A DNA stretch of 64,000 nt from Adineta ricciae (taxonomy: Eukaryota > Rotifera > Eurotatoria > Adinetida > Adinetidae): positions 44,394 through 108,393 of the forward strand of contig CAJNOJ010000322.1 in assembly GCA_905250025.1 (NCBI GenBank). The letters are read 5' to 3'. Shown in pieces: positions 1-64,000 of the stretch. Below the pieces are notes generated by a model. That model was not told the origin of the DNA, made no database searches, and worked only from the letters and a program-made list of their open reading frames with translations. The stretch's first letter is position 1. Each line of letters starts with the position of its first letter. A program made the translations under genes and the position numbers.

Positions 1-326
1 AACAGAAGTCGATAATAACAACATTGTCAATATACAATTGCATACGTGTTCGTAAAATTGTGGTATCGTTGGCATGTGCTGTTGTGAGTATGCTTTCGTT
101 ATATCATTATGCGTGTCGAGTTTTCTCGGTGATATAGGTGCATCAGGATGAGTTACATCACGTTCTTGTTTTAGATATTTTGTAAATAAGTCCAGTTCTG
201 AAATGAAGATGGCACGAAGGAGATGTTTCGATCAACGAAGAAGAAGAAACTGAAATTACCATCTTCTGTTGTGACGGGCTGAGATTCTTTCAATTGCTTC
301 CTAAGATTTTCCAGAAGTTTATCCAT
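1..326 (-). CDS. Unrecognised protein, 5' part, cut by left window edge
   Basis: The start codon is at 324-326 on the minus strand. Exon 1 starts MDKLLENLRKQLKES and is followed by a 62-bp GT-AG intron at 198-259. The open frame then runs off the window edge (…LDLFTKYLKQERD…, later …HMPTIPQFYEHVCN…). About 87 residues are visible. The N terminus looks helical and charged; I recognise no domain. The sequence directly before the ATG ends in a pyrimidine tract plus CAG, like a splice acceptor, and the stop codon of the upstream SDR gene lies only 37 bp away. The gene is therefore probably downstream in a co-transcribed cluster. Function unknown. Confidence 0.6.
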
Positions 327-345
327 CTGGAATAGAAATAGAGCA
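327..345 (-). other. Candidate splice acceptor directly before the left-edge gene
   Basis: On the minus strand CTATTTCTATTCCAG abuts the ATG at 326, only 37 bp after the SDR stop. No cis-donor can lie in such a short gap, so a trans-splice (spliced leader) acceptor is the natural reading. Confidence 0.5.
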
Positions 346-362
346 TTTCTCTAGTTTAGATG

Positions 363-1481
363 CTAGAAAAATCGATAAAATAATTGCCGACTTATTTTCA
401 CCGCAACGAAACATGCAATTAAAAAGAGAAAAAAGATTAAATTGAAACAAACGATCACTAAATGACGACGTTCATGCAGCCATTGTTTGACTTCAGGCCA
501 CGATGCCCATAAAAGCCAACAGACAAAATGTGCGAAAGACAATGGTACTTTAGTCATTAACCATATGGTTAATTGATTCGCCCAACCGGGTGTACAAAAC
601 TGATCACCACGCAAGCAAGCATCGACAATTTGTTTCGCAACTTGTTCAGCGGTTAAACTGACAAATGGAAAACGAAACACGATAGATTCATCATGACGAT
701 CGAATTCAGTATTTAGCGTTGGTCCAGGTGTTGCCAATAGAAATGAAGTGTTTGAATTGTCATTCATTTGTTCAATCTCATACGAAAGAGCAGTTGTCAA
801 TTGAGTTAGATACGCTTTTGTCGACGCATATACAGCAGCACGTGGTGAAGACATGTAAGATATCTCGCTGGAAATATTAACAATACGTGATGGTCGGTCG
901 CGCATTTTAGGTAAATAATGACGAATGAGGTAGGTTGGAACGGAAACATGTAAAGCTATCATTTCTTCAAAAGCATTGATATTTGAACCTGTTTGAAGAA
1001 ATGGTCTTGTACAACCTCGACCGGCATTGTTAATTAGAATATCGATATTCACATTTTTCAATGAATCCACATGATTGACTAGTTTTTCTGCTGCATTCGA
1101 TTCTGTAAGATCGAGAACTATGACATGTACTTTGATTTTTCGATTCATTTGTTGAAACTCTTCAGCCAATGCATCCAACTTTCTCCGTGATCGCGCTACC
1201 ATAATTAAATTAAAGTCACGCTGAACAAGATATCGACAAATCTGAGCACCAATGCCATTCGAAGCACCTGTAACAAGTGCATACGACATCGAACTAGCAA
1301 CTGAAGGTAAACATCGACGTTGTTTCTTAGACGAGAAGAGATAACCGATAAACATAAAAAGAAGGTACACTACAATGTAGAACTTGCATAGCAGACCAAG
1401 ATAACCAGCAGGAAGACAATGGAGACCGACTAGAATAGTAATTGTTACGAACGGGACCGATGGCCATAGATATGAAGTCAT
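363..1481 (-). CDS. Membrane-associated short-chain dehydrogenase/reductase
   Basis: Single-exon protein of 372 aa if translation starts at the ATG at 1479-1481. That start is preferred over one eight codons upstream because a TTTCTAG acceptor-like site lies 2 nt before it. Classical SDR signatures are visible: TGASNGIG (about residues 71-78, NAD(P) binding), NNAG (151-154), the catalytic Ser in NISS and YASTK (218-222, catalytic Tyr/Lys). Hydrophobic segments lie before the Rossmann fold (about 12-48) and at the C terminus (about 341-361), so it is probably an ER-membrane oxidoreductase. The layout resembles 3-ketodihydrosphingosine reductases or 17-beta-HSD12-type 3-ketoacyl-CoA reductases, but the substrate cannot be read from sequence. 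No sign of damage. Confidence 0.9.
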   Translation of the reverse strand: MTSYLWPSVPFVTITILVGLHCLPAGYLGLLCKFYIVVYLLFMFIGYLFSSKKQRRCLPSVASSMSYALVTGASNGIGAQICRYLVQRDFNLIMVARSRRKLDALAEEFQQMNRKIKVHVIVLDLTESNAAEKLVNHVDSLKNVNIDILINNAGRGCTRPFLQTGSNINAFEEMIALHVSVPTYLIRHYLPKMRDRPSRIVNISSEISYMSSPRAAVYASTKAYLTQLTTALSYEIEQMNDNSNTSFLLATPGPTLNTEFDRHDESIVFRFPFVSLTAEQVAKQIVDACLRGDQFCTPGWANQLTIWLMTKVPLSFAHFVCWLLWASWPEVKQWLHERRHLVIVCFNLIFFLFLIACFVAVKISRQLFYRFF

Positions 1482-1483
1482 AT

Positions 1484-1498
1484 CTAGAAACGAAACCC
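1484..1498 (-). other. Candidate splice acceptor before the SDR gene
   Basis: GGTTTCGTTTCTAG ends 2 nt before the ATG at 1481. It supports that start and a trans-spliced 5' end. Confidence 0.45.
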
Positions 1499-1586
1499 TA
1501 ATCAATGTAAATTTCTCTCAATAATAAATTCATATTTATGTATAGATATTTTTTCAGTAAACAAAAATAAACAGGATAGAATCTGT

Positions 1587-4500
1587 TCAATGATATATAG
1601 TCAAGTTTGGATGACGACTGCGGAGGAATGTTAATGTAACACAATCAATATCCGTATTTCCAGTCAAATCAAGTACGAGTAAATTATTCTAAGGAAAAGA
1701 GTTGATGAAAAAATTACGAAATTAAGTTGTTGTTGTGCGTCTTTTACCATTGATTTTTGTTCGAATAATTTACGTATTCCATTCGACGTGAATTTATTCT
1801 GCGAGAGATTTAATATTTTCAATTGATCTAAACACAATTTCGCCAATTGATCAAATATACCATCCGTAAGATTATTCTCTAGACAATCGAAAAAAGAATA
1901 GACTTACAGAAATATGGAGATTCAAATCTGTTTACCCGATAGATTGATTGAATGGATAAACATGAAATTTTCAAAGACTTGTAATATACAAATTGTTTGC
2001 TGTAATCGCAAACTTAACCGTTGTAGTGATAATTCAAACTTGTCGAAAAATTGTTTTAATGCTGTTCGAATATTCGAGTAGGCAGCTGAAAGCACATACA
2101 ACGTTGAAGAAAAATAAATCCAATCGATACGATATCTTTACCCATTTTATTTTCTTTGCACAGTTGTTCATAAACAAGAACAGGATCTTTGTCCACATAT
2201 GTCGCTTTAATCTAAACGTAGATGAAATGAGATTCCCAATCTTGCCGATCGTAGAGCGTCACAGAGCAAGCGTAGACATTGTAATTATCATGTAAACGTT
2301 TGAGAACTTGATAACGAAGACTGGTTAACGTATCTGACGGAGACCTAAATGAAGATTTAATTAGAAAACAAAATTGATCACTTCAATGGAATAGTTTACA
2401 TTGGTATTCGAAGTTTTTTATCGTCTTGTGTTCGTTGAGCTGTATTTGCTAAGCATCGGATAATTCGTGTGGACAAATCATGTGAAATGGAAGGTGGAAG
2501 GACGACGGATGTTGTCGTGGCTGATGTGGCAATGGTGTTCGTCGATGATGTGGACGATGGACGACGGGATAGCGTAATTGATTTCGGCGTCATGACTTGT
2601 AGAACCGGAGAAAGTGATGGAGTTGGATGTGTAGCAGCAGGTGAGTCTTTTTTCATGGGTGAAAATAAATCCATATCATCGAAATTGATGAGATCGATGT
2701 TGTTTGTTGATGTTTGTAATGGAAGTGGAGGCGGTGGAACAACTTTTACTGGAGATTTTGTATCAGTTATCGTTCGTCTTCGTTTACTAGCCGGTGTGTG
2801 TGATGATGAGACGGATGGGGAACGTGATCGTTGAAGTCGCTGTTTGCGTGTTTTGGTATTTGTTGAATGTTCAACTTCGATCGGTTCACTATCAGCAACA
2901 ACCCAATTCTTCTCATTGTTGGTAGTTCGTTCATACTCAGCATCGGATACAAATGGAGTTAACTTCGATTTCTTTGGCTTTACTGGTGACTAAATGAACT
3001 CGTCACAAGATTTAATTGAAATAATTATCAAACATACTTGTTTGCTATTTGCTACATCATCATCCGTTCGAATTCCCCGTCGAATATTGTTCATAATACT
3101 CTTATATTGTGGTCGTTTATCCGCATGCTTTTCGACGACATCTTCAATACTATCATTACTATTCGAATTATGTTCGCCCGTTAAACTGTTTATGAAAAAC
3201 AAAAGAAAAAGATCAGTTGCAGTTCAATTCTTTCTCTTACGTGTCTTCTTCATCAGATTCATTTCCAAAATCACTACGAATAACACGCTGCGTGCAATAT
3301 GTTGGCTCATCCTCTAAATATTGAAAAAATGATTACAAATGGAAGAGAAATTCTACGAGTGAGTACTTCTCACTGAAACCAAAAGTAGTTCTTTCAATCG
3401 AGTAAATCTTCGTCGATCATCTGGCGTCATATTTTCATCATACAATGTCAAATAATCCACTGCTGTGTAACCCTACAACTTCAACGTCAGCACAGGCTTT
3501 TATTAGAAAATGCAAAATCTTACATTGTTAGTTCGAATGTTTGTTTTCGCACCATACGAAAGCAAAACTTCAATGATATCCAATCGTCCACTGTTACATG
3601 CATCAATCAGGGTAGTTATTCCATTATTTGCTTTTATGTTAATGTTAGCTTTACAATCTAATAGATATCGAACAATATCGACATGACCATGATTAGCTGC
3701 TTCATGCAATGGTGTCCATCCATGATTATCTTGAAGATTGATATCATCCTAAATTTATATTTATATTCTTTGAAAAATCTGATGGTAACTAATGATTCTT
3801 ACTCCCTCGGAAATGAATTGTTTGACTTTTCGTAGGCCATTCTTTTCTTTGCAAGCTAAATGTAAACGACTTTCACCATAGCAATTTCTCCATATTTTTC
3901 TTCTCTATCAAGAAAACAATATGGGTCACTCATAAACAAAATCACTATTTTACCTGTCGACCTTTGCCACGTAGCGTAGAATCTAATTCATTTTCATCCT
4001 CACCCCCATCATCATCTTCATTATCTGTTTCATCCGAGAGTGTTTCTAGAATTCTCTCATCATCATCGTCGTCGACATTTCCTTCGTCTTCATCTTCGTC
4101 ATTGTTCGATTGTAACGAATCCGTTATTTCACTGGTTGTTCGCTCCGCTCGTCGTAAAATTTCACTGTAATTTTCCTCCGTAATCGGCGGTTGAACGCTA
4201 CCGATAAATTCTTCCAACTCATCATCCAAATGAATACTCAGATCGCGTAGTTTCAAAGCAAAGACCAGCGCAACAGCCATTCTCTATATGTATCAAAGAA
4301 CGAATTCATAGAAGAAATTTTGATTTCTTCGTATTTACGATTAAACTTCGATCGTTGGTAGATCGAGCAAGAGTTAGCACTCGTCGAAATGTTGTGATTC
4401 GTACTTCAATGTCAACTTTTAATCGATATTCACATTTAATGATTTCACAAAGTGAATAACCTTGCTAAAACAAGAGAATATGGGTTTTTCTTGATTTCTC

Positions 4501-6196
4501 GTGAAACGATATCTCTACTTCGATATCAGCTCGAGAACCTAAACCAACTCGACAACTCATTTCTCGTCGAAAGTAATCAATGCTTGCTTGCCATTCTTGT
4601 AAATCTTGGCAAATACTTCCAAGTGATGAATATATATCAGCCATTTCAGTTTCATCGAGATTTATCTCTTGTGCATGTTTTAACTAAAGGAAATCGATTT
4701 GATTTTCAACAGGATTTCACTTGCCGGGGACTTTTTACTTGTTTCAAGTAATAGGTTTTACTTTTCTCATTGCGTTTCAAATGAGAAAATACATCCGCAC
4801 ATTTCTCGGCCAGTTTCATCTTATTCCGAAGATTCGTCTCTTGCTCATATCGATCTTCCAATCCAGTCAGAATTCGTTGCACTATAATCAAAATCATCCT
4901 GTATTTTTCTCTCCTTGCACTTGAAATCAGATAAGATTTACCATCAGCTAGATCTCGTCTAGCTTTGTCTTTGATTGGATCATTTTTTCGGTATCGATAG
5001 ATTTTTAACAGATAACTTTTTGCACCTTGATAATCATCGAAGAGTAAAAGTGCCTAGACACACATCGATCAAGATGTCCTGAAAAGGTTGTCCGTCATGA
5101 ACTTCATTACCTGAGCAATGTCATGCAAACAAGAAAGGTATTCTGTCGTATTCTTTGCTAATTGAGCGTATCGAACAGCTTGTTCCATAGTTGTAATAAT
5201 TTCTTTCTTATATTGTAAGAAATTTGGTACACTAAGGTAAAATGTTGAGACCGATGAATGAAGACGCGCTAATTCTTCATGTAATTGATGTTTTCTGAAA
5301 ACAAACACATAGAGGAACGTTTGAAGCAGAATATTCAGATACTTACTTGGCAAGTTCAATAGCATTTTTAATGTATTGACTCAATGCTTTGAGACTTGAG
5401 CCGGATTTATCACCGGTTGTATACTTTTCACTCATGGCATTGGCTAAAATAAAGTTTTAGCGAATGGAAAATGAATTCTACTGTTTTTACCAACGTTGAT
5501 ATAAGCTCGTACGCGTTTCAGCGCTAAATCCTGTTGTCGTTTTTCTAAATCCTTGATTTTCATGCCCTGTTTCTTTTTCATATCGATATTTAATTGATAA
5601 TCCAATTTTTCAATCATCAATAAACTATTTTTCGCTGCATCTAAGCTTTTCTTACATATTTCACGTGGAAATTGATCACGTTCAGAATCATGTAAGACAT
5701 CATCTTGTAAATAACTTAACCAAACCCAATAGGTATGTGCTAAGCATGTATAAGCTTGTTCGGTTCGTTCGTCATCTGCATATTCACGTGCTGCAGAAAG
5801 GAAATTCAAATGATGTTTTTCACTTTTCTTAAATTCATTTTTCGCAAAATAACATTCGCCAATGAATCGATGATAATAGAGAATATCTTCGCGTAGATCC
5901 GCTGATTGAGCTTCGCGTAATGCGAGAGTAAAATATTTAATTGCTTCATCGTATTTTCCTTGAAAAGATACGAGATGAAATTTGGAATTGAAAAAAAAAG
6001 AAATAAAGATATTTACCAAGAGATCGACATGCTTCAGCTGTTTCATGATAAATATCGATTTTCTCCTTGGGATTTCTCCCGCCAGCATGACGAATTCGTT
6101 CAGCTTCTTTGAAGAGTTCTGCAATAATGAAAAAGACACTTTGATCGAGATGATAGTAGACTATTGTATATTACTTTGAAGTCTTTTCTCATCCAT
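1587..6196 (-). CDS. TONSL: Tonsoku-like protein (TONSL), multi-exon
   Basis: Spliced minus-strand gene with many introns of about 50-65 bp. Reading N to C: an all-helical TPR region (6.2-4.3 kb) including GKYDEAIKYFTLALREAQ; an acidic stretch (about 4.1 kb); three ankyrin repeats (3.9-3.4 kb, e.g. GWTPLHEAANHGHVDIVRYL); a Ser/Pro-rich linker (3.0-2.4 kb); and C-terminal leucine-rich repeats (1.9-1.6 kb, LKILNLSQNKFTSNG, LLVLDLTGNTDID). TPR, acidic, ANK and LRR in this order is the hallmark of TONSL, which with MMS22L binds new histone H4 and supports homologous recombination at stalled forks. The LRR part looks shorter than in vertebrates. The exon near 2.2-2.3 kb contains an in-frame TAG unless a 66-bp intron with a weak donor is removed. 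Start: first in-frame ATG of exon 1 (MDEKRLQ). Confidence 0.87.
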
Positions 6197-6212
6197 TCGA
6201 CTGTGTATTCAT
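6189..6212 (-). promoter_or_regulatory. Short upstream ORF overlapping the TONSL start
   Basis: The first ATG after the acceptor-like TTTTGTAG (6213-6220) opens an 8-codon frame (7 residues plus TGA). It overlaps the TONSL ATG (6194-6196) in another frame. If the mRNA 5' end is at this acceptor, ribosomes meet this ATG first, so it could lower TONSL translation. Seen directly; the effect is inferred. Confidence 0.4.
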
Positions 6213-6289
6213 CTACAAAACGTGAAAAAATGCGAAACTGGCCTAGTTTACTATTTGTTTCTAACAAAAATCGAATTTCCTATCGATAT

Positions 6290-6822
6290 TCATAATTGAA
6301 TTCGTTGTTTTAAATCATCGATAAGAGTTTTATAACTCGATAATAAATCTAAGATGTCCGATAAAGTCTTCTGATTATCTTTTCCCGTCATCATTTTCGA
6401 TTGATCAGTATTCACATTAGATGACATCTGATGATCGATCGTCTCTTGAAAAATGGTCCTGAATTAGATGAAAAGAAAGCCGAACGACTAGATAAATAAC
6501 CTTGAACTGTACATCTCGATTACCATTGACGACCATCATAAACTTCGCGTGTTAACCGTACATCACCACATAATGGTACATCGAGTTTCTCTGTTTGTTC
6601 AATTTGTTTTTCGTTCGATTCATTAGTTAAATAATTATCAACATTAACATTATCATTATCATTCGTTGGAAGATCAATTAAGAAAAAATGTCGTTCACAT
6701 AGACCATTTGTATACATTGCTGGATGATTCAATGGTAATGAACGGTGACATGTTACCTTGCAGCAATGATGAAGTTTCCTTTCTTTATGTAATGAATGTT
6801 TCTTTCGACGTAATTGTGTCAT
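6290..6822 (-). CDS. Unrecognised small protein with a Cys/His cluster
   Basis: Two exons with a 65-bp intron at 6459-6523 give a protein of about 155 residues. The N terminus is very basic (MTQLRRKKHSLHKERK) and is followed by a possible zinc site: HCCKVTC, then NGLCERHFF about 20 residues later. The middle is Asn/Asp-rich. The C terminus (SDILDLLSSYKTLIDDL) is probably a coiled coil. The C-x3-C … C-x2-H arrangement weakly recalls the C3H-type zinc fingers of chromatin proteins such as KANSL2 or INO80D, but this is not strong enough for a name. The stop is 94 bp upstream of the TONSL start on the same strand, which suggests a shared transcript. Confidence 0.65.
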
Positions 6823-7293
6823 CTTGATGTGTTAGAAATCAATCTATACGTATAGATTTTGTATAGCAAGATCGTAATCGATGTGCTAAACAAAAGAATT
6901 TGTCATTTGTTCGTTCGCTCGATTTCAATTGGTTCAATATATAAACGAACAAAACTATTGTGTGAGATTGTAGAGGGTGTGGAGAAGAAAAGAGAAAACT
7001 CATTGAGAGAGAGAAATGTGTTTTTTTTTATTGGGTTGAGAGTTATGTATATTTTTTTGTAAAATTGCTTGTTTTTCAGTTGGTTCAATTGAAATAAATA
7101 CATTGAATAACTATTCAGATGTTAAGTTACTGAGTTTGTTATGAAAATAAAAGTAAATGAAAACAACAAGCGTGATAATAAGTTGAGAAAAAAAAACAGC
7201 AAAGAACGTGCATAACAATTTCTTTTTTTGTATTTTTCCGAAGTAGTAAGCGTTTTATTTATTCTAAAAGAAAAGTGAGCAGAAAAAGGCGCT
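6823..7293. other. Intergenic stretch, no gene seen
   Basis: AT-rich, with homopolymer T and A runs. It lies upstream of the Cys/His gene and downstream of the Ser/Gly-rich gene (both minus strand). It presumably holds the 3' UTR of the latter and promoter sequence of the former. No convincing ORF or RNA gene. Confidence 0.5.
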
Positions 7294-9100
7294 CTATTGA
7301 GTGAATGTTTGTTGAGAGGAGTACGATTCGTAGCTACTGCTACCACCACCAGCAATACCATTGCTTGCATCAGCAAGACCAAGGCTGCCGAATTGAGTAT
7401 CGAGACCTCCAGTAAATTCATTGGCACCAACAGCACCGCCGCTAGTGCTAAAAGTCGATGAGGATTCGTAGCTGCTAGATGCAAAGCCGCCACCGCCAGC
7501 AGCAGCAGCATTACCATTGATGACATCAAAGCCAGCAGCACCACCGACTGCTGAGAGACCATTAAGTGAGGATGAATTGAGGTCAAAACCAGTACCACTT
7601 GATTGAAAACTTTCGAAGTTCGAGGATTCAAACGAGGTTGCTGAATGAACTGGAGGTGACTGCGAATATTCCAGTGAAATGATACCCTCTTGCATGAAAG
7701 CTATAGTGTTTACTTACGATATCTTCCACAACACCAGCTTGTCGAGCATGTGAAATCAGAGTTTGAGCGTCTTCTAATTGAGCACCATATCGTGCCACAT
7801 ATTCAGCAGGATTAGCACGCTGTACACCCAAGTTTTGAAAGCGACGGACAACTTGAGCCTTGGGTGGTTCATAACTATACACAAATAGCAATTAGCACAA
7901 GTGTCAGTCAATTACTTAAGGTTCTATTTATACTAAATAATAATGTTACGTGGCTTTTGTACAACTGGAGGTGGAGCACGTTGAACGATGACTTGGCGTT
8001 TTTGTGTTAGTCGATACGGTAGCCAACGTTCAACGATGACATCACGTGGTCTAGGTGGAACAGGAGGAAGACGTTCAATAATGACTGAACGGGGTGGAAC
8101 AGGTAAAGCTGGGAGCATTTTTGTAATGACTAAAAGGCAACAATAACGAATCTGTTTCTCTTTTGTAAACGATTTGTTTGATCGTACCTTGTGTGCCGAC
8201 TGCTGCTGGAACTTTGGGAGGAGCTTCACGAATTACAATAGGTGGCAATGTTGGAGGAGGAGGTGGACGTTGACCTATTCAAGAAGACTATTACTCGTGT
8301 GTATGAAAACAGATCTTTTACGTACGAATGTAAAGAGGAGGAGGTGGAGGGGGTTGAGGAGGACGGACTTCTTTGATAATGAGAGGCTAGAATATATTAA
8401 ATTCAATTGTAATGACAATTTGCTGACAAGATTTTCTTTAGGATATACATACGCCTGGCGTTGGAATGGGTGGAGGTTGTAGAAATTTAACAATCACTCG
8501 TTGGGTATAGGTTTGTTGACCACCTGGGGCTGGTCGTCGAATGATTTCAGGATTGGGATCTTTGAAGAGACCCTGCGCATCAGTTGCGTAGGTTGTGAGT
8601 GCGAACGAACGTTGTTCGAAATTATTTGAACCAAAACCGGCTTCACTGGTCGACGAAGTTGCTAGTTGACCTTGTTGGGCGAAGCCAGTATCTAAACCAT
8701 TGACACTTGAAGCACTACCAGCGCCAACACCGCTAAAACTTGAAGATGACGATGAATAAAATCCATTACTAGCGCCATTAGCAACATCGCCATTTAAAAG
8801 TGCTTCACCAGCACCCGCTCCATAATTGGACGATGAAGAGGATGACTGAAAACTTGAGTAACCTTCTTGGGCTCCACCACCGTTCACAGCAACACCAAAG
8901 TCGTCTTAAAAAAAGCAAACCAAACCATTTTCACATTCAAATCTCCTGACAAATTCGTAAATATTCCGTTCGAAACTACGTTTAGCAGTAAGTTTTTCTT
9001 CTTTCCTTTTCATTAACTCGCAGATGAACTTACTTCCGTTTATTCCATTTACACCAGAACTACTTTGATAGAACGATGATGACGATTCTTCGTAGGACAT
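7294..9100 (-). CDS. Ser/Gly/Ala low-complexity protein with central proline-rich ERLPP-type repeats
   Basis: Multi-exon minus-strand gene. Exon 1 (MSYEESSSSFYQSSSG) joins through an intron that starts GTAAGT to a long Ser/Gly/Ala-rich exon. Four short exons follow that carry Pro-rich repeats around a core of the type VIIERLPPVPPRP, DVIVERWLPY and VIVQRAPPP. A compact, non-repetitive segment comes next (RRFQNLGVQRANPAEYVARY). The last exon is again Ser/Gly-rich with YESYSS-type repeats, ending TFTQ-stop at 7294. The repeats are short valine/isoleucine-proline strands reminiscent of cytoskeletal or structural proteins of the alveolin/articulin type, but homology is not shown. No signal peptide is seen, so it is probably intracellular or cortical. 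Introns are small and in standard form, and all exons stay open. Function unknown. Confidence 0.75.
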
Positions 9101-12099
9101 GTTTCAAATGAATAATATGTCGCTTAAACAGTAAGAATCTGAAGATAATAAGTAGATGAAAGCAAGCAAGATCAACAAAGTTGATTTCTATGCGTTAACT
9201 TGATGATTGTTTTCTAGGAGGCTCTCTATGTATCTATTAAAAAAAACTGTACAATATAGATAATGCAAATCACTTTATATGTAATGGGGGGGAATGAGCT
9301 GTTAGTGTCTCTGTTTTTTTCATATATGGTGTTTAGTCGGGTGTGGAATTTTCTTTCTCTTCTTTTTTTTCTTCTTGTCGTCAATACTTTTCGTTGACAT
9401 CGTCTTGTATCGGTATGCACGGTTTTACGTTTGATACGCAAGTAAAGACAAAAATTACACACTCGTACTACAACTGATTGTGATCGAAGGTCGAATGCTC
9501 CTATATACGACTGAGGTATATGCGCATCACTTGCATATTTATTCATTCAGTCATTCATCTATTATTTCATTTGATCATCCATCATGTTTACGGGTGTGTA
9601 AGTCAAAGTCATCAGAGAACAGGAAAAATATTTACCTTGAAACGATGTTTATTTTCATTTCGACTTGCGAGTAAATCTTTCTAATATGATCTAATCATAT
9701 TGTATATAGCAAACATTTACCCTCAAAGGCTCATTTGTAATTGTTGATGGTTGATATAACTAACGATAGAGTGCAAACGAAGGTGTTCAGCTATCAGTCA
9801 TCTAGATGATGGCAATTTATCTTGTCATGGCCATATTGATATTATACAGGGACAGTAGTTTTAAAAGCAAACGTTTGATGCAAAAAAGATGCATCCATAT
9901 GGACACATATCTATTGTCTTTCATTGTTCTCTCCATTTTTTTTTCTATCAGGTTAAACAAAGAACAGGTGATTGAATGAAGACGCAGACAAGGACAGATG
10001 TATCATGCAGTTGATTTATCTGCAATACAGCACAAATGTTCATTTTCTTTTCTTTCTTTACAATTATACACCTTCCTGACATAATAGTCAATGAGATATT
10101 TATTAAAAGAAGAATGCTGTAGTTGTAATTATACAGGTGTCGTTTTTTTCTTTTACTTGACGTGGCATTTTGATGATCAATTATATAGAAACCAAGACAC
10201 AATGCTCGTGAAAAGTAGAGTTTCATGAATTCAATAAATGGAAAAACACGATTTGGCTCAGTAGAAGATTAAAGTTAATTTTTCTTGCTTTTAATGTGAA
10301 TATTTCGATCATTGACGTGTGTTTACGCATAATTTTCATAGAAAATATATGAAGGTTGGAAGAAAAACGTCTTATCAATAACAAATAATGTCTCAACAAA
10401 GCGTAAAATCGTTGTCTAATGACTTGTAATATAAAAATATCAAAGAAAAATTGTTCCGACGGACAAATATTAATTTTTTCTCCAAAGTTATTATTGAAAA
10501 CCTTCTCCTATCAAAATACATATATCGAAATGCCCTGTGATGATGTTTTGCCTGTTCTAATTATATATCCAACGCCAAAACTGAAAATGCTCAAGTAATT
10601 AAAACATTTTTTGAAGGTTATCGTCTTGACTCGTGTGTGCGGTTGTTTTGTTTTGTTTTGCATTATCGAACCTGTCTTTATACATTGAGGATGACTATCA
10701 ACACTGAGCGAGAGATAATCATCAACAAGCGAACGACTAAATACATGCTGTATGATGGATGACGATTATTCGATGCTTGGCCGAATCGTTAAAGTTAATC
10801 GAAAACACAAAATATCATAACAAAACTTTTTTTAGATACATAGTTTTGTTTACATCGATTAAATAAACTATTATTTTCATTAGCCCAATCATTAAGCAAT
10901 AGAGTCACTTTTTTTATTGATGTATTAAACAAATCTATGGTGTGAGAAGCAATAAACATGACACGATTTCGTTTATTTTCGCGAATTCGTCGGAAACCTT
11001 GATGATTCAGTAGAAAAAAAGCTATTTACTTGATTATTACCTATCGTTCTATCAGATAAAACTATTACAGCAGTTTTTTGACGTAGATTAACATCAATTA
11101 GACATCATCGCTAATTAATCAGCGTGTGTGCGTCAGTCAACACGCAGTAATTAGCTGTGCTGGTATCAAAAATCATTTTTCGAACCAACGTTTCTTTTTA
11201 CACATATATCCACTGATGAAATGTGTTACTTTTTCAATGTACATAATCACAATCGATCAAAAAAAGAACATGTACCTTGACGACTAAAATATCATACGAC
11301 TAAAACAGTAAATAACATTTAAGAAAACAAAATATCAGTTAATGATCATTAACAAGTTCGACGAACATGAGATCATCATAGTTAGTAAATGAGGTTGTTG
11401 ACGATTAACAGAAAATGATTTTCTCTTTCTTCTGTCTACATTATCTTGGAATGTTAGTTGCATTTTGGTCGGTAGACATAGGTGATTGATTGTTGTATTT
11501 TTCTTTGCTGTTCAGGCATGATGAAAAACAAGTACGATGTGTATCTATCTTTTGCGATGATTTGATTCTTTCGTATGCTATCTGATGAATAATCAACGAC
11601 AATTGAAGTTCAATTAAACACAATCACAAGAATTGAGATCGAATGATATTCAAACGTCATGATTTATACATCAATTAGACGATACGAAATGCTAGACAGA
11701 TATGTAAATACAAAATGTTTTCTTATTGACAAATCTAAATCTCAAGCGAAGTTAGTCTGTCCTTTTATCTGAAAGAAAAAACGTTGTGTGAAGTCATCTG
11801 AAGTGTCGCTTCGGGGAAATTACTCATTTTGAATTAGTACCATCGGAACGATCTCGATGACTTTCAATAGCAGACAAAAATATGATTGTTGATCTTTTAT
11901 GGTAATCAATCAAGCATATCTTGAGTGCATATCCAGTTAGATATCAATTTCAAGTACGTTGGGTGATTCATCCGTTATTCATTCTCAATCAAGGAGATTA
12001 GTACAATCATTGATTGATCAGAGCGTAGTTGGTTTGTCGTATTTCTAATGTATTTTATCAAAAAAATAATATTTATGACATGAGATATGATTTGTTTAG
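9101..12099. other. 3 kb gene-free region
   Basis: Many short AT-rich frames but none with spliced continuity or recognisable protein features. It separates two minus-strand genes, so it should include the promoter of the Ser/Gly-rich gene and the 3' flank of the dynamin-like gene. The one clear structure is the quasi-palindrome at 11110-11155. In an otherwise compact 24 kb, a gap of this size could hold cis-regulatory DNA or an unrecognised non-coding gene. Confidence 0.5.
11110..11155. repeat. Quasi-palindrome with TAATTA arms
   Basis: The left arm starts GCTAATTA and carries GCGTGT; the right arm has ACACGC and ends TAATTAGC. The two arms pair with a 12-nt loop and a 2-nt offset. The outer 8 bp and inner 6 bp are perfect inverted repeats. 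It could form a hairpin or act as a paired homeodomain-type (TAATTA) site. Function inferred only. Confidence 0.55.
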
Positions 12100-14023
12100 T
12101 TAATCAATAGTTTCAGCCAGAAAGGATTCATATAAGTTTTTCTAAAAATGAGAAAATTAGTCGATGAATGTGAGAGGAAAACAATTCGGTACTTGTTTGA
12201 CGCCAACGTTTGTTTGTAAATGATGTTTGAATGCTGTAAACATCTTCTTTTCTCGATGATTAAGAACATCCTTTTGACGACTGAAAGAGACATTTAATGT
12301 CATCAAACTAAATTCGATAAAATAATTTACCTTCGAATAAACTGTCCAAGGGAAAAAATGATTCCGTTGATTAGAAGAATGATTAATAATAGGGAATAAG
12401 TTGGATAAAAGAGAAAATCATCAATAACATTCTAAGAAAGAACAGAATCGAAAGAATCTCAATTCAAAGTATGACAAGTCTTACCAATGTCGAATCGATT
12501 TGCCATGTGGTTGAAAATTCGTCTGGGAACAACAATGGAATTCTTAGATGAGATGTTTTCACATAACGTCGAAAGATCAATATCGATGAAAGTATCATCA
12601 ATAGTAATGAAATAAATTGCACGATCGACAATTTGATATTCCACGATCGATGTCTAATTTGAGTTTTTCTATTCATTTGATTAACATTTCAAATAGAAGT
12701 CGATTCATCAAACTTACTCGTGCAATATTAAACGATCAGCAATACATTGCTCTAAGCGTTTGGAATCATTATGTAAAGTATTCAACGATTTTTGTACACT
12801 ACTAAATACCGCGTGATCGATAGTTGAACAAACTTCGTGAATTTGATTTGTACACCGTGTTTCCTGAAATAGTGAATGAACAGGCGCTGGAGTAGGAATG
12901 AATTGGTACTTTGGCTAGTTCAGGTAGATAAATAGTTGGCATATCGAAGTTCGTTTTGGAGATTTCCGGTTGTCGACAAAGATTTTGAACGATTTGCATT
13001 AAGACACGATGTCGATCACGATCGCTACCAGCTTCATCAGCTTTCGCTAGATAATAATGCATCTTTTCGGGATTGGATTTATTCAATTGTTCCACAAGTG
13101 TTAAGGTTCGTTTGCATAGTGCTTGGCCAATGGGATCAAATAAAACAAATATCAAATCAGCATGATTACCTGAATAGAAGGGAGTATATGTTTATAAGAA
13201 AGGATCGCATAGACTTCTTGAACAGACCGAGCCAGAGAATGGCTTGTTCAACATCAAATGGGTATGCCATGGCACCATCGACAAGACCTGGTGTGTCGAC
13301 AAACGAAACGAGAGGAAATTTCTTTTGTTTTGAAGATGAGATTTCTGTTGTTAAATAATTCATAAGACCTGTAGAAAAGTTTACTATGCGAAGGAGAAAA
13401 AAATCAAAATCTTCACAGACCAGGAATATTTCCTAGAGGACGAAGATAAGGAAATAAATGCATTGTAGCTGGACCCTACAAATTAATTTATAGAAGTCAA
13501 TCTTCATAGGCTTCAGAAGCTGGTTTTAGTATTACCATTAGTGATTCTCGTCGTTTACCACTTGTGATGATTGAAACTCCTGAAAATTCCAATAGATAAG
13601 ACTATCTTCGGTTCCAGATTGCATTACCTTGGGTTTCAATTGCTACTCCAGTCCGTTGAACATTATCTTCGATGTACCAATTCACAAGAGAAGATTTACC
13701 TAAACATATCCAAGAAAACAAAATCACAGACATCGATTGTTTTAGTAAAGATGATCTCAAGATTTACCAGCGCTATGATTGCCGATGAGCAATATACTTA
13801 TCTTCTTATTTGGAGCTATAATCGGTACACCGAGCCATTGTGCAATTGTAATCAATCCTGAAATATTTCTCATGTAGAAATTTCTGCTTCGGATGAAAAT
13901 CAAATCACCTGTGTCAGGATGATGATAAATCTGTTCTATTTCATTGACAATTTGTTCATAGTGAGGTGTAATCATACGTTGCATGACATCAGGCAAACTA
14001 CTGGTATTAAATATCGAAGTCAT
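12100..14023 (-). CDS. Dynamin-family (EHD-like) GTPase with two C-terminal membrane helices
   Basis: Spliced minus-strand gene with about ten short introns. The N-terminal helix MTSIFNTSSLPDVMQRM is followed by the G1 P-loop GNHSAGKSS (split by an intron), then GVAIETQG (G2/switch I region), VDTPGLVDGAMAYPF (G3) and LAKADEAGSDRDRHRV (G4-like, AKAD instead of TKAD/NKxD). The C-terminal half is helical and has two hydrophobic segments (IVQFISLLLMILSSILIF and YSLLLIILLINGIIFSL), ending ESFLAETID. The G-domain pattern matches EHD/dynamin-type membrane-remodelling GTPases, including a protist/plant-like group with the same NHSAGKSS loop. The two terminal TM helices suggest permanent anchoring, as in mitofusin or atlastin. 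A further upstream exon is possible (acceptor-like TTCTAACAG at about 14060). Confidence 0.82.
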
Positions 14024-14642
14024 GTGAAAAGTATCGACTTCAATGCAATGTGTATCTGTTAGAAAGAACGTATAACGATTATACTATTGATATATTATCT
14101 ATAGACGAAGTGATAGAATCGTCTTTTTTTGTTCGAGCCATTGTTTCTGATCGAAGGTCAACTGATAGATGTCCGTCTTTAGCAATCATTTTTCTTTTTG
14201 TTGGTATTGTGCTTCTTCTGAGTGTCAAATTATAGAAAGAATTAAAAAAATGTCATTTTGTCTCTTAACGATGGTGTCAGCTTTTGAAATAGATACACAG
14301 TCCTTTTTATTGTTGCCAGACATACACGCACACATTTACACTTATAGAAAAGAAAAATACAGGATAACCACGATGAATGTTTTTAGTTAGTTTATAGGTT
14401 GGATTGTTTGTTTGTTAGCTATATTTTTTGTTTAAAGAGAAGGAGAAAGACGCACTTGTACACAAAGAACAGCGAAAAAAGACAAAAAAACCATCATCCT
14501 CAGCAAGAAACAGCTTAGAGTAGTAGTGGTGAAAAAGAAAGAAAAACAACAACAACAAAAAATAAGTACACTGTGCATTATGATGATGAACAATGTCGTT
14601 GTTGCTGGAACAAGCAGCCTCACATATCAGAAAGTTTTCTTT
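14024..14642. other. Intergenic, possible 5' exon of the dynamin-like gene
   Basis: A short minus-strand open stretch (about 14100-14200, containing MARTKKDDSITSS) precedes the acceptor-like site, but its phase does not join the GTPase frame, so it is not included. The rest is A/T-rich and presumably contains the 3' UTR of the FET gene. Confidence 0.4.
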
Positions 14643-15997
14643 TTAATACGGATTTGAGCGATTGTCTCTACTGGAACCATAACTGGCTCCGCGACCTCCA
14701 CCCCCGCCACCGCGATAGTCAACACCTCGATCTCCACCTATTTAACCGAAAAAAGTGATCTGTCAATGTATAATCGAAAAAGACCATAATGATATTTACC
14801 TCTGCCACGGTAGCCACCATGATCACCACCACCTCCTAGGATAATAGTAAATATGATTGAATAGTTAAAGGACATAGAAGTTCGTTGTGACTATATCTAC
14901 CTCGTCCACGGAATCCACCACGACCACGAAAACCTCCTCGGCCGCCAAATGCCGAGGCCCGACGAGTAGCTAATGAGATCTTCACAATATTGGATAGAAC
15001 TTCTTTGTCTATTTTGGAAAGAAACAATAAAATATTCCATCTTATGAAATAGAAAATCAAAACAAGATCATACCATTGTACCAATTGATAGCTGCTTGTG
15101 CTGCTTCCTCATCTTCGTATGTGATTGTTGCTTCGCCTTTACCTTCCCCAGTATTTTTATCCTTGTAAATCCAAATTTTCGGTTGACCTGTTTTCTTATC
15201 ATTCTAACAAGAAATGGTTAAATATCTATGTATTAATCAAGCAGTATCCTACTTTGATTACTCCAATTTGACTGAAAACGTCTCTAAGTTGTTCCGAAGT
15301 GACATTTCGAGGTAAGTTTTGAATGAATATCGTATCACGTTGAGTTTCCAACCCTGAATCATTGCTGCCACCACTGCTATTATAGTCACTACGACCCCGA
15401 TTGTAACCGCCACCATCATCATTATTACTTTGATGATCATTTCGGCTTCGATTATATCCACCACTTCCTCTATCATCGTTATTACTTCGGCCACGGCTAT
15501 ATCCACCGCTTCCTCTATCATCATTATTTTGATAATCATTACGGCTGCGATTGTATCCGCCACTATCATCGTTATTACTTTGGTAATCATTTCGACCACG
15601 GCTGTAACCACTGTCGCTGCCATGACCTGCAGAGAGGACAAAGTGTGGACTGCTGCCAGTCATCATCCTGTATGAATTGTCAATTTTTGGGTTTCAAAAA
15701 CTGACATACAAGATATATCAAAAAGTTTTCTGTTTACCTCCACCACTACGTGAATCAGAATAATTTCGTTTTTGTCCACTGAAATACGGAACTAAATTAT
15801 ATAAAATCAAATAAAGGAATCATTTACCTGTTATTGTCATAATTATTTCGACCACCACCTCGTCCTGAATGATAATCATTACTTGAATAACTACTACCAC
15901 CACCACCATATCTATTCAATACAGAGAATCAAACAAAGAATTCTTAGCCATGGAAATCTTACCCATCACCACCGGAATCACGTCCGTATCCAGACAT
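14643..15997 (-). CDS. FET-family RNA-binding protein (FUS/EWS/TAF15 type)
   Basis: Starts MSGYGRDSGGDG. Several small exons encode Gly/Ser/Tyr/Arg-rich sequence, including a tandem run of RNDYQSNNDDSGGY-like units (about 15360-15610). One RRM follows: DTIFIQNLPRNVTSEQLRD (RNP2 side), VFSQIGVIK, then KKTGQPKIWIYKDKNTGEG, GEATITYEDEEAAQAAI and NIVKISLATRR. The unusual linker KKTGQP and the ending KISLATRR are specific to the FET RRM. The tail has FRGRG and YRGGGG RGG boxes and ends RSNPY. These proteins act in transcription and pre-mRNA processing and form condensates through the low-complexity N terminus. The RanBP2-type zinc finger normally found between RRM and C-terminal RGG is not visible here. 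Confidence 0.85.
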
Positions 15998-16862
15998 TGG
16001 ATGCAAAGTTTGAAATATGAATCTTAAATGTAAACTACAGCGAGGAATCAGACACTTGAAATAATATTGAAATGAATATAAAGAAAAGAAAGTAAACAGC
16101 ACTTTCCCAATACTGCTACACATACAATGGATATGAACCATCGACGAATCAAAATTGAACAATCGAAATGAACTTGTTTCAAAAAGAAAATTTGCACATA
16201 TGAAATAAATTAAATTAATTCAACTATGAGAAAACTAATTCGAGAATAGTATTATAATAAAAGTTGAAAACAACTGTCATTGACAAGTGTCACCATCTAT
16301 CTCTTCAATGTTTTATCACATCAAAATATGAACAGATCAACAAGAGAACGAGAGGATAGGTAATTACTCCTTCACCCACCCACTCACCTAGACTCTCTAG
16401 ATTTACGAAGATCAGAGCCAGAGTAATTGCCCATCAAGGTACAGAAGTAGTGAAAGATATCAAACTGTACTTGACAAAGAGAAGAAACGATTTCAAACGA
16501 CAACATTGATTAACGATGGAAAATGACGTGATTTTCTCGTGTCAAACATTCTTATGTTTGATAGACAATTAGAAATGTTGCGATGGAAGAACAATTCACT
16601 AACTAGATGAACAAAAAAGATTCTAGAAAAGTTCGATTCAAACACTATGAGTGTAGTTCTTCAGGAAATAAGTGTAAACATTTCCATATGAAAATTATTT
16701 GAAAAAAAAACATGATTGCTTATCGAAGTTATAGCCATGTAATTGGTCTTTTTTGACTTTCATGTAAAAGAATGAAATTTAATGATACTCATAGCTATCA
16801 TCTATTTTATAAACGAAAATCAAGCAAATATACAATAGATTATTTACAAAACAGAATAAAAA
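15998..16862. other. Intergenic, no gene seen
   Basis: Upstream of the FET gene and downstream of cereblon (both minus strand). AT-rich with no spliced frame or repeat that stands out; presumably promoter and 3' UTR sequence. Confidence 0.5.
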
Positions 16863-18959
16863 TTATTCTTCTAAGCTTGTCGATGGTCGTACACGTCTGC
16901 TTAATTCGGAATCGTCTCCTTCGCCATCATTTTCTGTTGCATTCCTCGCAAAAATCAGACCATTACGAGTCAAACCATAGAATGTCGACGGTTTCAACGA
17001 TGGGTTGCGAAAACGCCAGCCGAGATGATTCCCACACAGACGGCATTGGACAATTGTCCATTTATATCCTGGAAACCAAGAATGTTCAGCTACTTCATGT
17101 CCAATTAAGCGAATATTCTTCGCATGATGAACAGTCAATGTTTCATGAATTTGTCCATGAGGATTAACATATGCGGCCATTAATCCCGAAGCAGACATTG
17201 AAAATATATCACGATCTTCACAGATATCAGCCGCACAATGCCGACAAGCGAACTTCTTGTAACGTCTCAACCAAGATAGAATGAAACGTACTAGAAAAAT
17301 ATCACGAAAAGTTTGATTTCATTCGATTCGAAATAATTCTCCTTACATCTTTGAATCGTTGTTGGAAAGGACAGTATTTTTTGTACAGTTTGAATTTCAA
17401 ACGGTATATTCATTAATAACCAATCAGCAAAACGATCGGGCGTTACTGGCAATGATCCATCATCATTGGCTAACATTGTATTGTTCAATTCAAGTTTAAC
17501 TAATGACATGACATAAACAGCATCATATTGACGTACAACCCAGTATGGATAAGGTGTTAAAGACCATGGAGCTTGGCGAGATCGCAGCCGAAATAGACGT
17601 TGTTTCGAAGGCTGAGTCAGGGTAATACCTAAGATAGAAGATAATTCGAAGAATTTATCATCAAATCCATAGATATTATCGTACTTTTCGTTTCCTGTGA
17701 AGTAGTAGATGATGATGATGATGTTGTTCGTTTGCGTTTAATTAATTTCATCAATGCTTGACCACAACCAGTTGCTTGCTGATCGTCAGTATCGATATGG
17801 TTGAGCCGTTTTTGTCGTTGTAAACACATATCATATTGTAAAACAAAATTGATTGTATGTATGTAATTTTGACTTAAACTTGGTAATGGTGGATTTCTCA
17901 ATAGAACATCTGGAAGAATTCGTACATCAGCACGAAGTACACCGTTCAAATCGCGTTTCATTGTCGATGGGTCATCAATAACGAAACGTTGTCGTCCAAT
18001 CACTTTTAATTGTAAGGATTGATCAATAATTTCTTCGTAATAGGAAACAATTTCCGCTGTTGTACCGTATTTTGGATCATTCGTTAGAAACGATGAACAA
18101 GCATCGATAACACCGAATAACCGTTGTTCTTGTTTCACTTCTTTGATCATTCGTGCTGTTCGAGTATTGAACACTTGCCAAGGTACGGTTTGATTTGGTA
18201 TCAAGATCATGTTTGCTAATTCAACGATATGCAATCGACAACGACGATCGTCGGATAATAAACAAACACCACTAAATTCTTGAAAATTTTCTACATTCAT
18301 ATATGAATGTGTTGTCGGTAATAGACGATCATAAGTGACTGTTTCTTCACGGTTCTCATGATCTGTCGAAGATGAATCTTAAAAAACAGTTTTGTCTGTG
18401 ATATATGACGAGAATGTTAAAATGAAAGACAATCTTACCAGCGTCTGCGTCTTCCCAATCTTCATCATCGGAATTATCATCATCTTCCATATCTTCCAAA
18501 TGTTCTGCTCGATTATTTAAATCTAACAGTAAATGTCGTTGAATATGACGGATTTGCTCTATATTAAAACATCGATCTGTCTAAAAATGCATCCCCTCAA
18601 GACGGGAATTTACCTTGCAAACGATTCAGTTGTTCTTGTTCATGATTTAGATTATTTTCTATTTCGTTCATTTCGTGTTCATCATTGGCATCATCGTCAT
18701 CTTCATCTTCTTCTAGATGTTCTTGTTCGATACCTTCCCAGGGATGAAATGCTAACGCAGGTATTTGTGGAAAGCGTCTCCGATTTTCTTCATCTATATC
18801 TGGTTGCTGCTCAACAGCATCTTCAAAATTGGTTGGAGGAGGATCGTCATCTAAAGATAGATCAGTTCAGTTTAGCATAGGATTCGATGAAAATTTCTCA
18901 TCAGACCTACTTTGTGCTTCATCATGAAATGACGAACCTTGATTATCGTTTGAAGCCAT
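16863..18959 (-). CDS. CRBN: Cereblon, substrate receptor of CRL4
   Basis: Starts MASNDNQGSSFHDEAQ (ATG 18957-18959, 4 nt after a CTTCAG acceptor-like site). An acidic N-terminal region is followed by a Lon-N-terminal-like domain (from about 18.3 kb; LLPTTHSYMN, EFSGVCLLSD, RLFGVIDACSSF). A long linker leads to the CULT domain in the last exon. CULT zinc pairs CRHC and CRLC are present, and the thalidomide-binding tri-tryptophan cage is intact in HSWFPGYKWT and NHLGWRF. Cereblon links DDB1-CUL4 ubiquitin ligase to substrates; the cage recognises C-terminal cyclic imides in other animals. The protein ends SLEE-stop at 16863. All exons are open. It is the last gene of a close minus-strand run behind UQCC5 and a one-TM protein. 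Confidence 0.93.
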
Positions 18960-18963
18960 TTAT

Positions 18964-18980
18964 CTGAAGTGAAAAAAAGA
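18964..18980 (-). other. Candidate splice acceptor before cereblon
   Basis: TTTTTTTCACTTCAG ends 4 nt before the cereblon ATG, in a 115-bp gap after the one-TM gene. Confidence 0.45.
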
Positions 18981-19074
18981 GTTCATTGTAAACGTGAACA
19001 TTGTTTGTTTACACCGGACTCTTTTATATTCGAATTTTTGGTTACAAAACAAAAACATAGAAAAAGATACTAAA

Positions 19075-19293
19075 TTAACTAATCTGTTTCAAACGATCTT
19101 CTCGTTTTTTCTTCAAATACTCTTCTACTTCAGCTAATTCTTGCTGCTGAGCTTGATAGTCAGCCTCCGCCTTCTGAATGAAATCTTTATAATCTTTCAT
19201 CGGATTCAGCCAGATATGAGCCGTCTGAGAGCCAATAATAAAGGTTAGAGCATTTGCTAAAGACAAATAAAAAAGACGTCGAACCGGTAACAT
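19075..19293 (-). CDS. Small single-pass membrane protein, unrecognised
   Basis: 72 residues, MLPVRRLFYLSLANALTF…, with one hydrophobic segment near the N terminus (about 7-22) preceded by Arg residues, then a charged, coiled-coil-like tail ending KKKREDRLKQIS. The ATG at 19291-19293 is chosen because the acceptor-like CATTTAG ends 4 nt upstream. It lies 70 bp after the UQCC5 stop and 115 bp before the cereblon start, all on the minus strand. Size, topology and its neighbour suggest a mitochondrial inner-membrane assembly or subunit protein, but no family is recognised. Confidence 0.65.
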   Translation of the reverse strand: MLPVRRLFYLSLANALTFIIGSQTAHIWLNPMKDYKDFIQKAEADYQAQQQELAEVEEYLKKKREDRLKQIS

Positions 19294-19297
19294 ATTT

Positions 19298-19312
19298 CTA
19301 AATGAAAACAAC
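19298..19312 (-). other. Candidate splice acceptor before the one-TM gene
   Basis: GTTGTTTTCATTTAG ends 4 nt before the ATG at 19293, in a 70-bp gap after the UQCC5 stop. Confidence 0.45.
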
Positions 19313-19363
19313 GATCAATTCTTTTTTTTTTTGAAATAGTTGAAATCTTTCTTTTTGAACATA

Positions 19364-19717
19364 CTAAACGCTGGGAGTAGTGCTCGGTTTAGGTGATGCT
19401 TGAAGAGCAACTGTTTTCAAATAATCGTCAAGTTGATGTTTTTTAACAACAAATTCGTGCGCCTGTTTTCGTTTGTAAACGTCGTCTAGGAAGAAAACCA
19501 GATTGAAGGAAAAATTCTGTTACGTTTCCATCGACATACAAAAGTTAATATTGTTAATGCGCAATTTGCAAAGAACAACTTCGAAGAGAAAACCAGCAAC
19601 GAAGAAAATCGGTGGAAACCGCCAATCGCCGAGAAGTTTCTTTCCGGGTATAGAATTCGAGACAACAAAAGCTATAAATCTCCAATCAGGTAATTTCGAT
19701 CGAAGCTTTTTAAACAT
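19364..19717 (-). CDS. UQCC5: UQCC5/SMIM4-like complex III assembly factor
   Basis: Two exons with a 54-bp intron (GTATGT…CCTAG). The central part, PGKKLLGDWRFPPIFFVAG then FEVVLCKLRI and FYDVYKRKQA, follows the vertebrate SMIM4/UQCC5 pattern (PGK, R(F/L)xPFFF, one TM helix, K(V/L)R, FYDVYRRK). That protein is a mitochondrial inner-membrane factor needed for early cytochrome bc1 assembly. The C-terminal tail is somewhat longer than in vertebrates and ends TTPSV. The start at 19717 (MFKKLRSKLPDWRF) is used; an open frame continues upstream to an ATG at 19899 and could be a first exon joined by a 59-bp intron. First gene of the run ending in cereblon. Confidence 0.72.
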
Positions 19718-19953
19718 AGCATCGAAAATTTTTGGTAAGAAAAACAGAAAACAATTGCACTCACTGCGATTGCAAGATGAGCCCTCGTATCAATGGTTAG
19801 ACGACGCAACCAATAATGGAAACAGAGTAAAAAGTTTCGAACGACATCTATGTTTCTCGAAGTGCGGGATCTTGTCTTTTTAAATGAATTCTTTCTCATT
19901 GTGGAAATTAATGACCGACGGTTTCAATTGAGATAATTCCGATAAATTGTTCG

Positions 19954-22196
19954 ATGGATTCAACACAATCACCTTTAGTTGTTTTTGGACCTGATCATAT
20001 TGATACCAGTCGTGCTGAATTGTTGGTACAATGTTTAAGTAATTCAATTCTCATCAGTTGTGTTATGTGTTAATGTGATTCTCTTCCACTAGATGAAAAA
20101 ATTAAAGAAAAACGATTCAAACTGCAAAAACTAGTGAAAGCTAACGAAGGTTTGTTTGCTTGTGAAAAGATTTCCTTTTAAATCACTAATCATAATAGAA
20201 AAGAAAAAACGAAATGAAGCCATAAAAACAGAAGTGATACAATTAACAGCGAAGTTGACACATATTGAACAGGAAAATGCTGCTCGTGAACAACAACTTC
20301 TATCTGAACAAAGTCGAATCAAAGAATTACAAATGAACATCCAAATGTTAGATGAACACAACAGTAATTCATACTATGATACCATCGTCAAAGGTCAAAA
20401 GTTCTTTTATCTTATTGTTGTAGACTCAATCAGACGAGATTACTCCAACGAAGAACACAAATATGAACAGGAGAAATCGACATTGATCAAGAAATTCGAA
20501 CGTACTAAACAACAATGGATTGAAGTTTTCAAACCACAGTTCGGAACAATTTTTCAGTCTGTGCTGTTGATCGACGATGTATTTTAGATATGAACAATCG
20601 AAAGTTTATCAATATTTGAAACAAAGTGATACGGCTTATAATTGTTTAGTTGAACGTAAAGAAGCACTGTTGGATGCACACAAAAATGCTTACAAAGTTT
20701 ATTGTTCGCGTCGTCAAGAATTTTGTTCGCAAGAAAAACTTAGCGAATCGATTGTATCGGTTGCGAAATCTTATATTTCTCGACGAGATCAATTGAATAA
20801 TATCAATGAAATGAAGAAGAAATTACTTGAATTACAAAATAAAGATAAGCAATTGATGGAAAGTAAAATGGATAAAATGAAAGCGTGGGAAAGTGTTTAT
20901 ACTCAACCCATGAAACGCGATTTGATGGATTTTTGTTTACAAACGAATATCGATCAAGTTTTCACACTTTCGCTCAATCAAATTCAACAGGATATATGGT
21001 CACAACCAATGACACCAACAGACTTAACTCCACAAAACGAACAAGTCGAATTGATTCCACAAGAACGAATCAATTCAAAACCGTCGGTCACGTAAGTTTT
21101 CCCACGATTAATGCCGAGATAAGTAATGAATTTATCTACAAAGACCTTCGGTAGATTTCAACGATCACCATCAGCAGTTGAACCAATGGTCATTGAATCG
21201 ATTCGATCTGTTCCGCCTTCCATTCTCCATCTGACAACAGCCATCGATGACGATGATGATGAATTATTTTCAGCATCTCGTCGAAAAGCACCGCCTACAA
21301 CTCAAGTATGTAGTCTCTCTCGCATAATCTCTCCTTTATTTTGAACAAAAACAAAAACGTCTAGTTAGAACAAATGAGTCTTCACGATGATCCACCAAGC
21401 ACACAAGCATTCGTCGTACCAACAACGACAGATACGCATATGAATCATTGCCAAGTTACAACTGTTTCAGCGTCGATGAAGCCACCTGAATCATTACCAA
21501 TACCATCCATGGATGCTGCTACCGTCGATAAATCACATTCATCTATAACATTTACCAGCAATCCAAATCGAACGATCACATCAGCTATTCAGCCACAAGT
21601 GACGAGTAATGACGTTCAACAGATGTTATTAACATTTTCATCAGATCCATCGCCAAATCAGGACGAAGCAAGTCAGCCAATGGAAGATGGACCACAACAA
21701 CTGCAGCAACGACCGACATTTTCTATGGCTTCATCTATCGAATCAACTGCAAGCACCGACGAGTATGACATGAATTTTATCACTCACTAGATCATTGACA
21801 ATCATTTCTGCTAGAGGATACACTGGTTTCAATTACAATTTCGGCTTCAATAATAATACAACAAGTGATGCACCGGCCAGTGGTACAGAGTTTACATCAC
21901 CGATTGGCTTTGGTAACTGGACGCATCTCGGTTCACCATTGATACCTGGTTCAAATGAGCAGTTCTCAGCATTTTTACAACAAGCAAGCAATGCAGACGA
22001 TAATCCTAGTGCATCATTCTCATTTCCTTCATTCAATTATGATGGTATGCTTTCGAAACTCTTTTTTTTTGTTAAATTTGTTACTGGACTTGATATGTTT
22101 TTAGATTTGGGAAATACTGGAACGACAACTAATGCAACATTTAGTTCATTCTTTTTTGGAAACGGTGCAAGCTCAGTAGACAAAGAATCTGAATAA
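19954..22196 (+). CDS. Coiled-coil protein with Phe-Ser/Asn-rich tail (possibly SIX6OS1-like)
   Basis: Plus-strand multi-exon gene, ATG at 19954 (MDSTQSPLVVFGPDHID). After an intron the protein is a long alpha-helical coiled coil (KIKEKRFKLQKLVK, HIEQENAAREQQLLSEQ, KYEQEKSTLIKKFERTKQQW, up to about 21.0 kb). A disordered Ser/Thr/Pro-rich half follows, with a short acidic box (IDDDDDELFSASRRK). The tail has repeated aromatic F-x-F/FNF pieces (GFNYNFGFNNN, SASFSFPSFNYD, SSFFFGNG). A 5' coiled coil plus a disordered region and an F-rich C terminus recalls the synaptonemal complex protein SIX6OS1, but the match is of layout only. I would treat it as an unassigned coiled-coil protein. It is divergently oriented to UQCC5 with little room between. 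Confidence 0.7.
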
Positions 22197-22541
22197 GATA
22201 GATAAACTAGAGAAGTTTTGTTTTAGGAACAGTATTTTATTGTAAATTACATTATGTCACAATTAAGAATTAAAATAAAATTAGCAGATAGGAATATGTC
22301 GAAAATTTCAATGCCTATTCAATTCACAGTAGATGAATGCCGTAAACTTCTACTTTTTTTCTAGAACAATCTATTTTTTCCTTTGCATCGGACGTCGTTC
22401 TATACGTCCGGCAACGCGAGTTAACAAAGAAATGTGAAGTCTTTCTTTTTCGAACACACATCTGTATATATACCTCTTTTGGTTCATTCATCCTTCACTC
22501 ATTTCTTCAGTCATTCCAATAAATATCTGACGATCCAAAGA

Positions 22542-24147
22542 ATGTCCAGACAAGCTTTTGAAGAAGCTATCGAAGCTGTCATTGATGAAAAGTATCAAGA
22601 AGCCTACGAAGTTTGTTCTCAGTGGATTTTCACAGCGGTTGTGATCAATGGAATTTTAATCTTTTTAGCTCTATTCCAAGGCGCTTGCTGCTGATGATAG
22701 AAGTAATCATCAGTTTACATCGAAAATATTCGCATCTCGTGCTCAATGTTCATTGAAGCTGAATAACTATTCAGGTAGATAGAAGAGTAAACATATACCA
22801 AATCTAACGTATTCCCGTTTAGATGCATTGAAAGATAGTAATGAAGCACTTCATTTTGATGAAACAAATGTCAAAGCATATCTCCGCAAAGGTGTAGCCT
22901 TATATAATCAAAATTTCAAGGAACAAGCTCTAGAAGTATTTGCTCGTGCACTCGAATACGATGGTAAATTGACTACTTTTGCAATTGAAACTAAAACTTT
23001 TATACTTTTTCAATTTTCGTAGCAACAAATGAACAATCGAAAGTATGGTATGAAAAATGTGAAAAAGAGTTGTTAGGTACGTGAATAGTTTACAGCTGAA
23101 TGCATCGGTATAACTTGACCTTCGTGTAGAAATCAAATCAAAGCCTGCTGCTCCACCGGTGAAAGTCAAGTATGTTTTCTTCAATATTCTTATGAAAATT
23201 AAAAACTCTGCTTTAATAGACATTCATTCTATCAAAGTGATAGAATAGTAACGGTTCAAATTCCTATTAAATGTCTCAGAAAGGATCAAGTTAAAGTTGA
23301 CACAACAGACAAAACGGTACGTATACAAATAATGTTCTATTTTTATCAAAAACGATTTTCATCAATCTCGTAGCTGTATGTGAATACGAAGATACCTTCA
23401 TCAGGTAGTGATTATTTACTTGATCTTGAGCTTGCATATCTAATCGATTCATCACGAACTACTTTCAATGTCACTGGCACGAATGTAAGCGAATAATGTC
23501 ACATGAAAGTGGCTTTTTTAGAGATCTACTATGCAATTTAGATCGAAATCAAACTATACAAACGAGAAGCGATTCAGTGGTCATCATTAGATGCTCAATC
23601 AACAACAAATAAAGCTTTACCACCAGGTAGTATATCCTTTCTTTTTTTTTGTTAGATCAATCTGTTGTTTTTGTTCCTTAGTAACAATGAATCGACCCCT
23701 AGTTGACAAAGCACCTACTTATCCATCATCAAGTCAACGTGCTAAGAATTGGGATAAAGTAGAAGCTGAAATAAAAAAGGATGAGAAAGAAAATCAAGAT
23801 GAAATGGGCGATGCAAATGCGTATGTGAAGATTTGGTCGAATCAGGCATAACTTTCATTATTCTGATTATTTTAGGATTTTCCAACGACTTTATCGCGAT
23901 AGTGATGAAAATACGCGTCGCGCTATGAATAAATCAATGGTAAATATATTTTTACTAGTGATTTTAATCCATTTAGTTATCTATAGTATGAATCCGGTGG
24001 TACATGTTTAAATATGAATTGGGAAGAGGTATCGAAAGGTCGAATTACTTGCGAACCACCTGAGGTAAGCAATGATTTATTGTTTTACACGAAAAAACAT
24101 TTCAATGTCCTTTTAAGGGAATGGAATGGAAGAAATATGATTCTTAA
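22542..24147 (+). CDS. SUGT1: SGT1 co-chaperone (TPR-CS-SGS)
   Basis: Starts MSRQAFEEAIEAVIDEKYQE. Three N-terminal TPRs are spread over small exons (LYSKALAADDRSNHQF, RAQCSLKLNNYS, DALKDSNEALHFDETNVKAY, EQALEVFARALEYD). Next comes the CS domain (KVKHSFYQSDRIVTVQIPI, LDLELAYLID, IEIKLYKREAIQWSSL). The SGS domain ends in the diagnostic C terminus: NWDKVEAEIKKDE, GDANAIFQRLYRDSDENTRRA, MNKSMYESGGTCLNMNWEEV, GMEWKKYDS-stop. SGT1 is an HSP90 co-chaperone for kinetochore/SCF assembly and, in many organisms, NLR stability. All introns are short and phases fit; the gene looks complete. Confidence 0.93.
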
Positions 24148-26123
24148 CAGCTCTTGGAAAGCTGATATGCGTCTAAGACGTTAATATTCGATGTTTTCTG
24201 TGTATTATTAATAAACTAGAATTTATCAAATTCATTCTGTCTATAAGTCGGATAAAAATGAAAAGAAAATTACTGATCTTCGTAAGCTGAATATGTGTTC
24301 TCGTCGCACCTCAAGACTACACTCGTCTATATCTAACAATGTCGGTTTGATTTTGTTCGAAGCTTTTACGTACAGGTTCTGCATTAATAATTATAAAGCT
24401 ATCAGACGAGTAGAAGTTTTCGAAGAATATTTGCTTTTAGCTATACTCATCGTTTTTATATAATTGATTTGACAGAACATAAGAAAACTAAGCTCGACGA
24501 AGTTCGCTATCTCATAACGCGTTCCAAAATTAAATAGAATTCGTACAGCGACATTTTCGGAAATGACAGTATATCTTCGTGTGCGCTGGGTACCATACTA
24601 AATCAATCAGTTGTTCTAAAATATTGCTCGCTAACAGTTTGAACCAAGTTAAACTGGGACAGATCTAGATAAATTATGCGGCACTAGGGCCATTCATTGG
24701 ATAGTTATGTATGTAATTCAATTAATAGGAAAAATATGCTATCATCATCACTCTTGTCAGTAACATTAGATGGAGCCTAATCATCTAATGCTATTGCGTA
24801 AAAGAAAATATGAACTGTTTGAAAACTTAATACAGAATGTTTCGAAATCACCAAAATATAGAATACAGAACTTGAATACTAAAAAAACTACTAAATCTTC
24901 GAATGGAGATCACTATTCAATTGGCTTTAAGACAGAAATTTCATCTTATTTGCTATTTTATTGAATTATTTAATTCGGTGAACCAAGCAGAAGTTCGAAG
25001 GAACTCTGACTGAAAAAAGTTCTGCAAAATGGTGGGCGATTTTTATCATAGTTCATTTGACAAATATTTCTCTGTTTTTCGAAATATGTCTTCTATTGTT
25101 AGAGAAATCTGAAAAGACTTTCCATCAATGAGCTTTACTTCCCAACGAAGATCCTGATTAGAAGGCAGTTTTAGTTGGCACAGCTACGCTAGAGTGTATA
25201 GGATAAACTACCAAGCCTTGGGAATTTCTGGTAAATCTGTTTTTCATTAGGAAAATACTATTACCTGATATTATTTTATTCAATAGTAAGAGATTTTTAG
25301 TCATATTTGTTCAATCTGTCTCATTGTATATCGTGCATTTTTTACAATTGTTTTGACCCTCGTGCAATATTTAGCTCTCATCCTCTATCTGTAAATTATA
25401 TTAATTAGGCGACAACTCATCATGGTGACGATCTATCCAGTCACCCAGATATGCTCAATGAATATCACCCTAAAGGTGATCAGAATTCACAACAACGTCA
25501 ATACAGTAAATTGAGTGCGAATAAAAAAAAATCTCTAACTACTGCTACTGCCAACTGTCGAAATAGTTCATTTTTCTTGTTACATTGACGAAAAATACTA
25601 ATTCGCTACTAATAATACTTGGACAATGGCATAACCAATGAACTGCGATTTGAATAAGTCATTTATCAATCTGTGAATACACTCGCTCCAGTTAGATATT
25701 ACACCCTCGTCCCTGCATCACGTCCATCTCTAGGCTATCTATCCATCTATCTATTACCTTTAATTAACTTGTCCTACAGTACCCGACTCAACCTTCTCTC
25801 TTAGTCAACGATCAGCACAAAATGACAAAATAAAAGGGGAAAGAAGAATTACATGAACCGTAAATAGTAGACTATATACATACTCTGGTTCGATCAACAC
25901 CAACACAAGAGAGTATGAACTCTATTAATGAGAATCAAATAATATTCCTGGAAATCAAGATACACTCACTTAGCCAAATAAGAAATAATGATCACGAGCG
26001 TGTGACCATTCTTTGCAAGCCGTCAATACCGACGCGCATTAAGTTATCAGCACGTAATGTTATATTTTCATTTTAGGTTACATATATAAATAATCACTAC
26101 CGCTCTAACAGCCATATCAAACC
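24148..26123. other. Gene-free stretch before PPR gene A
   Basis: About 2 kb. Two short open stretches (24770-24964 plus, and 25409-25588 plus after an acceptor-like TTAATTAG) show no domain and cannot be joined into a gene. It marks the shift from the gene-dense left part to the gene-poor accessory region. Confidence 0.5.
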
Positions 26124-29100
26124 ATGTCAAACAGACTCGTTTATGTTAATTTCAAGTTCAGAACTCTGTTCATTCTCAGACAACAAATACCATGCACCTC
26201 ATCAACATCATCATTCTCCACTCGTCCAAGAACCATCGATCCTGGTCAACAGATGAAGATACTCAATGACAAAAACCAGTTCAAACAAAGCATTGAGCTG
26301 TTCGAGAGAGAAAAGAAGAAGAACAAGGATCAACTGTCCAGTTTCATCATCGATCAAGCGTTGAAAGCATGTGTACAAGTGCGTGACTTTCGACGTGGAC
26401 AAGATATTCATCAGTTGGTTCAACATCGATTATCAGCTGATTCTTCGTTAGTGAAATCTCTTATCCATTTCTACAGTATGTTCATTGCGAATGAGATGAC
26501 GTTATCTTCAATGGTATTTCGTCGTAGTGCAATGTCATGATATGAACACAGCTGAATCTCTATTCCACATTTCGACAAACAAAACGGTGTATATTTGTAG
26601 TGTGATGATGAAGGGTTCGAAGTTTTGATCGGTGTTGTAGTGAAGGAACTGTGAGATGTGTTTATATTGTGTTTAGGATACATTGAAAATGGGAAGTCAG
26701 AGAAAGCGATTGAGATTTTCAAAGGGGTAGACAAACCTGATGCAGTTTTGATCACACTTTTGTTCAAGGCTTGTGCTCAAGTACCATCCGAGGAATCGTT
26801 GAACTTAGTGAAAAACATCTGGAAGAAGTACCAAAACACATCTCTTCTCGATAATCCTGCATTCAGTTCCCTACTGAACGTTTTAATGAAACATGGTAAC
26901 GTCGAGAGTGCAGAAAACGTGTTCAATCAACGATCGAACAAAGCACCATCAATGTATGGTGCGATGATGAAGGGTATCCGTTTCGTTCACTTTTTTTATA
27001 GCTTTACTGGCAACTATCGCTGCTGTAGGATACATAGATAACGAGATACCACAAAAAGCAATTGATCTATTCCAACAAGTTAAGAATCCCAACGGAATTC
27101 TCATTACACTCTTGTTCAATGCTTGCGCTCAACTGCCCTCACAACAATCACTGGATTTGGTGAAAAGCGTGTGGAAGAAGTATCAAAACACATCTCTTCT
27201 CGACGATCATGCGCTAACTGCTTTCATCGACGCTCTCATGAGGTGCGGCGATGTGAAAGACGCAGAGACACTTTTTGACCAATCAGCACACAAAGTGTTA
27301 CCTATGTATGGAGCAATGATGAAAGGTATCTTTTCGCTTTGTTTTTCCGAATAATTTTGCTGAGAACTATCACTTTTGTAGGATACATTGACAATACGCT
27401 GCCGGAAAAAGCGATTGATCTTTTCCAACTGGTGAAAAACCCGAATGAAATTCTTATCCTGCTCCTATTCAATGCATGTGCTCAACTACCCTCAGAGCAA
27501 TCGTTGAACTTAGTCAAGAATACCTGGAAACAATATAACACTAAACTCATCCGTAGCGAAAATACATTAACTTCCCTAATCGATGCTCTCATGAAATGTG
27601 GTGACGCCAAGAGTGCGGAATCTGTTTTCACTGAATCGTGGCACAAATCAATATCGATGTATGGAGCAATGATGAAAGGTATGTTTCCCCATCCGTTTAT
27701 CCATACGACTTTGCTAAATGCTGTCGTTTCTGTAGGGTACATAAAAAATGAAATGTCGACAAAAGCGATTGATCTTTTCAAACAAATCAAAGATCCGAAT
27801 GATGTTATCATCACACTACTCTTCAATGCTTGTGCTCAACTGCCATCGGAACAGTCGTTGAGCTTGGTGAAAGCCGTGTGGAAGAAGTATCAAAACGCGT
27901 CCCTTCTCCATGATCATGCGCTGACTGCTTTAATCGATGCTTTCATGAAGTGTAGAGATGTTAAGGGAGCAGAGACGATCTTCCACAAGTTACCACACAA
28001 AGTTCTACCCATGTATGGAGCTATGATGAAAGGTTGTATCTATCTTATTTAATTTCTCTGACAAGTTCTGTTGAAATCGTTTTCCATTAGGATATCTTCT
28101 TAACAAAACACCCAGCAATGCTCTTGATCTTTATCGTCAAATCAAAAGTAAGTCCGTTGTACAAAGACAGCTTCTCTGACTTTACTCTCTTCATACAGCC
28201 ATGAAAGAAACACAATCAGATTTCTTCATCTATCTACTTACAATCAATGCATCGGCACAGATTGCCATAGCATCCGAGTGTCAGGCCATTGTGGATGACA
28301 TTCCACAACATCTGCTTCTTAATATTCAGATTTGCAACTCCTTAATTGATATGTGGGTATGTCTTACATAAACAACGATGTGTGAACAGTTATGCATCTT
28401 TATTCATGGACTGTTCTAGGGTAAAGCTGGTTGTGTGCAAAAAGCTGAGCAAGTTTTCACCAATCTCTCATCGATCGATCAAGTCGGATATGCATCAATG
28501 AGTTAGTTCTGCTATTAATTTCGCCAGCACCACTCTCTCCCTACCCTTGATCTTTATTTCGTTGTTTAGTTCATGCTTATGGCATCAATGGAATGGGTGT
28601 GAAAGCAGTCGAACTTTTCCATAAGGTTCCACGATCGTTGCTTGCCGATTCCACTTATGTTTGTGTTCTCAATGCATGTTCACATGCTGGACTCGTCGAT
28701 CAAGCTCGTTCGATCTTCTCCAGCATCGAACCGAAAACAGAAAAGCATTATGCGGCAATGGTAATTGTCAAGTGATATATTCTGTTGCATCTGTCAAAGA
28801 TTACTCGGATGCTCGTTTTTCTTTTGAAGATGGATTGTCTAAGTCGAGGATCATTGTTCGATGAAGCACAACAGCTGATCGATCAATATGAACTACATCA
28901 TCCACCTTCACCTGTCATGTACAGTGAGTATGTTGTCACCAAGAACGACACTAGATGCATCGAAACGATCACTATGAGATGAGTTCTGTTTGAGAATATG
29001 GAGACAGTTCTCTTCATGATCGAAATGGATAAGTGAATGAATTGCTTTCATTGTAGTGGCATTACTGTCAGCTGCAAGAAATCGGAGAAACAAACAGTTG

Positions 29101-29774
29101 GTCGAAAACATTCACCAACGGATGAACAAGCTCTTTCCTCGCTCACCAGATTTGATCACATCAGCCACAGTGTTACTTGCGAATCTGTATGGATCGACCG
29201 GCGATATGAACAAAGCGTCGAGTATTCGATCCGAACTAAGTAGATCTGGTGCCAAGAAAAAGCCTGGTCTCAGCTGGACTGTAGTCAATGGTGAACTATA
29301 TGTAAGTGTTCCAAAGGGAATAATGTGAACTGATTAGTGTTGTTTAGCAATTTCTTGCTCACGATCGATCTCATCCACGAAGTGCCGAGATCTATGTGGA
29401 ACTGGAGAAGATCTCACGAGAACTGATCGAACGTGGTCATGAGTATGACTCGTCATGGATCACGCGACCACTTGCAGAAGATGAAACGATCGAATCGGTT
29501 CTTTGTGGACACAGTGAGAAGCTTGCAATCGCTTGGAACTTCGTGGCTAATGTCGACACAACATTCATTCAAATAACGAAGAACTTGCGTGTGTGTGGTG
29601 ACTGTCGTGAGTGATACTTTACTTGTCATTGTATTTTCGTGACCTTGTTTGCTTGTAGATCAGGCCACGAAACTGATCGCTGCTATTCGACGGTGTCGCA
29701 TAGTGATTCGTGATGCAAACCGAATTCATCATTTTGATCCGGATGGTCACTGTTCATGTAATGATTATTTCTGA
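26124..29774 (+). CDS. PLS-type PPR protein with C-terminal DYW-like deaminase domain (copy A)
   Basis: Spliced gene. Exon 1 (26124-26475) encodes a basic N terminus (FKFRTLFILRQQ…FSTRPR, mitochondrial-presequence-like) and the first PPR helices. After a small exon (26528-26614) come four 297-nt exons at 26677-26973, 27029-27325, 27382-27678 and 27736-28032. Each encodes one P-L-S triplet that begins GY(I)xN…KAI(E/D)(I/L)F and ends MYGAMMKG. Next are a further P-L-S set, an E-type region (KKPGLSWTVVNGELYQFLAH) and the DYW domain: CGHSEKLAIAW (HxE), KNLRVCGDCHQATK (CxxC), RDANRIHHF, CSCNDYF-stop. All exons are open and phases fit. In plants such proteins bind organelle RNA one repeat per base and the DYW domain deaminates C to U. 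The terminal Phe replaces Trp. Confidence 0.93.
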
Positions 29775-31607
29775 TCGATATGCATTTTTCTTTTTTTTGT
29801 TTTGTTGATAAAAGAGCGTCGTGCGTAGGGGATCGATAAAGTGATATTCGAATGAGAACCATCATCCGTCGTAGTCATAGTAGCTGCATGTCGTCCAGCT
29901 TTGATCATTTGTACAGCTTGAGTGTGTGACTGTTAACAAATCCATATGAGGAAATCTTTATATATCATTTGAACAAGAATCAGGATGGTCACTTAATGAT
30001 TCGATGCTTTTGATAACAGTGGCAAGTAGGAATCATAGTGCATGGTAAGAAAAGATCTCATAAAATTTCCTCCATGATTTGTCTCATCAAACATTCTTTA
30101 ACTAAATTTCTGTCTGGTCGTCAATGACGTAGTCTCGTTTTGAAGAAACTTTCGGACACACTATTCTAGCGTCGGTATGTATCAAGATACCCCGAACTTG
30201 TTGTCCTTCTGGAGAGGTGAGAAGCGAATATCGCGACGAAATTGTCATGTCTAGATGAATGCGAATAGATCTTGTCGTTTCGCTTTCGTCCTCGTTCATG
30301 TCTTAACCTACGGTCACGCTCTTATGATAAGGAGATTTTCTATTCCGATTACTCAGACGGCTATCGATGGACATGAATCATCATATCATCTGCGTTTTAA
30401 ACAGGCTTCATTGAAGTTTTATTAGTTACGACTGAAGGACCTTTTTAGTCGTTTTCTGTGAGTGAAAAGTGGAGAAAGGAAGATGACATGACAATCAACA
30501 AGGATTTAATGTGTTAGAAGAGACAAACACCCTCACCCAACAGAAATAGTATTAAGTTATGCGACAAAAAGACAACGAGAGGTAGAAATAATTGAATGAA
30601 TACTTAGATTCAAGTAAAATTCTGCTTCTTATTACACATCATCACACAATCTGTTTCGTCAAAACTATATTTAACTCAATGATTTAGGCGAAAAGAGACA
30701 TTCCATCATTTGACCTAATCAAGATTTTCAATGAAATAATCACATACATATCGTTCGATGGATGATGTTCTCCATTGAGTTTTGCTCAGTTGATAAAGAT
30801 TCATCTGACAACATATGGTCATCGAAATACGAATTAACACGCCTTAACATTTCAGCAAAGCTCTCTAACTGTTCAACTTCCTATACAAAGTTCGAGTGTT
30901 TCTGAAAGTAAAGCAACTTCCCCGAAGTTTCATCAAGATGAACTCCATCGACTGAACACAAATGATCATATATCTTTTACTACTTCACAAAAGATTTACT
31001 AACTACTAGTGCTATCTGTCGAAACGACGGCCTTCGTTTATTTCGTCTCAATCAATTAAAACTCGTTCTATACACCGTGTGGAGACGGATCACAGCCTAT
31101 GGATGAATTGTGACTCGAACGAGGCACTTAGCTATTTATATTGCTACACGAAGATGGACATACATTTCTTTCGATGAGATCTCATCTTGTATCTTACCAT
31201 ATTCTAACTATTCTTGGTGATACTTATCCATTGTCTTACGTCAACTGATCCTGTGCTGTGTACTCTTACAAACTTTCTCAAAAGGCATAATATCTCTCAA
31301 ATTGAAATCAAAAGAGGTAGCAGAACGAGGCACACAAAGTAGTCTAAGAATAGGTTGTTGTTTTCTTGATTTCGACCGTATGGAAATAAACGAATGTTCG
31401 CAATAATAACGATTACACTACTCTTCAGAAACTTCTCTTCTACTTAAATAACTCGGAATTCAAACTGCGAAGTGTGAAGAGAACACGTCATGAGTCATGA
31501 CGATTCGATAGAAATATTAAATAGGCCGCGAAGCACTGATACCCGATTTTCATTTTCAGAATTTATACATCATTTATTACAACTAGTTCACTAATGGTAT
31601 CCCAATC
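29775..31607. other. Spacer between PPR genes A and B
   Basis: No gene seen. About 29.80-29.96 kb (just after gene A) and 30.46-30.53 kb closely resemble the downstream flank of gene C (46.0-46.16 and 46.69-46.77 kb), so these pieces were duplicated together with the gene. The last 100 bp contain TTTTCATTTTCAG shortly before the gene B start, a possible acceptor. Confidence 0.6.
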
Positions 31608-34600
31608 ATGTCGAACAGACTCGTCTATGTTAATTTCAAGTTCAAAACTCTGTTCATTCTCAGACAACAAATACCATGCATATCATCCACATCACCATTC
31701 TCCACTCGTCCAAGAAACATCGATCCTGGTCAACAGATGAAAGTACTCAATGACAAAAAGCAGTTCAAACAAACCATTGAGTTGTTCGAGAGAAAAAAGA
31801 AGAAGAACAAGGATCAACTGTCCAGTTTCATCATCGATCAGGCGTTGAAAGCATGTGTACAAGTGCGTGACTTTCGACGTGGACAAGATATTCATCAGTT
31901 GGTTCAACATCGATTATCAGCTGATTCTTCGTTAGTGAAATCTCTTATCCATTTCTACAGTATGTTCATTGCGAATGAGATGACGTTATCTTCAATGATG
32001 TTTCGTTGTAGTGCAATGTCATGATATGAACACAGCTGAATCTCTATTCCACATTTCGACAAACAAAACGGTGTATGTGTGTAGTGTAATGATGAAGGGT
32101 TCGAAGTTTTGATCGGTGTTGTAGTGAAGGAACTGTGAGATGTATTTATATTGTGTTTAGGATACATTGAAAATGGGAAGCCCGAGAAAGCGATTGAGAT
32201 TTTCAAAGGGGTAGACAAACCTGATGCTGTTTTGATCACACTTTTATTCAAAGCTTGTGCTCAAGTACCATCAGAGGAATCGTTGAATTTAGTGAAAAAC
32301 ATCTGGAAGAGGTACCAAAACACACCTCTCCTCAATTCCTACGTCTTGACATCTCTGATTGATGCTCTAATGAAATGTGGGGATGCCAAGGATGCAGAAG
32401 CTGTTTTCAACGGCCAGTCAACTAAAGTGTTACCTATGTATGGAGCAATGATGAAAGGTATTCTTTTTAGTCAGTTATTGCTATCATCTAGCTCATTTCT
32501 CCTGTTCTTTTAGGTTATATAGATGACGAGATGCCTCAGAAAGCGATTGATGTTTTCCAACAAGTCAACGAACCCGATGCTGTTCTAATCACACTTTTAT
32601 TCAAAGCTTGTGCTCAAGCACCATCTGAAAAATCGTTGGACTTGGTGAAAAGTATCTGGAAGAAGTACCAAAAGACACCTCTCCTCAATTCCTACGTCTT
32701 GACATCTCTGATTGATGCTCTTATGAAATGTGGGGACGTGAAGGAAGCAGAGATGATTTTCAACAGACTCCCAACTAAAGTGTCATCTGTGTATGGAGCA
32801 ATGATGAATGGTACTCTGCTGCTTTATCTGATTATAGTTTTCTTCACATGTGCCATTTCCTATTTGCAGGATATATCAAACATATGATGCCAGAGAAAGC
32901 GATTGAGGTTTTCAAAGGACTAGAAAAACCTGATACTGTTCTGATCATACTGTTGTGCAAAGCTTGTGCTCAGGTACCATCTGAGGAATCGTTGAACCTC
33001 GTGAAGAACATCTGGAAACAGTATCAAAACACACCTCTTCTCAATCCATACATCTTGACGTCTCTAATTGATGCTCTAATGAAATGTGGAGACGTCAAGG
33101 ACGCAGAGGCAGTTTTCAACGGATTCTCAACTAAAGTGTCATCGATGCATGGAGCCATGATGAAAGGTATTCCTTTTAGTCACTTATTTCTATGATCTAT
33201 CTCATTTGCACTGTCTTTTTAGGTTATATAGATAACGAGATGCCGCAGAAAGCGATTGATCTTTTCATGCAAGCCAATGAATCTGATGAAATTTTGGTCA
33301 CACTTTTGTTCAAAGCTTGTGCTCAAGTGGCATCAGAAGAATCACTGAACTTGGTAAAAATTATTTGGAAACAATATAACGCTAAAATTGTCCAAAGCGA
33401 AAGTACACTAACCTCCCTTATCAATGCTCTCATGAAATGTGGCGACGTCAATAATTCAGAAACTGTTTTCGCCGAATCGCGACACAAATCGTTATCGATG
33501 TATGGAGCAATGATGAAAGGTATGCTTTTTGTTCACTGTTTTCATATGAGTCTATCCACTTCCAGCGTTTTTCAGGATACATTGAAAATGAAATGTCGGA
33601 AAAAGCGATTGATCTTTTCAAACAAGTCGAAGATCCCCGTGAAATTATCATCACACTACTCTTCAATGCTTGTGCTCAACTGCCTTCACAACAATCGTTG
33701 AGTTTGATCAAAACCGTGTGGAAGAAGTATCAAAACACGGCTCTTCTCCATGAACATGCGCTGACTGCCTTAATCGATGCTTTCATGAGGTGTGGGGATG
33801 TTAAGGGAGCAGAGACGATCTTCCACAAGTTACCACACAAAGTTCTACCCATGTATGGAGCTATGATGAAAGGTTATTCATTGTTTTCATCGTGCTCAAG
33901 AAACTCATTTGAAACATTTCATTAGGATATCTTCTCAATAAAACGCCAAACAAGACTCTTAATCTCTACCAGCAAATCAAAATTAAGCGTTTCATACCAA
34001 ATATTTTCATTCTGTTCAGTCTTTTCATTTAGATATCAAAGCAACACAGTCAAATTTCGTCATTTATCTACTTGCAATCAATGCATCGGCACAAGTCGCC
34101 ATAGCATCCGAATGTCAGGCTATTGTGGACGAAATTCCACAACACATCGTTTCTAATAGCAAAATATCTAACGCTCTCATAGATATGTGGGTAAGTCTTA
34201 TATAAACAACGACGATACGTGAACAGTTAAACGTCTTTATTCATAAACCGTTCCCAGGGTAAAGTTGGTTGTGTGCAAAAAGCTGAGCAAGTTTTCACCA
34301 ATCTCTCATCGATCGATCAAGTCGGATATGCATCAATGAGTTAGTTCTGCTATTAATTTCGCCAGCACCACTCTCTCCCTACCCTTGATCTTTATTTCGT
34401 TGTTTAGTTCATGCTTATGGCATCAATGGAATGGGTGTGAAAGCAGTCGAACTTTTCCATAAGGTTCCACGATCGTTGCTTGCCGATTCCACTTATGTTT
34501 GTGTTCTCAATGCATGTTCACATGCTGGACTCGTCGATCAAGCTCGTTCGATCTTCTCCAGCATCGAACCGAAAACAGAAAAGCATTATGCGGCAATGGT

Positions 34601-35612
34601 AAGTGTTAAGTGATATATTCTGTTGCATCTGTCAAAGATGACTTTGATGCATGTTTTTCTTTTGAAGATGGATTGTCTGAGTCGAGGATCATTGTTCGAT
34701 GAAGCACAACAACTGATCGATCAATATGAACTACATCATCCGCCTTCACCTGTCATGTATAGTGAGTATGTTGTCACCAAGAACGACACTAGATGCATCG
34801 AAACGATCACTATGAGATGAGTTGTGTTTGAGAATATGGAAACAGTTCTCTTCATGATCGAAATGGATAAGTGAATAAATTGCTTTCGTTATAGTGGCAT
34901 TACTGTCAGCTGCAAGAAATCGGAGAAACAAACAGTTGGTCGAAAGCATCCACCAACGGATGAACAAGCTCTTTCCTCGCTCACCAGATTTGATCACATC
35001 AGCCACAGTGTTACTTGCGAATCTGTATGGATCGACCGGCGACGTGGACAAAGCGTCGAGTATTCGATCCGAACTAAGTAGATCTGGTGCCAAGAAAAAG
35101 CCTGGTCTCAGCTGGACTGTAGTCAATGGTGAACTATATGTAAGTGTTCCAAAGGGAATAATGTGAACTGACTGGTGTTGTTTAGCAATTTCTTGCTCAC
35201 GATCGATCTCATCCACGAAGTGCCGAGATCTATGTGGAACTGGAGAAGATCTCACGAGAACTGATCGAACATGGTCATGAGTATGACTCGTCATGGATCA
35301 CGCGACCACTTGCAGAAGATGAAACGATCGAATCAGTTCTTTGTGGGCATAGTGAGAAGCTTGCAATAGCTTGGAACTTCGTGGCTAATGCCGACACAAC
35401 ATTCATTCAAATAACGAAGAACTTGCGTGTGTGTGGTGACTGTCGTGAGTGATACTTTACTTATCATTGTATTTTCGTGACCTTGTTTGCTTGTAGATCA
35501 GGCCACGAAACTGATCGCTGCCATCCGACGGTGTCACATAGTGGTTCGTGATGCAAACCGAATTCATCATTTTGATCCGGATGGTCACTGTTCATGCAAT
35601 GATTATTTCTGA
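31608..35612 (+). CDS. PLS-type PPR protein with C-terminal DYW-like deaminase domain (copy B)
   Basis: Same design as copy A with five P-L-S exons, each exactly 297 nt: 32161-32457, 32514-32810, 32870-33166, 33223-33519 and 33576-33872. The N terminus (MSNRLVYVNFKFKTLF) and the C-terminal half from about 34.25 kb are nearly identical to A, including introns. The middle P-L-S part diverges, and one exon ends MYGAMMKG-like with N for K (VYGAMMNG). The DYW domain keeps CGHSEKLAIAW, CGDCH, RDANRIHHF and CSCNDYF. No frameshift or stop is seen. With the largest repeat number it would be predicted to read the longest RNA target. Probably mitochondrial by its Arg/Lys-rich, acid-free N terminus (inferred). 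Confidence 0.93.
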
Positions 35613-38223
35613 TCGATGTGTAGTTTTGTTTTGTGTTTTGTTGATAAAAGAATCGTATGTATTGAATGCTCGTGTCATTATACAGCTACACTTGTCTTGA
35701 AAACGCATTTCTACATCGAAGACTGATTTATCAAACAGTAACAGCCACCCGGTCAGTTGTTGGTGCCCTGCCAGATTAATACTAGACTGCACCTTAGACA
35801 AAAGAATGTCACATGAAATGAATGTTGAAACGATCGATGCATTATTTGTCAGAGTTCGTTCGTGTGTTGAATGTATTAGCCGATAAGTGTATTGAATTGT
35901 TTGAAATGGACCACATAAGAATATATAACCAATTCACTCAAACTCGGCAAATATGATCTAAAATGGAAATAATAATCAAAAAAGCAATAGTCATCAGTGA
36001 AACATGATGATCAGTTGAACTGTTCAAGATAGAGACTTCTCAATTCTATCGAATCATTTGCAACAACGATCGTTACTGTACCGAGAAACATGTATCGACA
36101 GATATTATTAAAAGAATTTAGTAGAGCCATCGATGTGAAGTTAGCATCACAGACTTACGAATGCTCCACTCCGGGAATGATTCATCAATCGAGGCCGGAG
36201 ACTGAGTTGTGACGCTCGCTCTCAGCTATTTCCGCTATATCTATAATCTCAAGAGGTTCCTTTTCATAGAGAGATTAACAATAGTTGACTATATTTGAGG
36301 GTGCTATTCCTTTTAAGAAATCAAACTTTTGTGTTCTGGAATTTTTCGAAAAGGTAACAAACACTTTCTATTTTTCATTCTCTGAAATCAAATAACCAGT
36401 ATTAACTAGTGCCGGACCATTTAATTTAATTCGACTTACTTAACGGTCAACAAAACGAGGAAAATCCGTTAACGTTAATATGAACTCTTTGGCTGCGGAC
36501 GTTTTGTCAAGGAAATTAAATTTCTTTTTTTCTATATATTTATTCGTAAATTAATTTCCACTTCTACTTTATTAAAAATCTTTGTAGATATCTATGTTTA
36601 AAAATTAATATAAAAAGTCTCTGATAAATGCTTCCATGAAAACTGATGTCATGCAGGAGCCTATACGTTTCAAAGTGCTAAAAATCACAGTGATCTTATA
36701 TAAGGTTACCCGCAGTCAGACGGTTAAAATTCCAGATTAACCTTACAGTACACGTTTGGAACAACTTTATCAAACTAGAAAGATTTTTAAAACGGGCTTG
36801 TCGAATGTTCGTCACTGAGACTATTCGACATAGTATCATCTCCTGAAAGTAAAAAAAGAGTCAATTGTTGACTGTAAAACACAGCTAGCACTCAGAAACT
36901 ATTCACTAACAAATGGCTAATTGGTTCGTTTCATGAAAAAAGAACGATCTTCACCTTCTATTATCTCGAATGTGTGACAAAATGTCATGACTCAGCTGAC
37001 GACGAGTACCAAGCGTAGTGCCTTATTTGTTTTTCAAAGCGTTTGAATACGTTCCACGCTAGGAGAATTTTTTCAGAAAAGGGTTGGCGAATCTGAAAGA
37101 CGAGCGTTACTTTTGATTATTAGGGAAAAATCAAAACCCTTAAAGCAAAAAATTCAATGAGCAATTAGCTAAATATGCTTATTTGAATAGATGTATGCAA
37201 AATATGTAGAAGCTTGGATATCGATGTAAATCTGGAACGACGGACTAAGAATAAGTCTTGTCCATAAAAAAGAGTAAATTCGATGAAAAAATCAAATTCT
37301 ACATCAGATAATAATACTCTAATGGACTCATTCGTATGGTCGGGACTTATTTTCTATATAAAGTTTTCTGCAATCCTTTGCTTTGATGTAATAACCTCAC
37401 ATGGATGTAGGTCCACTGATTGATTTTAAACCGTATTCTAATTCAATCATTGTGAATATATTTTTCTTCAGTTTAGTTATTGAAAAGCGTGAGAAGCACG
37501 AGAATGAGCAGCAGAAAAGTCGTTCCAACAGGACACTGTCACATACATCCTAATTACGCAGAGAATAAGACTTCTAGATTATTGCGAATACCCAAGCATG
37601 ACATATCTTACTATATCATGTATTTATCATTCGAATTAGTACTCAAGTATGATAGTATAACTTTACGAAGGCGTGTTTGTATTGATGTGATGACAACAGA
37701 CACTCGCCGCAGTTCCTTTTTCACCGATCACGAAAATGACAAATAAACCTCAGAGGGAAAAACGAATGGGGGAAGGTTCGATTTTCTCGTTCTACAGGTG
37801 CCACATCGCCTACGCGAGAAATATGATAGTGGAATAATTGTTTTTTTTTACAAATACAGTGTGCAAATATGAGTAACTATGTATCGTCATGTCTTATTCA
37901 CAAAAGAATGTCCCACTATCGAATGGGTTAGATAATCATGATATATCGTTGATCAATCTAAATCTGTTCCGTCGTATCGAATCTGTAGTGTTATCAGCTA
38001 GTAATTCTGTTCGCTATATGTTCCACACATGTAATTCAATATCTCCGCACTAAAATATACTTCTATATATATATATGACAACTGATTTATGCTTTTTAAC
38101 ATCGAAGACGTTCTCCAGATATTCTAAGTTAACTCAAATCTGTGTTTGGACTAATTTATCTCGTATTGTTTATTCGTCTATTATCAAAAAAGTTAGTTCT
38201 TTTTTTAACAAACAAGTATCAAA
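35613..38223. other. Gene-free stretch between PPR gene B and the chitinase
   Basis: 2.6 kb of AT-rich sequence without a spliced frame or recognisable repeat. It does not share the flank found after copies A and C. A single ORF at 37480-37746 has no supporting features. Confidence 0.5.
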
Positions 38224-39458
38224 ATGACAAAGTTCATAGTGATTTATATTCTCTTACTTGTTGGCTTATGTGTCAATGGTGACGATTCCAACTTTAATGG
38301 AGATGATCATCTAGCCAGTTTGTTTCGTCGACGCGCTGCTCGTTCTGCCTGTCCCGATCGAAATCATTGTCGTTCGAAATGGGGCTACTGTGGAACGGGA
38401 TCAGATTACTGTGGTGCTGGCTGCCAAGGTGGTCCTTGTCAAGACGGTTCGAGTGGTAATAGTGGATCTGTCTGTCCCGATCGAAATCATTGTCGTTCGA
38501 AATGGGGCTATTGTGGAACAGGACCCGATTATTGTGGGACAGGATGCCAGGGGGGCCCATGCTCAGGAGGTGACAACAATGGCAATGGTAATCAAGGTGG
38601 TTCATCAGGTCAGATAAATGCACAGAACTTTGCGTGTGTATTCAAAGACCTCAATGCGGGAACCCGCAATCAACGCTTTCATGGTCTACAAGCAACGGGA
38701 TGGAAACCAGCTAATGCTGAAGAAGCTGCTGTATTTCTTGCACATGTTTATCATGAGACAGATGGCCTAAGAACAATGAGAGAATATTGTGCACCAGGTA
38801 ACAATTATTTAGATCAAAGATAGACTATTGAGATTACAATGAGTGAATAAGTATTCATCCATGCTTCATTGACCTATTGATAATTCTTTGATAATCGGCG
38901 CTCATACCGAACTAGTTGAAAGAAACGAGTTGTTTTGCAAGGAGTAGCTGGAATTAATGAATCTGCTTCGATAGGATGTTGAGAGTTTTATCTGTATACA
39001 TCATATTGAATATCAGAGTTGAAAACTGGAATATATAGATTTTTTCTTTTCAAATAATAGGGTGTGGACATGCTTATCAAGGTGGGCCGTCAAGTTGGTG
39101 TAAAACAACAGGTCCGCCCGGAAAACTTTATTATGGTCGTGGTTGGTTTCAATTATCATGGCCATGCAACTATGATGCAGCTGGTAAAGCGCTTGGTGTT
39201 GATCTTTTGAGTAATCCAGACTTGGTGGAAACCAATGATAAATTAGCCGTGAGTACAGCTCTCTGGTTTTACAGAACACAAGGAATGTCTGAACCAGCTC
39301 GACGCGGTGATTTTGCTGCTACAACGCGTATTATCAATGGACATCTGGAATGTAATGGTGGATCTGGTTATAGTCATCAACTGAGTCGAGTAGAAACATA
39401 TAAACGTGTTCGTCAATGTTTTAATCTCGGACCACCTAAAATCAATCCAATTTGCTAG
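38224..39458 (+). CDS. Secreted GH19 chitinase with two hevein-type chitin-binding domains
   Basis: Two exons with a 263-bp intron (38798-39060), long for this window; 323 aa. Signal peptide MTKFIVIYILLLVGLCVNG. Two CBM18 domains follow, residues 43-72 and 84-113, each with six Cys (CPDRNHCRSKWGYCG…DYCG…C…C) and almost identical even in DNA. A Gly/Asn/Ser linker leads to the GH19 catalytic domain. Candidate catalytic acids are Glu178 in AHVYHETDG and Glu187 in MREYC, a 9-residue spacing as in the bacterial (loop-poor) GH19 type. YYGRGWFQLSWPCNYDAAG corresponds to the substrate-binding YYGRGP..L(S/T)WN(Y) motif. GH19 hydrolyses beta-1,4-GlcNAc chains; roles in feeding on or defence against fungi, or in own cuticle/jaw turnover, are possible. 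Rare in animals, so horizontal origin is likely. Confidence 0.93.
38349..38565 (+). repeat. Tandem near-identical hevein-domain coding repeat
   Basis: The two chitin-binding domain segments (about 38349-38442 and 38472-38565) differ at only a few bases. They are separated by a short Gly/Ser linker. This indicates a recent internal duplication or conversion. Confidence 0.8.
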
Positions 39459-42400
39459 AAAAACTGTTTTTACGCTTCTTTATCTTTTCATCTTTTTCCT
39501 TAACGTCGGGTTTGCCGAAGCTTTTTTTCTGTTGTTGTTTATTTTCTTTTACGAAAAAAAGAGTTATGACGTCGTCAATACGATCGTTCAAATACAAAGA
39601 GCTTGTTTGCATAATCCAACTGCGAATGATAGCTATATCTCAAGTTCAAAATAAACCTCGGGGTGAAAATGAGGTTGATATGTGAACATCTGAGTTTGAA
39701 ATGGAATATTGGTGAAAAATTAGTTTGTGCAGTTCTTTTGCATAAGGAGATATAACCAAATTTACCGTTTTGTGTTATACATGATGAGAAAGAGAAAAAC
39801 AGCAGAGGGAGAAATTCGTAGTGTATTGATATTTTTATGTTCTGCAGCTTTCCAATGTGTGGCGCTTCCGACGTCGATATTTCTCAATAGTCATCGAATT
39901 ATCTAGCTAGTATAAGTTTAAAAAGATGAACAAGATTCGAAGAAAATCACGATTAATCATTCCGCTTTTAATAAAATCATATCTTGTGTCATAATCATGA
40001 TGAAATATATGATTTAATCGTCGATTTTCTCAACGTGGATGAATTTGAAATAAAATAAAACAAGTATTCTATTTGAACATGGCTGTTCTTTTCATTTTGT
40101 CATAGTTAGTCAATATTCTTGTCTTAATGAAGGAAACTACACAGAGTAAACGTCATTTAGTAATTATAAATGAGTATGATATAACGAAAGAAAATATTTG
40201 TTTTCATCCTGTATCGTTCAGAGAAAAAGCTGAAGGAATTTAGGAATCTCTATCATATAAACGATTTGGATTTACTTTTATCATTGTTAAACATGAGTAA
40301 AAGGATGATATTTTCATTCTTTACTTTCTGTGAGAGTGGGTGAAATTTCATCCCGATATCCTCAACCAACCCTCCATCTGAAAAATCAACTCTATATCGA
40401 CCTTCCTCAGGACGTGGGGAAGCTCCATGCAAAGTTTAACGACCATAAATATTACAGAAACTGAATACACAACGAACAGACAGATAGACAACCGTTCTTC
40501 TCTATGTATTAAGGTCAGCGAATCCTATCGGTCAGCTTTATAGGTTGCTTGTAGCGTGTACAGAATACTCATGTACAGGTAGAACATATGGATTGTTGCC
40601 TATGAGCGCTTAGAAGGTCTTCGCTACCGATTTTCTCTATTTTTGAAATCCTGCAATCCTATCAATCAGTTGCATAGATTGTCTGTAGCAAGCATGCTGT
40701 TCTTTTTCTTCAGAACAAAGTGGATGTCGACTATCCTCTGAACTTTAGAATAGTACCTTAGAAAGTTTGGCACCGACAGATATTACAGCGACTGAATGCA
40801 TAGCGAATAATCAGATAAGCTTTCTTCTTCAAATATATACATTAATTGACATTAACAAGAAAAAGTATCTCTGATAAATCGACATAGCTACAAATGCAAT
40901 TGAATGAATACAAAACACGAATCTGATTTAGTTTCAAAGCATAACATCAGATATCGTCACAGTATCAAAAAGTAAAACTAAATTCAGACTCATCAAACAA
41001 CTTATCGCAAAGTCTCTCAAAGAAAAACATCATTTTATCGACCATCAAACAAAAGTTTCATTTCCTTTCACATGTTCGGTGAATTTTTGAATGTCATCGA
41101 GCGAATAAAGGTTCAAACCGGCTTCAACTCTATGAGAACAATCTAATAATCAGATCATGGTTCATTCAGTAAACATTTACTTCTTCGTTTGGTGAAAACA
41201 TGTTCATTTGTACAAACAGAGATTCAGAACTCTTACATTACTACGAAATCGACATCGGTTGCCAATAGCGATCTAATCGATGGACCACCCTGAGAATAGG
41301 TGTTGCTGCTTTATTATGCATCCAATGGAATAGCAAGAGCTTCTTTTATCCTATATTCACTCCTAGAAATACCTCGTGTAGACTCTCTTTAATCAGAAAC
41401 TGATCATGAAAAGTATGATAATCAAGGATGCGCAGGCTTTATGCATTCGATTCGTACTTGTTCAATTTCTACCAACATCGTTTTTCTCTCGTGAGATGTT
41501 TATCTCTCTCCATCTACTTGGCTATTGTCGTAATCGTCTTACACCTGACTCATTCTGTAACATATTCTTCGTCATGAAAGATTGATCCTACAACACAAAA
41601 CTATGATATAACTGATGAAGCTAATTCTCTCAGTTCCTCAATTTGTACACACATGACTACAAAATTCGTTTGAGGATGCGTAGTCGTCAAACTAAACATG
41701 AGCAAATCAAGTCACTTTGGACGTCACTCGTCCATCTCCCTATACAATACCTGCGTATTTCTGAAGAACATCCATTCATTCACAACTCAAACACGTCTAA
41801 TGCAGATCATTCGCGATAAACTCTATCGATTGAACAGACTCCATGCCAAAACATGAAATTACAAGTCTCAGTCATATGAAAACATTCGCCCTTACGATAA
41901 TTAATGCAGACTGACTTTATAGCAGAAGAAACGAAGAGTTATGTGCTTTATTCGCTCTCTGCTGTGCCAGATTCTAGGATTTCGAGCGTGAGAAAGGACT
42001 GATCTCTGTGTAAGTGATACAGGCTAAAGAGCACCTATTCAGACGAAGTTTCTGCTAGTATAAGTCAAAACAGCCAAAGACGTGAGCAGAATCGCACCCA
42101 TCTCATGGACTATTTCACCAGTTTTCATACTGGATTGCTCACTGACTACGAGCGCCAACTGTCGACATGACTCTTTTTCTTTCTTCAATTTCGATGAATG
42201 ATCGTTCGCTGCAGTATATGGAGACTCTAAGGACCAAGCAATTAGGATTTGAATGCCCTAGTTATCATTAAATGCAAGACTACACACTCTCTTCACTTTC
42301 ACAACATATTCTGTGTTCGTCTTTTCTCTGTATTGCTGATCCAATATCTTCGATTTCCATATTCTAAGCTAGTTGCCCGGCTCTCTTTCTCTTGTAGCTC

Positions 42401-42662
42401 GATCGCGAATCCATATGACTCGATTTTCCAGTCAAAGCTCGAAGATTCTCGAAACGAAAAGACGTTTGAAGTCGTATTTTCTGACTAAGTCTCTCCAGCG
42501 TTGTGCTATACTTATATCACTGTTAACCTTCCATGGTCAGTATATAAATTAATCATAAGCTATTGACGATGATCTTTTCAGCTGATAATGAACCCTGAAC
42601 ATCAGATTCTAGTTCTAGATTTACTCCTTGTTTATCATAGTAAATCCAACACACTCAACATC
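39459..42662. other. Gene-free stretch before PPR gene C
   Basis: 3.2 kb, no gene seen. It contains a degenerate repeat pair at about 40.43-40.85 kb (see separate entry). An open frame upstream of and continuous with the gene C start (from 42588) is judged not to be part of the conserved protein. Confidence 0.5.
40430..40850. repeat. Diverged duplicated segment
   Basis: ATATTACAG-aaactgaata and ATATTACAG-cgactgaatg, each followed by a related GA-rich stretch, occur at about 40.45 and 40.78 kb. A second related pair (AATCCTATC…CAG…ATAG/AGGTTG…TGTAGC) lies at about 40.52 and 40.66 kb. Old, decayed copies of an unknown repeat. Confidence 0.4.
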
Positions 42663-45600
42663 ATGTCCAACAGATTCGTTCATGTTAATTTCAACTTCCG
42701 AACTCTGTTCATTCTCAGACAACAAACACCATGCATATCATCCACATCACCATTCTCCACTCACCCACGAACCATCGATCCTGGTCAACAGATGAAGATA
42801 CTCAATGACAAAAACCAGTTCAAACAAACGATTGAGTTGTTCGAGAGAGAAAAGAAGAAGAACAAGGATCAACTGTCCAGTTTCATCATTGATCAGGCGT
42901 TGAAAGCATGTGTACAAGTGCGTGACTTTCGACGTGGACAAGATATTCATCAGTTGGTTCAACATCGATTATCAGCTGATTCTTCGTTAGTGAGATCTCT
43001 TATCCACTTCTACAGTATGTTCCTTGCGAATGCGATGATGTTATCTTCAATGGTGTTTCGTCGTAGTGCAATGTCATGATATGAACACAGCTGAATCTCT
43101 ATTCCACATTTCGACAAACAAAACGGTGTATATTTGTAGTGTGATGATGAAGGGTTCGAAGTTTTGATCGGTGTTGTAGTGAAGGAACTGTGAGACGTGT
43201 TTATATTGTGTTTAGGATACATTGAAAATGGGAAGCCCGAGAAAGCGATTGAGATTTTCAAAGGGGTAGACAAACCTGATGCAGTTTTGATCACACTTTT
43301 ATTCAAAGCTTGTGCTCAAGTACCATCCGAGGAATCGTTGAACTTCGTGAAAAACATCTGGAAAAAGTACCAAAACACATCTGTTCTTGATAATCATGCG
43401 CTAACTGCTTTCATCGACGCTCTCATGAGGTGCGGCGATGTGAAACACGCAGAGACACTTTTTGATCAATCAAAATACAAAACGTTACCTATGTATGGAG
43501 CAATGATGAAAGGTGTCTTTTCTCTTCGTTTTTTTCCGAATAGTTTTACTGAGAACTTTTACTTTTGTAGGATACATATATAATGAGCTACCGCGGAAAG
43601 CGATTGATCTTTTCCAACTAGTGAAAAATCCGAATGAAATTCTTATCCTGCTACTGTTCAATGGGTGTGCTCAACTACCCTCGGAACAATCGTTGAATTT
43701 AGTCCAGAAAATCTGGGAACAATCGAAAGTCAAATCTCTTCGCAGCGACAACTTATTGACCTCTGTGATCGATGCTCTCATGAAATGTGGTGATATCAAG
43801 AGTGCGGGAGTCGTTTTCGCTGAATCACCAAGCAAATCGATATCGATGTATGGAGCGATGATGAATGGTATGCTTCTCCATCAGTTTATCCATACGATTT
43901 TGCTGAATGCTGTCGCCTCTGTAGGATACATAAAAAATGATATGTCGAAGAAAGCGATTGATCTTTTCAAACAAATCAAAGACCCCAATGAATTTATCAT
44001 CACGCTACTCTTCAATGCTTGTGCGCAACTGCCATCGGAACAGTCGTTGAGCTTGGTCAAAGCCGTGTGGAAGAAGTATCAAAACGCGTCTCTTCTCAAT
44101 AATCATACGTTTACGGCTTTAATCGATGCTTTCATGAAGTGTAACGATATTAAGGGAGCAGAGGCGATCTTCCACAAGTTACCACACAAGGTTCTACCCA
44201 TGTATGGAGCTATGATGAAAGGTTGTATCCATCTTATTTAATCTCTCTGACAAGTTCTGTTGAAATCGTTTTCCATTAGGATATCTTCTTAACAAAACAC
44301 CCAGCAATGCTCTTGATCTTTATCATCAAATCAAAAGTAAGTTAGTTGTGCAAAAACATCTCTTCTCACTTCACTCTCTTCATCCAGACATGAAGGAAAC
44401 GCAGTCGAATCTCGTCATTTATTTACTTGCGATCAATGCATCGGCACAGATTGCCATGGCATCCGAATGTCAGGCCATTGTGGATGACATTCCACAGCAT
44501 CTGCTTCTTAATATTCAGATTTGCAACTCCTTAATTGATATGTGGGTATGTCTTACATAAACAACGATATGTGAACAGTTATGCGTCTTTATTCATGGAT
44601 TGTTCTAGGGTAAAGCTGGTTGTGTGCAAAAAGCTGAACAAGTTTTCACCAATCTTTCATCCATAGATCGAGTTGGCTATGCATCAATGAGTTAGTTCTG
44701 CTATTAATTTCACCAACACCACTCTCACCTTTCTCTCCCTCTTTATTTCTCTGTTTAGTTCATGCTTATGGCATCAATGGAATGGGTGTGAAAGCAGTCG
44801 AACTTTTCCATCAGGTTCCACGATCGCTGCTCGCCGATTTCACTTATGTTTGTGTTCTCAATGCATGTTCGCATGCTGGACTCATCGATCAAGCTCGTTC
44901 GATCTTCTCCAGCATCGAAGCGAAAACTGAAAAGCATTATGCTGCAATGGTAATTGTCAAGTGATATATTCTGTTGCATCTGTCAAAGGTGACTTTGATG
45001 CATGTTTTTCTTTCGAAGATGGATTGTCTGAGTCGAGGATCATTGTTCGATGAAGCACAACAACTGATCGATCAATATGAACTACATCATCCACCTTCAC
45101 CTGTCATGTACAGTGAGTATGTTGTTGCCAAGAACGACACTAGATGCATCGAAACGATCACTATGAGATGAGTTGTGTTTGAGAATATGGAAACAGTTCT
45201 CTTCATGATCGAAATGGGTGAATGAATGAATTGCTTTCGTTGTAGTGGCATTACTGTCAGCTGCAAGAAATCGGAGAAACAAACAGTTAGTCGAAAACAT
45301 TCACCAACGGATGAACAAGCTCTTTCCTCGCTCACCCGATTTGATCACATCAGCCACAGTGTTACTTGCGAATCTGTATGGATCGACCGGCGATATGAAC
45401 AAAGCGTCGAGTATTCGATCCGAACTAAGTAGATCTGGTGCCAAGAAAAAGCCTGGTCTCAGCTGGACTGTAGTCAATGGTGAACTATATGTAAGTGTTC
45501 GAAAGCGAATAATGTGAACTGACTGGTGTTGTTTAGCAATTTCTTGCTCACGATCGATCTCATCCACGAAGTGCCGAGATCTATGTGGAACTGGAGAAGA

Positions 45601-45963
45601 TCTCACGAGAACTGATCGAACATGGCCATGAGTATGACTCGTCATGGATCACGCGACCACTTGCAGAAGATGAAACGATCGAATCCGTTCTTTGTGGACA
45701 TAGCGAAAAGCTTGCAATCGCTTGGAACTTCGTGGCTAATGCCGACACAACATTCATTCAAATAACGAAGAACTTGCGTGTGTGTGGTGACTGTCGTGAG
45801 TGATACTTTACTTATCATTATATTTTCATGACGTTGTTTGCTTGTAGATCAGGCCACGAAACTGATCGCTGCCATCCGACGATGTCACATAGTGGTTCGT
45901 GATGCGAACCGAATTCATCATTTCGATCCAGATGGTCAATGTTCATGTAATGATTATTTCTGA
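42663..45963 (+). CDS. PLS-type PPR protein with C-terminal DYW-like deaminase domain (copy C)
   Basis: Third paralogue, with three 297-nt P-L-S exons (43216-43512, 43571-43867 and 43925-44221). The start at 42663 (MSNRFVHVNFNFRTLF) aligns with A and B. An in-frame ATG at 42588 would add 25 residues, but its reading frame passes a CTTTTCAG acceptor-like site, so the shorter form is preferred. The last part (from 44.6 kb) has the same exon order: VHAYGINGMGVKAVELF, SRGSLFDEAQQLID, KKPGLSWTVVNGELY, CGHSEKLAIAW, CGDCH, RDANRIHHF, CSCNDYF-stop. No disruptions are seen. The first P-L-S exon is a mosaic: its 5' half resembles module 1 of A and its 3' half resembles module 2 of A (DNHALTAFIDALMRCGDVK). 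Confidence 0.93.
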
Positions 45964-48900
45964 TCGATATGCACTTTTCTTTTTTTGTTGTTTTGTTGAT
46001 AAAAGAACGTCGTGCGTAGAGGGATGGATTAAGTGGTATTGGAGTGAGAACCATGGTCCACTGTACTTACAGTAGCCGCGTGTCGTCCAGCTTTGATCAT
46101 TTCTACAGTTCTATTGTGTGACTGTGAACAAATCCATATGAGGAAATCTTGATATATTATATTAGCAAGAATCGGAAAAGAATAAAGTGCGCTGAATAGG
46201 ACAGCATTAGTGTGAGGATAGCGTCGGACATTGAAGATTGAAGCAAAACACTGACAATTAGTTAATTCGATTATTTCGGTGATGTTATGTGGTGAGAATA
46301 GATAGAACGAAATTTTTTGTATGATCTCTGTCATTCGTCATTCGAAAATGAAGCTTCTGCCTAGTGGCGTATACAGGAATAAAGGTGTTGAGAAATGTTC
46401 CAATGATGTTTTTAGTTATTCAAAGTTGTTTATACAGTTTTGATAGTTTGTTAACATATGCTATCAGGATGACAAGCTAAGTTATACTTCGTTGTTCAAA
46501 GTACCATCGAAACATCAAATGCGTCTTTATACTACTATAACAATGTGGCCGATAATTGTTCAGCTATAGTATCAGATAAAATACAAGCAGAGCTATGTGA
46601 ATTAGAATGAGATCGTTTTCCGATGCAAATCAGTGTCGCATATATTGGCGACAAATGATCTCTGTCTTATGTGGGTCAGTTGTTTTCTCTTTGTGAAAAG
46701 TAGAGAAATGAAGAAGACTTGACAGTCAACATGGATTGGACGTGTTAGAAGAGACAAACATACTTAGCACTCTCAAAAGGTAAGAAAATGACTTACTTTT
46801 GATAGTGGGTGATAATGATCGATACAAATAATTGAGACTTGCAATTAATCGATGTGTTGACATGTATCGAAGAATTTTCTAATTTTATTCCAAATGATAA
46901 AGTAGGTTCGTCAGCAAGCTTGTTGGCCGTTTGGCATTCAGTTGAGCATTTTTCAACCTAAAACAGCAGTGAATTTCACTACAACCTCAAATTTCTTTGA
47001 TGGCATAATGGTCAAGAGTATATAGTTCTGATTGAGATCTGAGTCGTTTAAGTAGTGGGAGAAAACTTTGAAATCGAATTCGATACTATTCAAATAAAGC
47101 ATTAATGCAACACATAGCTACTGTTAATGTTCTAAACAATCTAAATACATATTGATCATGTAGAATTCAACAGCAGAAATTTCAACACTCGCTTATTTAT
47201 TGCTAATCGTTGCATATCTTTCAGCACACACCAACTATTATATCTAATTAAACATTGTTGAACATTTCTTTTGTATTGAAGTTTGACTACCGATTGACAA
47301 ACTGCGCTAATTCAATTCGTGCTACACAAATAAGCGTCTGTAGATTTGATTTTCAATTAATTTTCGCTCCCAAATGACGAAGACAAAGATATGCTAACGT
47401 TTTGATAATTGTTGGCCGGTCAGATTATGGTTTTCACTGCTTCCTAATCGCGGTCACTTTTCTTAATCAGTTAATTACAAGTGACCGTATTCCGGAACTG
47501 GGTAGATAAGTGAAAATATTCTTCTGATTGCAAAATGGCCGCAATTTCACACTTGATAATTCAATCAATAGAGTTTTTCCTATAATCATACCTATTTGAC
47601 TTCACTTTTTTCTCTTGTTCTCTCGATGCCGTCATGCATATAAGTGTTTCTTTCCTTTTCTCTCTTATGGCATTATTGGAAATTTCTAAGTGCTGTTCTC
47701 CTGATTTCTAGTTGTAATCGGAATGTGTCCGACCATCGTATCTGAAGATTTTCTTGAGACTGCAACCTTGTATATAATACATCCTTAATCATAACAAGAT
47801 ATATGCATTTCACTGGCATGATGTCGCCAAGTAGTAAAAGCTTTAGTCGATTGACTACATAATCAGGTAGTGCAGGAATTTTGTATGAGAAGTATCGATT
47901 CAGTTTAAAACGATCGAACGAAAATGGTTCACAGCTTTTCACAATACTTGTTTGTAAAACATATTTCTCTCTCGATGGTGAGAATTATTAGTGAAATATA
48001 TTTTCTTTCATAAGATGCGGTCATCTTTCAATTAGTAGAATTTTTACATTATTTACTCTGTTCCGGAATGCGGTTACTTCTGTCTAATTAATTTTAAAGA
48101 GTAACCGAAATTAGGAATTAGCCAAAAGTTCTAAATAAGCAAATAAATTCGAAGTTGATATGAAGAGAATCGTTTAGTATCAATAGATTCAAAATAACAA
48201 GAAATTTGATCGAGAAATTCAATTAAATGGTCCTTATGACTCGTTCGATCATGGCCATTCGTAACTATTTAATGTTGAATATGTTAACTCTCGTTTAGCA
48301 TTGCATTTTACTTGAGAAGAAATTGTTTAAGCGAAACATTTAATTTGTCAAATAAAAACAGATTTACCTCAAAGACAAGATAATCATTTTGTTCTAGTCG
48401 TCAGATAAAGGCTAAACCTACAGTAAATCGAATAAGCAAGTAGATTCGCTTCCAATCGAAGATTTGATAAAGATTGAAGGAGACAGTTTATTTTTAAAAT
48501 GAACGATGGATGATCATATGAAAAACAAATTTAAAATGACACTTGCGTGAGTTAAGACATGTGAGGATGACAGTGACAAATGACTTATGTTGATTGCTAA
48601 AAAATGTCAATTTATTGTTTCGTTGCTGATGCGGCTTCACTCAAAATTTTTATGAATGGGGAATGCATTTTGCTTAGAGAAGTACGATACGGTATGTTGT
48701 ATCGCTAGTCAACTATACCACCCACCCGCATGATTGTAGAACGAAGACTTTTCGATAAGTTTTTTGAAGATATTTATTATAACTTTTTATTATTGATGCC
48801 TATTCATAGGAATTTATCAAAATCAAATTCATCTTGTCCTACTGTTTCTATCATTCTGAAATTCCTCTTTTGCTCTCAGAAATAAACTTAAATCGATTGT

Positions 48901-51900
48901 AGTATATAAAATTACTATGTTTTTGAATCATCATCAGAATCATACATTTACGACTGATTTATGTCAATAAATGATATAGAAGAACGACTATTGTCGGCCT
49001 GCTTTTTTGCGTCTTCTAGTCACTAATGTTGTTAAATGAAAAATATAATTATTGAATGGCTGATCACTTTAAAAAGCAACAAAATTTAATCTGTTCCGAT
49101 CGATAATTCAAATGGTCAATATTAATCTACCCAATCATCTACTAATATAAATTCGTTTTTTTACGTCAAGTTCCATATCAATTGCTTTTCAGAAAAGATT
49201 CTATATTTTACTTCATGCATGATCTATTTTACAGCTAACTCATAAATTTCAAACATCGTCACATTTTTCAACAAGCATACATCATATAATCTAAGCGAAC
49301 AATTATTAATCTTAATTCCATCCAAAGCGTCATTGTTTTCTCGAAAATTGATCCGTGTATGTAGTCACCTGTAACACGGGAAAGACGTCACGTTTTTGGC
49401 ACAAGGTAAACCAATTCACATCTAAAAAGCTTGATTTTCAAGCTACAATTCAAATAAAATCGCAAGTCATTTGACTTTACCCAATCCAAATAAAAAATAA
49501 CTGACGTACCTATCTTTGATGTAGGATATCCTAACTCTCGTTTCGTTCGTTCCAAGTGGAACTCGATGCGCTCTATCTATTTCATGTCTTATTTATCAAT
49601 TTTGAACATTATACAACTGAGAAAAATGCGAATTTTCAAGTCATCGGGCACATACACAATTGACAAAATATCTAATTGGTGAATTCAGATGAACTGATGT
49701 CTATTTTTCATATCGGAAATTTTTGCTAATTGATATTTTTATTACTATTTTTCGGAGATTTTAGACTTTATTGATGAAGAAAATAAGTGAAAAATCGATG
49801 TATGTTTATCGAATAGTCTAAGCATGTGATACAGAAGACAAGTTAAAGTGATTATAGATAGTTCACTTTGTTGGTTCCTAGGTATGCGAAATTACGAACG
49901 AGTGAAAGGAAAACTTGTCAAAAGGGATTATTCGATAGAGAAGGGAATTTATCAATGATAAAAACCAATTCACAGAAGATACATGTGAATTTTATGCAAA
50001 AAACACAGCTTTTTCAAATAAAACTAAAGTTGAGCGAATTTTCTGGGCAGTGTTTTCTTTCCAGTTGATATTCGAAAAGAGAGGAAGTCTTTTTCCAAGA
50101 AAAAAGAAGCGTCTTGCTTTTGGGCGCGGAGATGGAAGTTCTGCAGGTGACTGTTTTGAATTCTTGCGCACTATAGATTCTTACATGGAACAGTTGAACG
50201 AAAGTCTTCAATTCAGTAGAATATATTTGAGAAAGACAGTTTAATCGGCTTAAATAAGAACTGTGTTGTACGGAGGGATATTATGATACATATAGTTTAG
50301 GAAAATATTATTTTTCTATTTATAATAAAGATATGTTTGAATATGCTATCAATGGAAGACATGGAGTAACAATGAACAGTGAAAACAACAACCAATTTTT
50401 CATATAGTTGTTATACACATTAGTTGTTTGGAAAATATGTTATAGTGTATTGTTTTGTATTAATATTACTTTTTGTTCCGTGAAATCAATCATTAAACGA
50501 ATGAAGTTGCGTTGTTCTAACTCTGCAGCATTGTTTTTACTTTAAAAATACATGTTTAAGTTATGAGTACAAACAAATGGCTGCATATCTTTGCTGAATA
50601 CATATCGTTTATACGGTTTGCTCCCAAATTTACTTTACTGCTTAATCGATATATTCAATTATATAATTCTTTATCGAAGTTGTTTTCAATATGTTCATTA
50701 TTAGAAACAAATTAAAAATAAACAACGAGCAATTCAGCTTTCAGATTCTGTCGAATTCCCATCGAGTCCGATGGAGTGTACTTGCTCCGAGCAGCCATTC
50801 CTTAAAGCCCAATTAAGATTCAGAACCTCAAACTCGACGTCAATTTCTTTTGGTGCACCTTTTTTTTCGAATCTTATTCGATAGCTATGCGTAAAGTCCT
50901 TGCTCTTCTTCGCTGAAAAACAGAACATCATGTGACGTACAGTAGGATGTCATTGGTGTTAAACATGGTATAAAACTAAACGTGTTCATTGAATTCGAAT
51001 AGAAATAGAAAAACAGAGGATGTTATGGATAGGTCATTCTAATCGATTAGGCAAAAACTACTCTTTCTTACAAAGAGACAAGTGGTTTGGTTTATGAGAT
51101 GAAACAAGTCTCTATGGTGTTTCAAGTATGCTGAACGATATAGTTCTAACATTTTAGTATCAGACCAGCGAGTTCAATTGGCGGGCATTACTTATAAATT
51201 ACATATGGATACTGAAATAAGTAGCATTGTGCACGCATTCGTTATCTTGGACTTGGGCATGGCTATTGTTGGAAATATTAGATCTAAACTGAAAACTTAA
51301 CAACATTTACCATCAGAAGATGATACTTTTGAGCGTGAGCTCTCTAATCAGAACAAATGTGGGAGAATATTTTTCATGTGTTAGGAGAGGTTCCTGCAAT
51401 TACTGAGAAGTAAAGAACATTAATTAATTCAAGCATGTTTACCTGACTTTAACAATGACAATTTCTTCTCTCTATGTTTAGCGGTAATAAAAAGTGGCTG
51501 TATAATCAGTTAAAAAGTTTGAATATCGCACGGCGCGATTTTATTTACTGAAAACAAAATACATATATTTTCCTTCGTTGACGACGGGCACGCTCATCTT
51601 CGACTGCTTTATATATTTGTATAGACAAATCCTGTCGATAACATTGCTGGTTGTTGCAAATTATATTATTTATCTACAACACATACAGACTATTACTACA
51701 CGGTTGTATTCGTTGTTGGTACTCATTTATAAACAAACCGAGACTAAAAATGCGCAAATGCCGTGATTGAAAGCAAGAATATCTGTACTTAGACGATGAT
51801 TCTTTGCACACTTTCAGTCCACTCGATTTATATGAGTGTATTTTGACCAAGCGCTGTTAACTCCTTGCAAACAGGCGGGCTATATACATACCATTTCAGA

Positions 51901-53210
51901 TACACCTCAAAACGTAGTAATACCATATGTATAAATTCAGTTTGCGGTGGCTCCAGATGGTCAAAATCCACTTCTGTTCAATGATGATTCTCTCGTGTGA
52001 GTTTTCAACCACCGATACGTGCAGAGAACTCAAAGACAGGTACCCAAACCAAATGAAATGTACGTTCTCTTACAGTGTAGTGTTAAAGAACACTACGAGT
52101 ATATATGTAATATCTTAGCGCACAGACTATGATTTTGACTTATGCACAGGTAAGCGGTTTCAACTTTGTCATCATTCAAAAGATAGATCTCAGAGCAAGG
52201 GTACAATAGCTCCCTATCATTAGATTTCATACGACCTCAAACTTCTGAGCATTTCAAACAGTGTCCAGATGTTCGATATAAGCAAACCATAAACACAAAG
52301 CTCTGTTATCAGAATGATATACAAACGAGCTCGAGAATATATTGCAAAGCTCTTTCCACGATAAAGTACTGTAAAAACACTTCCCTGATATTTTAAAATG
52401 GATAAGCACCAAGAGTGAATAGTGCTAATCATATTCGACAAAATAACTTGTTTTCAGACTACGCTGATGGTGGAAAATGATTAATCTAACAGAACGATTT
52501 GGTGCGCTGTTTTTTCATTATTCTCTCTTCACTATGACATTCTAGTCAGTTTATAACACAGCGTTTCTTTCGAATGCACCGTAGAACTCATACATAGCGG
52601 ATGAATACTACTCTCTACAAAAATGAACTACAAAAAGAAATAAATCCTCCTCATCAAACAATCAATACATTTAGGCTTTGGAATAAAACATGAAACAGCT
52701 TTCTTCTAATGAAGAATCGCTGCCATTCAGTGTACCACACCCTGACCACTTTGCCATTAGGAGAAATAACATCCGGACTGCATACGTGCTGTACTACCAT
52801 CGATCCCATTCATCTATATCTCCAATATAGTCCAGCTGTCTACAGTAATGTTGTCTTCTCCGCCATACCCTCTCAGAAACAAACTCCAAACCGAGCACTC
52901 ATACACGCATGCCCCTCTTCTACCAATCACTGCTCCGTTATGTCTTCGTAACTAAACCATTCATTTTCACTAATGCACATGCATTTCTCACAGAAAAAAA
53001 AAGTATTAACATTCAGGTCACATTCACTTCTCCCAACAACATTCGTTTTCTATACCTTTATTACTCATCAATGTCACCAGAACCACACAACAAATGATAT
53101 CTACTAAGTTCTCAATCGAAAAAGATCCGATCTACGCCAAGAGTCATCAGATCCCGCAATCACATGTTCTCCGATTGAGCTCACAGTCAGAACAACAGCA
53201 TCTTGTCGCT
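45964..53210. other. 7 kb gene-poor region with one TIR element
   Basis: The first 800 bp repeat pieces of the downstream flank of PPR gene A. A TIR-bounded element lies at 47443-48115 (own entry). The rest is AT-rich with scattered small frames. One of them (50734-50931 minus, preceded by GTTTTTCAG) could be a lone terminal exon, but no partner exons were found. Confidence 0.5.
47443..48115. mobile_element. Candidate non-autonomous DNA transposon with about 110-bp terminal inverted repeats
   Basis: The sequence from about 47443 to 47555 and the reverse complement of about 48000-48115 align along their length. Shared blocks: TTCCTAAT, CGGT(C/T)ACT, a gap rich in TTAAT, AGT(G/A)ACCG, ATTCCGGAAC, then GTA(G/A)ATAA, AAATATTCT/AAAATTCT and ATGGCCGCA/ATGACCGCA. 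Each arm also contains its own short inner palindrome (CGGTCACTT…AAGTGACCG in the left copy). The roughly 440-bp interior has only a short frame of no known family (47673-47942 minus), so no transposase is recognised. The arms differ at roughly a quarter of positions, indicating an old insertion. The target-site duplication could not be fixed. Confidence 0.6.
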
Positions 53211-55040
53211 CTAAGAATGAGGTAAAACAGAAATTTCGAACTTCTTCGACCATAGCATCAATCCTACTATATTCCTTCCCAAAGCATCTGCAATATGTTG
53301 AGCTACTTCATCGCCGATTTCGTTCCTATTCAGGCTAAGTGTGGTGAGTGTCTGCAGATGTGGAATAGAGTGCGTGCTTCATCTTCTATGAAATGAGATC
53401 AATATTACCGTATTCGTTCGCAACGCATCCGCAATGTGTTGTGCTCCTTCAGCACCGATTTCGTTCCACCTTAGGTCAAGTGCGGTGAGTGTCTGTAGGT
53501 GTGCGATAGACTGAATGCTTCATCTTCTATGAAATGAGATCAATATTACTGTGTTCGTTCCCAACGCATTCGCAATGTGTTGTGCTCCTTCAGCACCGAT
53601 TTTGTTCCAAGCGAGGTTAAGTATTGTGAGCGTCTGTGGGAGTGAGATAGACTGAGTGCTACATATCCTATTGCGATCAATATTACTGCGTTCGTTCGCA
53701 ACGCATCCGCGATGTGTTGTGTTCCTTCAGCACCGATTTTGTTCGCACTGAGGTTAAGTGTGGTGAGTGTCTGTAGGTGTTAGATAGACTGAGTGCTTAA
53801 TCTTCTACGAAATGAGATCAATATTACCGTATTCGTTCGCAACGCATCCGCAATGTGTTGTGCTTCTTCGTTACCCATTCCGTTCTCATCGAGGTTAAGT
53901 GTTGTCAGTGTCTGTATATATGAGACAAACTGAGTGCTTCGTCTTCTATGAAATGAGATCAATATTACTGTGTTCGTTCGCAACGCATCCGCGATGTGTT
54001 GTGCTCCTTCAGCACCGATTTGGTTGTCGTAGAGCTCAAGTGTGGTAACAGTCTGCAGGTGTGAGACAGAATGAGTGCTACATATCCTATAAATTGCGAT
54101 CAATATTACTGCGTTCGTTCGCAACGCATCCGCAATGTGTTGTGCTCCTTCATCACCGATTTGGTTCCAACTGAGGTTAAGTGTTGTCAGTGTCTGTATA
54201 TATGAGATAAACTGAGTGCTTCGTCTTCTATGAAATGAGATCAATATTACTGTGTTCGTTCGCAACGCATCCGCGATGTGTTGTGCTCCTTCAGTACCGA
54301 TTTGGTTGTGACTGAGGTCAAGTGTGGTGAGTGTCTGTAGGTGTGAGATAGACTGAGTGCTTCGTCTTCTATGAAATGAGATCAATATTACCGTATTCGT
54401 TCGCAACGAATCCGTGATGTGTCGTGCTCCTTCAGCACCGATTTGGTTGTCGTAGAGCTCAAGTGTGATAACAGTCTGCAGGTGTGAGACAGAATGAGTG
54501 CTATATATCCTATAAATTGCGATCAATATTACTGCGTTCGTCTGCAACGCATCCGCAATGTGTTGTGCTCCTTCGTTACCCATTCCGTTCCCATCGAGGT
54601 TAAGTGTTGTGAGTGTCTGTCGGAGTGAGATAAACTGAGTGCTTCATTGTCTATGAGGTGAGATCAATATTACCATATTCGTTTGCAATGCATCCGCCAT
54701 ATGTCGTGAGCCTTCAGCACCGATTCCGTTTCCAACGAGGTTAAGTGTTGTGAGTGTCTGTATATATGAGATAAACTGAGTGCTTCGTCTTCTATGAAAT
54801 GAGATCAATATTACTGTGTTCGTTCGCAACGCATCCGCAATGTGTTGTGCTCCTTCAGCACCGATTTTGTTCCAAGCGAGGTTAAGTATTGTGAGCGTCT
54901 GTGGGAGTGAGATAGACTGAGTGCTTCGTCTTCTATGAAATCAGATCAATATTACTGCGTTCGTTCGCAACGCATCCGCGATGTGTTGTGCTCCTTCAGC
55001 ACCGATTTGGTGGCTACTGAGGTTAAGTTTGGTGAGTGTC
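53211..55040 (-). CDS. Leucine-rich-repeat protein built from 13 tandem one-LRR exons
   Basis: Minus-strand array of 13 exons of about 84 nt, each coding one 28-residue ribonuclease-inhibitor-type LRR such as TLTTLNLSWNQIGDEGAQHI followed by ADALRTNA. Introns are 57 nt (GTAATATTGATC…TACAG/TGCAG), phase 0. The exon-intron unit repeats with a period of exactly 141 bp (one of 137) from 54960 down to 53272. The last exon runs on to a stop at 53211 (ISVLPHS). Because 57 is a multiple of 3 and most introns lack stops, several exons plus introns form one open frame. A 5' exon must lie upstream of 55040; an F-box exon at about 56.0-56.1 kb is the best candidate. Such LRR stacks bind proteins, so an F-box adaptor or NLRC3-like receptor is plausible. 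Confidence 0.75.
53269..55040. repeat. 141-bp tandem repeat (84-bp exon plus 57-bp intron)
   Basis: TTCGTTCGCAACGCATCCGC-like segments recur at 53272, 53413, 53554, 53691, 53832, 53973, 54114, 54255, 54396, 54537, 54678, 54819 and 54960. The intron part is as similar between units as the exon part, so whole exon-intron units were amplified. Confidence 0.9.
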
Positions 55041-55984
55041 TGGATTGAATTAATATGTAATGAAAAACGGAAGTAGTAAAGAAAAACTTTGATGATGTAA
55101 CGATAATGATATCGTTCATCTCTTTCTGTTCTTTATTCTCTCACCTCTATATCATACTATCTCAGGGTCATCTCTCTTCTTCTCTCTTCTCCATATAAGC
55201 ATGTGACTTATTGTGAAGTAGACGGATTCTGGTCATGTAGAGTAATGTATAAACATCTGTACCGTGAGAGGTGGTAAGCTACTCAACCAGTTTGCCGTTA
55301 CAGATGGCACTTCTGATGGTATGTATGTGATTTGAAATAATTATGTTTTGGATCGATTTTTAAGGAGCAGTCGGGTGTAAATGTGAATCTCTTTGGGTGG
55401 ATGATGATGCTAGTTGTGGTTCAGGAAAGAGGTGCCTTGTTGAGAATCTAGACTGGAGATTACTGTGAAAGGGTGGGATAGAAATGGTAGGACATAAGTT
55501 TCAATATCTATTGGTGGTAATGAGATTTCTCTTTTGAAGACGCGCTCCACTGTAATCCAAGTCCTACTCTTCTCAAATGTAGGAGTTGGATTTTATGTAC
55601 GCCTGTTGAGAATGAATATTGGCATAGGTGAAGCAACTGTACTGTGTTGTTTGCTTGAGTAGATAGGTTCTCTCAAAAGCTGTAATTGTTGCAATTTTTC
55701 GATCGAATAGCTCAACACAGAAACGGTAACGCATGAGTAAGCGTTTTGCTCATTCGTGGTCGCGTATCGATCGAATGCATCCTCAATGTACATAGAACAG
55801 AAGGGAGAGTGTGATGGAATGCTTGATTTCGTATGACTTCTGGCTGTGATTGTCTCATCCTAGCAAATTATTTGTGAATGATGAAATTAGTTTAGCTTTT
55901 CCTATGAGGGCAGCTACGACATGAAATACCATTAAGCTTATGTATAGCACAGTCGACAAGAATGTTAGGATACCAAGTAAACTT
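55041..55984. other. Region between F-box exon and LRR array
   Basis: No certain exon. A minus-strand open stretch at 55593-55793 could be part of the same gene but has no recognisable domain. The rest looks non-coding. Confidence 0.4.
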
Positions 55985-56124
55985 ACTTGATATCGCTGGT
56001 AAGTCCTCAGGATCTGATTGAGCCGTCGACAAATATTTTGCATTGAACAAAATAGCGTCTGCTCATTTTGATGATCCATAATTCGATAAACTAGTTCGAC
56101 AGGTAATGTGGAAAATGTGTGCAT
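55985..56124 (-). CDS. F-box exon (probable 5' exon of an F-box/LRR gene)
   Basis: From ATG 56122-56124 the frame reads MHTFSTLPVELVYRIMDH, then CSMQNICRRLNQILRTY. This matches the F-box pattern (LPxELxxxIxxx…L…CxxxNxxxRxL…Y). It is followed by a GTAAGT donor at about 55.98 kb. F-box proteins join SKP1-CUL1 ubiquitin ligases and commonly use LRRs to hold substrates. The LRR array begins 0.95 kb downstream on the same strand, so the two probably belong to one gene, although the connecting exons were not resolved. It could also be a separate or decayed gene. Confidence 0.55.
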
Positions 56125-57642
56125 GTTGTATTTCAATCGTGCAGCAGACCGTGCTGTAGAGACTGTAAGCGATGAAAAATATTTGATTTTGTTCGTTATG
56201 AGTAGTAATTCATGATGTTGATGTAGATATATATGTTTTTGACGAAAACAAATGACGTGTAATCATTTTAACTGTTAAGAATTGTTGGCGTTCACATATA
56301 GATGGCATTAGAATACGTATGCGCAGTGAATTGTCTTGACATTTACAATGGTAAATATAAGAACTGAAACGCAGGAACTTTTTTATGCCTTTCACTCTTT
56401 TGCCAAGCGATTCGATTTTCATCAAAAGGGATTAATACGTGTCAATTAATTTTTTTAACTTAAAAATATAGTGGAATATGAAAAACTCTACCACTTACAT
56501 TAGAGATTTATTTGGATTATGAAAGTTTTGTTTTCGAGAACACTAAATGTTAATCAGTCATATTTCACTAATTTTTTGCAATGGGATTGACATTGATAGT
56601 CGCCAAATTAATTGATCCAAATAGTGTAAACCATTGAATACGAATTGTGAAATTTTTCATCAAACAGGAAGGACAAAGTGCCACACTGTGAAAAAAGGGT
56701 TGATTATAATCAAACCCCACACCCTCCACCCTCACCCTCAAATTGAGTAGATTATGAGTTATTACATGAAAAAAGAAAATAAGAAAACACGATAAGAAAT
56801 ATCTGCTACAATGAGAGAAAAGTAACGATTACTACAATAATTAAGAGAAATGTAAAGAAAGAGGTAAAAAAATGAATATATAAGAATAATTATTTTAAGA
56901 TAATTTGAACAATAATAATACATTTCATATGCTTGTAATAACACTAAACTCTTAACAGTGTATCGATTTATACACGTTCAAAAAGCGGAAGAGGTACATT
57001 CTCGTCTTGTCTTTTTGTCAAGTTCATTTATACGTTTCAGTTCAGCGTCTGGAGCAAGAGAGGGTCGAGCTTGTAAACAGGTTATAAATGTCTTTCTGAA
57101 AATTGGTATCCTTGATTTGAAAATTTTTTTTTAATTCTGAAAAAAGTAACATCAGATTTAAATTCTCCGACCCAAAAAAACCCTTTGGTCGAATTTCATG
57201 AAAAAAAATTATTTTTCGTAAAAAAGTGGTCCTTTGTCTAAAAAATTTTTTTCTAGAAGTTTCAAAAAACTAAGATCGAATTCGGATTCCTCAACCCAAA
57301 AAAACCCTAGGCCATACTTCTAAGAAAGAGATTTAGATTATTAGTTTCATCTGATTTTTCGACCAATCAGTGGAGTGCGGACACACAAGCAAGCAAACAA
57401 TTTATGTTTCTAAGACTCCTCTCTACGAGAAAGAGAACAGATAGTGCGAATCATAACTCTAAAATGGTACATTCCAGATCGTAATCGTTTTTCTTCAATA
57501 AGGAAAATGCAGCTTTGATATTTTGACTTTCATTAGTATCACCTCCGATAAACATTAGCTTCGCATTATGAACACCGCTACGGTCAGAAGTAGGTCTGAT
57601 GGCAGGCATACCATCCAAGAAAGATTTTAGTTTGAGACGTAT
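56125..57642. other. Gene-poor stretch
   Basis: Holds no clear gene. A diverged tandem duplication with a period of about 122 bp is centred on CCCAAAAAAACCCT at about 57172 and 57294. At 57460-57640 the minus strand has an open stretch (…FLDGMPAIRPTSDRSG…NAKLMFIGGDTNESQ…). It is in frame with, but beyond the stop of, the next gene. Confidence 0.45.
57115..57335. repeat. Diverged tandem duplication, period about 122 bp
   Basis: Two copies each contain a T/A-rich run, a short segment GATTTAAATTC/GAATTCGGATTC, then CCCAAAAAAACCCT and a following GGTCGAA/GGCCATA stretch. Similarity is moderate. No coding sense. Confidence 0.45.
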
Positions 57643-58018
57643 TCATTTTGAAAGTACGTTCAATATGTCATGCAATGACGCGCTTGACTCATCAATGGCA
57701 AACGAATAATGATCGAGAAAACATTTTGGCTGTGCGCCATGAATAAAATCCAGTAAAAGAGCCTAAACAAGGACCAAGTGAGTCGATTCGAATGGACGCT
57801 ATGCTGACTTTAGCTTGATGAAAATCGACGTATACAGTATCTTCATTATCACTAGATATGATCTGAAAAGCGTTGAGCGCTTTATCTAAATAAACTTCAG
57901 TTGTCGCTTTCTTATACAAAACGAGAACTTGTTTGAAAACAATATCCAATGTTCGTTCGCTTCTATATAAGTTCTTTGACTCCGCTGTAGGTGATGATAA
58001 ATGAATAAACAGAAACAT
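57643..58018 (-). CDS. Small unrecognised gene or gene remnant
   Basis: Exon 1 from ATG 58018 (MFLFIHLSSPTAESKN…VFKQVLVLYKKATTEVYLD…SSDNEDT). A 73-bp intron (GTATAC…TTGTTTAG, phase 0) leads to exon 2 (ALLLDFIHGAQPKCFLDHYS…LHDILNVLSK) and a stop at 57643, about 100 aa in total. The same frame continues past that stop with good protein-like composition for about 60 codons. The stop may therefore be a premature one in a decaying gene. No family recognised. It lies just downstream of a NOA1 pseudogene. Confidence 0.35.
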
Positions 58019-58639
58019 AATGCTCGATGTTTCGGAAAAAATTCTTAAGTCGAAAAAAATCTGTATGAACTATTAATCATAAAAGCGAATTATTTGAAAA
58101 TGTAGGAATACAAAGCAACTTGATAATATTGTGAGGCACTTGTTATGTCACATAAGCGTTCGCTTGACTATTGAATCATAGTTTTAAAAACATTTATTTG
58201 TTTGGCTAATTAATAATAACAAAATACAGGAAATCAAATCGTAATTTAGCAATTGCTTTTCTATATGTATGGATAAAACCTATTGTATAAAATTTGAGAG
58301 CGCTTTTAAACATAGACAACTGTTGTATACATCATGGTAGTGTTTTCATTTATATCTTCATCATATTTTGACATTGATTTATGTAGACTCTACCCTGAAA
58401 GTAAATCATACATTTGTTTTATCTTATTCAATGGAAAAATTGAAAACAATAACAAAATATATAAGACAAGTATTTATGTATGTTTTGCTCGTCATCGATA
58501 CGTAGTTTGTTCTCCTTTCCATAGTCCTTCATTTATGATCATTTCAAGTTCATTCGATCATCATCATCACACGTTTGTTTTGATCCTCCACGTAAGAATG
58601 TTTACTGAAGAATGGTGTTTGTTACATGTGTGAACCACA

Positions 58640-60420
58640 TAAATAAATTCTTAAGTATCGCTGGTTGTCGAAGATGCATACCAAGACCATCTGGTGTCAT
58701 TGCATCAAATATGACATATTAGGCACGACTACACTGAACACTTGCCCTTCCTAGATATTGTATTGTATCGGAACGTCTCGTTGCAACATTGATTAAAGAA
58801 TATTTACCTGCAGATGATAGGACGATATCTCCAGCTTCTTCTCCAATTCTAAGAATTTCAATGGTTGGCCCATGAAGTTGAGGTGGATCTTGAAGTCGAT
58901 CATTGATACAATTTTGGAGAACCTTTTCGAAATAAAATCATGCTTTTCCTTTGGATCTAATCGCAGAGTAAACTGCTTACTCCAAATTGATCATTTTCCA
59001 ATGCTTTTTCGTTCATCTTTTTGCGATTCGCCCAATTAACATTGTTTGAGCAACGTTTAATAGAAGATTCACTATTCTTCTATCGATAATTGATGTAATT
59101 ATGTTCATGTGAGAGAAATGAGCGATCTTCATCAAACGAGCCGTTGCCGGATGAAAACATATATGATGCTTTACTTTTTGGCAGATTCATTCCAGACTAG
59201 AATTGATGACGCCGTTTCACCGTAGATTCAATATTTTCTAGAGACGACTTTCCCTCTCGCATCAATCTTCTTTTTTAGTTCGTTGCAAAACTTACCGACG
59301 ATTGTTTCATTTTCCTCGCGTCCTTTCAAACGTTCTGCACGCATGAACTGATTTTTCCCCGTTCATAATTGAATTGAAAATCGAAGTACATTCACTGTCG
59401 TTCCTGAGTAAAAAGGAGAAGATTCGATATGGTCACACGTTGAATACAATCAAGTGCATGAATATGACACAGATCTGAATCAATTAAACTATTGAATAAA
59501 CTACTCTTGCCCGTATTAGTTGCACCAGGCAGATAAACACCACCTGTTCGAAATAGAAGCTCAATATTTTTCGAAAACAAAGAGTATTGGAAAACGAACC
59601 ATGTTGTGACCAATGACGAAAAACTTTTGAAATCAATTCATCAACTCCATAGCTCGTTCAGGCACTGATTACACCATCATATTTCACTCAGTGCTTTCCT
59701 AAATCACGTTTTATACATTCATTTTTCAAACATTTTCGCACACCGAATAGGTATGATTCGCTGTCTATGACAAAATAATATAAACAACATATGCAGAAAA
59801 GGTCGAAAACTAACATACCGTTTGGCAAAAGATCAACTTTGTTTCCGAGAACAGTTACAATATTCAATGAGGACTTTGTCAGCTGAGATGTTTGGTCGAC
59901 GCAATGTGCCCATGATCGGCTAATTGAATTAGGTGTACCAAGAAGATCGACAACTAAAATAATCAAGACACATTCTCTTTTAATTTCTGCTTGAATATCT
60001 GTATAGACTTGTTCATCGACCTCATATGCTTTCGTTCGATCAGAACATTGAAGTTGTGCACCACAACCAAAACAACGAGCTATTTCATGACTGGGTATAG
60101 TTTTATCTTCTGTGCCTAAATCCATTTTGAATTTATTCTCAGCAGATGGAAAAGTAACAATTGTAGGATGAAGTAAATTCTTTTCATTTTCATTTATCGA
60201 TAACATCAAATCATCTTTGTCTATTTGTGAAAAGAGATTTTCAGCTCGACCTGTAGTTCAAGAATGTTGTCGGACAAGATGCTTTTGATTATCTAATAAT
60301 TGTCTACCGAAACGAACAGCATAGAATGGATCTTTAGATAACATTTGCCGAACTACACACGAGAAATGATCTAAAGAAACAGGTTTAGTTTCTTTAATGA
60401 TGTGATTGTCACCAGAGACT
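58640..60420 (-). pseudogene. NOA1: NOA1-like mitochondrial circularly permuted GTPase, broken
   Basis: Recognisable parts in the correct NOA1/YqeH order: zinc-finger remnant IARCFGCGAQLQC; G4 region VTVLGNKVDLLPNG; SYGVDELISKVFRHWS; P-loop GATNTGKSSLFNSLI; IQRVTIS; and a C-terminal piece (RLQDPPQLHGPTIEILR). NOA1 is needed for mitochondrial ribosome assembly. Damage: in-frame TGA codons at 59688-59690 and 59658-59660 (between DLGKH and TSYGVDELIS), another TGA at 59363-59365, and loss of the intron donor and the expected switch residues right after VTIS. The second zinc-binding CxxC of the finger is also missing. Several independent hits argue for a real pseudogene rather than sequencing error. 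Confidence 0.8.
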
Positions 60421-60883
60421 GATGATTAAGCAGCTGTTCAACGAGCATTGAATCCCGACGAAATCGAACATGGTTTTTCCATGGAGTCGAATGTTAATCA
60501 GAAGAGCAATTTTTCGTTTCAACAACATCCTGTCACGCTTTATGTACGCAGTGTATAGGGTAAACAGATGGAAAAAAAGAAGTGGCGCCCTCATTCGTAA
60601 TACTTAAGAAAACTTAATGAAGTATTTGAGAAAAATTCAGACTTGAGAAGAATCATAGGACATCTTTCGAGTATTCAAATAAGGTTAATTATCGATTGCT
60701 TAAGTTTTAGATTTTGTCGTTATCCATTGGTCCACTTCGCTCGTGGTCTTTGTTATAATCAGCCTGACGGCTGACAATCGCTTGCTTCACATTTTCGTTT
60801 TCGTTTATTTTCGATCCATTCCCTTTCATACTCTTGTAAACAAATCGTCACGGAATTTTTCGATTTCAGAGCAGTGTTCTAAC
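60421..60883. other. Intergenic region between NOA1 pseudogene and CDK
   Basis: Divergent promoters would lie here. Just before the CDK start is CGATTTCAG (about 60860-60870), a possible cis- or trans-splice acceptor of the CDK 5' UTR. No other gene is seen. Confidence 0.45.
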
Positions 60884-62276
60884 ATGCCTTCTCAGTTTAA
60901 TATCGACGATTTCGAAAGACTGAGTAAAGTAGGGGAAGGTATGCATTAATTTTTTCTTTACCTATCACTCCCAATGTACTTTTTCTCATTGAATACTCAG
61001 GTACATACGGTATTGTGTATAAAGTTTGTCATCGACCAACATCACAGATATATGCTTTGAAAAAGATTCGATTGGAAGGCGAAGATGATGGGGTGCCGGC
61101 AACAGCTATTCGGGAAATATCAATTTTGAAAGAACTTCGACATCAAAATATTGTGCAGTAAGAGTGAATAGTAGGAAGTTTATGTGTTCATTTTTCGAAA
61201 TAGACTTCGTGATGTGATTCTGACTGATGCTCGACTGTATTTAATATTCGAATATTTAGCAATGGATTTGAAGAAATATTTAGACTGCTTAGGTGAAAAT
61301 GAAGACATGGATGTTCTTTTAATTCGAGTAAGATCAGAGATCAGGTTTGCCTTGTAATTCACGTTAATATTTAGAGCTATATGTATCAAATAATCGATGC
61401 ATTACTTTTTTGTCATTGCCGACGAATAATTCATCGTGATTTGAAGTAAAACGAAACTATTTGAACGATTTTTCGCAATTCATACGAATTTCTTTGATAC
61501 TTAGACCACAAAATTTGCTTGTGGATACCAAAGGTATTATTAAACTTGCTGATTTTGGCTTAGCACGAGCATTTAGTGTTCCATTGAGAATTTATACACA
61601 TGAAGTGAGCTGAGGATAAACATTCGATTTTTGTTTGAAATCAATTGATTCTATTCAGGTTGTGACATTGTGGTATCGTGCGCCTGAAGTATTGCTCGGT
61701 GCGTCGCGTTATTCATGTCCAGGTATGCAGAAAAGATGATTATTCTTTTTGTAGTTTTCATTTCAATAGTTGATGTTTGGTCTGTTGGTTGTATTTTTGC
61801 TGAAATGTATACAAAACGTCCATTGTTTCAAGGTGACTCGGAAATCGATCAACTCTTTCGCATTTTTCGGTACAGATTTGAAGTTTTGATTCGTATCGTG
61901 AACTTCATCAGTTATTTTACGTAGGACACTCGGTACACCAACAGACGAAACATGGCCTGGTGTTGTATCGTTACCAGAATTTAAATCATCATTTCCACGA
62001 TGGAAACAAAGTAGCGATCTGTCATCCTTACTTAATGATCGTATGCGTGATGACGCACTTGATTTACTTCTTGTTCGTTGACCGAAATATTTAATTATTT
62101 TCTCTTGTAAAATGTCGCTTCATATTTGATTCTAGAAAATGCTTGTCTACGATCCAGTGCGACGTATATCAGCTAAACAATGCCTTAATCATTCTTATTT
62201 CAAACAATTTGATCCACAAAATCTACCTGTACCGGCACCCGTTGTTGTACCTGTTGTGAAAGAGAGTGCCAAGTGA
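60884..62276 (+). CDS. Cyclin-dependent kinase, CDK1/2 type with PATAIRE helix
   Basis: Spliced over about eight exons. [22 protein letters not shown] carries the Gly-rich loop with the inhibitory Thr/Tyr pair. ALKKI holds the catalytic Lys. The cyclin-binding helix reads [16 protein letters not shown] (PATAIRE instead of PSTAIRE). Also present: [20 protein letters not shown], the activating Thr in [37 protein letters not shown], and a C-terminal tail ending PVVKESAK. The length (about 310 aa) and all kinase residues fit an active cell-cycle CDK. The Ser-to-Ala change in the cyclin-contact helix is unusual. A GTxGxV loop joins correctly across the first intron. Confidence 0.92.
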
Positions 62277-63782
62277 TATTGAATGTCGATATGTGTGCGT
62301 GTCTTATTTGTTCATTGTTATGTCAGATATTTTTTTTGTTCATTTTCCTAACTGATATGTGTTCTTAAATATCTCTTCAAATCTTCCTCTATCCTATATT
62401 CACAAATACTTCGTATATATGACTGTTGACTTATCTGTTCAATACTTTCTTTCTTTATTGCTAAATCAATCACACATATACCTTTTTTTACATACGATGT
62501 GCTGATTGCATTATTCGTTCTTCATTTTCTTTTTTTTGTCACGCGTACGTATGACGTGAAAATAATGAACCTGTACAAATAATGATAACATTAAAATACT
62601 TTCACAGAAGAAATACATACGCATATTATGATTATTAATATTTCATCGTTTCTTTTTTTTCTCAACTTGTTAATGAAATATGAATGGCAAATATATTTCT
62701 CAATGTTTTTCTTTTCTACCTAATTCGAGACTAGACGCAACGAAAGCACATACTTTCGGATCTGCATAATACAAAATACAACAAAAGGAAAAGAAGTAGC
62801 ATGAAGATAGGAGAAGATTCATATGCGATCATCATTGGTGTGAAGTTATAAATCGATTACTTAAGCCAGCGTGTAAGTTTTGTTTTTATTATTGACCATG
62901 CTAAGAATCTAAAGAAATGTTAGTAGACCATGCGAGGCACATCGTATTGTTTCACCAGTCCTCATCTTATCCAATCTCAACCGCTTTGTAGTTGAGACTG
63001 ACCATCAGCATGAAACTATCAGACAGAAGATGACCATACCAAGATAGCTTGAAAGTTAGTCTGCAGGTGATGAGGGTGTGAAGAATAAGATGCAGCCTCA
63101 GAACTCGGACAATAAATCATTTAAATACTAGAGTGTACTAACATTCGTGATGAAAGCTTCACGCCAATATTTCTGCTATGATCATTTGTTAATATGAACT
63201 ATTTTCTATTTCCCTGTACAATTACAACAGTCATGCCAATTGTTCACATATCGATAGCGAATGTGTTGCATTGCTAATCCTGATTTACAAATTATATCAT
63301 GATCTTGTTGTCCAACTTTAGTTACCAAGACTTTCTCGTGACTTTTTCAGACTTCTCAGCGCGCTTATCATATAACACACTCATTTCACCGATATATTCA
63401 CTTGTTTCGTTCATCTATCACTACAATCCTCATTTGATGTAAAACTTCTGTCTAACTTTATATCTAGCAATAATTTCGTAGAACAACGACAATTGATTGG
63501 ACAATAATGACTAGCTGACTGCAATATTTCATATATAAGATCATCTGTACATTCATGTAATTATCTACTCAGTAAGCATTTCTAGATGATCACTGCTACA
63601 TGGAACGTTCCTTGATTTTAACGTGACGAAAATTGTCCATTCAAACTGAACACAGAAACGGAATCGGTCGGATGTCAGATACCGGTTTTCTCATGAATGG
63701 CAATTCAGATTAAAACCAATAATTTACAATTTGAACAATATCTTAGCGGAAAATTTGACTAGAAACGAACGCTTCACATCGA
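62277..63782. other. Intergenic region between CDK and PPR copy D
   Basis: Convergent 3' flanks of the CDK (plus) and PPR copy D (minus). T-rich after the CDK stop, otherwise nothing recognised. Confidence 0.5.
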
Positions 63783-64000
63783 TCAGAAATAATCATTGCA
63801 TGAACAGTGACCATCCGGATCAAAATGATGAATTCGGTTTGCATCACGAACCACTATGTGACACCGTCGGATGGCAGCAATCAGTTTCGTGGCCTGATCT
63901 ACAAGCAAACAAGGTCACGAAAATACAATGATAAGTAAAGTATCACTCACGACAGTCACCACACACACGCAAGTTCTTCGTTATTTGAATGAATGTTGTG
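63783..64000 (-). CDS. PPR-DYW protein copy D, C-terminal end only (cut by right edge)
   Basis: Inverted relative to copies A-C. The terminal exon (63783-63898) encodes the end of the DYW domain (QATKLIAA…IHHF…GHCSCNDYF-stop). A 52-bp intron lies at 63899-63950. The preceding exon is cut at the window edge (TTFIQITKNLRVCGDC). The sequence around the stop matches copy B more closely than A or C. Whether the whole gene is intact cannot be seen. Confidence 0.9.

Follow-up and report, generated by a model that had tools for sequence, protein, structure and literature searches.

A DYW-PPR gene family in the bdelloid rotifer Adineta ricciae and its probable role in mitochondrial C-to-U RNA editing

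The bdelloid rotifer Adineta ricciae possesses PLS-class PPR genes with a DYW deaminase domain, three of them intact and spliced and one a cut copy, in the 64-kb stretch of DNA analysed here (the window), which forms the terminal part of a 108,393-bp contig. Judging from the sequences, we regard it as likely that their products are encoded in the nucleus, imported into mitochondria and act there as C-to-U RNA-editing factors like those of the PLS-DYW type in land plants. The co-occurrence of a large DYW-PPR family with C-to-U-correctable mitochondrial DNA (mtDNA) suggests that an animal probably edits its mitochondrial RNA in the manner of plants. The enzyme family itself had been reported previously, and it is already known in bdelloids according to PMC4202320; what is new here is the target side, i.e. 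the C-to-U-correctable signature in mtDNA.

Window genes and their domains

The models of genes 1-3 are exact spliced translations (Table 1). Three complete DYW-PPR genes had been proposed in the initial annotation, and this was borne out to the nucleotide, position 26124 being the ATG of gene 1 and position 45963 the stop of gene 3. The fourth copy, expected at the right edge, is present as well, with final exons only and on the minus strand (DYW profile match at C322:108179-108304, minus strand, contig coordinates). The 13 introns of gene 1 are all GT-AG and 46-133 nt long, without in-frame stop.

Table 1. Positions of the DYW-PPR genes and their parts in the window
Feature	Position	Strand	Remarks
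Gene 1, PLS-E-E+-DYW PPR protein	26124..29774	+	942 aa, 14 exons; exact spliced translation, Pfam
Gene 1, predicted mitochondrial presequence	26124..26237	+	6 Arg/Lys and no Asp/Glu among the 38 N-terminal residues
Gene 1, four 297-nt exons	26677-26973, 27029-27325, 27382-27678, 27736-28032 (span 26677..28032)	+	one P-L-S triplet each
Gene 1, E+/DYW end, final 2 exons	29348..29774	+	HSE, CGDC, HHF, CSCNDYF
Gene 2, PLS-DYW PPR protein	31608..35612	+	1043 aa, 15 exons; exact spliced translation
Gene 2, five 297-nt PLS-triplet exons	32161..33872	+	
Gene 3, PLS-DYW PPR protein	42663..45963	+	843 aa, 13 exons; exact spliced translation
Gene 3, three 297-nt PLS-triplet exons	43216..44221	+	
Gene 4, final exons of another, closely similar DYW copy	~63783..64000	-	bounds estimated; truncated by contig end

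Among the window genes, Pfam scoring (including E and E+ motifs) covered gene 1, in which PPR, E_motif, E+ motif and DYW_deaminase were all found above curated cut-offs. Its tandem PPR motifs were recognized by both PPR (5e-53) and PPR_2 (1e-34), again above cut-offs, and its DYW_deaminase domain is full-length (102 bits, positions 1-93 of 93). Genes 1, 2 and 3 all have the HSE, CxxC and CSC motifs (3/3). Thus the P-L-S/E/DYW architecture with intact motifs, as described in the initial annotation, holds for genes 1-3 (E scored on gene 1), except that the terminal triplet is DYF and not DYW: all three proteins end with CSCNDYF, with Phe in place of Trp, and the other spliced models mostly end with DYF or DHF. 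Gene 1 has a public protein model, P0002. Its residues 512-946 could be aligned with 9kfx, a synthetic PPR-DYW protein of solved structure (E 2e-107 for the whole sequence), and its residues 811-944 with the DYW domain of Arabidopsis OTP86 (7o4e), with catalytic and zinc residues conserved.

The gene family and its N termini

A genome-wide search with the DYW profile yielded 127 exon-level matches, which merged to at least 81 gene-level places on 48 contigs, while 0 of 14 control genomes were matched. The cluster in the window is therefore not due to chance, and the family expansion assumed from it is supported. E_motif was matched 24 times genome-wide, 23 times above cut-off. In a crude motif scan, HSE, CxxC and CSC were all found in at least 32 of the 52 DYW places read (of 81), a floor value, given that three of the 20 failing places (L005-L007) score 87-89 bits with a full domain; the fourth window copy fails because it is cut off. 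The median dN/dS of the DYW ends was 0.17 (64 usable of 100 pairs) and no value exceeded 1, which shows purifying selection on this part of the protein. MORF/RIP partner proteins (PF21864), known from the angiosperm-type editosome, gave 0 matches in the genome and likewise 0 in the control genomes.

Residues 600-942 of gene 1 are 100% identical to an Adineta ricciae protein, by which the initial concern that the contig could be plant or protist contamination is already contradicted and its animal origin supported. Three Cryptomeria proteins and one other non-bdelloid-named protein (35-36% identity) do occur among the best 120 listed relatives, but these also comprise matches at 52-100% identity in Adineta and Rotaria assemblies. 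Together with the short introns, the neighbouring Yippee/Mis18-type and LON-domain frames and the spread of the 81 DYW places over 48 contigs, this makes contamination extremely improbable. As for the origin of the family, PMC4202320 favours horizontal gene transfer; in that paper, the DYW proteins of rotifers group with those of Naegleria at a posterior of 0.93. In monogonont rotifers, a DYW family is not expected.

Basic N termini, noted initially as a sign of organelle import, recur in the family: 45 of 108 bdelloid DYW-PPR N termini (41.7%) are acid-free with a net charge of at least +3, compared with 2% of internal Met-start control segments (n=540). Their composition resembles that of mitochondrial presequences, and import can be predicted from it. 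One could also imagine that the DYW-PPRs have expanded for defence or regulation and that the RNAs they edit or bind, such as those of transposons, are located in the nucleus or cytosol; at least 81 places as opposed to few predicted mitochondrial sites, as well as the modular triplet exons of the window genes, would fit such a role. However, the presequence-like N termini and the mitochondrial signature described below speak for other targets, and we hold this explanation to be quite unlikely. A subtelomeric arms race is not indicated either, as 16 of the 55 DYW loci on contigs of known length lay within 25 kb of contig ends versus 11.9 expected, i.e. without clear excess.

C-to-U-correctable positions in mitochondrial DNA

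Departures at conserved residues were counted in cob and cox1 of a bdelloid-like set, which consists mostly of metagenomic proteins and in which R at W may represent AGR under another translation table. In this set, 39 distinct departures were C-to-U-correctable and 5 were of the reverse kind, whereas other animals had 7 and 11, respectively, in the same test (p=1.4e-4). The ratio of correctable to other change types was 39:41 in the bdelloid-like set and 7:105 in other animals (p=1.4e-11). When the five ambiguous R-at-W cases were left out, the counts were 34 versus 5 (p=3.4e-4); when Phe/Leu exchanges were left out as well, they were 22 versus 2, with 2 versus 5 in other animals (p=0.002). 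At 47 invariant Phe columns, 25 of the 26 bdelloid-like departures were Ser, Leu or Pro (S11 L13 P1 M1), while 7 of 19 were correctable in other animals (p=1.8e-5). This test was robust at thresholds of 0.75-0.90; at 0.95, there were too few events (p 0.07-0.19). Site 273 of cob is F, S, L or P across scattered lineages, which would match the codons TTT, TCT, CTT and CCT, A. ricciae being the one species whose DNA was read. For A. vaga, its public cob leads to L127F, S219F and S273F as predicted edits. No candidate sites were found in cob of the named Habrotrocha, Macrotrachela and Rotaria rotatoria. When viral contigs were screened for mtDNA of bdelloids, 46 loci of 33-44% identity were recovered, all of them too distant to be bdelloid, and they were left out of the counts.

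The mtDNA of A. ricciae (C55:464485-478067) is a circle, as judged from a 121-bp terminal overlap. For this species, PMC3426538 obtained its genes from transcriptome libraries and deposited sequences under JX183989-JX184083 and JW861079-JW861112, of which the JW series presumably comprises those derived from transcriptomes; PMC3701536 names the transcripts HE687510-HE716431. It contains 16 identified tRNA genes; an Rfam search of it gave no match. Relatives mostly have Leu, Phe, Phe and Phe at the positions of its codons TCA17, TCT273 and CTT356 of cob and CTT370 of cox1, respectively, which gives four candidate C-to-U sites (cob S17L, S273F and L356F; cox1 L370F). In comparison with 86 relatives at 80% consensus, the consensus is restored by 3 of the 71 possible C>T changes in cob; the other matching changes were I303L and M97I, the latter in our reading a translation-table artefact. 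At 70% consensus, the same three C>T changes were accompanied by 8 others, several of them probably table artefacts. For cox1, the comparison with 17 near relatives yielded one C>T change (L370F) and five other changes. Against non-rotifer animals, 1 of 71 C>T changes in cob and 2 of 137 in cox1 were restoring, not above other changes. For A. ricciae alone, a C>T excess is thus seen only in cob and only against near relatives. Inspection of cox2, cox3, nad1 and nad5 against solved structures by eye revealed no clear site. From the bdelloid-like set and from A. ricciae cob compared with near relatives, it appears that the organelle genome carries C in need of correction.

As cob and cox1 (867 codons) contain only four candidate sites versus at least 81 DYW places, the DYW-PPR genes seem to outnumber predicted sites. 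Two further candidates were rejected: cox1 A373V, where Ala is also present in 17/17 nearest relatives and position -1 is G, and editing of all CTT codons, since CTT (14) is not clearly above CTA (11).

Bdelloids are clonal, and the departures might be ordinary, mildly deleterious changes that became fixed through drift in the absence of sex, with DYW-PPRs doing something else. The few sites in A. ricciae, and the lack of C>T excess in cob or cox1 against non-rotifers, would agree with this. Drift, however, predicts mixed replacements, in contrast to the almost exclusive S, L or P at invariant Phe, and reverse changes were rare. Silent C is also rare: only 48 of 1800 pyrimidine-ending codons have a final C, so that T-to-C mutation bias does not explain the signature. 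We consider drift unlikely. The function in mitochondrial RNA editing proposed at the outset, on the other hand, gains support from the C-to-U-correctable departures, as far as can be told from DNA and protein sequences.

Editing model, target recognition and known systems

According to the editing model, the PPR array would bind a transcript upstream of the C to be edited, which the DYW zinc deaminase at the C-terminus would convert to U. Bdelloid mitochondrial mRNAs whose genes have C in place of a required U would in this way be repaired, with changes such as those of Ser, Leu or Pro codons into codons for Phe or Leu. For this model, we infer import, RNA binding, deamination and the assignment of factors to sites.

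At position 5 of the P motif, Gly was present in 325 of 573 bdelloid triplets versus 0 of 38 in four plant-type proteins, and the plant PPR code may therefore not apply as it stands; the last PPR residue is often D or N in bdelloid triplets. Target prediction by the PPR code, suggested in the initial annotation, could be run, but the four candidate sites were not clearly singled out from 625 coding Cs when matched to 27 A. ricciae arrays (rank test, p ~0.05-0.10). The unusual code would also suit mitochondrial RNA-binding proteins that stabilise or cut transcripts and retain the deaminase only for structure. In favour of such a role, ribonuclease activity is reported to be linked to a plant DYW protein (PMC10318007). 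Yet the catalytic Glu and the zinc-binding motifs are conserved in genes 1-3 and the C-to-U-correctable mtDNA would be left unexplained, for which reasons we find such a role improbable.

Editing factors of the PLS-DYW type in land plants (OTP86; moss PPR56) share with the rotifer proteins the PPR triplets, E, E+, the HxE..CxxC deaminase, the CSC zinc motif and a presequence-like N terminus, and OTP86 and gene 1 also have the gating region in common (by alignment). Moss proteins of this kind have been assayed for editing in E. coli (PMC6397227). The differences lie in the animal host, the length of the P motif (~31 aa by eye, window genes), the prevalent Gly at P position 5, the DYF or DHF C-terminus, and the many short introns with one triplet per 297-nt exon in the window genes. 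With the DYW-PPRs of Naegleria and Acrasis, PMC4202320 indicates shared scattered non-plant occurrence, lineage-specific expansion and mitochondrial editing sites, the rotifer sites being predicted. The same paper gives 12 DYW proteins for Acrasis, as opposed to at least 81 places in A. ricciae, and C-to-U editing as reported for Acrasis and verified at two Naegleria sites. Among the matches listed in the literature searched, no paper describing targets of rotifer DYW-PPRs was found.

In animal mitochondria, known C-to-U editing comprises one placozoan cox1 site and marsupial tRNA-Asp, and we know of no DYW-PPR family connected with either. Common to these cases and A. ricciae is a C-to-U change in an animal organelle, predicted from DNA in the latter; while the placozoan and marsupial sites are isolated, bdelloids combine a multi-site signature with a matching enzyme family. 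If the signature reflects editing, animals would possess a plant-type organelle editing system. It would offer an independent case for studying the co-evolution of editing and its factors once genes have been transferred, and would supply RNA-engineering with modular RNA-binding editors from nature. Moreover, conceptual translations of bdelloid mitochondrial genes would contain errors, affecting phylogeny and COI-based taxonomy of bdelloids.

On balance, we incline to the fuller view that bdelloids run plant-type multi-site mitochondrial C-to-U editing with a DYW-PPR family that was acquired by horizontal transfer, has expanded greatly and has its own dialect (Gly at P position 5) and a footprint evolving by gain or loss of single exons, each a PLS triplet reading three nucleotides. 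The window contains 12 exons of exactly 297 nt, each corresponding to one PLS triplet, and those of gene 1 have phase 1 on both entry and exit. Since each triplet is one 297-nt phase-1 exon, exon gain or loss in the window subfamily would make the RNA footprint longer or shorter by 3 nt. The 297-nt exons 1-3 of gene 2 are 79-84% identical among themselves, which suggests that exons were duplicated within the gene. With a 99-aa profile of the triplet, derived from these genes, 719 matches were obtained in bdelloids.

Structure and integrity of the DYW-type PPR genes

The window forms the right end (positions 44394-108393) of the 108,393-bp contig C322 in a 130.46-Mb assembly. The initial annotation described a cluster of plant-like PPR/DYW genes, and this cluster is real: genes 1-3 are intact and copy 4 is truncated at the contig end. 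Pfam analysis of gene 1 revealed PPR repeats, E and E+ motifs and a complete DYW deaminase, all above curated cut-offs. Over its last 343 residues, the gene 1 product shows 100% identity with the A. ricciae protein P0002, the public model of this gene. Residues 512-946 of P0002 could be aligned with a structurally solved synthetic PPR-DYW protein, and residues 811-944 with Arabidopsis OTP86, with HSE, the Lys before CxxC, CGDCH, HHF and CSC kept; roles of HxE, CxxC, the Lys and the C-terminal zinc site are described for OTP86 in passages of PMC7611903. By the features tested, the encoded proteins are PLS-class DYW-type PPR proteins.

Coordinates of the features discussed (window positions unless a contig is named)
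Feature	Position	Strand	Description
Gene 1	26124-29774	plus	14 exons, 942 aa, 13 GT-AG introns of 46-133 nt
Gene 2	31608-35612	plus	15 exons, 1043 aa, intact
Gene 2 missing donor	33989-34032	plus	TT where gene 1 has its GT donor
Chitin-recognition frame	38209-38823		lies between genes 2 and 3; contains two chitin-recognition domains
Gene 3	42663-45963	plus	13 exons, 843 aa, intact
Leucine-rich-repeat frame	53780-54643	minus	repeated units near-identical
Gene 4		minus	further DYW copy, interrupted by contig end
mtDNA	C55:464485-478188		attached to a nuclear contig of the same assembly via a single N

Internal exons of 297 nt, phase 1 in and out, were present four times in gene 1, five times in gene 2 and three times in gene 3. 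Each encodes one 99-aa P-L-S triplet and so, by general PPR logic, should read three nucleotides. Three such exons of gene 2 share 79-84% identity, pointing to an origin by exon duplication within the gene. Outside the window subfamily, exons of this kind are uncommon among the gene models built (one each in five of them). Judged by eye, the P motif has a short length of about 31 aa. Gly occupies position 5 of this motif in 325 of 573 bdelloid triplets, versus 0 of 38 triplets from four plant-type proteins (three from Cryptomeria and one unnamed). D or N is frequent at the last PPR position, a feature shared with plants.

Gene 2 apparently uses a GT a few bases downstream of its missing donor, with the frame preserved. 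In P0002 and in P0006, another public A. ricciae protein from the window's contig, at least one exon is mis-spliced (e.g. YALLATIAAVGY instead of YGAMMKGY), and public bdelloid DYW models therefore need care.

Across the A. ricciae genome, 127 exon-level DYW matches collapsed to 81 places spread over 48 contigs, both counts being lower bounds. HSE, CxxC and CSC occurred together in at least 32 of the 52 places readable in a crude scan of the 81, a floor value, as at least three of the motif misses are probably spurious. Over the last 150 codons, the window trio differ by dN 0.003-0.015 and dS 0.071-0.116; among the 64 usable of 100 pairs, median dN/dS was 0.17 and never exceeded 1. The DYW-PPR loci are genes under selection, not debris.

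Candidate editing sites in A. ricciae mtDNA

A 121-bp repeat closes the mtDNA into a 13,583-bp circle, and its junction with the nuclear contig is an assembly misjoin; the nuclear side carries a multicopper-oxidase-like frame (named by eye). Twelve long frames were taken as the usual set of protein genes: cox1, cob, cox2, cox3, nad1, nad4 and nad5 were identified by match to relatives or solved structures, and the remaining five names were assigned by eye. C is scarce (877 of 13,589 bases counted, and last in only 48 of 1800 codons ending in a pyrimidine), so that it persists mainly where it matters.

Cytochrome b of A. ricciae was compared with 86 rotifer-like sequences for departures fixable by one base. 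Three of 71 possible C>T changes restored the 80% consensus, namely S17L (TCA), S273F (TCT) and L356F (CTT). The other single-base fixes were I303L and M97I, the latter read as a translation-table artefact (ATA = Ile in other databases). At 70% consensus, the same three C>T changes appeared together with eight others, several of them probably table artefacts. In cox1, compared with near relatives, one C>T (codon 370) stood beside five other changes. This codon is CTT in A. ricciae, while Phe occurs in all 103 other animals and in 14 of the 17 near relatives; it lies between two histidines that serve as heme ligands. Against distant animals only, no C>T excess was seen in A. ricciae (cox1 2/137, cob 1/71). 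Inspected by eye against solved structures, cox2, cox3, nad1, nad4 and nad5 gave no clear site, and nad4 one weak candidate (Pro where others have Ser). A. ricciae alone thus yields four sites (three in cob, one in cox1), and the weight rests on the wider test. When 27 A. ricciae PPR arrays were matched by the PPR code to 625 coding Cs, these four did not stand out clearly (rank test p about 0.05-0.10).

Departures across bdelloid-like cob and cox1

The wider test covered departures from residues conserved in both bdelloid-like relatives and other animals, scored as correctable (mendable by C>T) or reverse; most relatives are metagenomic proteins assigned to bdelloids by similarity, and codons were read directly for A. 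ricciae only. Correctable and reverse kinds of departure numbered 28 to 6 in cob (87 rotifer-like rows) versus 4 to 3 in 34 other-animal rows, and 25 to 2 in cox1 (18 rows) versus 3 to 8 (103 rows). When only full-length sequences with an identity to A. ricciae of 73% or more were used, 66 of 87 cob and 16 of 18 cox1 rows remained and the count was 39 to 5, versus 7 to 11 in other animals (Fisher p=1.4e-4, counting distinct site-changes with shared ancestry not fully removed, as in all these tests). Set against other kinds of departure, the ratios were 39:41 and 7:105 (p=1.4e-11). Five Arg-at-Trp cases may represent AGR codons under another table; without them the count was 34 to 5 (p=3.4e-4), and without all Phe/Leu exchanges as well, 22 to 2 versus 2 to 5 (p=0.002).

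Ser, Leu and Pro at Phe positions are unaffected by the AGR issue. At 47 invariant Phe columns, bdelloid-like departures were S 11, L 13, P 1 and M 1, versus L 7, Y 7, I 2, M 2 and V 1 in other animals (p=1.8e-5). This result was stable at thresholds of 0.75-0.90 (p 4.6e-6 to 0.01); at 0.95 events were too few (p 0.07-0.19). Codon 273 of cob (KPEWYF) reads F 57, S 6, L 2 and P 1 in the bdelloid-like set, scattered over the tree, and Phe (30/34) or Leu (4/34) in other animals. The bdelloid-like residues would follow from TTT, TCT, CTT and CCT codons, all of which C-to-U editing would turn into Phe. Codon 280 of cob reads L 55, S 9 and P 2, whereas all 34 other animals have Leu there. Among named species, A. 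vaga cob showed L127F, S219F and S273F, and Rotaria rotatoria cox1 showed T245I and S410L (own numbering) plus Leu at the 370 site. Philodina citrina showed one departure, S279L, at a looser threshold only, and no correctable one was seen in cob from named Habrotrocha, Macrotrachela and R. rotatoria.

Predicted location and role

DYW proteins were already known from rotifers, reportedly through a 2013 survey. They are also treated in parts of PMC4202320, which cover Adineta ricciae and Philodina roseola and group the rotifer proteins with Naegleria. No report of rotifer mitochondrial editing was found in the literature searched, longer result lists being covered in part, and a term search within the R. 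rotatoria mitogenome paper gave no "editing" in the text covered (PMC2784805). According to sections of PMC3426538, mitochondrial genes of A. vaga, Habrotrocha constricta and Macrotrachela came from amplified DNA and those of A. ricciae from transcriptome libraries, so that for A. ricciae a DNA-RNA comparison is feasible with public data.

The first 25 residues were acid-free with a net charge of at least +3 in 41.7% of 108 DYW-PPR proteins (those of the 120 relatives listed that were taken as bdelloid and Met-starting), and in 2% of 540 internal segments beginning with Met from these proteins. This composition fits mitochondrial import, no proof in itself. The mechanism proposed in the initial annotation is the best explanation and has gained target-side evidence from mtDNA, and the window proteins are quite probably mitochondrial C-to-U editing factors. 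At least 81 DYW places face a handful of predicted sites per gene; the surplus may reflect more sites in other mitochondrial genes, in rRNA or in non-coding RNA, or different targets of the family.

In precomputed Pfam lists, two public PPR-DYW models, P0028 (A. ricciae, on a 629,800-bp contig) and P0065 (A. steineri), are fused to an OTU domain and to methyltransferase-type domains; these fusions are either real or neighbouring genes joined.
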